The position numbers and the translations under genes are program-made. The notes below the pieces were generated by a model that ran no database searches, was not told where the DNA came from, and saw nothing but the letters and a program-made list of their open reading frames with translations. Positions 1 to 63,685 of a DNA stretch of 63,685 nt are shown in pieces (the stretch's first letter is position 1; each line of letters starts with the position of its first letter). The stretch spans positions 1 to 63,685 of the forward strand of contig JAJRWX010000047.1 of assembly GCA_024276605.1 (NCBI GenBank), read 5' to 3'. The DNA is from Planctomycetota bacterium (GTDB lineage: Bacteria; Planctomycetota; Phycisphaerae; UBA1845).

Positions 1-66
1 AGGTCTGGCCAGGATATAGCCCCAAAGACATCCGCCAAGAAAAAACTTGAGGAAAAGAAGCTATGA
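1..66 (+). CDS. 3' end of an unidentified gene, cut by the window edge
   Basis: An open frame enters the window and runs for 21 codons to a TGA at 64-66. The visible tail is very lysine-rich and has no recognisable motif. Its position directly before the repeated motif at 89-140 fits the last gene of an insertion sequence (an IstB-type ATPase would be expected in an IS21 element), but the 21 residues cannot confirm that. It could also be a chance open frame. Confidence 0.35.
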   Translation, partial: RSGQDIAPKTSAKKKLEEKKL

Positions 67-88
67 GGTATAAGAAGGAAACAACCAC

Positions 89-140
89 TGGCCGGTTTTA
101 ACCCGCCCATCAGTGGCTGGTTTTAACCTGCCCGGTGACA
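89..140 (+). mobile_element. Probable right end of an IS21-type insertion sequence
   Basis: Two near-identical 20-bp direct repeats, at 89-108 and 114-133 (18 of 20 identical, core GGTTTTAACC), are followed by a short run ending in CA at 139-140. Read on the other strand this begins TGTCACCGGG and then carries two internal repeats. IS21-family ends are known to start with TG, finish with CA and carry several internal ~20-bp repeats that bind the transposase. The other end and the transposase genes lie outside the window, so the call rests on end structure alone. Confidence 0.4.
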
Positions 141-660
141 GAAGTCACACAAAACTCTGAAACCAATACATCAGCAGTTCGCAACTCAAAAGATAACTTT
201 ACTTTATCTGGATGAGGCATCATTCAAGTGCAGCGTGTCTTATCACTGCACCACTCACGCGCATCGAAATGACGGACAAACATCAAAGACACGACGCGAT
301 ACAAATGACCACTAACCGATCTAGCACATCGCCGCATATGTTACGACGGTTAGAAACACAACGCGTAACTTCCGACGAAAGAACATGTAAAGTTGTAATT
401 GCCACATATCAATTCCCTCCTCCAGATACACCAAGCACCATAATGAGATATGGAGCAAGGATCACGCCAATCACTCCTACACGTTAGACACACTACAAGG
501 AGCGATAATAACCACGTCAGAGATACGATCATGAGAGAAAAGCTACACCTGGAGATATGGGCAAACTGTATGGGTTATACAGACATCGACGCTCAAAGAA
601 CACCACTATGGTGATTCTAATCACATCTTGGCTATCGCGCCCACTTGATCACTTGAAAAG
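141..660. other. Stretch without a supported gene
   Basis: Short open frames on both strands have no recognisable domain, no good ribosome binding site and no neighbour logic. I see no tRNA, hairpin terminator or repeat beyond the element end at 140. Confidence 0.5.
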
Positions 661-3600
661 CTACTCAAGGCAATCGGAGATTTTATTGCCGTTGAGGTCC
701 AGGTCGGGTATCCCACAGCCGCAGTCCCCAGGAGTGATTTTGAACGGGTCGTCGGGACACAGATCAATACAATCAGCCGTGCCGTCGTCGTCGCGGTCAG
801 TATCCGGATTACCACATCCGCACTGCCCCGGGTCAATTTTAGCCATGTCACCAGGACACAGATCATCGCAAAGGATAGCTGCGTCTGTGTAGGGATAAAC
901 GGCCAGTTGAAACGCGTTAACAACAAGAAGTATATCCGCGGCATTGATCAATCCATTGGGCGACACACCATGTAGATCCACCCAAGTAAGCTCTGGCGCA
1001 TTCGGTTGCAGACGTAACGCCAATACGACGGCTGTAATATCCACAGCATTCAAAATGTTGTTCGGCGGTGACCAACCAAATGCATCCTGTTGGCCTACAA
1101 CATCTCCCCACACATTGGTTGTAACAAGTGTAGCTGGAGGGGAATATTGAAACTCGTTGTTGGGATTCTGACCACTGGCTATGCCTTGTAGAAAATAGGT
1201 GCTATTCGGTTCTACATCGGCGTCACCAATATGAATGGGCTGTGATCCCCAGTCTGCGTAAACGGGAACGCAAGACAAACGAGCGTTCGAGAATTGATCA
1301 GGCACATCTACCCACTTCACGATACCCGGCTTATCTGGAGAAATCAGTCGCAGCGCTTGAATCACATTGGTAGGGTCAAAAATACTAGGGCCGCCGGCTA
1401 CAAACGATAAGTAACGATTCTTCACTACCCCAACAGCCATGGGCGTGCCAACCTGACTACACTCATCGGGTAGGCCGTCGAAATCCGCATCCTGTTGGGA
1501 TTGGTTAGCCAGAGCACATCCGTCAGTCGTGCCGTTACTATCACAATCGCTTAATATCTGACACTCATCCGGCAAACGGTCAGCCCGTCCACCACCACCT
1601 GTCGTAGATAAGAACGCTTGAAGATCGGCAAAATCTTGGTCAATGTACTCAGGGTGTGCGCCACCGGTATGCATTGTGGGTGCTAGCAATTGCAACCAGA
1701 GCATATCGCGCGAATGATCCCGAATGTCCGGACCAAATCCACCAGAGCCATCGACACCGTGACAATTGATACACGATCCTCCCCATATCCCTTCACCATC
1801 CAACGGATTACCTACAGGGCCACCGTCACAATCAAGACTGGAACCAATAAAAATGTCGCAAACGTCGTTGGTTCCGTTATTGTTGCAATCCGTAAATTGG
1901 CATTGGTCAGGAATGCCATCCAGATTACAATCCGGCAGACCTTCACAATTGTCACGGAATCCATTGCCATTGCAATCAGTACAATCTGCTCCTAAACAAG
2001 GTGGAGGATCACCGCCGATACAAAGTCCGCCTATGCATACATCGGTTACGGTGCAGGCATCATTGTCATCACAAAAAACCGTGTTATTGGTAAACGTACA
2101 GATATTATTGATACATATATCGTCAGTGCATGGATTACCGTCGTCACATTCACTATCAATTAAGCAATCAAGAAGACACTCAATAGTAATACGAACAGCA
2201 TCAACACCGGCTTCCATCACAGAGGGTGATCCGGCATCTGTAGCTAAAAACCGCACTGAAAGCGATAAGGCGTTAGGAAACAGCCCGCTAATGTCTATCG
2301 TATCTGTTTGCCACACACCCACGTCGTTATTATAAATCGCCACTGTAACCCAAGTGTTTCCCTGATCCTCAGAGAGTTGCACGGTAAGTGAGTCAGCACT
2401 GAGTACATCGCTGGTCCCAATCCAATAAGCATACGATAGCGTGACATTACCCTGGGCAAGTTCAAACATAGGGCTTGTTAAAATAACCGTACCGTTGTCA
2501 ACATCGTGATCGCCGTTGTCGATATTATTTTCCGTTAGATAACAGCCATTACCACCATCAAAATCGTCGGTAGGATCGCGTCGCGTCCCGTCCCCTGCCG
2601 GTAGTCCCCAGTCCCAAAAACCACCAGTAGCCGCAGACACACTGGTAGGCCAAAAGGGATTGATGAGAAAGTGTTCGTCCAGAATCACTGGTGAACAAAA
2701 ATCCGGATCGCATCGATTACCAATACCATCACTATCATCATCAAGCTGATTGGGGTTGAAGTCACTGGGGCAATTATCGCAGTCATCAGGCACGGTATCA
2801 GCATCGACATCTAGTAGGTCATCAAAACCGGGGCATGTGTCGCAAAAATCGGGAACGGTGTCGAAGTCAGTATCGATCAAATCGTTACCACCATCACACA
2901 CATCGCAGGAATCGACTACGCCATCTAAGTCCGAATCAGCCTCGCATTCATCAGGGATACCGTTATCAGCACAATCCAAACTCAGGCCGCAACCTACTAT
3001 ATTGCATTTTCCCCCGATCTGACCACAATCGATATCACACGCATCAAGTATGTTATTTAGATTACAGTCGGGAGGATCGCTAGGTGGTCCGAGGATAGGT
3101 ACGGACAACGTATCCGGTACACCGGGTTTGAACATACCTAAAGTCAAACTTGTCGTGACCGGGGCAGCGTTAATCTCGAAACTGAAGTTGTACATCGTCC
3201 CCCAGCGCAACGCGTTGGCATTCTCATTGACGTTAAAAGTTTCTGTAGACCAGGTAATCTGATTATTGGTAATCGTCACTGGCCAATCAGTGCCGTCGAA
3301 TATTTCTCCACTGTGATAATCAACATCGTGGAACACCGTATTGGTTATGTTTGCATTGAGAAATATAGGCACACTAAAGCTGCCCACCGATCGATCCGAA
3401 TTCAGATTATAGACGGCGTAGTCATATCGCCATACGGAACCACCTAAAGCAGTCACGTTGACCGCAACGATAAAGCGTTCCCCATTAGGAAGCTGCGCCT
3501 CGACAAGCCCCACGCTGGGATCCTCTTTTTGCCAGGACAGAATCGCAGGCTCGGTCACGAAAGTGGTAAAGTCGGGCGACGTAGATATGACGTACATCCC

Positions 3601-4965
3601 ATCGACAAAATCAACAATGATTTGACGATGAGAAGCATTGTTCAACTGATTGCCAGCCGCGGTATCGTCGGGAGCTACGTAATAAGCCTCGACGAAATAC
3701 TTTGCACCGGCATTTAGCCCGAGATCCAGATCATCATTTTGTACCTGTAACCGCCGCCCTATGACAGGAGCGGCTGGGGGTGCCTGAAAAGGAAACGGAA
3801 ACAAAGCCGTGAATCCGTTCACGTCACCACGAGGACCAAGATTAGCTGTATTGCCGTTTAAGTCTGCAGAGTAAGGGTCAGAGCATCCCACACCAAGAGA
3901 ACTGCCTGAGGGATCGCCAACACAACTGCCGGGACTGCTGCAATATTCGTTAGATTGAGCAAAAAAGCCATGCTTAAGCCAACTCATCCCAATCTGTTCA
4001 AAGGTTCCATTTCGCAAACGGTACATATTCTGAGCAATCACAGGATGTTGGTTGGTGTTTGCCTCCCAGCTTACCGGTTGATCGCCAATATTACAGGCGC
4101 GCGTACCCACTGCAAAAGCAGAAATGCTCCCCGAACTTCCAAAACTGCTAAGTTCGTACAAATCTCCAACGATAACGTCAGCACCTATCACAGCGCTCTG
4201 AGCAGCAAAAGCTCCGCTGCTTGCAGTTTTGTTTTCGCCGGTCTGCGGCTGAAGCTCCCCTTCTTGGCGCAACTCGGATAGCGTAGCATGCACATGAATA
4301 CGCCCAATTGATTGTCCAGCAAATGCAGGCAACTGTAATTGGTCTAACATCTCCTGAGAAAAGTAGAGTTGCGCATCAAGCTCAAAGGAGGCACTTTCAC
4401 GAGAAAAATCAACGCGTGTGTCGCCCAATACAAAAGCGCGCCGCACTGCGGCCGGCTCAAGCATACTGGTGACACTCCAATGCCCGGATTCATTAGCGCC
4501 CACACCAAAATTACCCAAAGTGTATCGCACACCATGGGACGCAAATGCTACAGCCCCACGGCTAGTGATTGTACCTCGCCACTCTATATTCGGATGATTG
4601 TATTGAAAACGTGCCACGAAGGTGGCCACGTCAGAAATGGGAAACGTTAGTTTCTCAGATTCTATGTTATCTGTCTGAGCTTGATGATGAGCTACGGTAA
4701 GTATACCGAACCGTGATAAGAGTTGAGTATTTAATTCAATCTCAACCGTGCCACCATCTATTCCCATCGATAAAACATTATCTGGGTTTATTGACTGATT
4801 CGCAGCAACCTCTACACCTTCATCAGCTATTGCGCGGGGGGAAGACCATAAACCGATCAAAACACTCAGTGCACAACATAGCCATAGTCGCCCGCACCAT
4901 CGGTAAACTTGAGAAAAAATCGACCTGGGTAATCGCGTTATCACTTCATCGCATACATACCACAC
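661..4965 (-). CDS. Large exported multidomain protein with TSP3-type calcium repeats, an embedded c-type cytochrome motif and a dockerin-like tail
   Basis: About 1,434 residues. The N-terminus has an Arg-rich stretch and a hydrophobic segment ending near residue 47, so export is likely. The start is a GTG; no in-frame ATG is available before the hydrophobic segment. Residues about 50-620 form unrecognised beta-rich sequence. From about 630 to 755 there are Asp-rich repeats of the thrombospondin type-3 kind (DxDxDGxxD). Residues 760-920 resemble a jelly-roll/MAM-like ectodomain. One CTDC-type Cys unit lies near 935-1005. At C1065 there is a CINCH haem-binding motif followed by Met1098, the layout of a class I cytochrome c. 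From about 1287 two dockerin-like half-repeats follow, then further TSP3-like repeats to the end. The function is unknown. Likely periplasmic or cell-surface; the single haem motif suggests a redox role or a decayed domain. No operon partner is visible. Confidence 0.8.
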   Translation of the reverse strand: MWYVCDEVITRLPRSIFSQVYRWCGRLWLCCALSVLIGLWSSPRAIADEGVEVAANQSINPDNVLSMGIDGGTVEIELNTQLLSRFGILTVAHHQAQTDNIESEKLTFPISDVATFVARFQYNHPNIEWRGTITSRGAVAFASHGVRYTLGNFGVGANESGHWSVTSMLEPAAVRRAFVLGDTRVDFSRESASFELDAQLYFSQEMLDQLQLPAFAGQSIGRIHVHATLSELRQEGELQPQTGENKTASSGAFAAQSAVIGADVIVGDLYELSSFGSSGSISAFAVGTRACNIGDQPVSWEANTNQHPVIAQNMYRLRNGTFEQIGMSWLKHGFFAQSNEYCSSPGSCVGDPSGSSLGVGCSDPYSADLNGNTANLGPRGDVNGFTALFPFPFQAPPAAPVIGRRLQVQNDDLDLGLNAGAKYFVEAYYVAPDDTAAGNQLNNASHRQIIVDFVDGMYVISTSPDFTTFVTEPAILSWQKEDPSVGLVEAQLPNGERFIVAVNVTALGGSVWRYDYAVYNLNSDRSVGSFSVPIFLNANITNTVFHDVDYHSGEIFDGTDWPVTITNNQITWSTETFNVNENANALRWGTMYNFSFEINAAPVTTSLTLGMFKPGVPDTLSVPILGPPSDPPDCNLNNILDACDIDCGQIGGKCNIVGCGLSLDCADNGIPDECEADSDLDGVVDSCDVCDGGNDLIDTDFDTVPDFCDTCPGFDDLLDVDADTVPDDCDNCPSDFNPNQLDDDSDGIGNRCDPDFCSPVILDEHFLINPFWPTSVSAATGGFWDWGLPAGDGTRRDPTDDFDGGNGCYLTENNIDNGDHDVDNGTVILTSPMFELAQGNVTLSYAYWIGTSDVLSADSLTVQLSEDQGNTWVTVAIYNNDVGVWQTDTIDISGLFPNALSLSVRFLATDAGSPSVMEAGVDAVRITIECLLDCLIDSECDDGNPCTDDICINNICTFTNNTVFCDDNDACTVTDVCIGGLCIGGDPPPCLGADCTDCNGNGFRDNCEGLPDCNLDGIPDQCQFTDCNNNGTNDVCDIFIGSSLDCDGGPVGNPLDGEGIWGGSCINCHGVDGSGGFGPDIRDHSRDMLWLQLLAPTMHTGGAHPEYIDQDFADLQAFLSTTGGGGRADRLPDECQILSDCDSNGTTDGCALANQSQQDADFDGLPDECSQVGTPMAVGVVKNRYLSFVAGGPSIFDPTNVIQALRLISPDKPGIVKWVDVPDQFSNARLSCVPVYADWGSQPIHIGDADVEPNSTYFLQGIASGQNPNNEFQYSPPATLVTTNVWGDVVGQQDAFGWSPPNNILNAVDITAVVLALRLQPNAPELTWVDLHGVSPNGLINAADILLVVNAFQLAVYPYTDAAILCDDLCPGDMAKIDPGQCGCGNPDTDRDDDGTADCIDLCPDDPFKITPGDCGCGIPDLDLNGNKISDCLE

Positions 4966-5736
4966 GTCGATCGCCCATCAGCCTCAATAACCCACAGGGT
5001 TTATTAGGCCTAATAGTTGGACGAGGTAAGCGTAGCTTCTTTCCTGCCGCCTAAATCTTCTGTCAACATCGTGCCTTCAAACATCCAAGACAGACACGTC
5101 ATTAGTCTATCAGCATACTTCGCCGAATACAAGGATAATCAGCCCACCTTTATAAGACCAAGTATTCGTAACCCCATCCTAATAAAGGCTTTACATCAAT
5201 GATATAAACAGTTTAGCTATCCATGAATGGACAAATAAACTGACTAAACCAGCACAAGAGCTTAGCTTTGATTATTATATGACGTCAGCATCCAACTTCT
5301 TATCCGCTAGATTATCTTGAAACATCGATATGCCTGATACACGAATGTTCTAACGACGGGGCAACAGTTACCGTGTTAATTCAACGCGATAAACAACTAT
5401 GGTGAATCACGAATCTTAAGCCCTAAAATATCAGCGTTTGGGATCAATTCAAGCGTGTCAACCTTGATGTGGGTGAGATGTATTATTCGGAACAAGCGTA
5501 ACTTCTGATGTAGAATTTTGTTATAAACTCAATAGGGTCCAAACATGGCGTACATGGCATGATGATTATACAAGTCAAGGGTTCGCCTATTGAACAGGTC
5601 CGTTTTCCAAGATCAGTGTCACGAACGCGCAACGACATATGCTGCCTCGTTGACCTACATTCGTCGGGAGATAATGATTGATATGCAGAGATGATGATGT
5701 GTATCAAAGCGCTATTTACGATGCCGTGGTTATGGA
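4966..5736. other. Stretch without a supported gene
   Basis: About 770 bp between divergent genes. It should hold promoters for both the exported protein at 661-4965 and the rhodanese gene at 5737, but I cannot pick a convincing -35/-10 pair. Short open frames on both strands lack recognisable motifs. The sequence is AT-richer than its neighbours. Confidence 0.5.
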
Positions 5737-6366
5737 ATGTACAACATGATTCGCATGCTTAAAGAAATCGTACTGCTGGTCATCGTGGGTACGACCCTTG
5801 CTGTACTGGCTAACGCAGTCCGAGCCAATCCCGCAATCAAAGGCCATCTATCGTGGGGACGAAACTATTTCAAAAAAATTACTCTAAACCCAAGTAACAA
5901 AAATAATGACATGCAAATCAATATGCAAACATCTGTCGAGAAGTCACTAAAGACCCCATCGAACTCTCTCAAGAGTCAACCACCAATCCAACCGGCACAT
6001 CCTGAGCATGGGTTCCAGGTTATCGCACACAAAGATGTCGTAGCGTTGCTAGACGATCCCAATACGCAGGCTTATTTGAATATATTCGTGGACGCCCGCA
6101 ATGATGATGCTTTTGAAAAGGGGCATATACCAGGTGCGATTCAGGCGGACCATTATCAGTTGGAGATGTATGTTGATGACTTAATGCAGTTTGCCCCGGC
6201 AGCCGACAAAATCGTTGTCTATTGTAATGGCGGCGAATGTGAAGATAGCATTTTCATGTGTCAGGATTTGCTCGAACTCGGCATCGACCCGAGCGTACTT
6301 TTTCTATACGAAGGTGGCTGGAAAGCATGGGAAGCCAGCAGTGCACCTATTGAAACCGGTCGTTAA
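5737..6366 (+). CDS. Membrane-anchored rhodanese-domain protein
   Basis: 209 residues. A hydrophobic N-terminal helix (residues 10-27) acts as a signal or anchor, followed by a Lys/Ser/Asn-rich linker to about residue 90. The rhodanese fold covers residues 93-205: the FVDARN element (118-122), the KGHIPGA element (128-134) and the active-site loop starting at Cys163 (YCNGGECEDS). Rhodanese domains transfer sulfane sulfur via a cysteine persulfide. The loop contains a second Cys (168), which is unusual and could form a disulfide. It is followed after 22 bp by a MauE/DoxX-type membrane protein, suggesting a shared redox or sulfur-handling role in the periplasm. The ATG at 5737 is the first of three nearby in-frame ATGs, so the exact start is uncertain. 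Confidence 0.8.
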   Translation: MYNMIRMLKEIVLLVIVGTTLAVLANAVRANPAIKGHLSWGRNYFKKITLNPSNKNNDMQINMQTSVEKSLKTPSNSLKSQPPIQPAHPEHGFQVIAHKDVVALLDDPNTQAYLNIFVDARNDDAFEKGHIPGAIQADHYQLEMYVDDLMQFAPAADKIVVYCNGGECEDSIFMCQDLLELGIDPSVLFLYEGGWKAWEASSAPIETGR

Positions 6367-6388
6367 TGACACCATAGGTATAGATGAT

Positions 6389-6964
6389 ATGATCTCTTGG
6401 TTCGATCAAAAACGACTTTCTCTAGCTTCGGTGATGCGAATCTACTTGGGTGGATACTTCATATACGCGGGTATCAACAAGATCATCGATCCGGTGGGCT
6501 TTCTTAAAGCTATCCATCTTTACAATTTGCTGCCGGAAAATCCGTCCTTTTTTCTTAACGGCACAGCCATTATTCTTCCCTGGCTCGAAATAGTTTGCGG
6601 CATCGCGTTACTGATCGGCTGGTATGTACGCGGCGCAGCTACAATCATGGCCATGATGCTGTGTGTCTTCACGCCGGCCATTTTCTTGAGAAGCTTAGCG
6701 GTCATGCAGGAGCAGGGTATCAATTTCTTCGCTGTGGAATTCGATTGTGGCTGCGGAACCGGGGCAGAAGTGATCTGGTTCAAACTGTGCAAGAATTTTG
6801 GATTGTTTACGCTCGCGGTGATTACCGCTTTGTCTAGATCGCGATATTTTGCCATTGAAGGATGGTTGTGCAAACGAGCCGCCGCATCCGGCACATGCTC
6901 CATAGCCGCAACTTCCAGCCATAAATCAACGACGACTAAGGCCGCTGTGGACCCAACGAGATAA
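6389..6964 (+). CDS. MauE/DoxX-family redox-associated membrane protein
   Basis: About 191 residues from the ATG at 6389, just after the rhodanese stop; the frame is open further upstream but that part overlaps the rhodanese gene. Four hydrophobic segments are visible: the YLGGYFIYAGINKI region, the IILPWLEIVCGIALLIGW region, the AATIMAMMLCVF region, and a last one beginning LFTLAVITAL. A Cys-rich loop (FDCGCGTG) lies before the last segment, as in MauE-type proteins, where such cysteines are linked to disulfide or quinone chemistry. The tail is Ser/Thr/Ala-rich and cytoplasmic or disordered. It probably forms an operon with the rhodanese gene. No specific substrate can be assigned. Confidence 0.75.
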   Translation: MISWFDQKRLSLASVMRIYLGGYFIYAGINKIIDPVGFLKAIHLYNLLPENPSFFLNGTAIILPWLEIVCGIALLIGWYVRGAATIMAMMLCVFTPAIFLRSLAVMQEQGINFFAVEFDCGCGTGAEVIWFKLCKNFGLFTLAVITALSRSRYFAIEGWLCKRAAASGTCSIAATSSHKSTTTKAAVDPTR

Positions 6965-7103
6965 TTTCGCCCTGCTGGATTACATATTCACAGCACTTAC
7001 CATAATGACTTGACATAATTTTCCGCCCTTGGCCCTTGCATCCCGCACAAGGTCTGAGGATCATACGCGCGAATATGTACCCGGTAATCAAGGAGGAACT
7101 AAC

Positions 7104-8282
7104 ATGAAATTAGCCCAACGTGTCATCAACCTGGCTGAGTCGGCAACCCTAGCAGTCTCTTCTCAAGCGGCCAAACTACGAGCGGAAGGCGTCGATGTCA
7201 TTGGCTTCGGCGCAGGCGAACCGGACTTCGACACGCCGGACCACATCAAACAAGCCGCCATATCCGCCATTCAGGAAGGCCAGACAAAATATCCTAAGCC
7301 CGCCTCAGGATTACCGGCTACGCGCAAGGCCATTTGTGCCAAATTTTTACGACAAAATGCACTGTCCTACAAAACGGATGAGGTGATGGTGACTTCCGGG
7401 GGGAAAATGGCCATCTATTTACTCACCCACGCCGTACTGGACCCCGGCGATGAAGTCGTGATACCCAAACCTTATTGGGTTAGCTATCCGGAGATTGTCA
7501 AATTGGCCGGCGGTGTCCCGGTGTTCCCGGTTGGCCCAACTGACAATGATTACAAACTCTCGCCGGATATATTGGCTGATAGTATCACCGATCGAACGCG
7601 CATGGTCATCTTGAACTCCCCTTCTAATCCTAGCGGTGTGACATATCATCCTGACGAGTTAAAGGCACTCGCGACGGTGTTACAGGATCGCGACCTTGTG
7701 GTCATTTCAGATGAAATCTACGACCAGCTTCTTTACCATGGTCAGGAAACAATAAGTTACGCTGCGATCAACGAAAAAACGTATGCCCAAACGGTTACCC
7801 TTAATGCAGCTTCCAAAACCTATTCCATGACCGGTTGGCGGCTCGGCTATGCCGGTGGACCTGCTGAAATTATCAAGGCGATGAAAAAATTGCAGACCCA
7901 ATCCACCAGCGGCGCCGCCACTTTCAATCAAGTCGCCCTGGCTACGGCGCTGAACGAAGATCAATCTGCAGTGGACACCATGAGACGCGCCTTCGAGCAA
8001 CGTGGGCAACACATGTTCGATCGATTGTCATCCTACACCGGCGTACAATGCGCTAGACCCACAGGCGCATTTTATTGTTTTCCAGATGTCAGCGGCACTT
8101 ATAGTAAGCTGGATGTAAGCGGATCAATCGAATTTTCCAGCAAGCTCCTCGATCAAGCGGGCGTGGCTGTCGTACCGGGCATAGCCTTTGGCATGGACGA
8201 GCATGTGCGCTTTTCTTTCGCTACAAGCATGGAAAACATTGACGAAGGACTGAATCGTTTCGAGAAATTCGTTTCGGTATGA
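7104..8282 (+). CDS. aspC: Aspartate aminotransferase (class I, PLP-dependent)
   Basis: 392 residues from the ATG at 7104, chosen because an AAGGAGG ribosome binding site lies at about 7090-7096; the frame is open further upstream without such a site. Family motifs are clear: the GAGEPDFDTP substrate-binding segment, NSPSNPSG, SDEIYD, the PLP lysine K238 in SKTYSMTGWRLGY, and the C-terminal RFSFA element with the substrate-carboxylate Arg. The enzyme interconverts aspartate and oxaloacetate with 2-oxoglutarate/glutamate in the cytoplasm. Related aminotransferases with similar motifs (for instance prephenate-accepting ones) cannot be excluded. Its stop overlaps the start of the next gene (ATGA). 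Confidence 0.9.
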   Translation: MKLAQRVINLAESATLAVSSQAAKLRAEGVDVIGFGAGEPDFDTPDHIKQAAISAIQEGQTKYPKPASGLPATRKAICAKFLRQNALSYKTDEVMVTSGGKMAIYLLTHAVLDPGDEVVIPKPYWVSYPEIVKLAGGVPVFPVGPTDNDYKLSPDILADSITDRTRMVILNSPSNPSGVTYHPDELKALATVLQDRDLVVISDEIYDQLLYHGQETISYAAINEKTYAQTVTLNAASKTYSMTGWRLGYAGGPAEIIKAMKKLQTQSTSGAATFNQVALATALNEDQSAVDTMRRAFEQRGQHMFDRLSSYTGVQCARPTGAFYCFPDVSGTYSKLDVSGSIEFSSKLLDQAGVAVVPGIAFGMDEHVRFSFATSMENIDEGLNRFEKFVSV

Positions 8283-8734
8283 ACAACGCACAGCCGCGAA
8301 GATCGCTATCTTTTGATAATATTGTGGACATACCACCGGAAGTTCAACGACTCAAAGCCGGCTATCACGTGCTGGGCAAATGGTCGTTGGGGCAAACATG
8401 CCAACACCTGGCCGATAGTTTTCATGGATCCATCGACGGGTTTGATTTACGCCATCATCGCATCAAAAGATTTTTCTTGCACAAGAAGATGTTGCAATAT
8501 GCCTTAACAAAAGGTATCCCGCCCAATTACACCGTGGATCCCAACCTATCGCCCCGCAGAGAAATCCCTCTCGCCGACGGCATCCAAGCGATAACATCCG
8601 CCATTGCTCGCTACCAAAAGTATCAAGGGCGACTCCAACCACATCCGCTGTTTGGAAAAATGTCTCGAAACACATGGGATCGCATCCATTGCATTCATAG
8701 CGCGCACCACTTGAGTTTTATCCTGCCTGATTGA
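8279..8734 (+). CDS. DUF1569-like protein (DinB-type fold predicted)
   Basis: 151 residues. Start and preceding stop share an ATGA, so translation is coupled to the aminotransferase. The N-terminal pattern (SFDNIVDI..EVQRL, then WSLGQTCQHLADSF) and the C-terminal W..IHCIHSAHHLSFI with paired His residues match DUF1569 proteins, which are predicted DinB-like four-helix bundles with a metal site. Possible ligands are the His in CQHLA and the HSAHH pair. No signal peptide. The biochemical role is unknown. Confidence 0.65.
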   Translation: MNNAQPRRSLSFDNIVDIPPEVQRLKAGYHVLGKWSLGQTCQHLADSFHGSIDGFDLRHHRIKRFFLHKKMLQYALTKGIPPNYTVDPNLSPRREIPLADGIQAITSAIARYQKYQGRLQPHPLFGKMSRNTWDRIHCIHSAHHLSFILPD

Positions 8735-8937
8735 CTTGGCCTGATACACCGCGTTTTCATTGACGCGACAACTTCTTGCATCTTCAATACCTTGACGTAG
8801 ACATGCGCTGCTGCGATGCTTAAAGCCTAAAGGTCGGTTGAAAACAACCCGTATTGGCATTGTTCTCGCCAGCCTAATGGGGAATAAAATACTGTAGTCT
8901 ACCAATGCTACTGCCGCGAAGGAGGTATATCGTACTC

Positions 8938-11016
8938 ATGACGCTTGTCAAACATACCATCATTTTTTCCATCTCAGTGATGATAACGCTCATCATCGCT
9001 CCACCAATCCACGCAGAAAGTGTCGAAGTATTGACATCCGAGCACATCGCCAAGTTGCGTATGGTGACTACGGCTAAGATGTCTCCCGATGGACAACATA
9101 TTGCCTATACCTTGAGTGTACCGCGTATGCCTTTTGAAGATGATGATGGGGGTGCCTGGACAGAGCTTCATGTTGTCGATCTACAAGGCAATGCTCGGCC
9201 ATTTGTTACCGGTCATGTGAAGGTTGCATCCGTGGATTGGACACCCGATGGCCGGGGTCTTTCCTTCTTGGCCAAACGGGGTGATGACGAACATAAATCG
9301 CTATATGTCATACCCATCGACGGAGGGGAAGCGAAAAACATTCTCACTCACAGTACCGACATCTCAAGTTATTCTTGGAGCGCAGACGGACAACGCGTAG
9401 CATTTATTGCCAAGGAAAAGGCACTTAAAAAACGTAAAGCACTAAAAGATAAAGGCTTCAAGCAGGAAATCTATGAGGAAGATTTCCACCCTAAACGCGT
9501 GTGGATCGCCACGCCATATAATAAAGACGATAAACCTCGTAAGTTGTCATTGCCGGGGTTTCCCTCGGGGCTTCATTGGGGGCCTGTAGGTGATGTGATC
9601 GCGGTGGCGCTGGCGCCAACCCCGCTTATCGACGACCACTACATGAAGCGTAAACTATTCGCTTACCACGCGGATACTGGAGAAATTGTCTCCAGCTTTC
9701 CAAATGTCGGTAAACTCGGAGCTGTCACCTGGAGTCCGGATGGCCGACACTTAGCAGTTATCGCTGCTGCTGACATCAACGATCCCTCTGCCGGACGACT
9801 TGTGATTGCATCACTAGGTGATGGAACTCTGAAAGACATCAAACCAAACTACGAAGGTCAAATTAGTTCGGTAGCATGGCTAAATAACAACACGGTCATG
9901 TACCTGGGAGACCAGCGCGTATGGACTACGCTTGGAAACATCAATCGTGATACCGGCCAGGAAAAAGTGTTGATCGATGAAGGATCGTATGCCCTATCCC
10001 GCATGTCACTATCAAAAGACGGGCTGTCAATGGCCATGCTCAGTTCCAGCCCCACGCACCCAAGCGAAGTGTTCACCATCTCCCACGGTAACACAACACC
10101 TCGTCGATTGACCAACTCCAACCCTTGGCTTGAGCATATTCGTTTAGCCAAGCAGGAAGTCATTACCTATAAAGCTAAAGACGGGCTGGAAATAGACGGC
10201 CTATTGATTCGCCCTTTGGATGAAATACACGGTAAGAAATATCCGCTCATCCTCACCGTTCACGGCGGACCTGAATCTCATTATCGCCATAGTTGGCTCA
10301 CGCGTTACTCCGGTCCTGGACAAGTCGCAGCCGCTCGAGGTTTTGCCGTATTTTATCCCAACTATCGCGGCAGCACGGGGCGCGGTGTGGCGTTTTCTAA
10401 AATGGGACAAGCGGATTATGCGGGCGCGGAATTCAGCGATTTAATCGATGGTGTGGATCATCTCATTGAAATGGGACTCGTCGACCGCGACAAAGTCGGT
10501 GTCACCGGTGGGTCATACGGCGGATTCGCAACGGCGTGGTGTTCAACCTATTATTCACACCGATTCGCCGCCGGTGTGATGTTTGTCGGCATCAGCAATC
10601 ATATTTCAAAATCCGGCACAACGGATATACCTAATGAAATGTTTCTGGTACATGCCAGACGTAAGTTGCAGGACTCGTGGGATTTCTTCAAAGAGCGCAG
10701 CCCACTCTTTCACGTGGAAAAAGCAAAAACGCCACTACTGATCATGCACGGTAAAAATGATCCCCGCGTTCATCCCAGCCAATCGATGGAACTGTACCGA
10801 CATCTGAAGATATTGGATCAAGCACCCGTGCGATTGGTGTTCTATCCTGGTGAAGGCCACGGTAACCGCAAAGCAGCTGCACGCTACGATTATAACGTGC
10901 GTATGTTGCGCTGGTTCGAGCATTATCTCAAAGGCGAAGGCGGCGACCCACCGAACTATGAGATCAACTATCCGCTCGATAAGGATGACAAGGACGAATC
11001 ATCAGAGGATGCGTAG
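8938..11016 (+). CDS. Exported S9 family serine peptidase (prolyl oligopeptidase / acylaminoacyl-peptidase type)
   Basis: 692 residues from the ATG at 8938, placed 12 bp after a GAAGGAGG site; an ATG at 8905 adds 11 residues but lies before that site. A signal peptide is clear, with cleavage expected after IHA (residue 26). Residues 40-400 form a WD40/PD40-type beta-propeller with repeated SPDG/TPDG motifs. The C-terminal alpha/beta-hydrolase domain holds Ser526 in GGSYGG, Asp608 in HGKNDPRVH and His641 in GEGHGN, a complete catalytic triad. It should hydrolyse short peptides in the periplasm. The last 25 residues are acidic. It stands alone, convergent with murQ. Confidence 0.9.
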   Translation: MTLVKHTIIFSISVMITLIIAPPIHAESVEVLTSEHIAKLRMVTTAKMSPDGQHIAYTLSVPRMPFEDDDGGAWTELHVVDLQGNARPFVTGHVKVASVDWTPDGRGLSFLAKRGDDEHKSLYVIPIDGGEAKNILTHSTDISSYSWSADGQRVAFIAKEKALKKRKALKDKGFKQEIYEEDFHPKRVWIATPYNKDDKPRKLSLPGFPSGLHWGPVGDVIAVALAPTPLIDDHYMKRKLFAYHADTGEIVSSFPNVGKLGAVTWSPDGRHLAVIAAADINDPSAGRLVIASLGDGTLKDIKPNYEGQISSVAWLNNNTVMYLGDQRVWTTLGNINRDTGQEKVLIDEGSYALSRMSLSKDGLSMAMLSSSPTHPSEVFTISHGNTTPRRLTNSNPWLEHIRLAKQEVITYKAKDGLEIDGLLIRPLDEIHGKKYPLILTVHGGPESHYRHSWLTRYSGPGQVAAARGFAVFYPNYRGSTGRGVAFSKMGQADYAGAEFSDLIDGVDHLIEMGLVDRDKVGVTGGSYGGFATAWCSTYYSHRFAAGVMFVGISNHISKSGTTDIPNEMFLVHARRKLQDSWDFFKERSPLFHVEKAKTPLLIMHGKNDPRVHPSQSMELYRHLKILDQAPVRLVFYPGEGHGNRKAAARYDYNVRMLRWFEHYLKGEGGDPPNYEINYPLDKDDKDESSEDA

Positions 11017-11032
11017 GTAAACCCTCAGACAG

Positions 11033-11052
11033 CTAAGTCATTTTTGACTTAG
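11033..11052. terminator. Hairpin between convergent genes, probable bidirectional terminator
   Basis: A perfect 8-bp stem (CTAAGTCA / TGACTTAG) with a TTTT loop lies 17 bp after the peptidase stop and 30 bp before the murQ stop. A second short stem (GCGAGC/GCTCGC) follows. There is no long T-run on either side, so a canonical intrinsic terminator is not certain; the position between converging genes is the main support. Confidence 0.4.
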
Positions 11053-11081
11053 GCGAGCCGCATGCTTCAGCTCGCGCGGGG

Positions 11082-12023
11082 CTACGGCAATAGTTGGTCC
11101 AAGTGTCCATCGACATGGTTTAGCATGGACTCAGCCGTTGTTAGATCAACCGATTGATGGTTCATCACAATCGCTGTTTTCACCCGACCTTTTGCCTGCT
11201 GGAGCAGCGTTTTCGCTTCATCGCGTGAAAGGCCCGTCTCCCGTTGAATGATCCGCATACCACGATCAATCAGTTTGGCATTGGCCTGAGTATTCATATC
11301 GACCATCAAATTTTTATATGTCTTACCCAGTTGTACCATGGTGATCGTTGAGATCATGTTAAGTACCATCTTTGTCGCAGTACCGGCTTTCATCCGCGTG
11401 CTACCGGTCAATACTTCCGGGCCGGTGATGACGCGAATCGAAACATCCGCGTCGTCCGGCACTTGGTTTTGAGGAACACATGCCAACAAAATGACACCTG
11501 CGCCACGTTCCTTGGCACGATGCAACGCACCATGCACATACGGCGTCGTACCGCCGGTTGTAATACCAAAGACTACATCGCTCGCACCAACCTCACGCCG
11601 CTCTATTTCCGCAGCCCCTTCCGCAGAATCATCCTCTGCGCCTTCGATACTGCGAATCAGTGCATCTGCACCCCCTGCGATCACACCTTGAACAAGATCG
11701 GGATTGGTTAAAAACGTGGGTGGGCATTCGGCTGCATCCAGTACGCCCAATCGACCGCTCGTGCCGGCCCCAACGTAGATCAATCGCCCACCCATGCGCA
11801 TGCGCTGGGCAATCAACTCAATAGCGCGACAAATATCCAGACGTACAGCTTGGATCGCCCTGGCAATGGTTGCATCCTCACCATTGATCAAATCAAAGGC
11901 TTGCCCGATGGAAAGCATCCCCAAATGCTCTGATCCTGGATGACGCTGCTCAGTAGTCAACTCACCACGATGCGGGGTTATAGATATGTTTTCCAATTTC
12001 ATCCAATCGTTCACCTTGTGCAT
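11082..12023 (-). CDS. murQ: N-acetylmuramic acid 6-phosphate etherase
   Basis: 313 residues. The SIS-domain signature is strong: ERHP-like segment near the N-terminus, YVGAGTSGRLGVLDAAECPPTF, FGITTGGTTPY, GPEVLTGSTRMKAGTATKMVLN, and the conserved VDMNTQANAKL. MurQ cleaves the D-lactyl ether of MurNAc-6-phosphate to give GlcNAc-6-phosphate and lactate in peptidoglycan recycling. Length is as expected for the family (about 300). An ATG seven codons in could be the true start. It is monocistronic here. Its presence implies that the organism handles muramic acid, either its own or scavenged. Confidence 0.95.
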   Translation of the reverse strand: MHKVNDWMKLENISITPHRGELTTEQRHPGSEHLGMLSIGQAFDLINGEDATIARAIQAVRLDICRAIELIAQRMRMGGRLIYVGAGTSGRLGVLDAAECPPTFLTNPDLVQGVIAGGADALIRSIEGAEDDSAEGAAEIERREVGASDVVFGITTGGTTPYVHGALHRAKERGAGVILLACVPQNQVPDDADVSIRVITGPEVLTGSTRMKAGTATKMVLNMISTITMVQLGKTYKNLMVDMNTQANAKLIDRGMRIIQRETGLSRDEAKTLLQQAKGRVKTAIVMNHQSVDLTTAESMLNHVDGHLDQLLP

Positions 12024-12362
12024 GCGACAAATAGAATCATAGCATGTTCATTGACGCTAATCGAGTGTTGCTATACCGATAATGTCTTCAACGGGCCTGT
12101 AACAAAATCGGCGGGTGGGTGGCATGGGCAAACGCCGCAGAATCGGGCTATCGAATATACAATGGATGCTGCTCGCGGCGTTAGCCCGTGCAGGCGCAAC
12201 CGTGGAAAAGCACGGGCAAGCGTCGCCCCATACGTCTCTTTTCATCCGCGATCCCTTCAATGCGACGCTTGTCCATGCCACCTTACTCAAGCCAGCCTCA
12301 TCTGTCTTGCACCCTCCATTAGGTGCTTGACGACAGGACGTGTTATTGACAACAATAACCCT
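12024..12362. other. Stretch without a supported gene
   Basis: Divergent region between murQ and the small gene at 12363. An open frame continues in frame upstream of 12363, but its extra N-terminal part has no conserved look and overlaps the murQ start. Short frames on both strands carry no motifs. Confidence 0.45.
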
Positions 12363-12629
12363 ATGCCAGAATACTCACGACATCAAAAGAAGATCATTGA
12401 TCGATATTACGCCAATCTGGACCAGATTGCTTTGACGCGATTAAGTGAAATAACCACGGAAATTTTCCTAGCAGATACAGCGGCGCAAAAGAAGCGTATG
12501 TGGGACCGGGCGGATAAAGCCATGCAGAAGTTGAAAATCCCCAAGAAATTGATTGATCACATCCTGCAAACCCGCGATCCGGAAATACTGGCCCAGAACC
12601 TCAAAAACTGGCTCAAAGCAAGCGGTTAG
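12363..12629 (+). CDS. Small conserved-looking cytoplasmic protein, function unknown
   Basis: 88 residues from the ATG at 12363. The frame is open far upstream, but this Met starts a compact, helix-rich, highly charged sequence (HQKKIIDRYYANLDQI...LSEI..EIFLAD...KKRMWDRADKAM) typical of a real small protein. I recall similar short proteins with the RYY...LSEIVTE pattern from planctomycetes, but cannot name a family. No signal peptide or membrane segment. It precedes the FHA protein by 183 bp in the same direction. Confidence 0.6.
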   Translation: MPEYSRHQKKIIDRYYANLDQIALTRLSEITTEIFLADTAAQKKRMWDRADKAMQKLKIPKKLIDHILQTRDPEILAQNLKNWLKASG

Positions 12630-12812
12630 ACTCAACTGGCAGCGCGCATTCATTTGAGAGCAAATAATTTGCCTTTTAGCCCGAATTCATCTGTGACAGC
12701 AACATTAACCGGTATAACCTAAAGTCGTATCGGACGGTCAACGTGTATTTTGACGACCCTGGTAGGCTGTTTATTATCCTAAGTGGTCTGGATCGACCGG
12801 CGGGAATAGCTC

Positions 12813-14426
12813 ATGCTCAGCAATCTAACATTCATGCGACTACGGGTAGCTGAAAAAGCGGCTAAGGACGGTCGTCTCGATGAAGCCTTCCGTCTCGCAT
12901 GCGCCCAGGATTTACGAACACATCAGCGTGCTCAAGCTATCTTGAAATCTCTCACCCCGAAACTATTGGAACGGGCCAGGGAACACTACCGCGCGGATCG
13001 TTTTGCCGAGGCATTATCCGATCTGGATCGGGCACAAGCCGGCAACGTCATGTTAGAGGAAATCAGCGAACTACGAGGCCATGTCCATACGGTGGCCCAT
13101 GAACAACTTCGCAACCAACAATCTCGCTACGATCGTATTAACAACGCCCGCCGTCGCATTGAGGATGGCTCACTCGTAGCCGGTCGTAAGATACTCGAAC
13201 GTGCCAGTGGCCATGACGCGGCAGCGCAGGCGCTGCGCGGGGACATAGACCAACGTAACGAGGATGCTTTAGAATTAATTCGGACGGCGAAGCCGCTCAT
13301 CGCTCAGGGGCAGTTTGCCCAGGCCGCAACACGTCTTCTACGGGCTAAGCGTGTGAATGCCCACACCGAAGAAGTGATAAAAGTCGAGAATGAGCTTTGT
13401 AGCCAAGCACTCAAAGCAGCCCACGATTCACTACAGCAAGGACGTATCAAACGGGCAGAAATTGAACTTGATAGCCTGGGAAAAATTGGCGATAGCGATC
13501 CCCAAAAGCGTGACCTGCTTGAAGCGGTCAGACTATCTCGAAAGGCATCCCAAGCCCTACGCACTTATGCCTACGTGGATGCACGTCGCCATTTGATGTC
13601 GTTGGATCGTGTGATGCCGAAAATTAAATGGGTCTCGCAAGCCATCACGCTACTCACGGAAATGGAGCAAAGGGCTATGACATTGCTAGCTGGACCGCTA
13701 GGGGAAGCCACGGAGGGTCCATCGGACGCTGGATTGGCTAACGCGCGTAAGTTGGCAAATAATCCGGTTAGCGACGAAACCATCGCCATACCGAATCGCA
13801 TAGCGCCCGCCGTCGTGGCTACGTCCTCTGCCAATCAACTTTTGCTTTTAGTAGATGGTGGCGGAAGTTATCTTCTGCTTCGCGGTAATGATACCTCGAT
13901 TGGACGAGCTACGACGAAACATCCGGCAGATATGCCGTTTCTGAGCGACATCGCCGAACGACATGCCACGCTTAGGCGCGTCGAAGATGACTATTTCCTC
14001 TCATCCACGAAAGCAGTCGACGTAGCCGGTCAACCTACCACGTACACATTATTACGCGATGGAGATCGTGTCGTGATGGGTCGCAAGGCGAAATTCACTT
14101 TTAGAACACCGAGCCGACGAAGTGCCTCAGCCGTTCTCGATTTAAGTGATACGACCAAAATGCCTAATGATGTGCGGCGGGTCGTACTATTCGACAAACT
14201 CGCTATCTTAAGCTCGTCTCCCAGCGCTCACATTCGCTGTCGACATGCGGGCATACCGTTGATCTTGTTCGAGCGGGGAGGCGATATTTGGATTCGCGCG
14301 AAAAATGATGGACATGTCGACACCCAGGCCAAGCGCCTGCCATTGGGTGAGTCGATCGAAATCGCTGGCGTCAGCTTGGTGCTCAGTCCGTGGACTGTGC
14401 GATTACCGGGTGACCGACAAACATAA
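12813..14426 (+). CDS. Helical-repeat protein with C-terminal FHA domain(s)
   Basis: 537 residues, no signal peptide. Residues 1-290 are amphipathic helices with a TPR-like rhythm (AxxxxxxGRLDEAFRLA, YRADRFAEALSDLDRA, IAQGQFAQAATRLLRA, LQQGRIKRAEIELDSL), a probable protein-protein interaction scaffold. Residues 345-430 look like an FHA phosphothreonine-binding domain: the SIGRA strand-turn, then DIAERHATLRR, matching the GR...S.H pattern. Residues 455-530 repeat the beta pattern in degenerate form. An adjacent Ser/Thr kinase gene (85 bp downstream) makes a phospho-dependent partnership likely. The substrate or partner is not shown by sequence. Confidence 0.75.
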   Translation: MLSNLTFMRLRVAEKAAKDGRLDEAFRLACAQDLRTHQRAQAILKSLTPKLLERAREHYRADRFAEALSDLDRAQAGNVMLEEISELRGHVHTVAHEQLRNQQSRYDRINNARRRIEDGSLVAGRKILERASGHDAAAQALRGDIDQRNEDALELIRTAKPLIAQGQFAQAATRLLRAKRVNAHTEEVIKVENELCSQALKAAHDSLQQGRIKRAEIELDSLGKIGDSDPQKRDLLEAVRLSRKASQALRTYAYVDARRHLMSLDRVMPKIKWVSQAITLLTEMEQRAMTLLAGPLGEATEGPSDAGLANARKLANNPVSDETIAIPNRIAPAVVATSSANQLLLLVDGGGSYLLLRGNDTSIGRATTKHPADMPFLSDIAERHATLRRVEDDYFLSSTKAVDVAGQPTTYTLLRDGDRVVMGRKAKFTFRTPSRRSASAVLDLSDTTKMPNDVRRVVLFDKLAILSSSPSAHIRCRHAGIPLILFERGGDIWIRAKNDGHVDTQAKRLPLGESIEIAGVSLVLSPWTVRLPGDRQT

Positions 14427-14511
14427 GACATGGTGTCACGGCTGAGAGCAGCCGAGGCTTTGATCAAAAGACATCGATCAGCCCAAAGGACTAGCAAATA
14501 GGCTCACGATC

Positions 14512-16920
14512 ATGGCATACGTATTCAAACATAACGACCGACCACTCGACGACTACACTATTCAGCGCGCAGTCGGTTGCGGTGGTTTCGGCGAAGTATA
14601 CTACGCGATTAGTGACGGCGGACGAGAAGTCGCGCTGAAGTACCTCAAGTCAAACCCGGCCATTGAACTGCGCGGCGTCAGTCATTGCATTAATCTCAAA
14701 AGCCCTCATCTGGTATCGATCTTTGATGTCAAGCAAAATGCGGACGGTGAATACTTCATTATCATGGAGTATTGCTCCGGGCCTTCGTTGCGTGATCTGA
14801 TGGTAGCAGAACCTGAAGGATTCGGCCCACAAAAGTCAGCTTTCTTTGTACGCGAAATTGCCAAAGGATTGGCCTACTTGCACGATCGCGGCATCGTTCA
14901 TCGGGATATGAAACCCGGAAACATTTTCTACGATGATGGCTACGTCAAGATCGGTGACTACGGACTCAGTAAATTTATTTCCGTCTCACGGCACAGCGCT
15001 CAAACAGCCAGCGTTGGCACGGTGCACTACATGGCGCCGGAAATTGGCAGTGGGAATTACTCAGCCGGTGTCGACATCTACGCCTTGGGCGTGATGCTCT
15101 ATGAGATGCTTTTGGGGCGCGTGCCTTTCGAGGGTTCTTCGATGGGCGAAATTCTCATGAAGCACCTGACCGCCCAACCGGAGTTGGATGAATTGCCGCA
15201 CCCCTTTGGCGAAGTGATTCGCAAGGCATTGCAGAAAGATCCGAAGGATCGATATCAATCAGCCAACGAAATGATCGAAGCCTTGTTGAACGTAGAAGAA
15301 GTGCGACAAAGCCTAGCCGGTTTCAGCACAAAGAGCCTGCAGGGCGCGATTCAACATGGGGCAGCGCACGGGGCATCGTCACCGATTCCATCACCGAACC
15401 CTCCACCGCGCGGCGGGCAGGCGTATGGTCCCCCACCACCACCGGCTAAACCGCGTCCCAAAAAGCAACGTCGATTTCGTCGATCAACGGCCGGGGTGAT
15501 GTCTGAACGCGTCGCCAGACAGCAAGATCGAATCGCAAGAAAGATCGACAAAAAGCTAGCCAAGCTTTCGGGTGGCAGACTACCTAAACACCAGACGCAA
15601 GCCTATGCCGCCGCGTCACGTCGAGCCGGCGAAGCACCCGGAGAATTCGTTGCCAGACGAGCACGCCGTAAACGCATAGTGCTATGCCTGTTAGCTTCGG
15701 CGGCTATTGCCATAGGTGCAGGATTTGTGTTTGGAAATGAAGTAGAGGCTCCTTATGGAATTGCTACGGGGATGTTAATCGTAGCCATGTCCGGTGGCAT
15801 AGGCCTGAGTAGAAAAGCCGTTCGGTGGTTTGCCGCAGAAGATGGTCCCCGCTGGACGAGCGCTGCGATTCGCATCGGATCGTGCACACCATTACTGTTT
15901 GTAGCAGCCATTCCCATGTTAGCTGACAAATGGACATACGAAGGATTGGCCATCATCACCGCCATGCTAATGGTAGTGATACTCGGAAACTGGAATAAAC
16001 CTTTTGAGCGCGGCCACGCCGGCGAGTTGAGTATAGGTACTGCATTCTACACAGGTTTGGGGGGCCTGATTGCTGGGATGTTCTCTTGTGGCATATTTGA
16101 CGGCAAAGAAATCGTTATGATGACATCCGCAGTTATTGCTGCGTCAGTGTCACTCATTATTCAGATGAACTCCTGGTGGACCGGAAGTCAGCGCCCCGCG
16201 TTCGCTGCTGGGAGCAATCAGGATGCACCAGCTTCGAACAAGTCACATACCAAGGCAGAGGACAGCGGCATATTGATCGCAGGTATGATGATTGGTGGAG
16301 GCTCAGGCGCTACGACATCTAGCCCTTTACACCAGTCGAACCATGAAACCGCCGATCCTTATGCTTATCTTAGGCGCTGGGGTATCACGCGCGCCATGTG
16401 GGGACTGTTGGCATTTTGCTCTGCGTGTGGCGTATTGGCCATTTCCCTGGTGATGGGATTGAACCCAGACTACGATCCGCACAGGTTAACACATACATAT
16501 TATGACGACGTAACGGGCATGATCATCGGACTAATCGCGTGCGCTATGTTTACGCTGTTCGCTGCACGAAAAACCACACCCCTTCGCAAAGAAGGCTTCT
16601 GGCGCGAAACACTTAGACCCGGCATGTTGACAATCCTAACTTTTGGTATCGGAGCCTTAATTACCGGGATTGCCAGGAATTGGGATCTTCCATCCATGAA
16701 TGATGAAGCACGTATCGGTCTTGTGTTTGGCCTAGTGGTTGTCTCACTCGTTTGGCTCGGACTCCTGCTGTTTACCGGTCGAAAGCCCCGACCACAGCCT
16801 GCATTCGTGCAGCCAGACGTGGCTATGTCACACGATTCATCACCGTATACAGAAAACTACAATGATGCAGCGACGCCCCAGACCCAAATGAATCCTGAAC
16901 AGGCAAACCCGCGAACATAG
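14512..16920 (+). CDS. Membrane-bound serine/threonine protein kinase
   Basis: 802 residues. The kinase domain (residues 15-265) has the Gly-rich loop GCGGFGEVY, ATP-binding Lys43, catalytic HRDMKPGN with Asp132, and DYG in place of DFG (Asp149), followed by APE. A Pro/Arg-rich linker (about 295-330) and a basic region lead to a C-terminal half with about ten hydrophobic helices in two groups, separated by a polar segment near 560-620. Most bacterial kinases of this class have one helix and a sensor ectodomain; here the sensor is probably the membrane domain itself. It lies between an FHA protein and an ECF sigma factor in the same direction, suggesting one signalling module. It ends with TAG. 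Confidence 0.9.
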   Translation: MAYVFKHNDRPLDDYTIQRAVGCGGFGEVYYAISDGGREVALKYLKSNPAIELRGVSHCINLKSPHLVSIFDVKQNADGEYFIIMEYCSGPSLRDLMVAEPEGFGPQKSAFFVREIAKGLAYLHDRGIVHRDMKPGNIFYDDGYVKIGDYGLSKFISVSRHSAQTASVGTVHYMAPEIGSGNYSAGVDIYALGVMLYEMLLGRVPFEGSSMGEILMKHLTAQPELDELPHPFGEVIRKALQKDPKDRYQSANEMIEALLNVEEVRQSLAGFSTKSLQGAIQHGAAHGASSPIPSPNPPPRGGQAYGPPPPPAKPRPKKQRRFRRSTAGVMSERVARQQDRIARKIDKKLAKLSGGRLPKHQTQAYAAASRRAGEAPGEFVARRARRKRIVLCLLASAAIAIGAGFVFGNEVEAPYGIATGMLIVAMSGGIGLSRKAVRWFAAEDGPRWTSAAIRIGSCTPLLFVAAIPMLADKWTYEGLAIITAMLMVVILGNWNKPFERGHAGELSIGTAFYTGLGGLIAGMFSCGIFDGKEIVMMTSAVIAASVSLIIQMNSWWTGSQRPAFAAGSNQDAPASNKSHTKAEDSGILIAGMMIGGGSGATTSSPLHQSNHETADPYAYLRRWGITRAMWGLLAFCSACGVLAISLVMGLNPDYDPHRLTHTYYDDVTGMIIGLIACAMFTLFAARKTTPLRKEGFWRETLRPGMLTILTFGIGALITGIARNWDLPSMNDEARIGLVFGLVVVSLVWLGLLLFTGRKPRPQPAFVQPDVAMSHDSSPYTENYNDAATPQTQMNPEQANPRT

Positions 16921-17178
16921 GGAATATCAACTTGCTGGTAGCTTTTCACTACCGATCGACATAGACTATCGCCTAGTCACGAATGAAGTGATAGGTTGCG
17001 CCAAACCGAGCCGCGCCCGTGAGGAAGTGGTTTTCTTAGCTACCGGATGATTTCTGTTCCTCGAAAATTAATGCGGTAACGGCGCGCAGCACCCTATGTT
17101 GATTCATGACCGGGCACTAAGCCCGCCATTGGGGGTTCAATTTTTTCGCGTTGGACCCGCCACATTAACTTGAGGATC

Positions 17179-18084
17179 ATGCAACTATTGGCCGGGCCTA
17201 TGACTACGAACAACGCGGATGTGTATTTGGTCGAGGAGATTCAAAAAGGCAGCCAATCCGCCTGGCGCGATCTCATATCCAGATATTCAGGTCGACTACT
17301 GGCTTTCGCCCGCGCTCGCACGTCGAGCTTAAGCGACGCAGAAGACCTAGTGCAAGATACCTTCGTGGGGTTTCTCAACTCACTCGGACATTATGACACA
17401 GCCCGGTCGCTCGAAACTTATCTGTTTACGATATTGCGGTATAAGCTTTACGACCTATTGCGAAAACGCAAGCCCAATGTGCTATCCGAGCCGGAAGATG
17501 CCTCCGATTGGTGGGACCGCATCACAGGAGGAAATACGGAAACACCGAGTGCCGTAGCTGCCCAAGCAGAAGCGGCACAACAGCAGTCGCAACTGTTGGG
17601 TGAATTGCTGCGGGCATTAATTCACGACTTTCGTGATCGTAGCGCATTTGAAGATTTGCAAGTAATCGAATTAATCTTTTTTGGTGGTAAACGCAACCTC
17701 GATGTTGCCGAACTTTTGGATATTGACCAAAAAGCTGTAGCAGGTATTAAATTTCGCGCCATTGCAAAACTACAAAAATATCTCGCAGAACGCGATCCAT
17801 CCGTCATGGCCTGCCTGGACGAAGCCCAAGCTGAAATTACCGTATGCAACGTATGGCGTGAGCAGCGCTTGACCTGCCTGAAACGAAGCACGCTAGGTTC
17901 CCATCTGCTCGGGGTTCTGGAGCAGCCCTGGAACGCTTATACTCAGTTTCACCTGGACGTTGTCGCCTGCCCGATGTGCCTGGCCAATCTTCATGATCTT
18001 GAAACCGAACAGGATGACCCAGCCTCACCCGATCCCGATCGTTTCTTTCAATCCAGTGTAGGATTCTTAAAAAAATCCGATTAA
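17179..18084 (+). CDS. ECF-type RNA polymerase sigma factor with a Cys/His C-terminal extension
   Basis: About 301 residues from the ATG at 17179; a TTG at 17170 or ATG at 17200 are alternative starts. Region 2 is clear (ISRYSGRLLAFARAR, DAEDLVQDTFVGFL, then SLETYLFTILRYKLYDLLRKR). Region 4 is visible at about residues 150-195 as a helix-turn-helix (NLDVAELLDIDQKAVAGIKFRAIAKL). After it comes an extension of about 100 residues with Cys in CNVW and TCL and a FHLDVVACPMC motif, reminiscent of the zinc-binding anti-sigma (ZAS) fold with HxnCxxC. Such an extension could regulate the sigma factor in cis. The upstream kinase and FHA genes suggest phosphorylation-linked control, as described for kinase-associated ECF groups. 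Confidence 0.85.
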   Translation: MQLLAGPMTTNNADVYLVEEIQKGSQSAWRDLISRYSGRLLAFARARTSSLSDAEDLVQDTFVGFLNSLGHYDTARSLETYLFTILRYKLYDLLRKRKPNVLSEPEDASDWWDRITGGNTETPSAVAAQAEAAQQQSQLLGELLRALIHDFRDRSAFEDLQVIELIFFGGKRNLDVAELLDIDQKAVAGIKFRAIAKLQKYLAERDPSVMACLDEAQAEITVCNVWREQRLTCLKRSTLGSHLLGVLEQPWNAYTQFHLDVVACPMCLANLHDLETEQDDPASPDPDRFFQSSVGFLKKSD

Positions 18085-18203
18085 ACGATCAGCGTGTTAA
18101 ACGAGCCGCATACTTTACAATATCCTTCGTTTTTACGTATCGCTTTTTAGCCATCTCCCGTGAAATGATGAGTATTGACCGCTACACAATAAAAGAGCTT
18201 GCT

Positions 18204-18560
18204 CTATTCAGCCCAGCGTTCCAATGTCGCGGTGACACGCAAAGCGACAATCGTTACATCATCACTTTCGACGTCTTCAACTTTTCCCCGTTGTAATTGT
18301 TGTCGCATAGCCGACTCGAACGCCGCAGGTGTTGATAGATAATTTACCGGCATGGTCATGTCACAATCGCCGACGCGACAAACAACGAATCGGTCAATCA
18401 CCGCATCATCCTGCTCATAGCCGGCGACTTGCACGGCATGGGCCGCAGCTTCAAATAGTGCCAACATCTCACGGCGTAGTCGATCGAAGTCTAATGTACT
18501 AAATCGATCGGCATGATCTTTGGTTTGATCGAAAAGTGTTTTACGGATAATCTCATTCAT
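18204..18560 (-). CDS. Small cytoplasmic protein, function unknown
   Basis: 118 residues, no signal peptide or membrane helix. The sequence is balanced in charge, with a helical N-terminal half and a VVCRVGDCDMTMPVNYLSTPA segment with two Cys. I do not recognise the family. It starts 42 bp after the stop of the P-loop protein gene and is probably the last gene of a three-gene operon with it and the CAP-domain gene. Confidence 0.6.
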   Translation of the reverse strand: MNEIIRKTLFDQTKDHADRFSTLDFDRLRREMLALFEAAAHAVQVAGYEQDDAVIDRFVVCRVGDCDMTMPVNYLSTPAAFESAMRQQLQRGKVEDVESDDVTIVALRVTATLERWAE

Positions 18561-18601
18561 GACGTGATGTCAAGGACACGCATGTTGCACAGACATACCC
18601 G

Positions 18602-19771
18602 TCAATCCAATCTCAACTGGTGGTCGCCGATATAATTGCAGCGTTGAAAGTACGCGAACAGTTCCGGTAACGTACGAAATACTTGGGTCGCAGTCTCCGT
18701 CACAAACGGTGAAGGCTCACAATCCGCCCGCCAGATGACAAAAACTTCTTTAGTACTTTCGAACGCGTGTTGCAGTTCACGCTCGACTCCCGACGACAAT
18801 GCAGGACGACCGTCGGGCAGCGCGGGGATGTAACTCACGATCATATCCGACTGTTCAATCAACTTGAAATCGCGGGCGTAGATCTGAGCATCTATATCCT
18901 GGGCGATTTGCAGAATCTCCTGAACACTGATCGAAAATGTCCGGCCATTCACCTTGAGATTCACGGTTTTTTCACCGCGCTTGTCGGCTTCTCCGGCGTC
19001 ATAAAGAAGTCGCTTTTCATCCAGGTCTGCGGGGTCAAACGTAATAAAATGTTCGGCAAGCGCGGCACGAAAATGTTCGATTTCCGCCATAATTTCCGGA
19101 AGTTTCAGCACATGGGTCATAGGAAAAGAAGGATAGATACGCTTGCGATGCTGCTCGAACATCAATCGATACAAGGATTGGGCGGCCACGCTTGTATTCT
19201 CTCGCGCAACAACATAAGCACTACCAAAACCGGATACCGCCTCCGCCATGGCTTCAGTAACAACAATTTCTTCTTCCCGCCATACGAGAATATCTTTGAG
19301 CGTATGTCGCACACGGTACGATCTGGTCAAACGTTCGTGGATGGCATCAACGTTGTCGACCAGCGTGATGTACAAATCCGCATCGAGTCTAGCCATCTGT
19401 TCATGATCGTACGCATGAAACAAACCGTGCTTCCATCGAAACGTGGCATGGGTGTTAACGATAATGTTGTTACCCGCCTCAGCGGAGGCAAGCACATCCT
19501 TGAAAACACTGCGGCGCAATGAAGTCAATCGTTGTCGAGAAAGATCAAGAATGCGACCGGGGGATATATCCGGCGCTTCGGCGTACATGCGATCGCCAAC
19601 ATTAAACAATTGGATCGTGTGACCATTAGCTGCTGCCAGACGAACAACCTCGTCGAGGAATGGCTTTTTATCAATACCGACTTGCCCGGTAACTACAACG
19701 CGAACACCATGATGTCGCCGCTGTCGTTTTCCATCAAACAAGGAACGACCAACTCCGGGAGTTTGTTGCAT
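18602..19771 (-). CDS. P-loop (adenylate kinase-like) domain fused to a nucleoside deoxyribosyltransferase-like domain
   Basis: 389 residues. Near residue 25 a VVVTGQVGIDKK stretch looks like a Walker A loop (GxxGxxKK) of the archaeal-type adenylate kinase/AAA class. It is followed by nucleotide-kinase-like features (DRMYAEAPDI, DADLYITLVDN, HERLTRSYRVRHT, IIVNTHATFRWKHG). From about residue 300 the sequence changes to a Rossmann-like pattern: SDMIVSYIPALPDGRPALSSGVERELQHAFESTKEV is cut here only by name; its key parts are MIVSYIP, SSGVERELQ and the A...KEVFVIW strand, as in nucleoside 2-deoxyribosyltransferase-like proteins that bind nucleotide second messengers or precursors. The exact activity is not established. 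It follows the CAP gene after 18 bp. Confidence 0.7.
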   Translation of the reverse strand: MQQTPGVGRSLFDGKRQRRHHGVRVVVTGQVGIDKKPFLDEVVRLAAANGHTIQLFNVGDRMYAEAPDISPGRILDLSRQRLTSLRRSVFKDVLASAEAGNNIIVNTHATFRWKHGLFHAYDHEQMARLDADLYITLVDNVDAIHERLTRSYRVRHTLKDILVWREEEIVVTEAMAEAVSGFGSAYVVARENTSVAAQSLYRLMFEQHRKRIYPSFPMTHVLKLPEIMAEIEHFRAALAEHFITFDPADLDEKRLLYDAGEADKRGEKTVNLKVNGRTFSISVQEILQIAQDIDAQIYARDFKLIEQSDMIVSYIPALPDGRPALSSGVERELQHAFESTKEVFVIWRADCEPSPFVTETATQVFRTLPELFAYFQRCNYIGDHQLRLD

Positions 19772-19789
19772 GAGGTAACTTTGATGAGG

Positions 19790-20347
19790 TTAGAAATCAA
19801 TCGGGTCGCCGAATTCCGCCACCCAGTAAATGGAACCATCGCTACCGGTGCGCACAGCCACACCGGCTTCTTTCCAATGCCGACCGAGAATAATGTCCCG
19901 ATGAGATGTGCTCTCCATCCACAGACGAACAACGTCAGCCGCGCTTTCCTGCCCTTCAGCCAGATTTTCACCCACCATATAGAAGCGATACTTCCCCGCT
20001 ATTGAACGGTTGGCGGGGCCATCATCCGTGATCGGATCACGATGACCAAAGAAACCCAACTCGACCATACGGCAGGCATAGTTGGACGCGATTTTGGCCA
20101 ATTTGCTATCGGCAGCTACGGGAGAGACACCCTCAGCCGCGCGTTCCAAATTGATTAACTGAAAAGCCTGGTCAGCTAATCGGTCGGCTTCCTCGGTGGT
20201 CAGACATTTCGCAGGCTCGGATGGTTGTTCTGTGAAATTTTCACCGGGCGCTGCCTGGCTGAAGCACCCCGTACACACCGTCAGCATAGCGGCTAAGCAA
20301 CAGCGCGATAGCACAAACCTAGATTTCCACCTGCCGATAACCTGCAT
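19790..20347 (-). CDS. CAP/SCP-domain exported protein, possible lipoprotein
   Basis: 185 residues. A basic N-terminus and hydrophobic segment end in a VCTGC motif that may serve as a lipobox (Cys28), although Cys at -3 is unusual. The CAP domain covers residues 55-182: the LINLERAAEGV helix, FFGHRDP, GENLAEG, DVVRLWMESTSHRDIIL, and YWVAEFGDP. The conserved His and Glu positions of the CAP cavity (GHRD, GENL, SHRD) are present. Bacterial CAP proteins are secreted and their activities vary. First gene of the apparent three-gene operon reaching down to 18204. Confidence 0.8.
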   Translation of the reverse strand: MQVIGRWKSRFVLSRCCLAAMLTVCTGCFSQAAPGENFTEQPSEPAKCLTTEEADRLADQAFQLINLERAAEGVSPVAADSKLAKIASNYACRMVELGFFGHRDPITDDGPANRSIAGKYRFYMVGENLAEGQESAADVVRLWMESTSHRDIILGRHWKEAGVAVRTGSDGSIYWVAEFGDPIDF

Positions 20348-20511
20348 AAAAGTCTTTCGTATAGAGAACGCAACCGCCCACCATTCTATGTCGGCTCATA
20401 CGTCTAAACAAGCAAATAGCCAACGCAACAAATAAGTAATGATGGAATTGTTACACAGACAATCTAATTACACGCAACACCGGCAAAATAAGCCTGTCTT
20501 CATGACTATAC

Positions 20512-20543
20512 AAAAAACCTTGGCAACCGCCATAATAGCCAAG
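20512..20543 (-). terminator. Intrinsic terminator after the efflux operon
   Basis: On the minus strand a CTTGGC...GCCAAG stem with a 13-base loop is followed by G and six T. It lies about 70 bp after the stop of the outer-membrane factor gene (20612), where an end for the three-gene RND operon is expected. Confidence 0.5.
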
Positions 20544-20611
20544 ATAGAGGGTGAGAGTCCGAAAATCACCTTTACCATCCGTGTGACAGGGTGTAAGCAA
20601 GTTTATTCTTT

Positions 20612-22171
20612 TTAATTCTCGACATCGCTAGAAACGAATTGTGATATATCGATCAAGCCTAACGCGGCTAGGAGATCGACCTGAGATTGGTTGAAGCGTA
20701 CAACGGCGGCAGCATAGCTAAGTCGGGCTTGGGTGACGGTATCCTGGGTCTGCAATACATCCAACGTAGTCATGGCACCGGCACGGAGATTGGCCTCGGA
20801 TAGTCGCAACGCTTCTGCGGCGGCAACGACTTGTTGATTAGAAAGTGTCACCAACGCGCTGTTCGCTTTACTTGCTTGGGCGGCAAGGACAACCTGCGAT
20901 CGTACCTGGTCGAGCGCACGCTCCGCATCGATGGACGCCTGTACTTGTTTCGCACCAGCCGTCTTGAGATCACCGATAGAGGCTAAGGTAAATCGCCAAC
21001 CTACGCTCGCATTAGCTCGTTGCTGATCACTAAAGGCGTACGTCTGATCGTCCCTACCATTTCGAAGCCTGCCTCCGGTTAGTCCATCAAGCACCGTACC
21101 ACTAATCCGATCTCCAAGGCTGTTATCTGCATCAACGATATTGTTAGTGTTCGCTGTAATTCCACCATACTCATAGCCCGCCTCAAATTGTGGACCATAC
21201 CCCCCCCACCAAGTCGAACCGGTGTCTGCGGTGATTGCTTCCATCAGCTCGCGCACACGTTTGAGATCCGGTCGAAATGCCAGTGCATAGCCTAATAATA
21301 CTTCAATCTCAACATCATCACGCACAAGACGTGTCGGCGGCAATTCGGATAGTTTTGGCACCAGGGTAACGGTTACATCCAAGTGCAATGTGAGGTTTAA
21401 TGCCACTGATGCGTCATAGAATGATTTCAAGGCGGATATAAAAGCCTGACGACGCTGCGCTAGCCGCGCCTCAGCGTGCAAGTCGTCAGCGAGCACACCC
21501 ACACCGGTCTGCGTGCTAAGTTTGGTAATGCGATGAAGCTCCTGAGCTTCCATAACCCCCTGGTGCATAGCTGATATCTGCGCTTGGGAATATACGAGAT
21601 CGTAGAACTGCCGGGTCGCACGATGCAAGGTCTGCTGTTGTACACTACGCTCCTGGAACCGCGATGCGGACAAACGCTTTTTTGCGGCAAGAATATCATA
21701 ATAAACCTGCCCAGGATTGATGATCCACTGCAAGGCTATCGATGGTTGAAACGTGCTAAAGCCAACGCCGACAAGATCACCTTCCGTCGCACGAACGGTT
21801 CCCTCCACATTTTCAAACACCGCCGTGGGGACGATGGCCGGGAAGGCTGCACCAACCGTGCTTTCCAAGCGACCTTGCGATGCAACGACATTTTGACGCG
21901 CATGTTGAACTTCCAGATTGTCCGCCAACGCTAAATGCGCGACCGTCGAAAGGTCGATGGCGAACATCTCTGTGTACATGGGTTTGATCTGACTGGCGTC
22001 AAGTTGAAGCGTTTCTTCCGGTAATATGCTGGACTGCGGCGATAAATCGGGGCGCATCGGCTCTTCTAACACCGGCTTATGCGATGCACACCCGGCCTGC
22101 ACAACAGCTATAACCGTGCATACGCAGCACACCCTGCGAAATCTTCCAAGCTTAGCGGTGACTGCAAGCAT
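20612..22171 (-). CDS. TolC-like outer-membrane efflux factor (lipoprotein)
   Basis: 519 residues from the ATG at 22171, chosen because an AGGGAG site lies 9 bp before it and this start does not overlap the adaptor gene; a longer frame starts at 22219. A signal segment ends in VVQAGC, a lipobox. The body shows the two-fold repeat of the OEP family: long coiled helices (VAHLALADNLEVQHARQNVVASQGRLE early; AANASVGWRF to the end late) with alternating beta strands. The final NQSQVDLLAALG is typical of the family. It provides the outer-membrane channel for the tripartite RND pump encoded upstream in the same operon. Confidence 0.88.
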   Translation of the reverse strand: MLAVTAKLGRFRRVCCVCTVIAVVQAGCASHKPVLEEPMRPDLSPQSSILPEETLQLDASQIKPMYTEMFAIDLSTVAHLALADNLEVQHARQNVVASQGRLESTVGAAFPAIVPTAVFENVEGTVRATEGDLVGVGFSTFQPSIALQWIINPGQVYYDILAAKKRLSASRFQERSVQQQTLHRATRQFYDLVYSQAQISAMHQGVMEAQELHRITKLSTQTGVGVLADDLHAEARLAQRRQAFISALKSFYDASVALNLTLHLDVTVTLVPKLSELPPTRLVRDDVEIEVLLGYALAFRPDLKRVRELMEAITADTGSTWWGGYGPQFEAGYEYGGITANTNNIVDADNSLGDRISGTVLDGLTGGRLRNGRDDQTYAFSDQQRANASVGWRFTLASIGDLKTAGAKQVQASIDAERALDQVRSQVVLAAQASKANSALVTLSNQQVVAAAEALRLSEANLRAGAMTTLDVLQTQDTVTQARLSYAAAVVRFNQSQVDLLAALGLIDISQFVSSDVEN

Positions 22172-22184
22172 ACCGTTGGTCTCC

Positions 22185-23477
22185 CTACGAATCTGAACTG
22201 ACAGCCAGCACGGCTGCACCGTCTGCTATGGATCCGCTCGTCGCGGTGATCACTGCTTCCTCGCCTTGCAAGCCGGAAAGAACTTCCGCCCAAACCCCAT
22301 CGTCATAACCGATAGCAATCGGCACGGACCGCGCTTGTCCACCGGCAGCAATCATGACGACTATCTGCTTGTTATCCATACGAATAGCTTTCGATGGAAT
22401 CATCATGGCTTGCGACTTTGATTCCAAAACAATCGTAGCTGTGGCGTACATGCCCGGTGTAAAAATTCCGTCGTGATTATCGAGATCAATCTCAGCACGC
22501 ATGGTACGCGTATTGGGTTTGATCGAAGCCGCGCTGCGCGTCACCGTCGCCTGGATCGGATCAAGGCCCAACGCTTTTACATCTACTGAAACCGAGGTTC
22601 CGATCCGGACGAACGGTACATCCATCTCAGATATTTCTACCACGACACGTATTCGATCCGTCTTGGCTATCTGCAACAGCGCAACAGTCGTCCCCTCCTG
22701 GGCGGAGCGTACAAACGTCCCTTGATCGACGCTACGAACTGTAATCACACCATCGAATGGCGCACGAATGCCAGCGTATAACATAAGCGTATTGACTTTG
22801 GCTACATTAGCATGGGCTACCAGGGCTTCGGATTCCGCCACCGAGACGTCTGCCCGGACCGCTTGAAGCTCAGATTCAGCCCCTGATACATCAGCACGAG
22901 CGATTTGCACCTGTGCCACAGCGATGGCGTTGGCGCTGCGTGCCTCATCGATAGCCTGTTGTGGAATGGCTTTACCGGCGAATAGTTCTTCTTTTCTTTT
23001 AAGGTTGATGGCTTCAAGTTCGCCTTGGGCTTCATAACGTCGCTGGCGAGCCTTGGCCATGTTGACGTGCTGCTGCGCCTGAGCCACCTTAGCTTTGAGC
23101 GCGCTAACACGACTCTGCTTGGCCTTGTGAATGGCCTGCGCTTGTCGCAATTCATCCGCCATCTCCGGAATGCTAAGCTCCACGAGTATGTCGCCCTTTT
23201 TAACCCGACTACCGATATCGACATTGACGATCGATACATATCCACTCGCTTTGGCGTAAAGATCGACTACTTCGTCAGCCATCAACGTCGCGGGAATCTG
23301 CACTTCGCGTTTCATGGGCCGATGTACGGGCTTGGTCACCTCAACGCGAACCGCTGCCGAACCGTATTTGTCGCCATGCTGAGCACTAGCAATTTTCGCA
23401 TTTACCCCAAACAGTAGAGCCATCACGATGAGACCAGCGGTGACGCGATTATGCAGTAAGTTACGTATTTCCATCAT
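22185..23477 (-). CDS. RND efflux periplasmic adaptor (HlyD/AcrA type)
   Basis: About 430 residues from the ATG at 23477; a start at 23525 would overlap the pump gene. The signal peptide ends at KIASA. The lipoyl half-motif ASGYVSIVNVDIGSRVKKGDILVEL is split around a long coiled-coil hairpin (residues 110-225) rich in Ala/Gln/Lys/Arg. The second lipoyl half follows (AGIRAPFDGVITVRSVDQG), then beta-barrel and membrane-proximal domains (PGMYATATIVL, IPSKAIR). It links the inner-membrane pump to the outer-membrane factor. Gap to the next gene is 13 bp. Confidence 0.88.
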   Translation of the reverse strand: MMEIRNLLHNRVTAGLIVMALLFGVNAKIASAQHGDKYGSAAVRVEVTKPVHRPMKREVQIPATLMADEVVDLYAKASGYVSIVNVDIGSRVKKGDILVELSIPEMADELRQAQAIHKAKQSRVSALKAKVAQAQQHVNMAKARQRRYEAQGELEAINLKRKEELFAGKAIPQQAIDEARSANAIAVAQVQIARADVSGAESELQAVRADVSVAESEALVAHANVAKVNTLMLYAGIRAPFDGVITVRSVDQGTFVRSAQEGTTVALLQIAKTDRIRVVVEISEMDVPFVRIGTSVSVDVKALGLDPIQATVTRSAASIKPNTRTMRAEIDLDNHDGIFTPGMYATATIVLESKSQAMMIPSKAIRMDNKQIVVMIAAGGQARSVPIAIGYDDGVWAEVLSGLQGEEAVITATSGSIADGAAVLAVSSDS

Positions 23478-23514
23478 CTTATTTCCAATCAAATTCAAGC
23501 ATGCAACATTCATA

Positions 23515-26500
23515 TCACGTTGCATGCACCGTCGTCGGTATGCGTTTTACCATGACATACAAACATGGGATCACAACAATAGATAACACCGTCGCTGCAA
23601 GAACACCGCCGATGATCGTTCGCGCAAGCGGCGCATTGGCCTCACCCCCCGCAAAACCAATGGCCATGGGGATCAGCGCTAACCAGGTCGTGAGTGAGGT
23701 CATTAATATCGGCCGTAGTCGAATCCATGTGGCCTGCTCCATGGCCTCACGAACCGTCGCTCCCGCACGCACCCGCTGATTGGCGAATTCCAATAAAATG
23801 ATACTGTATTCCACAACGATACCGGTCATCATAATGATGCCCATAGCTACGGGTATATTGAAATTCGTGCCCGTCAGCTTCAGTACGGCAATCACGCCAA
23901 CAAAACCAAGTGGCACACTCACCATAATAATCATCGGAATCAAAAACGAGCGTAACTGCGCGACCATCGCCAGATAAATCAAAATCCCAGCCACTACCAA
24001 GCCGTTAAAAAACTGATCGAACGCACTACGCATGGTCTCCGTTTCACCTTTGATCTTAAAACTGTAACCCTTGTAATCGTCAATAAGATCATAAAAAACG
24101 CCACGATCATCAGTCTTTCGCACGCTGGCAATCACACTGGATTGCTGCAAACGCTTTTCGATTTCCGTAGCGACACTACCGGCATCATATCCCGTCGCAA
24201 CATTGGAAAGAACATCCGTCGCACGCGTGATATTGTGATGATTTACAACAGCAGGTCCGGTCGTTCGATAGAAAGTAGCCACATTACGAAGCGGCACCGG
24301 CTGAGACGTGTTCCCCCCCGTAATCGGGATATTGCGTAGTGTTTCCAACGAATTGATATCCTGCTCAGCGTATTGCGCACCAATGAAATAATGGTTGAAA
24401 TTATCTGCGATCCAGAACGCAGGATTAAACCCAATACTTGAATTCACCGCCGTGACGATATTCTGAATGACGTCACGCTGCGTAATGCCTAGTAGAGCCG
24501 CTTTCACACGATCCACCTCCACACCAATCTGTGGATAATCCAGCCGCTGCGCAATACGAACATCCGTCGTACCCGGCACACTCTCTACGATGCGCTTAAT
24601 CTCCTGAGCTATGCTCTGTGCCTTGTGTAAGTCACTACCAAGAACCTGCACTTGAATGGGCGAAGGCAGGCCAAAGTTCATCGCAGCCGTCATCATACCG
24701 CCGGTATCAAAGGCAAAATCAACCGTCGGAAACTCTCGCAATAACCGCCCGCGCAGAGAATCAACAATCGCAAACGTATCCGGCTTTGAAGGTTGCCCTT
24801 TGGTTTGAACCAAAATAAACGCATCCATTGGACCATTGTTGGGCGTATACGCCGCCGGCCAATCCATGAGCACACCGATATTGGAGATGATAATGCGAAG
24901 ATTGGAATCGGGATGTTTTTCATCTTCCGGATCGGAATCGGGCGGACCGATTTCGTCGATAATACTTTTCTCAATGGCCGCTACTACGCGCTCGGTGTTC
25001 TCGATCCGCGTACCGGACGGTAATCGGATATTGATCGAAAACTGTCGTGAATCAACCGGGGGAAATAATTCCGTCCCCATCGTCGTCGCGACCATCCCGG
25101 CAACGGCAAGTAACACCAGGCTCGCGCAAACGACTAAAAGTCGCATACTCATGAGGTTGGAAAAGAATCCGGAAAACCATGCAGGAATTTGACTTCTCGG
25201 ATCCTCTCCCGCCCCACCATCGCCAGGCACCTCGCGCAAGAGCTTGGCACTGAACGCAGGAATCACAAACATCGCAATGAGATAACTCGCAACGATGGCA
25301 AATGTCACCGTAATCGCTAACGGTTCAAACAGAAAACGCGGAATGCCCGTCAAGAACACGATCGGGAAAAAGACAATGATAAAAGTTATCGTCGAAACAA
25401 GCACGGGCAGTGATACTTCTTTCGTACCATCCAGCGCGGCTTGGATGTTAGATTTACCCATGTGCTGATGGCGCACGATGTTATCCAACACGACAATGGA
25501 CTGATCTACCAGAATGCCGATGGCTAATGCCAGCCCGCCCAGGGTCATACTGTTGATGGTATCTCCGGTATAAAACAATCCAATCAGCGCGGCCAGAATG
25601 GAGAGTGGAATCGCAAGAAATACGATGAACGTCAGGCGTAAACTTCGCAGAAAAATAAGTACGACGATACCAGCGAGCAACGCACCCAGCGCGGCTGAAA
25701 CCTGCAACCAACGAACCGACGCCCGCACGGTCCCTGATTGATCCATCACCACACCAAGCACCAAATCCGCAGCCTTGGGGTCCATCTGGCGCAATCGCAC
25801 ATTGATACGATCGAGTTTACTCTTAATGCTATCCACGATCTCCAACGTATTTGCACCTGGTTGGCGATAGATCGGGATGTAAGCCATGGCTGCGCCGTTG
25901 ATACGAACTTTATTGCTCTGTATTTGATGGCTATCTTTAATCTCGCCAATATCTCGAAGAAAAACGACGGCATCTCCATCAGTTTTGAGCGGTAGATCGT
26001 TCATCTCCTCCACCGTCTTGGTCATGGAGTTGGAAACAATTTGATAATCGATGTCTCCGATTTTGGCGTTACCTGTAGGGATAAATACGCTTTGTTCCCC
26101 CAAAGTGTTAACCACATCCATCGGAGATAATCCGCGTGCCGCTAATCGCATCGGATCGACATAGGCTAGAATGCGGCGCAACACACCACCATACACCGCA
26201 GGCGCAATAACTCCGCGAATGGACTGCAATCGGTTTCGCAGTTCGTAGTAGGCCACGTCATATAATTCTTTTTCCGTCATGGTCGGGCTGGATACACTGA
26301 CCAGACACAGCGGCACCGAAGCCGTAGGATCAAACGGCATGACCATCGGTGGAATCGTACCCGGCGGAAGATAGAACATGTCCGACATGGCATAGGATGT
26401 CACTTGAGACATCGCGGTATCGAAACTGATGTCCTCGCGGAAAAAATCCTTGACCACGCAAACACCGAGCATGGCTTTAGCTTCTTGATGGTCTATGCCA

Positions 26501-26724
26501 ACGGACTGCCCGGTCCAGCGTTCGAGACGACTCATGATGTCGCGTTCCATCACTTCCGGCGGCATACCCGGATAGAAGCAGACGATTTGCACAGCAGGGG
26601 TTTCGAATTGCGGTAGCAGATCAGCCGGGATATCCTTCATGGAACGAATGCCAACTACCGCCGTCGCCAGGACAAGTACCACAACCAAATACGGATTCCG
26701 TAGCGTTACTTCAATAGCTTTCAT
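23515..26724 (-). CDS. RND-family efflux transporter permease (AcrB/MdtC-like)
   Basis: 1,069 residues, the usual length for RND pumps. Twelve membrane helices are expected: one at the N-terminus (YLVVVLVLATAVVGI), five after the first periplasmic domain (from about residue 340), one near 535-550, and five at the end. The TM4 proton-relay segment reads GILVDQSIVVLDNI: the first Asp is kept and the second of the usual Asp pair is Gln. Duplicated pore-domain halves are visible (IRGVIAPAVYGG; VPGTTDVRIAQRLDYPQIGVEVD). The substrate cannot be told from sequence; the copper/silver subclass is not supported by an obvious Met relay. First gene of the operon pump-adaptor-channel. Confidence 0.9.
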   Translation of the reverse strand: MKAIEVTLRNPYLVVVLVLATAVVGIRSMKDIPADLLPQFETPAVQIVCFYPGMPPEVMERDIMSRLERWTGQSVGIDHQEAKAMLGVCVVKDFFREDISFDTAMSQVTSYAMSDMFYLPPGTIPPMVMPFDPTASVPLCLVSVSSPTMTEKELYDVAYYELRNRLQSIRGVIAPAVYGGVLRRILAYVDPMRLAARGLSPMDVVNTLGEQSVFIPTGNAKIGDIDYQIVSNSMTKTVEEMNDLPLKTDGDAVVFLRDIGEIKDSHQIQSNKVRINGAAMAYIPIYRQPGANTLEIVDSIKSKLDRINVRLRQMDPKAADLVLGVVMDQSGTVRASVRWLQVSAALGALLAGIVVLIFLRSLRLTFIVFLAIPLSILAALIGLFYTGDTINSMTLGGLALAIGILVDQSIVVLDNIVRHQHMGKSNIQAALDGTKEVSLPVLVSTITFIIVFFPIVFLTGIPRFLFEPLAITVTFAIVASYLIAMFVIPAFSAKLLREVPGDGGAGEDPRSQIPAWFSGFFSNLMSMRLLVVCASLVLLAVAGMVATTMGTELFPPVDSRQFSINIRLPSGTRIENTERVVAAIEKSIIDEIGPPDSDPEDEKHPDSNLRIIISNIGVLMDWPAAYTPNNGPMDAFILVQTKGQPSKPDTFAIVDSLRGRLLREFPTVDFAFDTGGMMTAAMNFGLPSPIQVQVLGSDLHKAQSIAQEIKRIVESVPGTTDVRIAQRLDYPQIGVEVDRVKAALLGITQRDVIQNIVTAVNSSIGFNPAFWIADNFNHYFIGAQYAEQDINSLETLRNIPITGGNTSQPVPLRNVATFYRTTGPAVVNHHNITRATDVLSNVATGYDAGSVATEIEKRLQQSSVIASVRKTDDRGVFYDLIDDYKGYSFKIKGETETMRSAFDQFFNGLVVAGILIYLAMVAQLRSFLIPMIIMVSVPLGFVGVIAVLKLTGTNFNIPVAMGIIMMTGIVVEYSIILLEFANQRVRAGATVREAMEQATWIRLRPILMTSLTTWLALIPMAIGFAGGEANAPLARTIIGGVLAATVLSIVVIPCLYVMVKRIPTTVHAT

Positions 26725-26836
26725 ACGTTTCCAATGACATCAATCAGGAAAATTGTTCTACAGGCAGTCCGGCCACACTGCACTATGCCAAGCACATGCT
26801 CATCTTAGGCAACCCGTGCGATCGAGGTCGCCATCC

Positions 26837-26883
26837 TTGACAAGCTACTAATAGTATTCTCATTAGTCGAGCGAAAATGTCAA
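26837..26883 (-). promoter_or_regulatory. Candidate promoter and operator upstream of the RND operon
   Basis: On the minus strand TTGACA (26883-26878) is followed after 16 bp by GAGAAT (26861-26856), a plausible -35/-10 pair about 130 bp before the pump start. An inverted repeat ACTAAT-N9-ATTAGT (26847-26867) overlaps the -10, where a TetR- or MarR-type repressor would bind. A TTGACA at 26837 also faces the plus strand. The rest of the 26725-27066 gap holds nothing I recognise, apart from a direct repeat CGTACGCC near 27040-27061. Confidence 0.35.
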
Positions 26884-27066
26884 AACCCAGAGCAAGCTAT
26901 GTTAATGTATAGCGGTCAATACTCATCATTTCCCGGAATTTTGCTTCAAAAAAAAATATATAAAAACGAAGGATGCTGTAGTTGGGGGTTGCTAATAACT
27001 TGAGTCACGAGATAGAAACAGCATGAAGCACTTAGCCTCGTACGCCATAGGATCGTACGCCAGTAC

Positions 27067-28596
27067 TCACATCTGGCGATCCAGTCGGCGGTAATGAATC
27101 GCCTCAAGTATATCCTCGGTCGTAATTATCTCTCGACCGGCGAGGTCTGCAATCGTTCGAGACACTCTCAAAACCTTATCATGAGCACGAGCAGACAAAC
27201 CCAGTTCGGTCACAGCCTGCTGCAACACGGACTCGCATGCATCATCCAACTGCGCGTATTTTCTCAGCGCTTCGCCTTGCATACGTGCATTAGTTGAGGT
27301 GTCATTAGATGCAAATCGTTCCAATTGCATGCGACGCGCAGCCATAACCTGATCGCGGATATGCGATGACGATGTACCATTTTTTTTGTTGCGTAATTCT
27401 TTGAACGGAACAGCCGGTACTTCAACATGAATATCCACCCGGTCCACCAGAGGACCGCTTATTCGGGTTAAATAGCGTTCAATTTGAACCGGGCTGCATT
27501 TACACGTCCGACGCGCATCCGTGTAGTAGCCACACGGACAGGGATTCATAGCTGCCACAAGCATGAACGAGGCTGGAAATGTAACTGTAGCTTGTGCTCG
27601 GGCAACGGTCACGTTTGCGTCCTCAAGAGGCTGACGTAATGCTTCGAGTACGGAACGTGTAAACTCTGGAAACTCATCTAAAAACAAAATACCGAAATGA
27701 GCTAGGGATACTTCACCGGGCTGTGGCATACTTCCACCACCAACCATCGCCGCAGTGCTGGCAGAGTGGTGCGGCATACGCACGGGCCGCGTAGCTAGCA
27801 ACGGCTGCTCAGCTTTGAGTTGACCGGCGATCGAATGAATGCGCGTAGCCTCTAGCGATTCTTCCAAGGTCAGTGGAGGCATCACCGTGGGCATTCGCTT
27901 GGCCAACATGGTCTTACCCGATCCGGGTGGACCGATCATCAATACATTGTGCATACCCGCCGCAGCTACAGTCAATGCCCGTTTGACGTGCTCCTGCCCG
28001 CGTACATCTGCAAAATCGCAATCGTAGACAGCTAACTTTTCGAAAACGGCGTTCACATCTACGACAACAGGTTCAATCTCCAATTGACCGGTGAGAAAAC
28101 CAATCGCTTCCGTGAGTTGACCAACGGGAATAACATCAATACCGGTAACCACACCGGCCTCCGAAGCATTTTCCACGGGCACGATAATCCCGGTTAGTCC
28201 TCGCTGCCTGGCGAGCATCGCAGTCGATAGGGCACCTTTCGTGGGCCTGACGCGTCCATCCAACGCTAACTCACCACATAATAAAAACGACTCCGCACGA
28301 TCCATCACGATGTCGCCATTGGCACACAAAATTCCAATGGCGATCGGAAGATCGAATGCAGGCCCTTCCTTGCGAAGATCTGCCGGGGCAAGATTGATGA
28401 CTGCCTTGTGGCGTGGAAATCGATACCCCGAGTTTTGTAGTGCGCTGCGCACGCGCTCGATGCTTTCTTTGACAGCTGCATCCGGTAGGCCAACCACCGT
28501 CGCACCGGCAAAGCCGCGCCGCGACACATCCACTTCTACCTCAATGGGAATGGCATCGATACCGAAAAAAGTCGCACTGTGAAGACGGGCTACCAT
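27067..28596 (-). CDS. comM: ComM/YifB-family Mg-chelatase-like AAA+ ATPase
   Basis: 509 residues. The N-terminal S5/Lon-like fold (residues 1-165) has FAGATVVGLPDAAVKESIERVRSAL in segments and the INLAPADLRKEGPAFDLPIA element diagnostic for YifB/ComM. The Mg-chelatase-like AAA+ module shows Walker A GPPGSGKT, Walker B ILFLDEFPEF, then the MNPCPCGY zinc-ribbon-like element with further Cys (RRTCKCSP). The C-terminal lid ends with the REIITTEDILEAIHYR motif. ComM is a helicase that promotes branch migration during natural transformation. No competence genes are nearby, and the family is widespread in bacteria not known to be transformable. Confidence 0.93.
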   Translation of the reverse strand: MVARLHSATFFGIDAIPIEVEVDVSRRGFAGATVVGLPDAAVKESIERVRSALQNSGYRFPRHKAVINLAPADLRKEGPAFDLPIAIGILCANGDIVMDRAESFLLCGELALDGRVRPTKGALSTAMLARQRGLTGIIVPVENASEAGVVTGIDVIPVGQLTEAIGFLTGQLEIEPVVVDVNAVFEKLAVYDCDFADVRGQEHVKRALTVAAAGMHNVLMIGPPGSGKTMLAKRMPTVMPPLTLEESLEATRIHSIAGQLKAEQPLLATRPVRMPHHSASTAAMVGGGSMPQPGEVSLAHFGILFLDEFPEFTRSVLEALRQPLEDANVTVARAQATVTFPASFMLVAAMNPCPCGYYTDARRTCKCSPVQIERYLTRISGPLVDRVDIHVEVPAVPFKELRNKKNGTSSSHIRDQVMAARRMQLERFASNDTSTNARMQGEALRKYAQLDDACESVLQQAVTELGLSARAHDKVLRVSRTIADLAGREIITTEDILEAIHYRRLDRQM

Positions 28597-28722
28597 AATA
28601 GATTCGATTTATATCGCATTATACACTGCATAGTAGCATGAGCAAGGCTTTTTCTCACGGCGACCTACGGAACTATACTGGTAAGCTTCGATGCCACCCA
28701 AATACTTAGCCGTGATAAAGTG

Positions 28723-29199
28723 CTAGTACTTCAACCCATCCTTTCGTAAGTGGATATATGGCTTAGCTTCAGTCTCCCCATCGCCAACTTCAACTTTCGC
28801 TGCATACACATGATGGTCACCCACGGACATTTTATTCAAAATCACGCATCCTAAATGTGCCATAGCGTCAGCCAACACCGGCCCATAAGGAGATGACTGC
28901 GTCGATAGCCCGACGAACGCGTCTTCTTCGAGAGCGAACCCTTTTCCAAAGTGCTTGAACATCGCCGTTGGGTTATCACCGACCACATTCAGCACAAACC
29001 GCTGCGACCCGTCCAGTAAAGATTGGATAGGCCGCCCTGCTTTCAAAGCAACCGTGATAGCCGGCGGATCAAATGAAGCTTGTTGCATCCAGGAAACAAG
29101 CATACCTGTAGATGCACCTTCAAAGGCAGATGTAAGAATGGCGCAACCGCTTGGCAAACGCCCGATGGCTGCACCGATATGATGACTATCTGATTCCAT
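28723..29199 (-). CDS. Flavin-reductase-like FMN-binding protein
   Basis: 158 residues from the ATG at 29199; a GTG four codons earlier is possible. The split-barrel flavin reductase pattern is present: RLPSGCAILTS, GMLVSWMQQASFDPPAITVALK, RFVLNVVGDN, then a Cys strand (HLGCVILNKMSVGDHHVYAAKVEVG). These proteins bind FMN and either reduce free flavin or act as diflavin partners. Single gene between comM and the repeat cluster; the partner oxygenase or role is unknown. Confidence 0.8.
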   Translation of the reverse strand: MESDSHHIGAAIGRLPSGCAILTSAFEGASTGMLVSWMQQASFDPPAITVALKAGRPIQSLLDGSQRFVLNVVGDNPTAMFKHFGKGFALEEDAFVGLSTQSSPYGPVLADAMAHLGCVILNKMSVGDHHVYAAKVEVGDGETEAKPYIHLRKDGLKY

Positions 29200-29350
29200 A
29201 AATACACTCACCTAACTAGATGAAATAAGTGACAGACCACGCGACACATGAATAAGATCGTAAATGGAGCCTCTGCAACACGCAAGTAAGTGGATAACAA
29301 GGGGCACACGTGACAGAATCCGTATCGAGCACCACGGCGATAGCTTGTAG

Positions 29351-29394
29351 GGCAGGTCGTTCTTTCGCCCTTCAAGGCGAAAGGTTGACCTGCC
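29351..29394. repeat. Palindromic repeat, family B (copy 1)
   Basis: GGCAGGTC...GACCTGCC arms with an inner TTTCGCC/GGCGAAA stem and a short loop; 16 of 19 arm positions pair. The same arms recur at 30041 and 30291 with a different centre and the opposite asymmetry, so this copy is inverted relative to them. Confidence 0.7.
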
Positions 29395-29452
29395 TTTTTA
29401 CCATCACGCTTCGACTTTTCTTTGAGTTGCGATGTTAGGTTACGCAACGAGT

Positions 29453-29726
29453 CAGAGCACCACGGCGCAAGCCTGGTGACACGATGGCAGGTTGGCGCGG
29501 GTGGGTTTGCTGAATCATGTGGGTTTGTTCACGTTCGCTGGTCCGCAGGCTGGCGCCGTGCGGCTCTGATTTGGCGGTTGCTCATGTGCACTGGTGCGGG
29601 TGCCCCATCTCGTTTTCGAGGTGGGGTAGACAATGATCGAAACGGTAGATGACCTGAACGTTTGATCATCGACCGATTTATCATCGACTCCCCCAGGTCC
29701 AAAAAACAGAACCTGGGCCACCCGGT
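29453..29726 (+). repeat. Composite hairpin repeat, family A, full unit 1
   Basis: A 116-bp core (29453-29568) has inverted ends, CAGAGCACCACGGCGCAAGC against GGCGCCGTGCGGCTCTG. It is followed by about 158 bp holding two more palindromes, CCCCATCTCG/CGAGGTGGGG and CCAGGT/ACCTGG. The whole 274-bp unit is repeated in direct tandem at 29727. Open frames across it on both strands are by-products of the repeats. Confidence 0.85.
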
Positions 29727-29999
29727 CAGAGCACCACGGCGCAAGCCTGGTGACACGATGGCAGGTTGGCGTGAGTGGGTTTGTTGAATCAGGTGGCCTT
29801 GTTGACGCCGCTGGTCCGCAGGCTGGCGCCGTGCGGCTCTGATTTGGCGGTTGCTCATGTGCACTGGTGCGGGTGCCCCATCTCGTTTTCGAGGTGGGGT
29901 AGACGATGATCGAAACAGTAGATGACCTGAACGTTTGATCATCGACCGATTTATCATCGACTCCCCCAGGTCCAAAAACAGGACCTGGGCCACCCAGTC
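29727..29999 (+). repeat. Composite hairpin repeat, family A, full unit 2
   Basis: Near-identical tandem copy of the unit at 29453, with core 29727-29841. Differences are single bases such as GCGCGGGTGG against GCGTGAGTGG, and one A fewer in the last palindrome loop. Confidence 0.85.
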
Positions 30000-30040
30000 T
30001 GATTCGACTATTACGATAGTTGTGCGTGTCTATGACTTCA

Positions 30041-30090
30041 GGCAGGTCAACCTTTCACCAATTTTAGGATTGGCGAAAGAACGACCTGCC
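30041..30090. repeat. Palindromic repeat, family B (copy 2)
   Basis: Arms GGCAGGTC and GACCTGCC enclose an inner CAAT...ATTG stem. Flanking sequence (TCTATGACTTCA before, CTACCGGG after) is shared with copy 3 at 30291. Confidence 0.75.
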
Positions 30091-30145
30091 CTACCGGGTT
30101 GCGATCTTTCTTTGGGCGCGATGCTTGGTAGTGCGACGGGTTTGT

Positions 30146-30260
30146 CAGAGCACCACGGCGCAAGCCTGGTGACACGATGGCAGGTTGGCGTGAGTGGGTT
30201 TGCTGAATCAGGTGGCCTTGTTGACGCCGCTGGTCCGCAGGCTGGCGCCGTGCGGCTCTG
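30146..30260 (+). repeat. Hairpin repeat, family A, core-only copy
   Basis: 115-bp core matching 29727-29841 almost base for base, but followed directly by the family B flank in place of the 158-bp downstream part. This makes a mosaic of the two families. Confidence 0.85.
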
Positions 30261-30290
30261 ATTTGGCGGTTGCGTGCGTCTATGACTTCA

Positions 30291-30340
30291 GGCAGGTCAA
30301 CCTTTCGCCAATTTTAGGATTGGCGAAAGAACGACCTGCC
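30291..30340. repeat. Palindromic repeat, family B (copy 3)
   Basis: Same 50-bp palindrome as 30041-30090, differing by a single base (TTTCGCC against TTTCACC), which improves the stem. The 29200-30470 interval otherwise holds no gene I can support. Confidence 0.75.
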
Positions 30341-30470
30341 CTACCGGGCTGCGATGGAATGACGGACGCTGGCATGGGCATGGGGCTAGTCAGTCCCCCC
30401 CATATCCAAACAAAAGGACATGGAACATTCATCGTTGTGATCTGATTGGTTATGCCGAACAATCTTGCTT

Positions 30471-31280
30471 TCACGAATCCAAATTCGTCATATACACATC
30501 ATAACGAACGGACCGCCCCATGTACGTGGTGCTTACGTCGGCGGATATAGGATCTGCATATCTAGCGCGCTTAACAACGACGCGTTTCAGCGCAACGCTA
30601 CGCGCGGCGGTAAGAAGTTCAATGGCATCCATATCATCGCCTACAATTTCCCTGCATATTCGAAGCTCTTTTTTGATAGCAGCAGACTTCCGCCGCGGTG
30701 GGTGCATGGGATCGACATAGACTACTTCAGGACGATCCGATACAGCTAGATTCTGTAACCTGTCTTGCGCCTCACCTATCTCTAGTGACATGCGCGATAG
30801 TATCTCTCGCACATCTCTATCATCACTATTTGCGCCGCGAAGCAAACCATCCTCCAGCAGCATCCCCATAATGGAATTTCGCTCGATCATCGTAACGTGA
30901 CAGCCAAGACAAGCCATCTGAAAAGCATCGCGTCCGAAGCCGGCGGTCGCATCAACAACCCTCGGACTTGCGCCGCGTAACCCTAACGCCCGGCCAATTA
31001 ACTGACGTCGGCCACCACCGGATACCCGTCGATAGCCAGTTGCCCCCCCGGCAAAATCAACACGAACAGGAAGCACACCAAGCGTTGACAAATCACACAA
31101 ACTCACGCCATCGAGATCGACAGTCAAAAGGAAATCGTAAGCCGTAAAGTCTGCGTCGTCGGACACCAAAGGGAGCGAAGTCGCCATTGCCACTCGCCTA
31201 GCTTGAGCAACAACCGCTTCATCACGGCTAGAGGCGCTCACGCCGATACGAGACGAACAAATGCTTGATTCGACTGACAT
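30471..31280 (-). CDS. rsmJ: 16S rRNA (guanine-N2) methyltransferase RsmJ
   Basis: 269 residues from the ATG at 31280, which overlaps the tadA stop by one base (TGATG); the frame is open further upstream within tadA. RsmJ signatures are present: VDATAGFGRDAFQMACLGC, the MIERNSIMGMLLEDGLLR block, VVYVDPMHPPRRKSAAIKKE, and the late VVVKRAR. The enzyme methylates G1516 of 16S rRNA using SAM. The N-terminal half (LVSDDADFTAYDFLLTVD) matches the family's small beta domain. Coupled to tadA, forming a translation-related operon. Confidence 0.85.
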   Translation of the reverse strand: MSVESSICSSRIGVSASSRDEAVVAQARRVAMATSLPLVSDDADFTAYDFLLTVDLDGVSLCDLSTLGVLPVRVDFAGGATGYRRVSGGGRRQLIGRALGLRGASPRVVDATAGFGRDAFQMACLGCHVTMIERNSIMGMLLEDGLLRGANSDDRDVREILSRMSLEIGEAQDRLQNLAVSDRPEVVYVDPMHPPRRKSAAIKKELRICREIVGDDMDAIELLTAARSVALKRVVVKRARYADPISADVSTTYMGRSVRYDVYMTNLDS

Positions 31281-31747
31281 CACTTTTTGCCGAGCGATCG
31301 TTGATGGGTAAAAAAATCTTTGAGTAGCGCTGCGCAATCCCTAGCCAAAACATCCCCTACAACTTCAACGTAGTGATTGAGTCGCTTATCTTGGGTAATC
31401 GTAAATAGTGAAACACACGCCCCGGCTTTGGGGTCACGGGCACCAAAGACCAATCTCGGCATACGTGATTGGACAATCGCCCCCGCACACATGGGACAAG
31501 GCTCTAGTGTGACATACATGCTGCAATCTTCCAAACGCCAACTACCCAACGCGCTCGCGGCTGCGGTTAATGCGATCATCTCTGCATGTGCGGTCGGGTC
31601 TTGCAACGATTCTCGTTGATTATACCCACGCCCGATGATACGACCCTGGTGTACAACCACCGCCCCCACCGGGACTTCACCCTCATCTAGAGCAGCTAGT
31701 GCCTCACGAATGGCAGCCTGCATGAATTGTTCATCGTTTCCGAACAC
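31280..31747 (-). CDS. tadA: tRNA-specific adenosine deaminase
   Basis: 155 residues, GTG start. The zinc site is intact: His54 and catalytic Glu56 in TAHAEM, Cys84 and Cys87 in EPCPMC. The EVPVGAVVV and YNQRE segments and C-terminal [10 protein letters not shown] also match TadA. It converts adenosine 34 of tRNA-Arg(ACG) to inosine. An ATG at 31723 would cut into the first helix, so the GTG is preferred. Followed by overlapping rsmJ. Confidence 0.93.
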
Positions 31748-31783
31748 GTCTCATCTCGGTGTTGGGTAGTCTCGGAACCAGCG

Positions 31784-32263
31784 TTAAGAACAAGCCATGG
31801 CGGTAAGGGTTTCGGTCACGGTATCACGACAGCCCGTCAGGTTCACCTTTAGCAACCGCTGCAACCGATCTCGAAGTTCGTTAGCGACGTCCATAGCCGC
31901 ACTGATACGTTCAGCGTCACTACCCAGGGAATATGACGGATCCGGCAGGGGCCAATGAACACATACCGGCGAACCTACCCAGGTAGGACATGATTCTGCC
32001 GCGGCTGCGTCGCAAAGTGTAATGACGATGTCAATGGGTGTGTTGTTGAACTCATCCCAGCTTTTTGAATGCTGGCCCGCCATAGAAATACCAAGCTGCT
32101 TCATGGCTTCTATCGCGAGGGCATGAATGAACCCCGCAGGGTGAGAACCGGCACTAAAAGATTGAACCTGATCCCCGCCAAGATGCCTTAAAATAGACTC
32201 CGCCATCTGCGACCGGCAGGAATTTCCAGTGCATAAAAACAGTATCGCAGGTCGCTCTTGCAT
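31784..32263 (-). CDS. Arsenate reductase / low-molecular-weight phosphatase family protein (thioredoxin-type ArsC-like)
   Basis: 159 residues. The P-loop CTGNSCRSQ starts at Cys11. Cys84 in TLCD and Cys92 in ESCP match the second and third redox cysteines of the thioredoxin-linked ArsC class. The LPDPS element with Asp108 supplies the general acid. It should reduce arsenate to arsenite. No ArsR or arsenite transporter lies next to it, so a pure phosphatase role is the alternative. It stands 37 bp upstream of tadA in the same direction. Confidence 0.85.
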   Translation of the reverse strand: MQERPAILFLCTGNSCRSQMAESILRHLGGDQVQSFSAGSHPAGFIHALAIEAMKQLGISMAGQHSKSWDEFNNTPIDIVITLCDAAAAESCPTWVGSPVCVHWPLPDPSYSLGSDAERISAAMDVANELRDRLQRLLKVNLTGCRDTVTETLTAMACS

Positions 32264-32345
32264 ATTGAACTCGAGATCTTGCTTAGTGCTTGTCTATTTC
32301 CTAACGACGATCCGCAAACGCAATGACCTCGCATCAAATCAAGAA

Positions 32346-32366
32346 GTCGGATGGAACCCGACCTAC
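32346..32366. repeat. Short palindrome, family C (copy 1)
   Basis: GTCGG...CCCGACCTAC. On the opposite strand it resembles the arms of the repeat at 39055-39119 (15 of 21 bases by eye), suggesting a dispersed family. It sits between the lipoprotein gene stop and the arsenate-reductase-like start. Confidence 0.4.
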
Positions 32367-32409
32367 TTGTCTGTGACGCGTACCACCACCATGAATTATG
32401 CGCACGAAG

Positions 32410-34038
32410 TCACGGGCAAATGACAACGGCTCGATCCGCACAAACACTATCCCAGAGTGTGGTGCAACAGAAGGCATCTTCCTCGCATACGGACTGGCAA
32501 CAAGCCTTGTCACTACAGCCCGCGCCACTAGTAGCTTCCACATCACACACATTCGTGCTACCGGCGCTGCATGCAGCAAATCCATTAATAATACCATCGG
32601 CTTTATTGGCACAAGTCTGATCCCACGCGGTGTCACAACAAAACGGATCAACCTGACACGTTCGATTACAAGCATTCACGTCATCGCAACCGGGCGTGTT
32701 GTTTGTCGAAAAACATGCCCCTGCCCCCTCACCACATGCGACAACACCCCGATCCGGATCATTGCCACAATAAATGGTTAACGTACCATTGCCCTGTTCT
32801 CCGTTGAAACCACCGATGCGTATCATATACTGCTGACCAGTTACTGCCGTGAAAATCGTACGGGCGTTGGCACCGGGCCCGCAATCGTCATCACTACACG
32901 CCAATGGCGCACCAGCTTCTACCGGGCATCCACTGCCATCATATATCATCATTTTCGTGTCGTACAAGCTTCCACACAAGCTCACAACCACGAGATTGGA
33001 ACAAGTTGTCGTATACAAATACCAGATGTCGGAATCAACATGCGTATAATCACCCAAGCTACACTCCGCAGGGGCATCCGTTTCGTCCGGGCCGTCAGTC
33101 GTCGCATTGGTGGTCGAAAACGAGCGATCGCCCTCGCCAATCGCTATCGGCGTCGTACAGGAATCGTTTGTGAGCGTTCCACCTGTCGTCGTCTGGCAAT
33201 TCGCGTCGCAAGTCGTGCCATTTGGTGGGTCGCATTGCTCGCCTAAATCCACATCAATATTACCGTCACCACACACTGCCCCGGGTGGGTCTCCTGGGTC
33301 GGTTGGTAGTGTTTGAGGACAGCCGGTCGCGTCAACATCGGTTCTTATGGGTGTGTTTGGGCACTGATCGACGTCATCAAACACGCCATCCTTATCAGTA
33401 TCACGTTCGTTCGCTGCACACCCGTTAGCATCGACCGAAGCACCCTCAGGCGTATTTTTACATTGGTCAATGTCGTTGTTGACTCCATCACCATCCGTAT
33501 CAGGCCCACCTGCACTTACGGGACATCCAACATCGTCAATCTGCACGTCCGGCGGTGTATTCGCACACTCATCAACATCATCAAAGAAACCATCTCGGTC
33601 GCTATCACGCTGACTATCGGCGCAACCCACTAAATCAACGGTTTCACCGGCTGGCGTATTGTCACAATTATCATCATCATCCGAAACGCCATCACCATCC
33701 GCATCCGGTCCGCTGACCGCACAACCCGTTTCATCAACCGTCGTATTCGCCGGTGTGTTCGCGCATTGGTCATCAGCATCTGCGACGCCGTCCTGATCCG
33801 CATCGCCATCATTACGCTGAGCTGCCGAGCAGCCCGCTGCGTCAACAGATGCGCCATTAGCGGTATTGGCACAAGCATCATCTGCATCGGATACACCATC
33901 ACCATCTGCATCCAGCGTCTGCGCTGGGGGTGGTTCAGTCACAGGCACCGATGGACACCCACTACCCACTGCTAATAAAACCATGGCACAAAATACAGCA
34001 ATTGATCTGATTTGCTTCTTTACCCATTCCAGTTGCAT
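32410..34038 (-). CDS. Surface lipoprotein with six TSP3-type repeats and Cys-rich C-terminus
   Basis: 542 residues from the ATG at 34038, with a GGGAGAG site just upstream; a longer frame to 34086 lacks one. The signal peptide ends in LLAVGSGC, a lipobox. Residues 40-245 hold six Asp-rich thrombospondin type-3 units (DADGDGVSDADD...NTP...VD..GC), expected to bind calcium. A CGDGNIDVDLGEQCD segment (DUF4215-like) follows, then a beta-sandwich domain (SDIWYLYTTTCSNLVVVSLCGS; MIRIGGF) of the PPC type, and finally two Cys-paired motifs (DPFCCDTAWDQTCA; DAFCCTTLWDSVCA). Likely outer-membrane or periplasmic; role unknown. Confidence 0.82.
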   Translation of the reverse strand: MQLEWVKKQIRSIAVFCAMVLLAVGSGCPSVPVTEPPPAQTLDADGDGVSDADDACANTANGASVDAAGCSAAQRNDGDADQDGVADADDQCANTPANTTVDETGCAVSGPDADGDGVSDDDDNCDNTPAGETVDLVGCADSQRDSDRDGFFDDVDECANTPPDVQIDDVGCPVSAGGPDTDGDGVNNDIDQCKNTPEGASVDANGCAANERDTDKDGVFDDVDQCPNTPIRTDVDATGCPQTLPTDPGDPPGAVCGDGNIDVDLGEQCDPPNGTTCDANCQTTTGGTLTNDSCTTPIAIGEGDRSFSTTNATTDGPDETDAPAECSLGDYTHVDSDIWYLYTTTCSNLVVVSLCGSLYDTKMMIYDGSGCPVEAGAPLACSDDDCGPGANARTIFTAVTGQQYMIRIGGFNGEQGNGTLTIYCGNDPDRGVVACGEGAGACFSTNNTPGCDDVNACNRTCQVDPFCCDTAWDQTCANKADGIINGFAACSAGSTNVCDVEATSGAGCSDKACCQSVCEEDAFCCTTLWDSVCADRAVVICP

Positions 34039-34213
34039 AGAACTCTCCCGCCGTCTTTGGCGCATACTCAGCCATGACACACGCATGGATCACCGAGTGC
34101 GCGGACGGATCCGCTTCTGTTTACTGTATGGCCAGAACAAGGGTGAAGGCAACCTCTCACATTTACCCACGGTTATGGGGCCGTTGCACTTTCGAGGAGT
34201 CTGTACGCCAAAT

Positions 34214-34311
34214 CAGAGCCGCACGGCGTAAGCCTGCGGTGGCCCCTATGACAACCTGATCATCTACGAATCCGATGTTCAGGACCACTAGGGCTTGCGT
34301 CAGACGCTCTG
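34214..34311 (-). repeat. Degenerate hairpin repeat, family A, opposite orientation
   Basis: The left arm (AAATCAGAGCCGCACGGCG at 34210-34228) is the reverse complement of the right arm of the cores at 29453-30260. The right arm near 34290-34311 (GGCTTGCG...GCTCTG) is a decayed partner. The centre is not conserved. It lies in the 34039-34477 divergent gap, which otherwise holds nothing recognisable. Confidence 0.55.
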
Positions 34312-34477
34312 ACAATGCTCCACGCCGATTCTGTCACACATCCAACGGTTATCGAGACAACAATCGCAGTATGGTGGCCTTGCGATACCGTAACATTACC
34401 CCTAATCTTCCCGCTACCGTGGATCGGTTACGCGAATAGGCAGCGTCCGGAAACAGCGGTTATAAAGGTGATGGGCC

Positions 34478-34969
34478 ATGACAGAAGTCTATCGGACCGG
34501 CATCGGATATGACATCCACCGACTCGTCGAAAATCGCCCGCTGATCATCGGCGGCATACGCATCGAACACGACAAAGGCCTGCTAGGCCATAGTGACGCC
34601 TACGTGGTCCTCCATGCTGTTACCGACGCCCTACTTGGCGCAGCCGGGCTTGGCGATATTGGTGATTTATTCCCTGATACGGACCCAGCCTATAAGGACA
34701 TTGACAGTAGAATTCTGCTTACCAAAGTCATGGAAAAACTGGCGGCTGCCAACTACACTCCTACCAACCTCGACATCATCATCCACGCTGAAGTACCCAA
34801 AATGTCACCACACAAAAAGATCATCGCCGCGTCCATTGCCGAGTTGACCGGCCTACCCACAACCCACGTATCCGTGAAAGCTAAGACCAACGAAGGCGTC
34901 GGCCCCGTAGGCCAAGCCCAGGCTATCGCATGCACAGCCGTGGTGATGATTCAAACAACGACAACTTGA
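34478..34969 (+). CDS. ispF: 2-C-methyl-D-erythritol 2,4-cyclodiphosphate synthase
   Basis: 163 residues; ATG with AAAGGTG upstream. The MEP-pathway enzyme motifs are present: GIGYDIHRL (metal-binding Asp and His), LLGHSDAYVVLHAVTDALLGA with the third metal His (Y replaces the usual Asp in the SDGD/SDAD stretch), IGDLFPDTDP, and the VKAKTNEGVGPVGQ segment. It makes the cyclic diphosphate from CDP-ME 2-phosphate. Single gene here. Confidence 0.95.
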   Translation: MTEVYRTGIGYDIHRLVENRPLIIGGIRIEHDKGLLGHSDAYVVLHAVTDALLGAAGLGDIGDLFPDTDPAYKDIDSRILLTKVMEKLAAANYTPTNLDIIIHAEVPKMSPHKKIIAASIAELTGLPTTHVSVKAKTNEGVGPVGQAQAIACTAVVMIQTTTT

Positions 34970-35175
34970 TAGATACAATCCAATCGAACCTCCGACATCA
35001 TGATGTCGAATCCGGGAGATACCCAATGCTATCATCTGCTTAGACCGAGTCGATAACGTCAAATCATTCGCACAAAAAGAACCATATATAGCTTATACGA
35101 CTGCCAACCTCATCTCGCGATAGTGCTGCGGTACATGGCAAACCGCAGCACTATCAAGCAAATCTAACATGCGTG

Positions 35176-36591
35176 TTACAAGCAACGAAGGAATGCGACC
35201 AAATCCTGCTTCTCCTGCGATGATAATTTAACACCGAGAACCAGATTGAAGAACTCAACGGTATCTTCCAGTGTTAGCAGCCTTCTGTCATGAAGATACG
35301 GGGGAGAATCTTTGATGCCACGTAGTGGAAAAGTCTTAATAGGTCCATCACCAACCGACATTCTACCGTTGGTCATCTGCGGTTTGAAGAACCGCTCAGT
35401 CCGCAAGTCATGCATCAAATTATCCGTATAATAGGGTGCAGCGTGGCATTCAGCACATCGTCCCTTATTAAAAAATACGGTCTGTCCTCGAAGCTCTGAC
35501 TCAGTAGCTTTGTCTGGGTCAAGCTTGCCAAAAATATCGAGTTTGGGAGCCGGCGGAAAATCGAATAGCGCCTGCACCTCAGCCATGAAGTGTACCTGGC
35601 TACCCCGGTCAAGAATGTTGACGCCCTTCTTCGTGGCGATGACGGGGTCACCATCGAAATAGGCAGCGCGCTGCTCAAATTCGGTAAAGTCCTCAACCGT
35701 CTTCAGCGCTCGTTGCGAACCAAACAATCGTTGTATATTTACCCCACGAAGCGGAGGTGTATCCAGACCGTGCCTGAACTCTTGTGGCCTAATATCGCCT
35801 ACCAAGTGAGTAGCCGCGTTGGTGTGGCCATTCACGTGGCAATCAAGACAGGTGACGCCACGATGTGGCCGTACGGAGCGGCGATCCTCCGTCTGGTTGA
35901 ACTGCTGTTGCGGGAAAGGCGTGGCCAGCAGACGAAACCCCTCTAGTTGTTTAGGATTTAGGATGCCATTGAACAGTTCGTAGTAGTTGTCAATGGTGAC
36001 GACTTTACCCTGAGATACATCACCTAAGTCCTTCCTTGTGGTAAGGTAAATGGCAGGAGGATATTCGGGTAAAAAGTGCGTGGGCAAGTCATAGTCCAAG
36101 TCGAAACGCGTCAAATCACGGCCTTCCTGCCGTTTAATCTCATCGATGTGATGCTGCGGAAAAACCATGCCACCTTCTGTATGGTTCGGATGCGGGAGTG
36201 GAAGGAACCCTTTGGGAAAAACTTGGTTGTCATGAATCTCCTGCGCGGTCATGCCGGCAAGCTTTTCCCAGGTCATGCCTGACGGGAGCTTGACACGTAC
36301 GCCCTCTTGAATCGGCTTACCCCGCGACATAGTCACGCCCTTTGCGGGAAGGTCGCTGAGGTTGTATCGCTCTGCAAGCAAAACGCTCTGTTTTTTCATA
36401 ACATCGGCTTTGGCCGCCTTCATACGTGCCATCATTTTCTGGAAGTCTTCCTTAACAACGACGGGGGCATAGCTAGAGGTAGTTTGGGCTACAGACCTCG
36501 TGGGAAGTATCCCCATCGAAATGATGACCAAGGCTGTGACAATCGCCTTAACAGGCCTTCGCCAACAATATCGTTTCCGGTTCTGTTTCAT
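35176..36591 (-). CDS. Exported dihaem cytochrome c peroxidase-like protein
   Basis: 471 residues. The signal peptide ends near SVAQ (residue 36). Two c-type haem motifs are present: CLDCH near residue 251 and CAECH near residue 383, as in MauG/bacterial cytochrome c peroxidase proteins. The RGIKDSPPYLHDRRLLTLEDTVEFF region at the C-terminus is family-typical. The spacing between motifs is about 130 residues. Expected to reduce peroxide in the periplasm, or to oxidise a protein substrate like MauG. Its ATG overlaps the stop of the upstream regulator gene (ATGA), so they are one transcription unit. Confidence 0.85.
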   Translation of the reverse strand: MKQNRKRYCWRRPVKAIVTALVIISMGILPTRSVAQTTSSYAPVVVKEDFQKMMARMKAAKADVMKKQSVLLAERYNLSDLPAKGVTMSRGKPIQEGVRVKLPSGMTWEKLAGMTAQEIHDNQVFPKGFLPLPHPNHTEGGMVFPQHHIDEIKRQEGRDLTRFDLDYDLPTHFLPEYPPAIYLTTRKDLGDVSQGKVVTIDNYYELFNGILNPKQLEGFRLLATPFPQQQFNQTEDRRSVRPHRGVTCLDCHVNGHTNAATHLVGDIRPQEFRHGLDTPPLRGVNIQRLFGSQRALKTVEDFTEFEQRAAYFDGDPVIATKKGVNILDRGSQVHFMAEVQALFDFPPAPKLDIFGKLDPDKATESELRGQTVFFNKGRCAECHAAPYYTDNLMHDLRTERFFKPQMTNGRMSVGDGPIKTFPLRGIKDSPPYLHDRRLLTLEDTVEFFNLVLGVKLSSQEKQDLVAFLRCL

Positions 36592-37142
36592 TGTACTTTT
36601 CTCCTTTGTTTTGGTGACTTTGTTTTTCTCTTTCGTTTCTTGGCATCCAAAGCCAATTTCTTTTCATGCGTAACGGACCCCGTGTGGGATTTCGTAGGCT
36701 TCTTCCGACAATCAGCGCAGATTCCTCGAAGCTGAACGAGGTAGTCAGTAATTTCAAAGTTAAGATGTCGAGTGTCTGGCAATTTAAGGATGTCGAGCCA
36801 CTTGCCCTCAAGGTCGAGAACCTTATCACATTGGAGACAAACTAGATGATGGTGATGGTCTGTATTCCCATCGAACCGAGCTATCGCCCGAGGGTGACTA
36901 ACCTTGGCAATGATTCCTTTGCTTACAAGCATATCGAGTACTCGGTAAACCGTAGTCCGGGATATACCAGATATGCGGGCCTGCGCCTCCTTATAAATCT
37001 GGTCAGCGGTTGGGTGATGGTCGTCACCAAGCACGATCTCGAGAACGACACGTCTTTGTATGGTCAGAGGCAACCCTTGCTCGCGACATAAAGTCTCGAA
37101 GTGATGCACTTGCTGTTGAATGTTTTCACCATGTATACCCAT
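36588..37142 (-). CDS. perR: Peroxide-sensing Fur-family regulator, PerR-like
   Basis: 184 residues. A winged helix (residues 20-85) is followed by the metal-binding dimerisation domain. Aligned on the first CxxC (Cys102/Cys105 here; 96/99 in Bacillus PerR), the five regulatory-metal ligands all match: His43, Asp91, His97, His99 and Asp110 for His37, Asp85, His91, His93 and Asp104. Asp110 is the position that separates PerR from Fur (Glu). The second CxxC (GICADC) completes the structural zinc site. The last 35 residues form a Lys/Arg-rich tail not usual for the family. It is translationally coupled to a dihaem peroxidase gene, which supports peroxide sensing. Confidence 0.8.
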   Translation of the reverse strand: MGIHGENIQQQVHHFETLCREQGLPLTIQRRVVLEIVLGDDHHPTADQIYKEAQARISGISRTTVYRVLDMLVSKGIIAKVSHPRAIARFDGNTDHHHHLVCLQCDKVLDLEGKWLDILKLPDTRHLNFEITDYLVQLRGICADCRKKPTKSHTGSVTHEKKLALDAKKRKRKTKSPKQRRKVQ

Positions 37143-37165
37143 ATCAAATAGTAATCTATATCAAT

Positions 37166-37180
37166 TGGTAATCATTGTCA
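37166..37180. promoter_or_regulatory. Fur/PerR-type operator upstream of perR
   Basis: TGGTAATCATTGTCA matches the 7-1-7 Fur box TGATAATCATTATCA at 13 of 15 positions. It sits 24-38 bp before the perR ATG, where it would overlap the promoter and allow autoregulation of the regulator and its peroxidase. Confidence 0.65.
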
Positions 37181-37534
37181 ACAAAGTCACCTCGTCATCT
37201 CAGTGGGATTCTATAGCCCCATCTGGTTGAAGCATGAATTGAGAAATATCGTAACGGTATCCATCGCGAGATAGCTACAGATGATGAGAGAAAGCGCTGT
37301 AATCCATTTGGTCGCCAACACATCATCGATAGGATTTGTTTCCCCATCAATGGTAGGCAACAATCAGGCGTCTCAAAATGAGACCCATACCACAAAACGC
37401 ATCCTGATTTCTAGGTAAGAAGCCAGGTCAACCTCGCAAACCGCTATATTCCCTATCAACTTGCATCTTTTTCACAGCTTGTAACAATGGTCCACTTGAA
37501 AAGGTTTTAGCTGTACTAGCGAGGAATAGTTTCG
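37181..37534. other. Intergenic stretch between perR operator and cysS
   Basis: No open frame with recognisable content. I looked for a T-box-like leader before cysS (specifier stem, TGGNACC-type antiterminator) and do not see one. A GCGAGG site precedes the cysS ATG by about 10 bp. Confidence 0.4.
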
Positions 37535-39049
37535 ATGAGTTTGACCGTTTACAACACGATTACGCGGAAAAAAGAACCGTTTGAGCCGGTTACACCCGGC
37601 AAAGTAGGCATCTATCTTTGTGGCCCCACCGTCTATAAACCCAGCCACGTCGGCCATGCAGTCGGGCCGATCATTTTCGACGCCATTAAACGTTACCTCG
37701 TTTATAGCGGCTACGACGTCACCTGGGTGGTTAACATCACCGATGTCGACGACAAGCTCATCATTGAGGCGGCTAACCAGGGCACAACGACGATGGAGCT
37801 GGCTGAGCGTGTGACGGTTGACTACCTTGACGCCATGAAAGCACTCTACGTCGAAGGCATCGACCTGATGCCCAAGGCCTCCGAACACATTGGTGACATT
37901 ATCGACATCATCAAACGGTTGGAAGCCAAGAACATCGCGTACGCGGTCGAAGGCGATGTATACTTCGACGTCACTAAGGACGACGACTATGGCAAGCTCT
38001 CTAACCGAAGCCTGGAAGACCAGGAGGGTCAGCGGGAATTGCAAAGCGGCGAGAAGCGAAACCCCGGGGACTTCGCTCTGTGGAAAGCCGCTAAACCGGA
38101 AGAACCCGAAGAAGTCAAATTCGATTCACCTTGGGGCAAAGGTCGTCCCGGTTGGCATATCGAATGTTCCGCGATGGCCATGCGTTATCTGGGTGACACG
38201 TTCGACATTCACGGCGGCGGGTTGGACCTCATCTTCCCGCATCACGAAAACGAAATCGCACAATCGGAATCATGCACGGATAAGCCCTTCGCCAAATACT
38301 GGATGCACAACGGACTGACTCGCTTCAATACGAAAAAGGTGGCCAAATCTGACGCTAGCCCGGAAATGCAGGAGGCGCTCGTCAAAATGACGTTGCATAA
38401 TCTGCTAGATACTTACCCCGGCGAGTTGATCCGCTACTTCATTCTGAGCACGCAGTACCGTCGACCGATTGAATATTCCGAAGCCGAAATCGCCGGACGG
38501 CGCAAGGGCCTGGATACCTTCTACCGCCTGTTTGAAAGAGTAGAACGAATCACCGGCAGTAGCGCCTACGACAAAGCTACAGAAATCGGCGCACCGCAGG
38601 CGGACGCATCATCGTCTTTTTCATCTACGGCCCTATCCGACTCCTGCGACGAATACTTGCAGACTTTCATCCGTTCTATGAACGACGATTTCAATACCGC
38701 CGGCGCTATTGCCGCCTTGTTTGACTTCGCCGGAACGGTTAACAGGTTCATCGAAGAGGAAAAGCTGGAGACCACCGGCTCGGACGCTTCAAAACAGGAC
38801 GCGCTACTCGCTACGGGCAAGCTGATCTCCGTCTCTCGCCTGATCGGTATTTTCCTCGAACCGCAAGCGAAAAAGTCCGCCTCAGACGACGGCGTAGCTG
38901 ACCAAGCGATGCAGGTACTCATAAAAATCCGCCAGCACTTGCGAAAAAAGAAAGACTTCGAAACCTCAGACTTAATCCGCGACCTGTTAACCGAGCAAAA
39001 AATAACCTTAGAAGACCGGCCCGACGGGACCATTTGGCGCGCGGAGTAA
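37535..39049 (+). CDS. cysS: Cysteinyl-tRNA synthetase
   Basis: 504 residues. Class I synthetase signatures: IYLCGPTVYKPSHVGHAV carries the zinc Cys and the HIGH-type motif (HVGH), VVNITDVDDKLI follows, then the zinc ligands in GWHIECSAM and GGGLDLIFPHHENEIAQSE. The KMSKS loop reads KKVAKSD, keeping the final KS. A Ser/Ala-rich insert lies near residues 350-370 before the anticodon-binding helices. It charges tRNA-Cys in the cytoplasm. Codon usage is like its neighbours. Followed by a palindromic repeat and purE. Confidence 0.95.
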   Translation: MSLTVYNTITRKKEPFEPVTPGKVGIYLCGPTVYKPSHVGHAVGPIIFDAIKRYLVYSGYDVTWVVNITDVDDKLIIEAANQGTTTMELAERVTVDYLDAMKALYVEGIDLMPKASEHIGDIIDIIKRLEAKNIAYAVEGDVYFDVTKDDDYGKLSNRSLEDQEGQRELQSGEKRNPGDFALWKAAKPEEPEEVKFDSPWGKGRPGWHIECSAMAMRYLGDTFDIHGGGLDLIFPHHENEIAQSESCTDKPFAKYWMHNGLTRFNTKKVAKSDASPEMQEALVKMTLHNLLDTYPGELIRYFILSTQYRRPIEYSEAEIAGRRKGLDTFYRLFERVERITGSSAYDKATEIGAPQADASSSFSSTALSDSCDEYLQTFIRSMNDDFNTAGAIAALFDFAGTVNRFIEEEKLETTGSDASKQDALLATGKLISVSRLIGIFLEPQAKKSASDDGVADQAMQVLIKIRQHLRKKKDFETSDLIRDLLTEQKITLEDRPDGTIWRAE

Positions 39050-39054
39050 GTTTT

Positions 39055-39119
39055 GTAGATCGGGCATCGCCCGACGAACTATGATTGCAAATAACGACGT
39101 CGGGCCGTGCCCGACCTAC
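39055..39119. repeat. Long palindrome, family C (copy 2), between cysS and purE
   Basis: Arms 39055-39076 and 39098-39119 pair at 19 of 22 positions (GTAGRTCGGGC...GCCCGACG type). It begins 5 bp after the cysS stop. Could fold into a transcript-end hairpin, or be a dispersed REP-like element; no T-run follows. Confidence 0.7.
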
Positions 39120-39183
39120 TTGGCTTAGTATATTTACCATTTAACGATAACTTGTTGTCATTAGCGAATAGGACGATTTACCC

Positions 39184-39690
39184 ATGCCCAACCCCAGAAT
39201 AGCTATCGTATTCGGTTCCGACTCCGATTGGCCGACTATGGAAAAATGCGTCGCGCAGCTCAAGACTTTCGGGGAAAAGCCTTTTGTCGAAGTCATGAGC
39301 GCCCACCGCAATCCTGACCGAGTACAGATTTTTGCCGCATCCGCAGAGGAAAACGGCATCGAAGTCATTATCGCCGCAGCCGGAATGTCCAATGCCCTCG
39401 CCGGTGCAATCGCAGCCCATACCACATTGCCCGTAATCGGCATCCCCTTGGTTAGCGGGTCCATGCAAGGGATGGACGCCTTGCTATCCACGGTGCAAAT
39501 GCCGCCGGGCATTCCCGTAGCCACGGTCAGCGTAGGCGACGCAGGTGCAACCAACGCGGCCTTGCTCGCCGTTCAGATCATCGCCCGCCACGACGAGAAG
39601 CTCAGTGCCGCCTATCGCAAGTTTAAGTCAGACCAAGCGGATAAAGTCGCCCAACGAAACCAAAGGGTTCAGGACAAGCTAAATTCATGA
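39184..39690 (+). CDS. purE: N5-carboxyaminoimidazole ribonucleotide mutase
   Basis: 168 residues. Class I PurE motifs: GSDSDWPTMEKC, the active-site SAHRNPDR, IIAAAGMSNALAGAIAAHTTLPVIGIP, and GMDALLSTVQMPPGIPVATV. It isomerises N5-CAIR to CAIR in purine synthesis. No purK is visible nearby. The stop overlaps the mtnA start (ATGA). Confidence 0.96.
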   Translation: MPNPRIAIVFGSDSDWPTMEKCVAQLKTFGEKPFVEVMSAHRNPDRVQIFAASAEENGIEVIIAAAGMSNALAGAIAAHTTLPVIGIPLVSGSMQGMDALLSTVQMPPGIPVATVSVGDAGATNAALLAVQIIARHDEKLSAAYRKFKSDQADKVAQRNQRVQDKLNS

Positions 39691-40745
39691 GCGGTTGCCG
39701 CGTCCCTAAAACGCTGGAGTGGGTTGGCGGTCTTGACGGCTTTGTTTCCATGATCGACCAGACCAAACTCCCGACAGAGCTGGTCTATCTGGAATGTCGC
39801 GACCCAGAAACCATCTGGCACGCGATTAAGCGACTCAGCGTCCGTGGCGCGCCAGCCATCGGCGTAGCCGCTGCGATGGGCGTGGTGCTGGGCATCCGCG
39901 ATTATGCAGGAAACGAACGCACCGCTTTTCTAACAAAACTCAACGAAGTCTGCGACTACCTCGCCACCTCCCGCCCCACAGCGGTCAATCTGTTTTGGGC
40001 GCTACAGCGTATGAAAACATGCGCTGATGGGTTAACAGATACTTCCGTCGACGAAATAAAAGAACAATTAAGAAACGAGGCCATAGCCATCCGTGATGAG
40101 GACGCGGCTATGTGTCGACGAATTGGCGAACATGGTCAATCTCTAATCGGCGATGGTCACGGCGTGTTAACACATTGCAACGCTGGTTCATTAGCCACGG
40201 CGGAGTTCGGCACAGCGCTGGCTCCTATGTACGTCGCCTTTGAGATGGGACGGAAATTCAAAGTTTTCGCCGACGAGACCCGCCCGCTCCTGCAGGGTGC
40301 CCGCTTGACGGTATGGGAACTATCCCAGGCTGGCATCGACACCACTCTCCTATGCGATGGAGCTGCAGGGGCGCTCATGCAGAGCGGCCAGGTAAATCTG
40401 GTCATCACCGGGTCGGATAGGATCGCTGCTAACGGGGACATCGCCAATAAAATAGGCACCTATGGGGTGGCAGTTCTAGCCAAACACCACAATATACCCT
40501 TCTACGTAGCCGCGCCGAGCAGTACATTCGACTTCGATATGTCCAGCGGTGACGGCATTCCTATCGAGCAGCGGGACGCTGACGAAATCCGGAGAGGCTT
40601 TGGTCATCTAATCGCCCCCCCCGATATCCCCTGCTACAGCCCTGCTTTTGATGTGACTCCAGTGGGGTTTATTCGCGGTATAATTACGGAAAAAGGGCTG
40701 ATTGAACCGGTCACCACCGACAAAATCTCCCAGGTACTCAGGTAG
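39687..40745 (+). CDS. mtnA: Methylthioribose-1-phosphate isomerase
   Basis: 352 residues. The eIF-2B-like family signatures are clear: RGAPAIGVAAAMG, RPTAVNLFWAL, LTHCNAGSLA with the catalytic Cys, DETRPLLQGARLT, VITGSDRIAANGD with the catalytic Asp, KIGTYGVAVLAKHH, and FYVAAPSSTFD. It converts 5-methylthioribose-1-phosphate to the ribulose form in methionine salvage. Other salvage genes are not in the window. Translationally coupled to purE, an unexpected pairing of purine synthesis and salvage. Confidence 0.95.
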   Translation: MSGCRVPKTLEWVGGLDGFVSMIDQTKLPTELVYLECRDPETIWHAIKRLSVRGAPAIGVAAAMGVVLGIRDYAGNERTAFLTKLNEVCDYLATSRPTAVNLFWALQRMKTCADGLTDTSVDEIKEQLRNEAIAIRDEDAAMCRRIGEHGQSLIGDGHGVLTHCNAGSLATAEFGTALAPMYVAFEMGRKFKVFADETRPLLQGARLTVWELSQAGIDTTLLCDGAAGALMQSGQVNLVITGSDRIAANGDIANKIGTYGVAVLAKHHNIPFYVAAPSSTFDFDMSSGDGIPIEQRDADEIRRGFGHLIAPPDIPCYSPAFDVTPVGFIRGIITEKGLIEPVTTDKISQVLR

Positions 40746-40778
40746 AAAACAAACGGTTGCCCGGACACCCTCTTGGGG

Positions 40779-40793
40779 CGATAATCATTATGT
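40779..40793. promoter_or_regulatory. Fur-box-like palindrome
   Basis: CGATAATCATTATGT contains the perfect core ATAATCATTAT and matches the Fur box at 12 of 15 positions. It lies 34 bp after the mtnA stop and about 165 bp before the first tiny exported-protein gene. Confidence 0.4.
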
Positions 40794-40927
40794 GGGATCG
40801 GCGCGGGCTATGAGCAGACTGGTATGTTGCAGGCTACGCGGTAGGCCCATATACTCCGTAGATGTTGTGGATAGTCGGTATCGGCAAGGTAAAGTTTGTG
40901 TGGAGCTGTGACGGCAAAGTAGCGCGG

Positions 40928-40933
40928 TATAAT
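40928..40933 (+). promoter_or_regulatory. Candidate -10 element (TATAAT)
   Basis: A perfect TATAAT 24 bp before the ATG of the gene at 40957. The -35 is weak (CTGTGA at 16 bp spacing). A G-run close to the ATG may act as ribosome binding site. Confidence 0.35.
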
Positions 40934-40956
40934 AGTTAAATGTATGGGGGTATTTC

Positions 40957-41217
40957 ATGAGATCACGTAAGACTCGGCTGGCAGCGGCTATCGGAATTAT
41001 CGCCGGCGGTGGCCTACTGCTAGCTTCTCCTGGTTCGAGTTGTACTAGCTTCTTAGGCAGATCCGCTCTACAGGCGACTGATTTCTGCTTTATCTTCGAT
41101 TGCCAAAACGGTCTACTTGGTGGCACCATCGATCCATGCAGCGGACAGGGTAGTGGAGATTCAACCATTGAGGCGGAAAACTCGCCGCCTATATTCACTG
41201 ATTGCACTCGGAATTAG
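40957..41217 (+). CDS. Tiny exported protein 1, function unknown
   Basis: 86 residues: basic start (MRSRKTRLA), hydrophobic core (AAIGIIAGGGLLLA), cleavage or lipid site near SPGSSC, then a short body with several Cys (DFCFIFDCQNGLLGG; DPCSGQ) and a polar tail. It resembles the next gene in layout: signal, then Cys spaced around Phe-rich patches. No known family. Confidence 0.6.
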   Translation: MRSRKTRLAAAIGIIAGGGLLLASPGSSCTSFLGRSALQATDFCFIFDCQNGLLGGTIDPCSGQGSGDSTIEAENSPPIFTDCTRN

Positions 41218-41311
41218 TCCGGCCAAGGCAGCTTGGTAATGCCCACTCTTAATGTGGCTTAACGCAGCGGAATACTAGAGATCGACTTTATTGACTTGGG
41301 GACGTTAGATT

Positions 41312-41599
41312 ATGATCCAATCGAATCGTACAAACCACCGTCGTTATTCCTACTTGGCAGCGATGGTAATCGGCACTGTTTTTCAATTCGGTTTTCTCGA
41401 ATCTTGCGATGACCGATTCATCCAATTTACCCGTTTCTTCGATCCCTGTGGTACTTTTTTAGCGAACTGCACACCGGGCAGCTTTGAGGCTAACCGCGCC
41501 CCGATCAACTCCCCATGTGTTGATCCCGCGTGTATCGTTCCCGGCATGTGCCCCGATCAAGGGCAACCACTCGGCACCGTGCGTGAGTTGTGTCCATAG
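41312..41599 (+). CDS. Tiny exported protein 2, function unknown
   Basis: 95 residues. Basic N-terminus (NRTNHRRYSY), hydrophobic segment (LAAMVIGTVFQFGFL) followed by ESCDDRFIQFTRFFDPCG and further Cys in FLANCTPGSF, PCVDPACIVPGMCPD. It shares order and spacing with its upstream neighbour (signal, Cys, Phe/Cys patch). Probably same transcription unit; gap 94 bp. Confidence 0.6.
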   Translation: MIQSNRTNHRRYSYLAAMVIGTVFQFGFLESCDDRFIQFTRFFDPCGTFLANCTPGSFEANRAPINSPCVDPACIVPGMCPDQGQPLGTVRELCP

Positions 41600-41623
41600 T
41601 CAAGCTCTGGAAAGGCGTTGTGT

Positions 41624-41809
41624 ATGAGACGAAATCGACGAAAATGGCCTGCCAATATACGCCGTGTCGGGCGTATGGTTGCTTTGTGTACGACTGGCGG
41701 CATGCTCTTGCAAGCAACTGGCTGTGCAACCGGCTTGCTACCTGTTTTGCTGAGCTTTGCTGAATCTGCCATACTATCACAGCTATTCGGCGGCATAGTC
41801 GGCCCATAG
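41624..41809 (+). CDS. Tiny exported protein 3 (probable lipoprotein), function unknown
   Basis: 61 residues from the ATG at 41624, with AAAGG 8 bp upstream. Very basic start (MRRNRRKWP), hydrophobic segment with TTGGMLLQATGC, a good lipobox, then a second hydrophobic stretch (GLLPVLLSFAESAILSQLFGG). Third of a tight series of small exported genes. Confidence 0.6.
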   Translation: MRRNRRKWPANIRRVGRMVALCTTGGMLLQATGCATGLLPVLLSFAESAILSQLFGGIVGP

Positions 41810-42083
41810 CCTTCCATTCACTATGATCTGGTTTTGACCGGTGCTGACGCGCTGTGTACATACCACATTTATTACCTGGGGTTTACCCCTGGGATTTCAC
41901 CGAACGAAAGCCGCTTAGCGAATGTACCGATATATGCGCAACCGGAGTATCGTTGAGGCGGGCGCATGCCATGCAGATAGCACGCGAGAATTCGCACAAA
42001 TATCCGACAAGTTGGGACATCATAACCGCCACGGCTCGACACGCGAACAATGATTACTTGCTATTTCGACCACTGAGTTATGT

Positions 42084-43721
42084 ATGTACATTCAAGTCGG
42101 CACATCGGAATTGTCAGCGAACGATCACAAGGATGCGCCTCTCGCCGGATCAATTACACTAGCTCAAGGGCAATCAGTTGCTACGACGGCAAGAAGGTCG
42201 TTACGTGTGCAGCTCGTTCATCCGCCGCAGCGCATATCCTCTACGAACTTAGTCTCCGGCGTGACCATCCCACCGTTGGGCCTGGCCTATTTAGCCGCTT
42301 CACTCGAACAAGCGGGACATCATGTCGCGGTCGTTGACGCTATTGGTGAAGGTTTGGATCAGGTATTTGACATCGATGGCCGAGCGCTGCGTGGGCTTAC
42401 CTTTGAACAAATCATTGATGGCATTGACGAAAAGGTAGACCTTATCGGTATGGGCATCATGTTTTCTTGTGCTTGGCCTCCGCTGCGCAAGCTCATTCAC
42501 ATGATCCGCGACCGATTTCCCAACACGCCCATCGTACTCGGTGGCGAACATGCCACCGCAATGACCCAAGAAGTATTCAATCAATCACCCGTGGATTATA
42601 TCGTTCGCGGTGAAGGTGAAGAAACACTTGTGCAGCTTTGCAACCATCTCTCCCAGCGTGCGAACGTTTCGGATGTTGCCGGATTAGTATGGCGTCATGA
42701 AGGTAACATGCAGATCAATGCGAATCGAGCGCGCATACAAGATATTGATAAAATTCCCCGGCCTGCATGGCATTATTTTAATGTGGACCAATACATCACA
42801 TACGCTCAGCCACATGGCAGCGCGGAGGGGCGTTCAATCCCCATGCTCGCCACACGAGGTTGTCCGTTTCAATGCACTTTTTGCGGATCACCAGGCATGT
42901 GGGGGACGACATGGCGTGCGCGCGATATCAATAACGTCGTCGATGAGATGGAAACCTACATCGAGCGTTACGGAGCCAACGATTTTCAGTTTGAGGATTT
43001 AACGGCTGTGATTCGCAAAGACTGGGTATTGGCCTTCGCCAATGAAATCATGCGCCGCAAACTAAAAATCAACTGGCAACTTCCATCGGGTACGCGCAGT
43101 GAAGCCATAGACAAAGAGGCGGCACGCGCTATGTTCACCTCCGGTTGTAAACAGTTCACCTACGCCCTCGAATCCGGCTCAACGGAAATGCTGCAACGCA
43201 TCAAAAAACATATTAAGCTCGACAAGGCATTCGCATCCGCCAAGTCCGCTATGGGCGCCGGAATACGCGTGCAAGCAGGATTCATCTATGGCTATCCCGA
43301 CGAGACGCTGCGACAAATGTTTCAGACTTACAAGACGATCCTGCGATGTGCGATAGTCGGTTTTCACGAAGTGTCGGTGAGCACACTACAACCGTTACCG
43401 AATACGGAAATGTTCGAGATCATCAACGCTAAGAGGCCTATTAAAGTTGACGACGCGTATCTCGATTCGATCTTCGGCTATCTATCCATCTGGCAACAAA
43501 AGTCCTGGAATCCGCGCATCAGCGATTTCTTCCTGCGACTATCCATCATGGCTACCTACGCCAGTTTTTTCAGTCTGTCATTTCTCATGCGCCCCCAACG
43601 AGCCTTCGCATTCGTGCGTGGCATGTTCGGCTCCAGGTCCGGCGGAAAATTAGCTCGAATTATCAAAGGGTTGGTTCGTAATGCCAGGACAGCTCGGGTT
43701 AGTTCAGCTCCGACCGCGTAA
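42084..43721 (+). CDS. B12-binding-domain radical SAM protein
   Basis: 545 residues. A cobalamin-binding Rossmann domain (residues 45-175) begins with RVQLVHPPQ and includes IPPLGLAYLAASLEQAGHHV and the VDYIVRGEGEETL element. The radical SAM core follows: Cys260, Cys264 and Cys267 (CPFQCTFC) hold the 4Fe-4S cluster. A hydrophobic helix near residues 480-500 and a basic tail suggest membrane association. Class B enzymes of this layout methylate or rearrange lipids, hopanoids, or peptides. No precursor peptide is obvious, although tiny exported proteins lie upstream. The first 45 residues are poorly conserved in look; a later start is possible but no ATG is available. Confidence 0.85.
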   Translation: MYIQVGTSELSANDHKDAPLAGSITLAQGQSVATTARRSLRVQLVHPPQRISSTNLVSGVTIPPLGLAYLAASLEQAGHHVAVVDAIGEGLDQVFDIDGRALRGLTFEQIIDGIDEKVDLIGMGIMFSCAWPPLRKLIHMIRDRFPNTPIVLGGEHATAMTQEVFNQSPVDYIVRGEGEETLVQLCNHLSQRANVSDVAGLVWRHEGNMQINANRARIQDIDKIPRPAWHYFNVDQYITYAQPHGSAEGRSIPMLATRGCPFQCTFCGSPGMWGTTWRARDINNVVDEMETYIERYGANDFQFEDLTAVIRKDWVLAFANEIMRRKLKINWQLPSGTRSEAIDKEAARAMFTSGCKQFTYALESGSTEMLQRIKKHIKLDKAFASAKSAMGAGIRVQAGFIYGYPDETLRQMFQTYKTILRCAIVGFHEVSVSTLQPLPNTEMFEIINAKRPIKVDDAYLDSIFGYLSIWQQKSWNPRISDFFLRLSIMATYASFFSLSFLMRPQRAFAFVRGMFGSRSGGKLARIIKGLVRNARTARVSSAPTA

Positions 43722-43803
43722 CACATAAACTACCAACAAGCCAAGTGGATGGGGAAGACTGACTGTTACTGTTGGCTTGAGTGCCATAGTTAAGGCTCGG
43801 CGA

Positions 43804-43927
43804 GTGGCATGCCCAAGCTGAAAGCGCAGGCATGGAATTGTTAACGTCGGTGGGTATCGTGCTCAATCGCGACGCCAGCGTCATATTCGATCCAACATGC
43901 CCGCGCCTAGGGGCTTGGGCATGCCAC
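43804..43927. repeat. Long-spaced inverted repeat
   Basis: Perfect 15-bp arms (GTGGCATGCCCAAGC at 43804-43818, reverse complement at 43913-43927) with further imperfect inner pairing (GCGCAGGCATG / CATGCCCGCGC). Sits between the converging radical SAM and membrane-protein genes; may serve as terminator or be a mobile repeat. Confidence 0.65.
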
Positions 43928-43962
43928 CCAACACGCAAGCTACAGCATGCAGTTCGTTGGAA

Positions 43963-46047
43963 TTAACCTGCTGCAACCATATTGGTTGATAAGCCACCAT
44001 CAAGGACGCGGTATACGGCTGTATCGCCCTGGCGAAATACTTCTTCAAATAGTTCGTGATGATCGCGTAACAGAGACTGCGTATCCGTCGCGATTAGATA
44101 ATCCACTTCATAATGACGCAACATTTTAATCGATGACGGCGAAAGCGGATGACGATAGAATTCGTTCACATCCGCTAGAATTTTCTTGGTGTCATAGAAC
44201 AACCGCCACGTATCGCTGCGTTCAAGTACGATGCGTCGCTGCGTGAGTAACCCCGCAACGGATTGGGCTTCATGCGCTTTGACGAGCACAACGGCATCTT
44301 CCGGAGAATTGGCCTGAAGAAACTGATAGGCTGCGTAGGTCGATGTTGAAACAAGGTCAGCCGGTGTACCCTGTGGGTGATGGGAGACTCGCAGTCGTAC
44401 GGTGTTTCCTACTAACAAAAAGACCATCAACAGTGTAATAGGTATAGCTAAGCGACGGGTCGAAACCGGAACACGCGAGACAAGCGCAAGCAACACAGGC
44501 CCGAGCAAAGAGAGAAGCAACACCTCCACTAAATAGCCAATATGCGCTGACACGTTATAGTCCGCGTCTTTTTGTACCGGAAGAACGACAAACCCGATAC
44601 CTGCTGCCAGGAGAATCAACAACGTCAGCCAATCTCCACGCCGGGGCATCATGGCGCCGGATTTATGCCACCAGCGGGTTAGCAAAAACACGCATGAAAT
44701 CAATCCCAGATGGAACGTGATGGTCGCGCAACTGGCATAGATAATCGGCCAGCGCAGTAGTATCGGTAGTTGTTCTATCGGTTGCTTCATGGCGGCAAGC
44801 GCCTGCGGCAGATCGAGCGACTTCCACCACGTGTACATGTAGTTAACACCGTTGAACACGAAGGTCAGATGAACGTCCGCACTCGACAAATCAACATAGC
44901 GTATGAGCGTCAACAAAATCTGTGCCGCGGCACATATCCATAGCCAGGTGTAGTCTCGCTCTTTTTGGCGCAATAAGGTCACTGCAATCAGCAGCGATAC
45001 AGCCGGCGCGACCACTAAGGCAAAATTCGCCTTATGCCAAAGCAACAACACAGACATTACCGCGGCTAACAATAGGCCTGGGCGATAACGATTTCCATTA
45101 GGCACGGAGACAGCGTATAACGTCAGACACACGCCACTAATACCAAACGCTGTAGGGAAGCTATTATGCAAGTATTCGGTGAAATGATACGTCAACATTG
45201 GTACGCCGGGCACGCCGGATACACCTAGTGCAAAAACGAGACCTGCTGCCGCACCCATACGCCCAAAGCGACATACGAGTGCCAGGTATATCGCGAGGCT
45301 CACAAAAATGTAGCGCATCACCAAAGCGATGTACATATAAGCGTCGTTGGCTGAACCGCCGGTAAAACGCGCCATCATCGCCACCCAGACATCCGGCATG
45401 TGGTGATAGGCCCATTTTTTCGCCCCGGCTAAACATGGCATCGACGCCATAGGCACACCGCGAAGAAGTTCCGCAACGAATGTCGCATGTAGATTGTGGT
45501 CACGATAGGTAAGAACCGCGACACCATCCGAGCGCACGCTCACAATATTTAGTTGATAGCTCCATAAACCCACAAAACCAAGCGTAAGCCATAGAATCCA
45601 CGCATCGCGGGGCTTCACAAGAAGACTCAACCGACGGCCAACACGTCGATACCACCGCCGCTTGATAGGCACGATGACACCCAGCAGGCAACACAAGGGA
45701 ATAAAGATAAAGCCCATGTGCAGCCATGAAAAAAGATACCACAGCATCGGTGATATCAATGTACCCGTCAGGAGCGAAGCGATGAACATCTCAAATTTAC
45801 TTGCCGGGCGAAATCGCAAAAGCTTCCGTAAGATGAGATACCCTGGTATGACATTCAAAAAATAAAGGGCAAGAACAGACTTGATGCTTACAGACAACGC
45901 AAGCGGGTGATACCAGGATAAATAAATAATAAGTAAGACAAGACATGTGATCAGTGAGATCGCACCTGTACACCGATATCGGATGTCACTAGAGAGAGAC
46001 GAAGCTTGTGCCGCCACGGTTGGCCTTATCGCCGAATCGCGGTTCAT
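43963..46047 (-). CDS. Large polytopic membrane protein, glycosyltransferase-like
   Basis: 694 residues with about 14 hydrophobic helices from residue 28 to about 560, then a soluble C-terminal domain of about 120 residues (residues 570-694). The loop after about helix 5 carries YRDHNLHATFVAELLRGVP and a YHHMPDVW motif, like the D/E/H-bearing first loop of GT-C glycosyltransferases. The C-terminal part (DAVVLVKAHEA, VDYLIATDTQSLL) resembles the tail of such proteins. Specific family not certain. Overlaps the methyltransferase stop by 4 bp (ATGA). Confidence 0.7.
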   Translation of the reverse strand: MNRDSAIRPTVAAQASSLSSDIRYRCTGAISLITCLVLLIIYLSWYHPLALSVSIKSVLALYFLNVIPGYLILRKLLRFRPASKFEMFIASLLTGTLISPMLWYLFSWLHMGFIFIPLCCLLGVIVPIKRRWYRRVGRRLSLLVKPRDAWILWLTLGFVGLWSYQLNIVSVRSDGVAVLTYRDHNLHATFVAELLRGVPMASMPCLAGAKKWAYHHMPDVWVAMMARFTGGSANDAYMYIALVMRYIFVSLAIYLALVCRFGRMGAAAGLVFALGVSGVPGVPMLTYHFTEYLHNSFPTAFGISGVCLTLYAVSVPNGNRYRPGLLLAAVMSVLLLWHKANFALVVAPAVSLLIAVTLLRQKERDYTWLWICAAAQILLTLIRYVDLSSADVHLTFVFNGVNYMYTWWKSLDLPQALAAMKQPIEQLPILLRWPIIYASCATITFHLGLISCVFLLTRWWHKSGAMMPRRGDWLTLLILLAAGIGFVVLPVQKDADYNVSAHIGYLVEVLLLSLLGPVLLALVSRVPVSTRRLAIPITLLMVFLLVGNTVRLRVSHHPQGTPADLVSTSTYAAYQFLQANSPEDAVVLVKAHEAQSVAGLLTQRRIVLERSDTWRLFYDTKKILADVNEFYRHPLSPSSIKMLRHYEVDYLIATDTQSLLRDHHELFEEVFRQGDTAVYRVLDGGLSTNMVAAG

Positions 46048-46892
46048 GTCGCTAATTCCGGCTTGCGTGCGAGCACCATATATTGCCCACCCATACCTGT
46101 GTAACTCAAATAAGGCTCCATAAACTTCAAGTAGCGACGCAGACGTTCCGGGAAGAACAAGTAGTAATTCGTAGCCACGTTTTTTAGCCCGGCTAGGTGC
46201 AGTATATTCCTGGCATGGGCTGCTGATAGGAGCTGTGCATTGGCGTCAATGGGACAGCGTCGAACAATGAGTTGCGTAAGGGGATTGCGTGGATTGTGCT
46301 CAAAAACCAGCAAAAGCCCACCAGGTCTCAATACGCGACGAACCTCTATAAGATGTTGCACACGAATAGCCGGTTCAACATGGTGACAAACGCATGCACA
46401 AATAGCAACATCGATCGAATTATCTGCTGCGGGGATTTCCGTAGGACTGGGCATCACCAAGGCCCCAGGGCCGGCTCGTCGAACCATACTCCCGGCGGGA
46501 TCACATCCGAATACATGGTTGAAGTACGCGGATAGGCAGCGCATCAACTCGCCCGGTCCACATCCCACATCAAGCATACGCACGGTGTCGTTAGATCGCC
46601 CACTCAGTCGCCGCCGAACAACGTCCAATACATGCTCAACTTTCAGCCGCGCATAATAATCTAAGCTATCTGCGACGATAGACTTAATCGGATCAGCCAT
46701 GAGTGCTTCATAGCTGGTTATCTGACCTGTGCGGCTTTGAGGCAGTGCCGGTAATCTGGGGACTGTCAGCGTGTCGGCACCCACCCCCAATACTTTAGCA
46801 AACTCTACACGTTCCGCAGGGTCCAGTGGTATCGCTTCGGGCAGCACGCCATCTGCTGTTTTTATCGCATCTTCTTGAGAAGAGAGAAACAT
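46044..46892 (-). CDS. Class I SAM-dependent methyltransferase
   Basis: 282 residues from the ATG at 46892, with GAAGGAG about 12 bp upstream. Motif I is MLDVGCGPGELMRCL, followed by the acidic FGCDPAG, DNSIDVAICACVCHH, and LRPGGLLLVFEHNPRNPLT. This is the methyltransferase-11/UbiE-like pattern for small molecules, lipids, or sugars. The N-terminal 100 residues form a separate helical part. Coupled to the membrane protein and preceded by an SGNH protein, suggesting modification of an envelope glycan or lipid. Confidence 0.85.
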   Translation of the reverse strand: MFLSSQEDAIKTADGVLPEAIPLDPAERVEFAKVLGVGADTLTVPRLPALPQSRTGQITSYEALMADPIKSIVADSLDYYARLKVEHVLDVVRRRLSGRSNDTVRMLDVGCGPGELMRCLSAYFNHVFGCDPAGSMVRRAGPGALVMPSPTEIPAADNSIDVAICACVCHHVEPAIRVQHLIEVRRVLRPGGLLLVFEHNPRNPLTQLIVRRCPIDANAQLLSAAHARNILHLAGLKNVATNYYLFFPERLRRYLKFMEPYLSYTGMGGQYMVLARKPELAT

Positions 46893-47023
46893 GCGAATAT
46901 ATCGCTCCTTCAAGGGATGTGCTGTATTTATCCATGTGTCCGAGAAAAAGTGGGTGCAACTTTTGTACAGACGGTAGTTTTCGGAAGGTCATCGCCAAGG
47001 TCCGTAAACGGAAGTGGATCAAT

Positions 47024-48322
47024 CTATCGGACGCTCGCCAGTGTTTTGGACTGGGGAAACAATGCCGCGCCTACACCTTCCGCTACGTGCGCACCGATGA
47101 GTTTCGCGCCTTGAGCTGTAGGATGGTAGTGATCTGCTTGGAACAACAAAGAGCGATCAACGACATTGATGAACACATCCTCAAAATCAATCAGATCAAC
47201 ATGCGCTCTTTGACAATAACGCCGTAACGCAACATTAAGTATACCGAGTCCTTCACGATCACGAGGTTTTAAGTTTTCATCGTCGGCCACATACCGTACA
47301 GGCATGAAAAGCACGCCGTCTCTTTGGCAAAGCATATTCATGGTATCAACGTTGCGTATAAATAGTTGTGAAGTTGCCTCAAATGAGTTTGAGGTTTGCG
47401 CGTGAGGTGCGAGCGCGGCTTCTTCTCTAGAAGCCGTCACGTGGGGCCAAATGGTACGGGCTGCTTGACAAAGGCGTTCGAGTATGAAACTGTTTTCCCA
47501 ATACAGGCCGCTACCCTTATTGCGTAGTCTGAGATAATGTCGCGATGTTGACGCTTGCGCCAGCGTAGAGGATAACCACGGCATATGCATAGGGCGCCCA
47601 CCACTGCCTAAATCATTCCAGGCGCCGTAATAAATGACAACAGATGGCTTTAGAGGCAATACGCGCATGTAAAGTCGAATGAGCTGTTGAACCGAGTTAT
47701 GGCCACGATTGGCCGCATTGAGAACGGTAATGTGATCGCCGTATTGGTTTCGCAACCGTCGTTCAAGTTCCACCGGCCAAGTATCTGCATCATCCAAACC
47801 AAACCCAAACGCAGATGACCCACCCATCACGACGACTAATTGCTCCTTCTCCTCGGACACGCGCGGCGTTAGGTGTTTGCGAAAACCATGCTCATCAAAT
47901 GTTACATGACCTTGAGGCGTTTGCTGGGTATAATCAGGGATGTTTTCAAAACCCACAAAAGGCGATCGTTGTTGCCCCCACTTACGATAGCCTGAAAATG
48001 CATCCCCCTCCACAAATCCCCATACCATTTCCGTTGTCACAACGAACATCACGAGACCACTGAGCAAAATATAGGCAAACGCAAGTCGACGATGGGGTCG
48101 TGTGTTACGCACTAGTCGTAGCAACAGCACTGACAGCCCAAGCCCAACTATCGCAAAAAACACCAAGAGCAAGGCATAATGCCAACTGTAACCTAACACA
48201 ACAGGTTTACTGCTACGGTGCATAGTAAATGGTGATAATAAAATCAAGATAGGAACATACAGCCATACGAGTTGCCAAGCATACCGTGGATATGGTTTGT
48301 TAGTATCAGGCGTATCACTCAT
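47024..48322 (-). CDS. Membrane-anchored SGNH/GDSL hydrolase-like protein
   Basis: 432 residues from the ATG at 48322. Three hydrophobic helices lie in the first 115 residues, then a soluble SGNH domain with block I (VVVMGGSSAFGFGL, Ser), block II (LNAANRGHNS, Gly), block III (IYYGAWNDLG, Asn), and block V (DHYHPTAQG, Asp and His), so all catalytic blocks are present. Such proteins deacetylate or esterify surface sugars or lipids. It is 131 bp before the methyltransferase gene and likely co-transcribed. Confidence 0.85.
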   Translation of the reverse strand: MSDTPDTNKPYPRYAWQLVWLYVPILILLSPFTMHRSSKPVVLGYSWHYALLLVFFAIVGLGLSVLLLRLVRNTRPHRRLAFAYILLSGLVMFVVTTEMVWGFVEGDAFSGYRKWGQQRSPFVGFENIPDYTQQTPQGHVTFDEHGFRKHLTPRVSEEKEQLVVVMGGSSAFGFGLDDADTWPVELERRLRNQYGDHITVLNAANRGHNSVQQLIRLYMRVLPLKPSVVIYYGAWNDLGSGGRPMHMPWLSSTLAQASTSRHYLRLRNKGSGLYWENSFILERLCQAARTIWPHVTASREEAALAPHAQTSNSFEATSQLFIRNVDTMNMLCQRDGVLFMPVRYVADDENLKPRDREGLGILNVALRRYCQRAHVDLIDFEDVFINVVDRSLLFQADHYHPTAQGAKLIGAHVAEGVGAALFPQSKTLASVR

Positions 48323-48486
48323 CAATGCGCACACAACGTACCCCTAGCACGATGGTTTCGATATCTGCGTTGTTATCGGAAGAATACGAAGACTACATAA
48401 GCGTGCTGTAATCACTCATGAGAGCACGTCACAAGCCTTCTTCGAGAGAGAATGACCACTACTGTGAAACCAGCACAAGAGAGCCG

Positions 48487-51400
48487 CTACGGACACGGTA
48501 AAGCACAACCAGCATCGACAGCCATCTGGGTATAGCTCAAAAGTTGGAAGGATTTGACAACCAGGGTGATATCCAACGCATTGACAGTCATGGGTTGAGT
48601 AATATTGCAAATGTCCGAACCACCCAAGTCAACAGTCACTTTTAATGTGCCTTTGGAGTCACCACTAGGTAAGTGATAAAACCCCTGAAAAGCATTTACG
48701 ATGAGCGAAATGTCGGAGGCACTCGCGATACCATTTCCGTCCACATCACCCATAACATTCATCGTCGTTGTGGCCACCGGCGATTGCTGACCATTCTGAC
48801 AATGCGTGCTGACTGAATACGTCATGACTTGCGTAGTCTGCTGCGTCACTGCATCAAAAGTGCTCGGCGTAATATCCAACCCTGATACATAAAGCTTGCC
48901 ACGCTCACACGTTTCGCCTATCGGACAATCGATGTCAATGGCACAGGTACTCTTTGATTCACTGCACCGCATGATTGGCAAACAAGGAACCCCAACCGGG
49001 CAATCCGTATCATCCACGCACGCAGGTGATATATTGTTGCACGCTTTTCCACCCCATTCACCCGGCGCAAATTCGGCAGCGTTGATAGGATTATCTACCA
49101 GCGGTGCGAGCATGCCGTCAATCGTTCCACCAGGAAAATTCTGATCCAAATCGATAGGAATCGGCGTACCAACATATTTACCTAAACAGGGCCACTCTGC
49201 TGACGTCACAAACAGTTTGACCGGCGTCGCGGAATTTTGGGGTTGAGGATCGATGGCGAAATATCGCGCTCCCATAGTCGATACGATTGGCGCAAAGCAT
49301 GGCACATTGGTACACCCATCGACGGGAACACACGTAAACCCAGCCTGACACAGGTTATGATCCGGGATATGCTCACAGACCCCGGAAATGCAAACATCAG
49401 CCGTACACGCAGCGCCTTCATCAGGACAAGGCGTCTGATCGGCTGATGGCGTATTTTCGCATACACCAGTCACACATGTATCATTGGTACACGGATTTAA
49501 GTCGTCACACTCAGTGTCTAATAGGCATGTCAGGCAACCAGGTATTGCTTCCCCCACACAAACCCCGGAGAAACACTGGTCAAACTGTGAACAGGGGTTG
49601 CCGTCATTGCAAAGACCGGGGGCCGGTGTGTTACGACAAGCCCCGAAGAAACACTCGTCGAACGTGCACACATTTCCGTCATCACATTGGCTATCAATTG
49701 AACAAGGTATGCATGCCGGGTCCACTGTTGAAACACAGGCCCCCGCTACGCACTGGTCCAAAGTACAAGGATCTGCATCCGAACAGTTGTTCGTGTCATC
49801 CGACATAAAGAGACATCCAGTCACAGCGTCCCCTAAGCTGGGATCACACACATCATCCGTGCAACTCTGCGAATCATTACATCTGGCGTTGCTGGGGGTA
49901 TGCTGGCATGCACCAGCAAGGCAAGTATCAATCGTACATGTTATGCCATCATCAACACACGTCACCCCATCCGCAAGCACGTTGTTTTCACATCGACCAG
50001 CCACACATAAATCAGCCGTACAGGAATTAGCGTCATCGCAATCAATATCAATCCCACACGGCGTGCAACCTACAACCGTCTGCCCAATACATGTTCCAGA
50101 TTGGCATTGATCGAATTCAGTACAGGCATTGCCGTCATTACACAGTCCCGGTATCGAAGTATTGCGACAGGCGCCAAGGAAACAATCATCTACCGTACAT
50201 TGATTACCATCATCGCAAGTCGCATCGACCGAACACAAAATACAACCCGGCACCGCTGTTGATTGACAGACACCTGCCTGGCAGGCATCCGTCGTACAGG
50301 CATTTCCGTCACTACAGTTGTTAGTATCGTCCGGTGTTAGTACACACCCTGTTACAGGGTCACCGATGGTGGGATTACAGACATCATCCGTACATTCATT
50401 GTTATCGTTGCAACGACCATCAGAAAGTGTATGCTCGCAAACGCCTGTCTGACAGAAGTCAGTCGTACACCCGATGCCGTCGTCAGTGCAGGCTGTACCA
50501 TTGGACAGATTAGGGTGGGTACAAGTGCCGGATTGGCAGGTATCTGACGTACATTCGTTGCCGTCATCCGTGCATAACGTGCCATTTGATAAGTTCGGGT
50601 GCGTGCATGTACCAGAAGCACAGACGTCTTGGGTACACTCATTACCATCGTCGGGGCATGCACCCCCATTGTTAATAGGCTGAGGCTGACAGGCGCCGGT
50701 ACCTGCGTTACAAACCCCCACATTACAGGCGTCGTTTAGTCCGCTACAATCAACCGCAGTGCCTGCACATGTCCCCAGGGCGCATACATCATTAATCGTA
50801 CACAGGTCGTTATCATCGCAGAGGATCGTGTTATTAACCCGCTGACAGGTTCCAGATACACACGTGTCATCCGTGCATGGGTTGCCATCATCGCAATGAA
50901 CATTCGTCTGACACTCATCACATGTGTTAGTCGTATCGTTGCAGAACTGGTTGGCTAAGCAGGGATCACCGGCTGAAATGCAGTCTAACGCCGCGTCACA
51001 CACTTCCGGGCCGGTGCAGAATAATCCATCGTCCACACAATTAGCATTGTTGGTGGTGAATACACACGTACCGGCTACACACGTATCATCCGTACAACCG
51101 ATGTTATCATTGCAATCCGTTGCCACTTGACACTCGTCGCACGTATTGGTCGTATCGTTACAGAACTCATTAGCCAAGCACGGGTTGCCCGTTGAGATAC
51201 AGTTAAGCGTAGCATCACACACTTCAAGGCCGGTACAGAACAGCCCGTCATCTACACAATTGGCATTGTTGGTGGTGAATACACATACACCACTTACGCA
51301 GGTGTCGTCCGTGCAGGCCACGCCGTCGTTGCAGTCGGTGTTCACCTGACACTCGTCACAGGTATCCGTTGTGTCATTGCAAAACTGACCAACTGCACAC

Positions 51401-54400
51401 GGATTACCGGCAGAAATGCAATCTAGGACACTATCGCATATTTCGGGACCGGTACAGAACAGGCCATCACTCGGACATTGCGCGTCGTTAGGCGTGAACA
51501 CGCACGTTCCAGCAATGCACAAGTTATCCGTACAAGGTACACCGTCATTACAATGACCGGCGATTTGACATTCATCGCAGGTATCCGTGGTATCATTGCA
51601 GAATGTACCAACCGGGCAAGGATCACCGGTCGATAGGCAATCCAACGTCGCGTCACATACTTCCGTACCATTACAGAACAAACCATCGCTGGCACAGTTC
51701 AAATTATTTACCGTGTAAACACATGCGCCGGCTACGCAAGTATCGTCCGTACAACCAACCCCGTCGTCACAATGAATATCAAGAGCGCATTCGTCGCATG
51801 TATCCGTCGTATCCGCACAGAACGTACCGGCTGGACACGGATCGCCGGTGGATTGACAGTCCAACGTCGCATCACAGAATTCCGTGCCGTTGCAGAACAG
51901 CGTGTCGTCCGGGCAGTTGAGATTGTTAGCCGTGAACACACACGTTCCGGCCACGCAAGTATCGTCCGTGCAACCTATGAGGTCATTGCAATCAGTATTA
52001 ACCACACACTCGTCACATACGTCGGTCGTATCGTTACAGAATGTACCGGCCGGGCATGGATCACCGGTGGATTGACAATCCAGCGTCGCACTACAAAACT
52101 CAGTACCATTACAAAACAGTGTATCGTCCGGGCAATTCAAGTTATTGACCGTAAATACACAAGACCCGGCTACACACGTGTCGTCAGTACATCCAATCGT
52201 ATCATTACAATCAGTATTCACCTGACACTCATCACATGTATCCGTCGTATCGTTGCAGAACTCATTAACCAGGCAAGGATCGCCAGTGGATATGCAATCT
52301 AACGTGGCATCACATATTTCTAATCCCGTACAAAACAGTAAGTCGTCGGCACAGTTCAGGTCATTCGTAGTAAACACGCAGTTACCGGCTAAGCAGGTAT
52401 CGTCCGTACAACCAATACCATCATTGCAATTGGCATCGTTGTCGGGGAATATGCACATGCCATTGACACAAAGATTGTCCGAACAAGGCAGCCCATCATC
52501 GCAATCGAAGTCAACTTGACACTGGAGACAGGTATCCGTTGTTTCCGAGCAAAACTCGTTCGCCAGGCACGGATCGCCCGTACTTTGACAGTCAAGCAGT
52601 AAGTCACAGAACTCCGGACCATTGCAGAATAAACCATCGCTGGGGCAATTAAGATCATTCGTCCTGATCACACAATTCCCACTATTGCATGATTCATCCG
52701 TACACCCAACGCCATCATCACAATCAGCGGCGACGAGACATTCCAAGCACGCATTCGCGGATTCGCTGCAAAAGGCAGGGTTGGTACAAGGATTCCCAGC
52801 AGAGATACAGTCCAACACGGGATCACAAACTTCCGGCCCCGTACAAAACAGCCCGTCATCAACGCAGTTGCCGTTGTTAATAGTATAAGTGCAAACCCCG
52901 CCCACACACGTATCGTCCGTACATAGCACACCGTCCGTACAATCGGTGTTAAATTGACACTCTTCGCACGCATCGGTCACGTCGTTACAGAACTCGCCGG
53001 CCAAACACGGATTGCCGGTTGAGATACAATCCAAAGTAGCATCACATATTTCCGAGCCGGTGCAGAACAACCCATCATCCACACAATTCAAATTGTTCGT
53101 CGTGAAAACACAACTACCACTGACGCAAGTATCATCCGTGCAGGGCACCAGATCGTCGCAATGAACATCCAAAGCACACTCATCACAAGTATCAGTCGTG
53201 TCGTTACAGAAAGTGCCAACCGCACAGGGATCGCCGGTGCTCTGGCAATCCAATGTCGCGTCGCAAAATTCCGTGCCGTTACAGAACAATGAATCATCCG
53301 GGCAATTCAAGTTATTCACTGTAAAGACACACGATCCATTAACGCACGTGTCGTCCGTGCAACCAACATTATCCGTGCAGTCAGTATCCACAACACACTG
53401 ATCACATCGGTCGACTAATTCATTGCAGAATTCACCCACGGCACAAGGATCACCACTGGCTACGCACGTGCCAGCGACACAGGTCTCCACGCCGGTGCAG
53501 AACTGCAAGTCATCACAATCCGTATCTACCACGCACTGATCGCAGACGTCAGTCGTGTCATTACAGAACTGACCGACCGGACAAGGGTCGCCGGTGGAGA
53601 TACAATCCAATGATGGATCGCATATTTCCGTCCCCGTGCAGAACAAGCCATCATCCACGCAATTTGTGTTGACCGGTGTAAATAGACAACCATTGGCTAC
53701 GCACGTATCCACAGTACACGCCACACCATCGTTGCAGTCCGCATCAATCACACACTCACCACACGTGTTGTTAAGTTCATCACAAAGTTGACCGACAGGG
53801 CATGGATCACCGGGAGATTGACAATCCAGTGTTAGATCGCAGAACTCAACACCGTTACAGAAAATACCATCGCTTACGCAAAGCGAATCGTTCGGTGTAT
53901 TCACACAACTACCGCTAATGCACGTGTCATCCGTACAAGCTACGCCGTCGTCGCAATCCGGGTTGACCAAACATTCCAAACAAACATCCGCAGACTCAAA
54001 GCAGAATTCACCGGCAAGGCACGGATCACCACTGGAAATGCAATCCAACGTCAAATCGCAGATTTCCGGGCCGTTACAGAATAAACCGTCCTGCACACAA
54101 TTAGCATCGTTCGCTGTATACTGACAGAAGCCACCCACACAAGTCCCGTCGGTACAAGCAACTCCGTCATCACAATTCGCATTGATCAGGCAATCCAGGC
54201 ATGTGTCGATCGTATCATTGCAGAATTGAGTGGCTAGACAGGGGTCACCCGCTGAGATGCAATCTTGCACCGCATCACAAATTTCCGGTCCGGTACAGAA
54301 CAGACCGTCGTCAACACAGTTTGCATTGTTAAGCGTATTTGCACATACACCCGCAACGCAGGTATCGTCGGTACAGCCAATCAGATCATCACAATCCAAG

Positions 54401-57400
54401 TCCACCACGCACTCATCACAGGCATCCGTCGCCTCAATGCAGAACAAACCCGCCGCACAGGGATCTCCGGTCGCTTGGCAATCTAGCGTCGCACTACAGA
54501 ATTCGGTCCCAGTGCAGAACAACGCATCATCGGGACAGTTCAGATCATTGGCCGTAATCACACAAGTACCGGCTACACAGGTATCGTCCGTACACCCAAT
54601 CCCATCGTTACAATCGATGTCCACCTGACACTCATCACATACATCAGTCGTGTCGTTACAGAATTGGCCGGCTTGGCAGGGATTACCACTCGCCACACAT
54701 GTACCGGCTACGCACGTTTCTACCCCGGTACAGAAAAGGGTATCGTCACAGTCCAAGTCCACGACACATTGATCGCAAACATCCGTCGTGTCATTACAGA
54801 AAGTGCCCACCGGACATGGATCACCCGTCGAGATGCAGTTCAAAGTGGGATCACATATTTCATTACCCGTACAGAACAGTAAATCATCCACGCAGTTGGC
54901 GTTGTTCGGCGTAAACACGCACCCGCCGGTCACACACGTGTCATCCGTGCAGGCTATCGTATCATCACAATCCGTATCCACCAGACAATCACCACACGTA
55001 TCGGTGATCTCATTACACAATTGACCGACCGGACACGGATCGCCCGTGCTCTGACAGTCCAATGTCGCATCGCAAAATTCCGTACCCGTACAGAAAAGCG
55101 TATCGTCTGCACAATTCAGATCATTAGCGGTAAAGACGCAACTTCCGCTGACGCAGGTATCATCCGTACAGCCGACGCCGTCATCACAATGCACATCCAG
55201 CGCACACTGGTCGCAGACATCTGTCGTATCGTTGCAGAAGGTACCCACTGGACACGGATCCCCCGTACTCTGGCAATCCAAAGTAGCACTACAGAATTCC
55301 GTTCCCGTACAAAATAGCGTATCGTCTGCACAATTCAGGTCATTAGCCGTGAATACGCAACTTCCTGCCACACAGGTGTCATCCGTACAAGCCACGGCGT
55401 CATCGCAATCCGTGTCCACAACGCACTCATCACATACGTCGGTCGTATCGTTACAGAACGTGCCGACAGGACAGGGATCGCCGGTACTTTGACAGTCCAA
55501 AGTCGCACTACAAAACTCCGTACCATTACAAAACAGTGTATCGTCCGGGCAATTCAAGTTATTGACTGTGAACACACAACTACCAGCTACGCATGTATCG
55601 TCCGTACATCCGACCGTATCATCACAATGCACATCAAGTGCGCACTCGTCACAGACATCCGTCGTATCATTGCAGAAGGTACCCGCCACACAGGGGTCGC
55701 CCGTAGCCTGACAATCCAAGGTTGCATCGCAGAACTCCGTACCGGTACAAAATAGCGTATCATCCGGACAATTGAGATTATTAACCGTAAATACACACGT
55801 ACCCGCCACACAGGTGTCATCCGTGCAACCGACGGTGTCATCGCAATCCGTATCCACCACACATTCATCACAAACATCGGTCGTATCGTTACAGAAGGTG
55901 CCGACGGGACAGGGATCACCGGTACTCTGACAGTCTAATGTGGCATCACAGAATTCCGTACCGTTACAGAATAGCGTGTCATCAGGACAGTTGAGATTAT
56001 TGACCGTGAATACGCAACTTCCTGCCACACAGGTGTCATCCGTACAAGCCACGGCGTCATCGCAGTCCGTATCCACAACGCACTCATCACATACGTCGGT
56101 CGTATCGTTACAGAACGTGCCAACCGGGCAAGGATCGCCGGTAGACTGACAGTCCAACGCGGCGTCACAGAACTCCGTACCGTTACAAAATAGCAGATCG
56201 TCCGGGCAATTAAGATTGTTGACGGTAAATACGCAGGAGCCGGCTACACATGTATCATCCGTACAGCCAATCAGATCGTCGCAATGGATGTCAAGCGCAC
56301 ATTCATCGCATACATTCGTGGTCTCATTGCAGAAGGTGCCGACCGCACAGGGATCACCAGTAGAAATACAATCGAGTGTTGCGTCACAAATTTCCGTACC
56401 CGTACAGAAAAGTAGATCGTCTGTACAGTTCAGATCGTTGGTGGTAAACACACAATTGCCACCTACGCATGTATCGTCGGTACAACCAACAAGGTCATCG
56501 CAATTTAGGTTGTTATCGGGGAATACACAGGTACCGTTGATACAAAGATCGTCGGAGCATGGCAGCCCGTCATTACAGTCGGAATCAATCTGACATTCGA
56601 GGCACGTATCGGTAGTTTCATTGCAGAACTCGCCAACCAAACACGGATCACCACTGGAGAAACAGTCTGTGACTGCATCGCAAATTTCCGGACCATTGCA
56701 GAACAACCCGTCCTGAGCACAATTAGCATCATTCGCAGTGAAGACGCAGACTCCACTTACACACGTCTGGTCTGTACAAAGTACACCATCGTCACAATCG
56801 GCTCCGACCAAACATTCCAAACAAACATTCGTAGATTCACTGCAAAACGCAGGATTGGCACAAGGATTACCTGTTGAGATACAATCCAAGACAGGGTCGC
56901 AAACTTCCGGACCTGTGCAAAATAATCCATCATCGACGCAGTTCAAATTATTCGTTGCAAAGACACAGTTACCTGCCACACAAGTATCATCCGTACAAGG
57001 TACGGAATCGTTGCAGTCAGTATTAACTTGGCATGTGTCACAGACATCGGTCACATCATTGCAAAATTCCCCGGCCAAACAAGGATTTCCGGTAGAGATG
57101 CAATCCAAGGTAGCGTCGCAGATTTCAACTCCTGTGCAGAACAGCCCATCGTCCACGCAATTGAAGTTGTTGGTGGTGAAAACGCAACTACCCAGGACGC
57201 ACGTATCGTCCGTGCAAGGGACTACATCGTCACAATCAATGTCTAATGCGCATTCATCGCACAAATCAGTCGTATCGTTACAGAAGGTGCCGACCGCACA
57301 GGGATCACCGGTATTCTGGCAATCCAACGCCGCGTCGCAGAATTCCGTGCCGTTACAAAAGAGCGTATCGTCGGGACAATTCAAATTATTTACTGTGAAG

Positions 57401-58200
57401 ACACACGCGCCATTGATACAAGTGTCATCCGTACAACCAACGTTATCCGTACAGTCCGTATCCAAAACGCACTCATCGCATGTGTCCAGCGTCTCGTTAC
57501 AGAACTCACCTACCAGACAGGGATCACCACTGGCTACGCACGTACCACCGACACAGGTCTCCACGCCGGTGCAGAACTGTAAATCATCACAATCCGAGTC
57601 TATCACACACTCATCGCAAACATCAGTCGTGTCATTACAGAACTGACCAACCGGACATGGGTCGCCGGTGGAGATGCAATCCAATGATGGATCGCAAATT
57701 TCCGTCCCCGTGCAGAACAGGCCATCGTCAACGCAATTCGTATCAACTGGCGTAAACACGCAGCCATTCGCTACGCACGTATCTACCGTACACGCGACGG
57801 TATCATCACAGTCGGTATCAAAAACGCAGGCACCGCAAGTGTTATTTGCCTCATCGCAAAGTTGGCCCACGGGACATGGATCGCCCATACTTTGGCAATC
57901 CAATGTAGCATCACAGAATTCGGCACCGTTGCAGAAGATCAAATCGTCAGGACAATTGAGATTGTTTGTTGTATAAACACAGGTGCCGCTAACACAGGTA
58001 TCATCAGTGCATGCCACAGCGTCATTGCAATCCGCGTTGACCTGACACTCCAAGCAAGCGTCGATAGATTCTATACAAACCTCCGTAACCAAGCATGGAT
58101 CACCGCTCGAAATACAATCCAATAGTGGATCACAAATCTCAGGCCCATTACAGAAAAAAGCATCCTGAGTGCAGTTGGCATCGTTAGGGGTGAACACGCA
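48487..58200 (-). CDS. Giant CTDC-repeat exported protein, part after the amber codon
   Basis: About 3,236 residues in the same frame as the part before the amber codon at 58201-58203. The first possible initiator is a GTG at 58197 that is simply the Val codon of a repeat, with no ribosome binding site and no signal peptide, so this is the continuation of one gene and not an independent one. It holds 36 CTDC-type units to about residue 2,435, most of 73 residues with 12 Cys, some short (about 46 residues, FCTGVETC type). Shorter CTDC units of about 50 residues follow to about residue 2,900, then a non-repeat domain. The end is dockerin-like: MGDVDGNGIASASDISLIV near residue 3,146 and a second half (VNALDITLVVKSFQ) near 3,205. 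If readthrough does not occur this part is untranslated. Confidence 0.75.
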   Translation of the reverse strand, partial: CVFTPNDANCTQDAFFCNGPEICDPLLDCISSGDPCLVTEVCIESIDACLECQVNADCNDAVACTDDTCVSGTCVYTTNNLNCPDDLIFCNGAEFCDATLDCQSMGDPCPVGQLCDEANNTCGACVFDTDCDDTVACTVDTCVANGCVFTPVDTNCVDDGLFCTGTEICDPSLDCISTGDPCPVGQFCNDTTDVCDECVIDSDCDDLQFCTGVETCVGGTCVASGDPCLVGEFCNETLDTCDECVLDTDCTDNVGCTDDTCINGACVFTVNNLNCPDDTLFCNGTEFCDAALDCQNTGDPCAVGTFCNDTTDLCDECALDIDCDDVVPCTDDTCVLGSCVFTTNNFNCVDDGLFCTGVEICDATLDCISTGNPCLAGEFCNDVTDVCDTCQVNTDCNDSVPCTDDTCVAGNCVFATNNLNCVDDGLFCTGPEVCDPVLDCISTGNPCANPAFCSESTNVCLECLVGADCDDGVLCTDQTCVSGVCVFTANDANCAQDGLFCNGPEICDAVTDCFSSGDPCLVGEFCNETTDTCLECQIDSDCNDGLPCSDDLCINGTCVFPDNNLNCDDLVGCTDDTCVGGNCVFTTNDLNCTDDLLFCTGTEICDATLDCISTGDPCAVGTFCNETTNVCDECALDIHCDDLIGCTDDTCVAGSCVFTVNNLNCPDDLLFCNGTEFCDAALDCQSTGDPCPVGTFCNDTTDVCDECVVDTDCDDAVACTDDTCVAGSCVFTVNNLNCPDDTLFCNGTEFCDATLDCQSTGDPCPVGTFCNDTTDVCDECVVDTDCDDTVGCTDDTCVAGTCVFTVNNLNCPDDTLFCTGTEFCDATLDCQATGDPCVAGTFCNDTTDVCDECALDVHCDDTVGCTDDTCVAGSCVFTVNNLNCPDDTLFCNGTEFCSATLDCQSTGDPCPVGTFCNDTTDVCDECVVDTDCDDAVACTDDTCVAGSCVFTANDLNCADDTLFCTGTEFCSATLDCQSTGDPCPVGTFCNDTTDVCDQCALDVHCDDGVGCTDDTCVSGSCVFTANDLNCADDTLFCTGTEFCDATLDCQSTGDPCPVGQLCNEITDTCGDCLVDTDCDDTIACTDDTCVTGGCVFTPNNANCVDDLLFCTGNEICDPTLNCISTGDPCPVGTFCNDTTDVCDQCVVDLDCDDTLFCTGVETCVAGTCVASGNPCQAGQFCNDTTDVCDECQVDIDCNDGIGCTDDTCVAGTCVITANDLNCPDDALFCTGTEFCSATLDCQATGDPCAAGLFCIEATDACDECVVDLDCDDLIGCTDDTCVAGVCANTLNNANCVDDGLFCTGPEICDAVQDCISAGDPCLATQFCNDTIDTCLDCLINANCDDGVACTDGTCVGGFCQYTANDANCVQDGLFCNGPEICDLTLDCISSGDPCLAGEFCFESADVCLECLVNPDCDDGVACTDDTCISGSCVNTPNDSLCVSDGIFCNGVEFCDLTLDCQSPGDPCPVGQLCDELNNTCGECVIDADCNDGVACTVDTCVANGCLFTPVNTNCVDDGLFCTGTEICDPSLDCISTGDPCPVGQFCNDTTDVCDQCVVDTDCDDLQFCTGVETCVAGTCVASGDPCAVGEFCNELVDRCDQCVVDTDCTDNVGCTDDTCVNGSCVFTVNNLNCPDDSLFCNGTEFCDATLDCQSTGDPCAVGTFCNDTTDTCDECALDVHCDDLVPCTDDTCVSGSCVFTTNNLNCVDDGLFCTGSEICDATLDCISTGNPCLAGEFCNDVTDACEECQFNTDCTDGVLCTDDTCVGGVCTYTINNGNCVDDGLFCTGPEVCDPVLDCISAGNPCTNPAFCSESANACLECLVAADCDDGVGCTDESCNSGNCVIRTNDLNCPSDGLFCNGPEFCDLLLDCQSTGDPCLANEFCSETTDTCLQCQVDFDCDDGLPCSDNLCVNGMCIFPDNDANCNDGIGCTDDTCLAGNCVFTTNDLNCADDLLFCTGLEICDATLDCISTGDPCLVNEFCNDTTDTCDECQVNTDCNDTIGCTDDTCVAGSCVFTVNNLNCPDDTLFCNGTEFCSATLDCQSTGDPCPAGTFCNDTTDVCDECVVNTDCNDLIGCTDDTCVAGTCVFTANNLNCPDDTLFCNGTEFCDATLDCQSTGDPCPAGTFCADTTDTCDECALDIHCDDGVGCTDDTCVAGACVYTVNNLNCASDGLFCNGTEVCDATLDCLSTGDPCPVGTFCNDTTDTCDECQIAGHCNDGVPCTDNLCIAGTCVFTPNDAQCPSDGLFCTGPEICDSVLDCISAGNPCAVGQFCNDTTDTCDECQVNTDCNDGVACTDDTCVSGVCVFTTNNANCVDDGLFCTGLEVCDATLNCISTGNPCLANEFCNDTTNTCDECQVATDCNDNIGCTDDTCVAGTCVFTTNNANCVDDGLFCTGPEVCDAALDCISAGDPCLANQFCNDTTNTCDECQTNVHCDDGNPCTDDTCVSGTCQRVNNTILCDDNDLCTINDVCALGTCAGTAVDCSGLNDACNVGVCNAGTGACQPQPINNGGACPDDGNECTQDVCASGTCTHPNLSNGTLCTDDGNECTSDTCQSGTCTHPNLSNGTACTDDGIGCTTDFCQTGVCEHTLSDGRCNDNNECTDDVCNPTIGDPVTGCVLTPDDTNNCSDGNACTTDACQAGVCQSTAVPGCILCSVDATCDDGNQCTVDDCFLGACRNTSIPGLCNDGNACTEFDQCQSGTCIGQTVVGCTPCGIDIDCDDANSCTADLCVAGRCENNVLADGVTCVDDGITCTIDTCLAGACQHTPSNARCNDSQSCTDDVCDPSLGDAVTGCLFMSDDTNNCSDADPCTLDQCVAGACVSTVDPACIPCSIDSQCDDGNVCTFDECFFGACRNTPAPGLCNDGNPCSQFDQCFSGVCVGEAIPGCLTCLLDTECDDLNPCTNDTCVTGVCENTPSADQTPCPDEGAACTADVCISGVCEHIPDHNLCQAGFTCVPVDGCTNVPCFAPIVSTMGARYFAIDPQPQNSATPVKLFVTSAEWPCLGKYVGTPIPIDLDQNFPGGTIDGMLAPLVDNPINAAEFAPGEWGGKACNNISPACVDDTDCPVGVPCLPIMRCSESKSTCAIDIDCPIGETCERGKLYVSGLDITPSTFDAVTQQTTQVMTYSVSTHCQNGQQSPVATTTMNVMGDVDGNGIASASDISLIVNAFQGFYHLPSGDSKGTLKVTVDLGGSDICNITQPMTVNALDITLVVKSFQLLSYTQMAVDAGCALPCP
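52443..55026 (-). repeat. Higher-order repeat copy 2 (offset 4,074 bp)
   Basis: Landmark units (short FCTGVETC unit, GQLCDE unit, NPAFCSES unit, PDND unit, NANCDDG unit) occur in the same order as in 56517-59100, each exactly 4,074 bp away. The equivalent of the amber position is at 54127-54129 and reads TTC (Phe). Confidence 0.85.
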
Positions 58201-59100
58201 CTAACCGCTGACACACGTACTATCCGTGCAAGCAATACCGTCGTCACAATTCGCATTGACCAAACATTCAAGACAAGCATCCACGGTGTCGTTACAAAAC
58301 TCAGATGCCAAACAAGGATCACCCGCAGAGATGCAATCTAATGTCGCATCACAAATCTCAGGCCCCGTGCAGAAGAGGCCATCATCGGTGCAGTTTAAGT
58401 CATTGGTTGTGAAGACACAGCTACCCGCCACGCAGGTATCATCCGTACATGCGATTGAATCGTTGCAGTCGATGTCCACAACGCACTCATCACAAACATC
58501 CGTCGTATCATTGCAGAAGGTGCCGGCGGTACATGGGTCGCCGGTCGCTTGACAATCCAACGTTGCACTACAAAACTCCGTCCCTGTGCAAAATAGACCA
58601 TCGTCCGGACAGTTGAAATCATTGGCGGTATATACACACGCACCAGCGACACACGTATCATCCGTACAACCGATGGTGTCATTACAATCGGTATCCACTA
58701 CACATTCATCGCACGTGTCCAGCGCATCGTTACAGAACTGACCCACGGCACATGGATCACCACTCGCATTACACGTTCCAGACACGCAAGTCTCTATACC
58801 CGTACAAAACAGCATATCGTCACAATGTGAATCGATTTGACATTGATCGCACAGGTTGGTTGTTTCGTTGCAAAATGTACCACCGGTACATGGATCGCCG
58901 GTACTTTGACAATCCAACGTCGCATCGCAAAACTCCGTACCGTTACAGAACAATCCATCATCGGCACAATTAAGATTGTTCGGCGTAAACAGACAACCAT
59001 TAAGTACACAGGTATCCACAGTGCATGCCACACCGTCGTCACAATCAGTGTCAAACACACACTCGCCGCATGTTGTATTCGCTTCATCACATAGTTGGCC
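56517..59100 (-). repeat. Higher-order repeat copy 1 (offset 4,074 bp)
   Basis: Contains the amber codon and the same landmark order as copy 2. Inside both copies the short-unit/GQLCDE pair recurs after 1,233 bp (59094/57861 and 55020/53787), so a smaller duplication preceded the 4,074-bp one. Confidence 0.85.
58201..58203 (-). other. In-frame amber codon splitting the giant repeat gene
   Basis: The frame reads TCVSG, TAG, CVFTPND. In every other unit this position is a residue such as Ser, Thr, Ala, Asn, Val or Phe between Gly and Cys. Frame is identical on both sides, and repeat phase is unbroken, so only this codon separates the two parts. Confidence 0.9.
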
Positions 59101-61566
59101 TACCGGGCATGGATCGCCCGTACTTTGACAATCTAACACCGGATCGCAAAATTCCGTTCCATTACAAAACAAGGTGTCGTCAGGACAATTCAAGTTGTTA
59201 GATGTAAATACACAGCTTCCACTCAAACAAGCATTGTCAGTACAGGCTACCGCGTCGTCGCAATCGAGAGCTGTTTGACATTCATCGCATACGTCGGTCG
59301 TATCATTGCAAAATGTTCCAACTGCACACGGATCACCAGAACTTTGACATCCCAGTATCGCATTGCATACTTCAGGCCCATTACAAAAGAACCCATCATC
59401 GACGCAGTTCAAGTTATTAGCGGTAAATATGCATGACCCCGCTACGCAGGTGTCGTCCGTGCAACCGACCAGATCATCACAATCCGTATCGATCACACAT
59501 TCATCACATACGTTCGTCGTCTCATTGCAAAACGTCCCAACGGCACAGGGATCACCGGTGCTCTGACAATCCAACGTCGCATCGCAGAATTCCGTACCAT
59601 CGCAGAACAGACCGTTATCAGCGCAATTCAAATCGTTAGTCGTATACACGCAGGTACCGGTAACGCAGGTATCGTCCGTACAACCGACCAGATCATTACA
59701 ATCCGTATCAATCGCACACTCGTCACAGACATTTGTCGTCTCATTACAGAACATACCGGCTAAACACGGATCACCGGTACTCTGGCAATCTAATGCCGCA
59801 TCACAGAATTCCGTACCATTGCAGAATAACGAGTCATCAGCGCAGTTGAGATTGTTCACCGTGAAGACGCAACTGCCGGCTACGCAGGTGTCGTCCGTAC
59901 AGCCCACCAAGTCATTGCAATCTGTGTCAATGACACACTCATCGCAAACATTCGTAGTCTCGTTACAGAAAGTACCGGCCAAACACGGATCGCCCGTGTT
60001 CTGACAGTCCAGCGCCGGGTCGCAGAACTCTGTGCCGGTGCAAAATAGGGTATCGTCCGGACAATTCAAATTGTTGACGGTAAAGACACAAGCACCACTG
60101 ACACAGGTGTCATCCGTACAACCAACCAAGTCGTCACAATCCAAATCTACTTGACATTCGTCGCAGGTATTTGTCGTATCGTTACAAAACTGACCGGCCA
60201 AACACGGATTGCCAGTGGCTTGGCAGTCTAGCACCGCATCACAGAACTCGACGCCCGTGCAAAAAAGGCCGTCATCGACGCAGTTCAGATCGTTTGTCGT
60301 ATAAACACAAGAACCAGCTACACAGGTATCATCCGTACAAGGTACGCCGTCAGTACAATCAGTATCTAACACACACTCGTCGCACACATCCGTCGTGTCG
60401 TTGCAAAAAGTGCCAGCCAAACATGGATCGCCGGTAGACTGACAGTCCAATACCGCATCGCAAAACTCCGTGCCCGTGCAAAACAATGTATCATCAGGGC
60501 AGTTCAAATCATTGGTTGTATATACACACGAGTTGCTAACGCAAGTATCATCTGTGCAACCTATGCCATCGTTACACTGCGCATCTACACTACATGCACC
60601 GGTCGCGACTGTGATGATACCATCCGTAAGACCCGTCACCTGACCAATCCAGCCACTGATCCCAAAACCCGGTACGGTTAACGACACATCCCAAACACCG
60701 GATGCACCGGCGCTGGCAATAACTGGAAAGCCGGCAAGATCCCCTAAAAACGTAACCGCTGCCGCAGGGCTGCCACTTGAGTTAGTCGCTCCGTTACGAT
60801 CGGTCTGTAAGGTAGAATCCGTATCGAAGGGGTCGAATTGACCAATACCGGGCCAAGGATCGCCCAACTCGATAATGTCAACCGGGAGCGCTGGCGTAAA
60901 CTCGAGCGTACCTACCGCACCCGCACGCGGTGTAAGCTCCAACAAAATATCAACGGCGTCGGTGACATCACCCCCAATGCTACCGAACACGATCAACGTG
61001 CCTCCGCCACCCGGTGACACAAACAGATCGTTTACCACAAGATCCGAAGTTGGCGTGACGGTTATCGTACCAGTGGTAAGCGTAGTAACTACACCTTCCC
61101 AACCACTGCTACCCAAACTTGGTATCGAAAGCATGACATCCCACACGCCAATAGCGTCGGGACTGCTAATTATTGGAAAAGTCGAAAGCGGTCCGGAAAA
61201 TGTCACTGATGCAGCAGCTGCACCACTATCATCCACGCTACCGTTCCAAAGTACTGACCCAGTACCCAACGTATCAAACGGTGAATACACACCTCCACCA
61301 GGCCAGGGGTCGCCATTTTGCAAAATATCGATCGGCGGTTCTGTCGTGAACTGCACGGTTCCCGTCGCGCCGGCACGGGGGATCAGTTCCAACAAGATGG
61401 TAACGCCAAAAGTAGATTCGCCTGCGATGTTACCCGAAACCACCACACTGGCCGTGCCATTTGGAGTCATGCTAACGTTGGCAACCGATAGGTCAGCCGC
61501 GCGCACGACCGACACGCCGCCAAGCAGCAAAGTAAGCAAAATTATCCATTGGCATCTGCGTAACAT
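58201..61566 (-). CDS. Giant CTDC-repeat exported protein, N-terminal part up to the amber codon
   Basis: 1,121 residues from the ATG at 61566, chosen because it gives a clean signal peptide (MLRRCQWIILL to VVRA, cleavage near residue 23); a TTG 12 codons upstream is the alternative. Two related beta-sandwich domains follow (about 24-150 and 165-300), each with MTPNG/VSPGGGG, LLEL.PRAGA.GT..FT, GDPWPG.G..(S/D)PFDT and SGVWDV-type segments. From residue 322 twelve CTDC units begin, ending at the amber codon. Alone, this product would be exported but would lack the dockerin-like tail. Third of three tandem related genes on this strand. Confidence 0.85.
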   Translation of the reverse strand: MLRRCQWIILLTLLLGGVSVVRAADLSVANVSMTPNGTASVVVSGNIAGESTFGVTILLELIPRAGATGTVQFTTEPPIDILQNGDPWPGGGVYSPFDTLGTGSVLWNGSVDDSGAAAASVTFSGPLSTFPIISSPDAIGVWDVMLSIPSLGSSGWEGVVTTLTTGTITVTPTSDLVVNDLFVSPGGGGTLIVFGSIGGDVTDAVDILLELTPRAGAVGTLEFTPALPVDIIELGDPWPGIGQFDPFDTDSTLQTDRNGATNSSGSPAAAVTFLGDLAGFPVIASAGASGVWDVSLTVPGFGISGWIGQVTGLTDGIITVATGACSVDAQCNDGIGCTDDTCVSNSCVYTTNDLNCPDDTLFCTGTEFCDAVLDCQSTGDPCLAGTFCNDTTDVCDECVLDTDCTDGVPCTDDTCVAGSCVYTTNDLNCVDDGLFCTGVEFCDAVLDCQATGNPCLAGQFCNDTTNTCDECQVDLDCDDLVGCTDDTCVSGACVFTVNNLNCPDDTLFCTGTEFCDPALDCQNTGDPCLAGTFCNETTNVCDECVIDTDCNDLVGCTDDTCVAGSCVFTVNNLNCADDSLFCNGTEFCDAALDCQSTGDPCLAGMFCNETTNVCDECAIDTDCNDLVGCTDDTCVTGTCVYTTNDLNCADNGLFCDGTEFCDATLDCQSTGDPCAVGTFCNETTNVCDECVIDTDCDDLVGCTDDTCVAGSCIFTANNLNCVDDGFFCNGPEVCNAILGCQSSGDPCAVGTFCNDTTDVCDECQTALDCDDAVACTDNACLSGSCVFTSNNLNCPDDTLFCNGTEFCDPVLDCQSTGDPCPVGQLCDEANTTCGECVFDTDCDDGVACTVDTCVLNGCLFTPNNLNCADDGLFCNGTEFCDATLDCQSTGDPCTGGTFCNETTNLCDQCQIDSHCDDMLFCTGIETCVSGTCNASGDPCAVGQFCNDALDTCDECVVDTDCNDTIGCTDDTCVAGACVYTANDFNCPDDGLFCTGTEFCSATLDCQATGDPCTAGTFCNDTTDVCDECVVDIDCNDSIACTDDTCVAGSCVFTTNDLNCTDDGLFCTGPEICDATLDCISAGDPCLASEFCNDTVDACLECLVNANCDDGIACTDSTCVSG

Positions 61567-61703
61567 AGGCCAAATTTCTTTCACAAACAGGTTACCGTCC
61601 AACTACCGCATGCTCGCATGTTGTGGCGTTTCGTATCACGAAACATGCCGGAACAATCCGATCCTCAAACATGACATACAATCAAGCATGCTCAAACCCT
61701 TCA

Positions 61704-62561
61704 TCAACGCATACCCCGCCCGGATCGACCCTTTCGCGATCCTGGTCGGTACTTATCACCATCATCCACGCAATTCACGACATCAATATCGTGCCGACAA
61801 ATACCACCGTCACATCGATCGATGGTACATGTATTATTATCCCTACATTGTCGATCATTTGTGCAGGCCTTTGGAGAAACTGTAATCGTAGCATGATGTA
61901 AAGTGGTCGGAACACCTTCCCAGCTACTCGCCCCGGACGCAGTAGAAAGTGTCACGTCCCAGACACCACGCGCCGTGGCGCTCACCTCAATGGGAAACTC
62001 GCTCAATTCCCCGGAAAAAGTCATAAGCTCTGCCACGAACGTCCCGTTATCATCAACCGCCCCATTCAAACGCACGGATTTAGTCCGCGATGTATCGAAC
62101 GGCGAGAACGTCCCGGCGCCTGGCCACACGTCATCACCCTGTCGAATGTCTACTGTCATATTCTCGCTTTGTTGCAGTACTATCGATGCACGACCGCCGA
62201 TAGGTTGATGAACCTGATATTTAGGTCGCTGGCCAAGTTCGGAAGGCGTAAATGAAACCGTGCCACGACTGCCTGCCCGGGGTGTGATTTCCAATAAGAC
62301 CGTCCAACCAACCGTCGGCTTACCCTCTATCGAACCCCACACACGCACACTGCCCGAACCATTCGGCTTTAGCATCACATCGCGCACGCGCATTTCGGCA
62401 GCCATTACACTGGTATGACAGGTCACTATCACCATCAGCGCAATGGTCCACCATCGCCAAGAAGTGCTGGCAGCATTGAACCGTACCCCAAGGTCGGAAC
62501 ACGCAGGGTTGTGAACTCCGATCGTCATCACATCACTCACGTCTAGTTTCTGACAATTCAT
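61704..62561 (-). CDS. Short paralogue of the giant protein: beta-sandwich domain plus a single CTDC unit
   Basis: About 285 residues from the ATG at 62561 (ATG at 62528 possible). A hydrophobic segment (WWTIALMVIVTCHTSVMA) precedes AEMRVRDVMLKPNGSGSV. The beta domain matches the two in the downstream giant gene: LLEITPRAGSRGTVSFTP, DDVWPGAGTFSPFDT, ELSEFPI, ARGVWDVTLS. A short insert (about 35 residues, YQVHQPIGGRASIVLQQ) is special to this copy. It ends with one CTDC unit (CTNDRQCRDNNTCTIDRC) that breaks off after NCVDDG into an Arg/Lys/Gly tail unlike any repeat, suggesting loss of an array. It begins 16 bp after the stop of the preceding gene. Confidence 0.75.
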   Translation of the reverse strand: MNCQKLDVSDVMTIGVHNPACSDLGVRFNAASTSWRWWTIALMVIVTCHTSVMAAEMRVRDVMLKPNGSGSVRVWGSIEGKPTVGWTVLLEITPRAGSRGTVSFTPSELGQRPKYQVHQPIGGRASIVLQQSENMTVDIRQGDDVWPGAGTFSPFDTSRTKSVRLNGAVDDNGTFVAELMTFSGELSEFPIEVSATARGVWDVTLSTASGASSWEGVPTTLHHATITVSPKACTNDRQCRDNNTCTIDRCDGGICRHDIDVVNCVDDGDKYRPGSRKGRSGRGMR

Positions 62562-62576
62562 GCTCGACACTCTCGG

Positions 62577-63685
62577 TCACGGTGAAATCAAAGGCAACAC
62601 GAAAAATGGGTTAACGAACGTTCTTGCTTCCCCAACGTCCGTCAATACCACACGACCACTTTTATCTACGTCATATACATTACCAATTGGTACCAACATA
62701 AACGGATTTACATTGGTCCGTATCGTCGTAACGTCGGTCAGTATTGTCTTACGGTCTGCATCAACATTGCCCGCAAGAATACCTATATAAAACACAGCAT
62801 TACCACCTGGATTCGTTTCACCACTTGGCAGAACCAACGGATTCCCCGTCAGCTCACCATCCACAGCCACGCCACCCGATGACACCTGCAACGAATCCAT
62901 AGTGACACCCAGCCAACGGTTCACGATATGATTATCGATAATCACAATCGAAACCTCGGTAAATCCACCAGCATCCACAGCCGTAACGGAAATCGCCGTA
63001 GCCACATTCGCCACCGGGGTGAAAACAGTCCCTGCATCCGTCGTCCAATCAAACTGAAAAGCGGCTGCAGGCGTCGTCGCAAACTGAACTAAACCGTCAA
63101 AGATAATTCGAATCCCTGTAATACCCCGCACATAATTGGTAATGTTGTTCACCGTCGCCACGGATCCATTAGCTAGGAATGAATAACTCGGGTCTGGAGC
63201 ATCACTAAATTTGCCGGAATAAAACAGCTCGATATTGCTGATTCGTGTAGCAGGAATGCACGCATCGCCAATTTCATCACAAAGCAAAGGTACACATGGA
63301 TCGCCGGCTGATTGGCAATCCAACGTCGCATCACAGAATTCCGTACCGTCACAGAACAAACCGTTGTCAGCGCAATTCAAATCGTTAGTCGTAAACACAC
63401 ATGTTCCAGCTACGCAGGTATCATCCGTACAACCAACGCCGTCAGTGCAATCCGTATCGATCACACACTCATCACATACGTTCGTCGTCTCGTTACAGAA
63501 CGTACCAGCCAAACAAGGATCACCGGTACTTTGACAATCCAACGTCGCATCACAGAATTCCGTACCATCGCAGAACAGGCCGTTGTCGGCGCAGTTGAGA
63601 TCGTTAGTCGTAAACACACACGTACCAGCTACGCAGGTGTCGTCCGTGCAACCGACCAGATCGTCACAGTCCGTATCGATCACAC
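62577..63685 (-). CDS. C-terminal part of another CTDC-repeat protein, cut by the window edge
   Basis: 369 codons visible; the frame is open at the window end. The first 145 residues hold two CTDC units of the VIDTDC type, nearly identical to each other. A beta-rich domain follows (ISNIELFYSGKFSD, GIRIIFDG, WLGVTMDSLQVSS), about 150 residues. The tail has two dockerin-like halves (GNVDADRKTILTDVTTIRTNV and VYDVDKSGRVVLTDVGEARTFV), each with calcium-loop Asp residues, ending PLISP. It is upstream of and in the same direction as its two relatives. Confidence 0.85.
   Translation of the reverse strand, partial: VIDTDCDDLVGCTDDTCVAGTCVFTTNDLNCADNGLFCDGTEFCDATLDCQSTGDPCLAGTFCNETTNVCDECVIDTDCTDGVGCTDDTCVAGTCVFTTNDLNCADNGLFCDGTEFCDATLDCQSAGDPCVPLLCDEIGDACIPATRISNIELFYSGKFSDAPDPSYSFLANGSVATVNNITNYVRGITGIRIIFDGLVQFATTPAAAFQFDWTTDAGTVFTPVANVATAISVTAVDAGGFTEVSIVIIDNHIVNRWLGVTMDSLQVSSGGVAVDGELTGNPLVLPSGETNPGGNAVFYIGILAGNVDADRKTILTDVTTIRTNVNPFMLVPIGNVYDVDKSGRVVLTDVGEARTFVNPFFVLPLISP

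Follow-up and report, generated by a model that had tools for sequence, protein, structure and literature searches.

An in-frame TAG codon in a 13-kb gene for a predicted cysteine-rich repeat protein of a planctomycete

Organisation of the giant gene and its neighbours

The window, the whole 63,685-nucleotide stretch analysed from contig JAJRWX010000047.1 of a Planctomycetota bacterium, carries on its minus strand a giant repeat gene that is interrupted by a single in-frame TAG. The features of the locus are as follows.

58201..61566, minus strand: upstream part of the giant gene, encoding the predicted short product (1,121 codons plus TAG)
58201..58203, minus strand: in-frame TAG, codon 1122 of the frame from 61566
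48487..58200, minus strand: downstream continuation of that frame (3,237 codons and the terminal stop), with no signal peptide-like stretch
61498..61566, minus strand: signal-peptide-like N-terminus, approximately residues 1-23 (from hydropathy; boundary set by eye)
60580..61497, minus strand: tandem N-terminal domain, approximately residues 24-329 (no Pfam family above cut-off)
49374..60576, minus strand: array of CTDC-like cysteine modules (our own motif; limits approximate)
48658..48750, minus strand: dockerin-like C-terminal stretch (Dockerin_1, 19.2 bits; cut-off, 22.9)
61704..62570, minus strand: short paralogue with an N-terminal domain of like kind, a single CTDC-like module and a basic tail
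62577..63683, minus strand: C-terminal part of a further repeat protein, which runs off the contig

The frame from the ATG at 61566 to 48487 comprises 13,080 bases, or 4,360 triplets, and contains stops at triplets 1122 and 4360 only; without the TAG, it would be one open frame of 4,359 codons. The TAG (58203-58201) lies about one quarter into the gene, in the context GTC AGC GGT TAG TGC GTG TTC ACC. The first-pass annotation of this DNA had described a repeat gene of about 4,360 codons with one in-frame TAG, two frames (61566-58201, 1,121 amino acids; 58200-48487, 3,237 amino acids) in phase with each other, and a repeat spacing unbroken between them. The triplet count bears out the first two points, and the repeat motif at residues 1049, 1122 and 1195, which keeps its 73-residue period on either side of the TAG, bears out the third. 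Because the downstream frame runs through 3,237 codons without a stop and keeps all 498 of its 498 cysteine columns in a relative, it cannot be a chance frame.

The commonest unit of the array is 73 residues long and includes 12 cysteines. At a higher order, the array contains a 1,358-residue duplication, which is 73.5% identical within the window's genome and 71.6% identical within that of the relative. Our pattern finds 59 CTDC-like modules, 12 of which start upstream of the TAG, which cuts the last of these; the earlier counts, which differ, were 12 units in the short form and about 48 in the long form. The TAG stands one residue ahead of the last cysteine of its module, at a variable column of the repeat, where 26 different codons (TAG counted) occur among 55 modules. 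Of 4,370 sense codons, 1,142 are one step from a stop, a very large target for nonsense mutation.

The giant gene product is predicted, from its sequence, to be an exported, cysteine-rich CTDC-repeat protein. PF00526 (CTDC repeat) exceeded its cut-off in a piece spanning the last 704 residues (67.8 vs 27 bits, in eight stretches), and membership in this family applies to that piece only. Pfam gave no match to either half of the gene searched as a whole and none above cut-off for a 220-residue piece of the main array, and NCBIfam gave none above cut-off for the four pieces searched. The tail had previously been called a dockerin; a resemblance is present there, but its score is below the cut-off of Dockerin type I (PF00404). 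An AlphaFold model of three repeat units had a mean pLDDT of 43.7 and was set aside. The tandem N-terminal domain was matched in seven of the 60 genomes searched, the window's own genome counted.

An intact orthologue and the state of the downstream part

An orthologue was found in JAJDDW010000110.1 (hereafter L018), from Phycisphaerae bacterium isolate OFTM182 of the same genus, where positions 1867-14967 form one unbroken frame of 4,366 codons. The two proteins are 83.2% identical over 4,366 aligned residues, and the only gaps are four extra N-terminal residues on the window side, counted there from an earlier TTG at 61602, and one single-residue gap in the signal peptide. Gene order over 43963-63685 is shared with L018 for five neighbouring genes, one of which is cut by the contig end in both, and the short paralogue has a short counterpart at 910-1749 of L018. 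At the site of the TAG, the orthologue has TTC, encoding Phe. Because a Phe codon also occupies the same column of the unit at the 1,358-residue offset in both species, the sense codon is very probably ancestral and the stop derived, as judged from a single orthologue and a paralogous unit. Looking for the TAG in related genomes had been proposed as a check on the interruption, and the codon is absent from the sole orthologue found. In G002, the third genome of the genus, neither the N-terminal domain nor the neighbouring gene had a match; a repeat fragment of 72% identity lies there at the end of a contig (C36), and the C-terminal 470 residues find their best counterpart, 42% identical, in a 655-residue frame, which was rejected as an orthologue and taken as a paralogue.

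Across the family, a profile of 220 residues of the repeat gave 110 matches in 23 of 51 genomes (E up to 1e-20); the matches overlap one another, cannot be counted as independent, and in 49 cases come from the genomes of the window and the orthologue. The TAG at 58201 is the only stop within them. Two candidates for interrupted repeat genes, in G000:C26 and, among the matches listed, G033:C41, each with one TAA, were rejected, the TAA being an ordinary gene end. The longest matching frame outside the genus has 2,325 codons in the list of 110 matches; a frame of 3,157 codons, in G012, is among the matches listed in a different search.

The downstream part bears no mark of relaxed selection. Between the window and L018, pN is 0.0954 upstream of the TAG and 0.0953 downstream, and all 133 upstream and all 498 downstream cysteine columns are common to both species, 631 in total. 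The corresponding pS values, 0.74 and 0.77, are at or near saturation, and despite such synonymous divergence the 13-kb gene is nearly gap-free between the two species. The absence of relaxed selection is expected for a very recent stop and also fits readthrough or a sequence error; it does not separate them. Neutral drift since the TAG arose is limited to 0.0020-0.0024 substitutions per site (95%; the range spans transition weights of 1 to 4 and assumes neutrality downstream after the stop), because neither a lost cysteine nor a further stop occurs in 3,237 codons, whereas drift of 0.01 substitutions per site would be expected to destroy about 12 cysteines. On the premise that translation has not reached the downstream part since the TAG appeared, less than about 0.0024 substitutions per site would thus have accumulated. 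This limit fits a very young stop, a stop that is read through and a stop that is not real equally well.

The downstream part could alternatively be a second gene, translated separately by reinitiation at the GTG that begins three bases past the TAG, two codons on and near enough for such an event. The first 500 downstream codons contain 27 in-frame ATG, GTG or TTG codons, and a Shine-Dalgarno-like motif precedes the last of these (a TTG) only. The first-pass annotation had reported no start signal for this part; the motif is indeed absent at the nearby starts, but the observation is uninformative, since the motif is also missing at the start of the giant gene itself and at that of the relative and occurs at the listed start of only four of the 26 window ORFs tested. 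The argument against a second start from the missing motif was therefore dropped. The companion claim, that no signal peptide lies downstream, is upheld by a maximum hydropathy of 1.33 there compared with 2.49 in the real signal peptide (cysteines excluded from the sum). Reinitiation would consequently leave a protein of 3,236 residues and 497 cysteines (498 minus the one ahead of the GTG) in the cytoplasm, and the orthologue is one unbroken frame; we regard the two-gene reading as very improbable.

Decoding of the TAG and reliability of the base call

In this organism, TAG looks like a working stop, because release factor 1 was found, PylS was not found and none of the 46 tRNA genes found carries the anticodon CTA. 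PrfA was just over its cut-off (428.4 vs 423.25 bits). The PylS search gave no match in the genome, and the same search passes the cut-off in one of 14 control genomes. The tRNA search scored 150 of 171 first-look candidates, and ARAGORN typed all 46 genes (30 + 16); the genome is 96.03% complete, so that a tRNA may have been missed, and a divergent suppressor tRNA could be such a case. Of 36 window ORFs that we chose, 11 terminate in TAG, the internal TAG of the giant gene being counted as one of them, and the four gene ends at 16918, 11014, 12627 and 40743 previously cited as TAG are all TAG. The earlier view of TAG as a normal stop is thus sustained. Decoding of TAG as sense, through pyrrolysine or reassignment, has the open frame alone in its favour; it was rejected on the basis of the tRNA, PylS and PrfA searches, is further opposed by the TAG-terminated ORFs, and retains a negligible probability.

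Programmed or tolerated readthrough, by which mostly a short untethered form would be released while some ribosomes decode the TAG with an amino acid and go on to the long form, was also considered. Conservation downstream equals that upstream, the stop stands at a variable repeat column at which many inserted residues might be harmless, and the five bases ahead of the TAG are G-rich (GCGGT). In the portions of PMC11126739 consulted, which describe an Escherichia coli reporter library, G-rich bases ahead of the stop go with readthrough, termination is favoured when T comes next, TAG is less leaky than TGA, and predicted RNA structure has no link to readthrough. The TAG of the giant gene is followed by T, so that by these excerpts both the next base and the stop codon itself count against readthrough. 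No stimulatory RNA structure beyond expectation was detected 3' of the stop (z -1.3; the fold is the 46th most stable among those of 55 modules). The stop, moreover, is replaced by Phe in the sole orthologue rather than conserved, is the only one in the family-wide matches, and leaves its module one cysteine short; neither a CUA tRNA nor PylS was found; and a separately encoded short paralogue already adjoins the gene in both species. The proposal of programmed readthrough yielding two forms, made when the sequence was first annotated, is thus unsupported, and we consider programmed or tolerated readthrough quite unlikely. A leaky stop of recent origin, which in one species of the genus would give two exported forms, one short and untethered and the other long with a dockerin-like tail, is hardly likely either.

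The first-pass annotation had also suggested an error in assembling a repetitive array. Among the words that touch the TAG, those of at least 13 bases occur nowhere else in the window or within the first 5 kb of C96, a second contig that carries near-identical repeats; one 12-base word beginning at the last base of the TAG does recur. The longest exact repeats in the array have a median of 12 bases and a maximum of 61, so that the array is repetitive at the protein level and not at the DNA level. When the 601 bases around the TAG were compared with the whole genome, no second copy was found; the other matches of at least 145 bases were 64 to 71% identical, and the TAG lay outside both of two short matches (56 and 30 bases). 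An exact 24-base search across the TAG in viral contigs, which is uninformative for a bacterial gene, gave zero matches. Near-identical repeats do occur at contig ends, where the upstream repeat gene leaves the window and an N-terminal part bearing the same repeats ends C96, and the assembler seems to have broken at these instead of misjoining them. Repeat misassembly as the source of the TAG is therefore very unlikely, the exact-word test contradicting it within the DNA covered.

A single-base consensus error, the part of that earlier suggestion that still stands, would have turned a sense codon into TAG through one miscalled base or an assembled minority allele. Short-read assemblies of good depth seldom contain such errors, and the lack of recurring words of 13 or more bases at the TAG and the 61-base maximum of exact repeats in the array make a confusion between repeats very unlikely. 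In its favour, the remainder of the giant gene looks fully functional, the window contig stops within near-identical repeats, and the sister MAG (L018; project PRJNA755678), not necessarily from the same project as the window's genome, was obtained from 150-base Illumina reads co-assembled with Megahit according to the methods of PMC10732223. On balance, such an error appears unlikely.

Proposed origin of the stop and comparison with known systems

Considering these results, we propose that the TAG is probably a recent nonsense mutation in the giant gene, carried by the sequenced strain or by some members of its population. A fresh nonsense mutation had been among the first suggestions for this locus, and it is favoured by the intact sister orthologue with a sense codon, by the Phe codons of that orthologue and of both species' paralogous units, and by the undecayed downstream part, which fits readthrough or an error equally well. 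Ribosomes would stop at the TAG and make an exported fragment of 1,121 residues that lacks the C-terminal dockerin-like region and whose last module would retain three of its four cysteines; the remaining 74% of the gene would be unmade in cells carrying the TAG allele, and the allele would be young. Going from TTC to TAG needs two changes, a point that counts against this origin together with the single orthologue found, and an intermediate codon is assumed. The change is most likely an ordinary loss of function and not a regulated switch, a consensus error being less likely.

As a nonsense allele, the TAG matters little outside annotation, which should list the two frames as a single interrupted gene. 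The allele also suggests that a cysteine-rich gene of 13 kb may vary, or disappear, within a lineage. Readthrough, if true, would make the locus a striking case of a single gene from which a giant secreted bacterial protein is made in two forms.

The giant gene may be compared with several known systems. Its relation to the CTDC repeat family (PF00526) is carried by its last 704 residues, whereas neither half as a whole nor the main-array piece reaches the family. In the parts of PMC5177795 seen, giant genes of planctomycetes are likewise very long. Passages of PMC7918605 on in-frame stops in bacteria likewise describe a conserved downstream part and propose a short persistence; the stops kept there were those common to at least two species, whereas the TAG of the giant gene is not in its one orthologue. 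As described in excerpts of PMC12427964, premature stops in Listeria inlA likewise shorten an exported surface protein in some lineages through an in-frame stop; the giant gene differs in being far longer and in belonging to an uncultured planctomycete.

Gene neighbourhood shared with the relative

The giant gene was flanked in the window and in L018, the locus of the same-genus relative with the intact orthologue, by the following genes:

window 61704-62570 and L018:910-1749, short paralogue of the giant gene, adjoining it in both species
window 47024-48334, GDSL-type lipase/acylhydrolase gene (PF13472 above cut-off), after the giant gene

The short paralogue combined an N-terminal domain of the giant-gene kind with a single CTDC-like module, and its tail was basic. 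A 70% identical counterpart of the lipase gene also followed the relative's giant gene. Synteny between the window and the relative's 78-kb contig ended at about 43963, and no ORF in window 1-43962 matched that contig except for one weak match (14512-16920, 28% identity).

Second cysteine-repeat gene

Two parts with near-identical repeats lay at contig ends of the window's own genome (G000):

window 62577-63683, C-terminal part, at the window end
G000:C96:1-2200 (L069), N-terminal part, at the start of contig C96

These seem to be one second cysteine-repeat gene divided between two contigs.

Internal duplication of the repeat array

The array in window 49374-60576 was internally duplicated at a higher order, over 1,358 residues; this duplication, being common to both species, probably predates their split.
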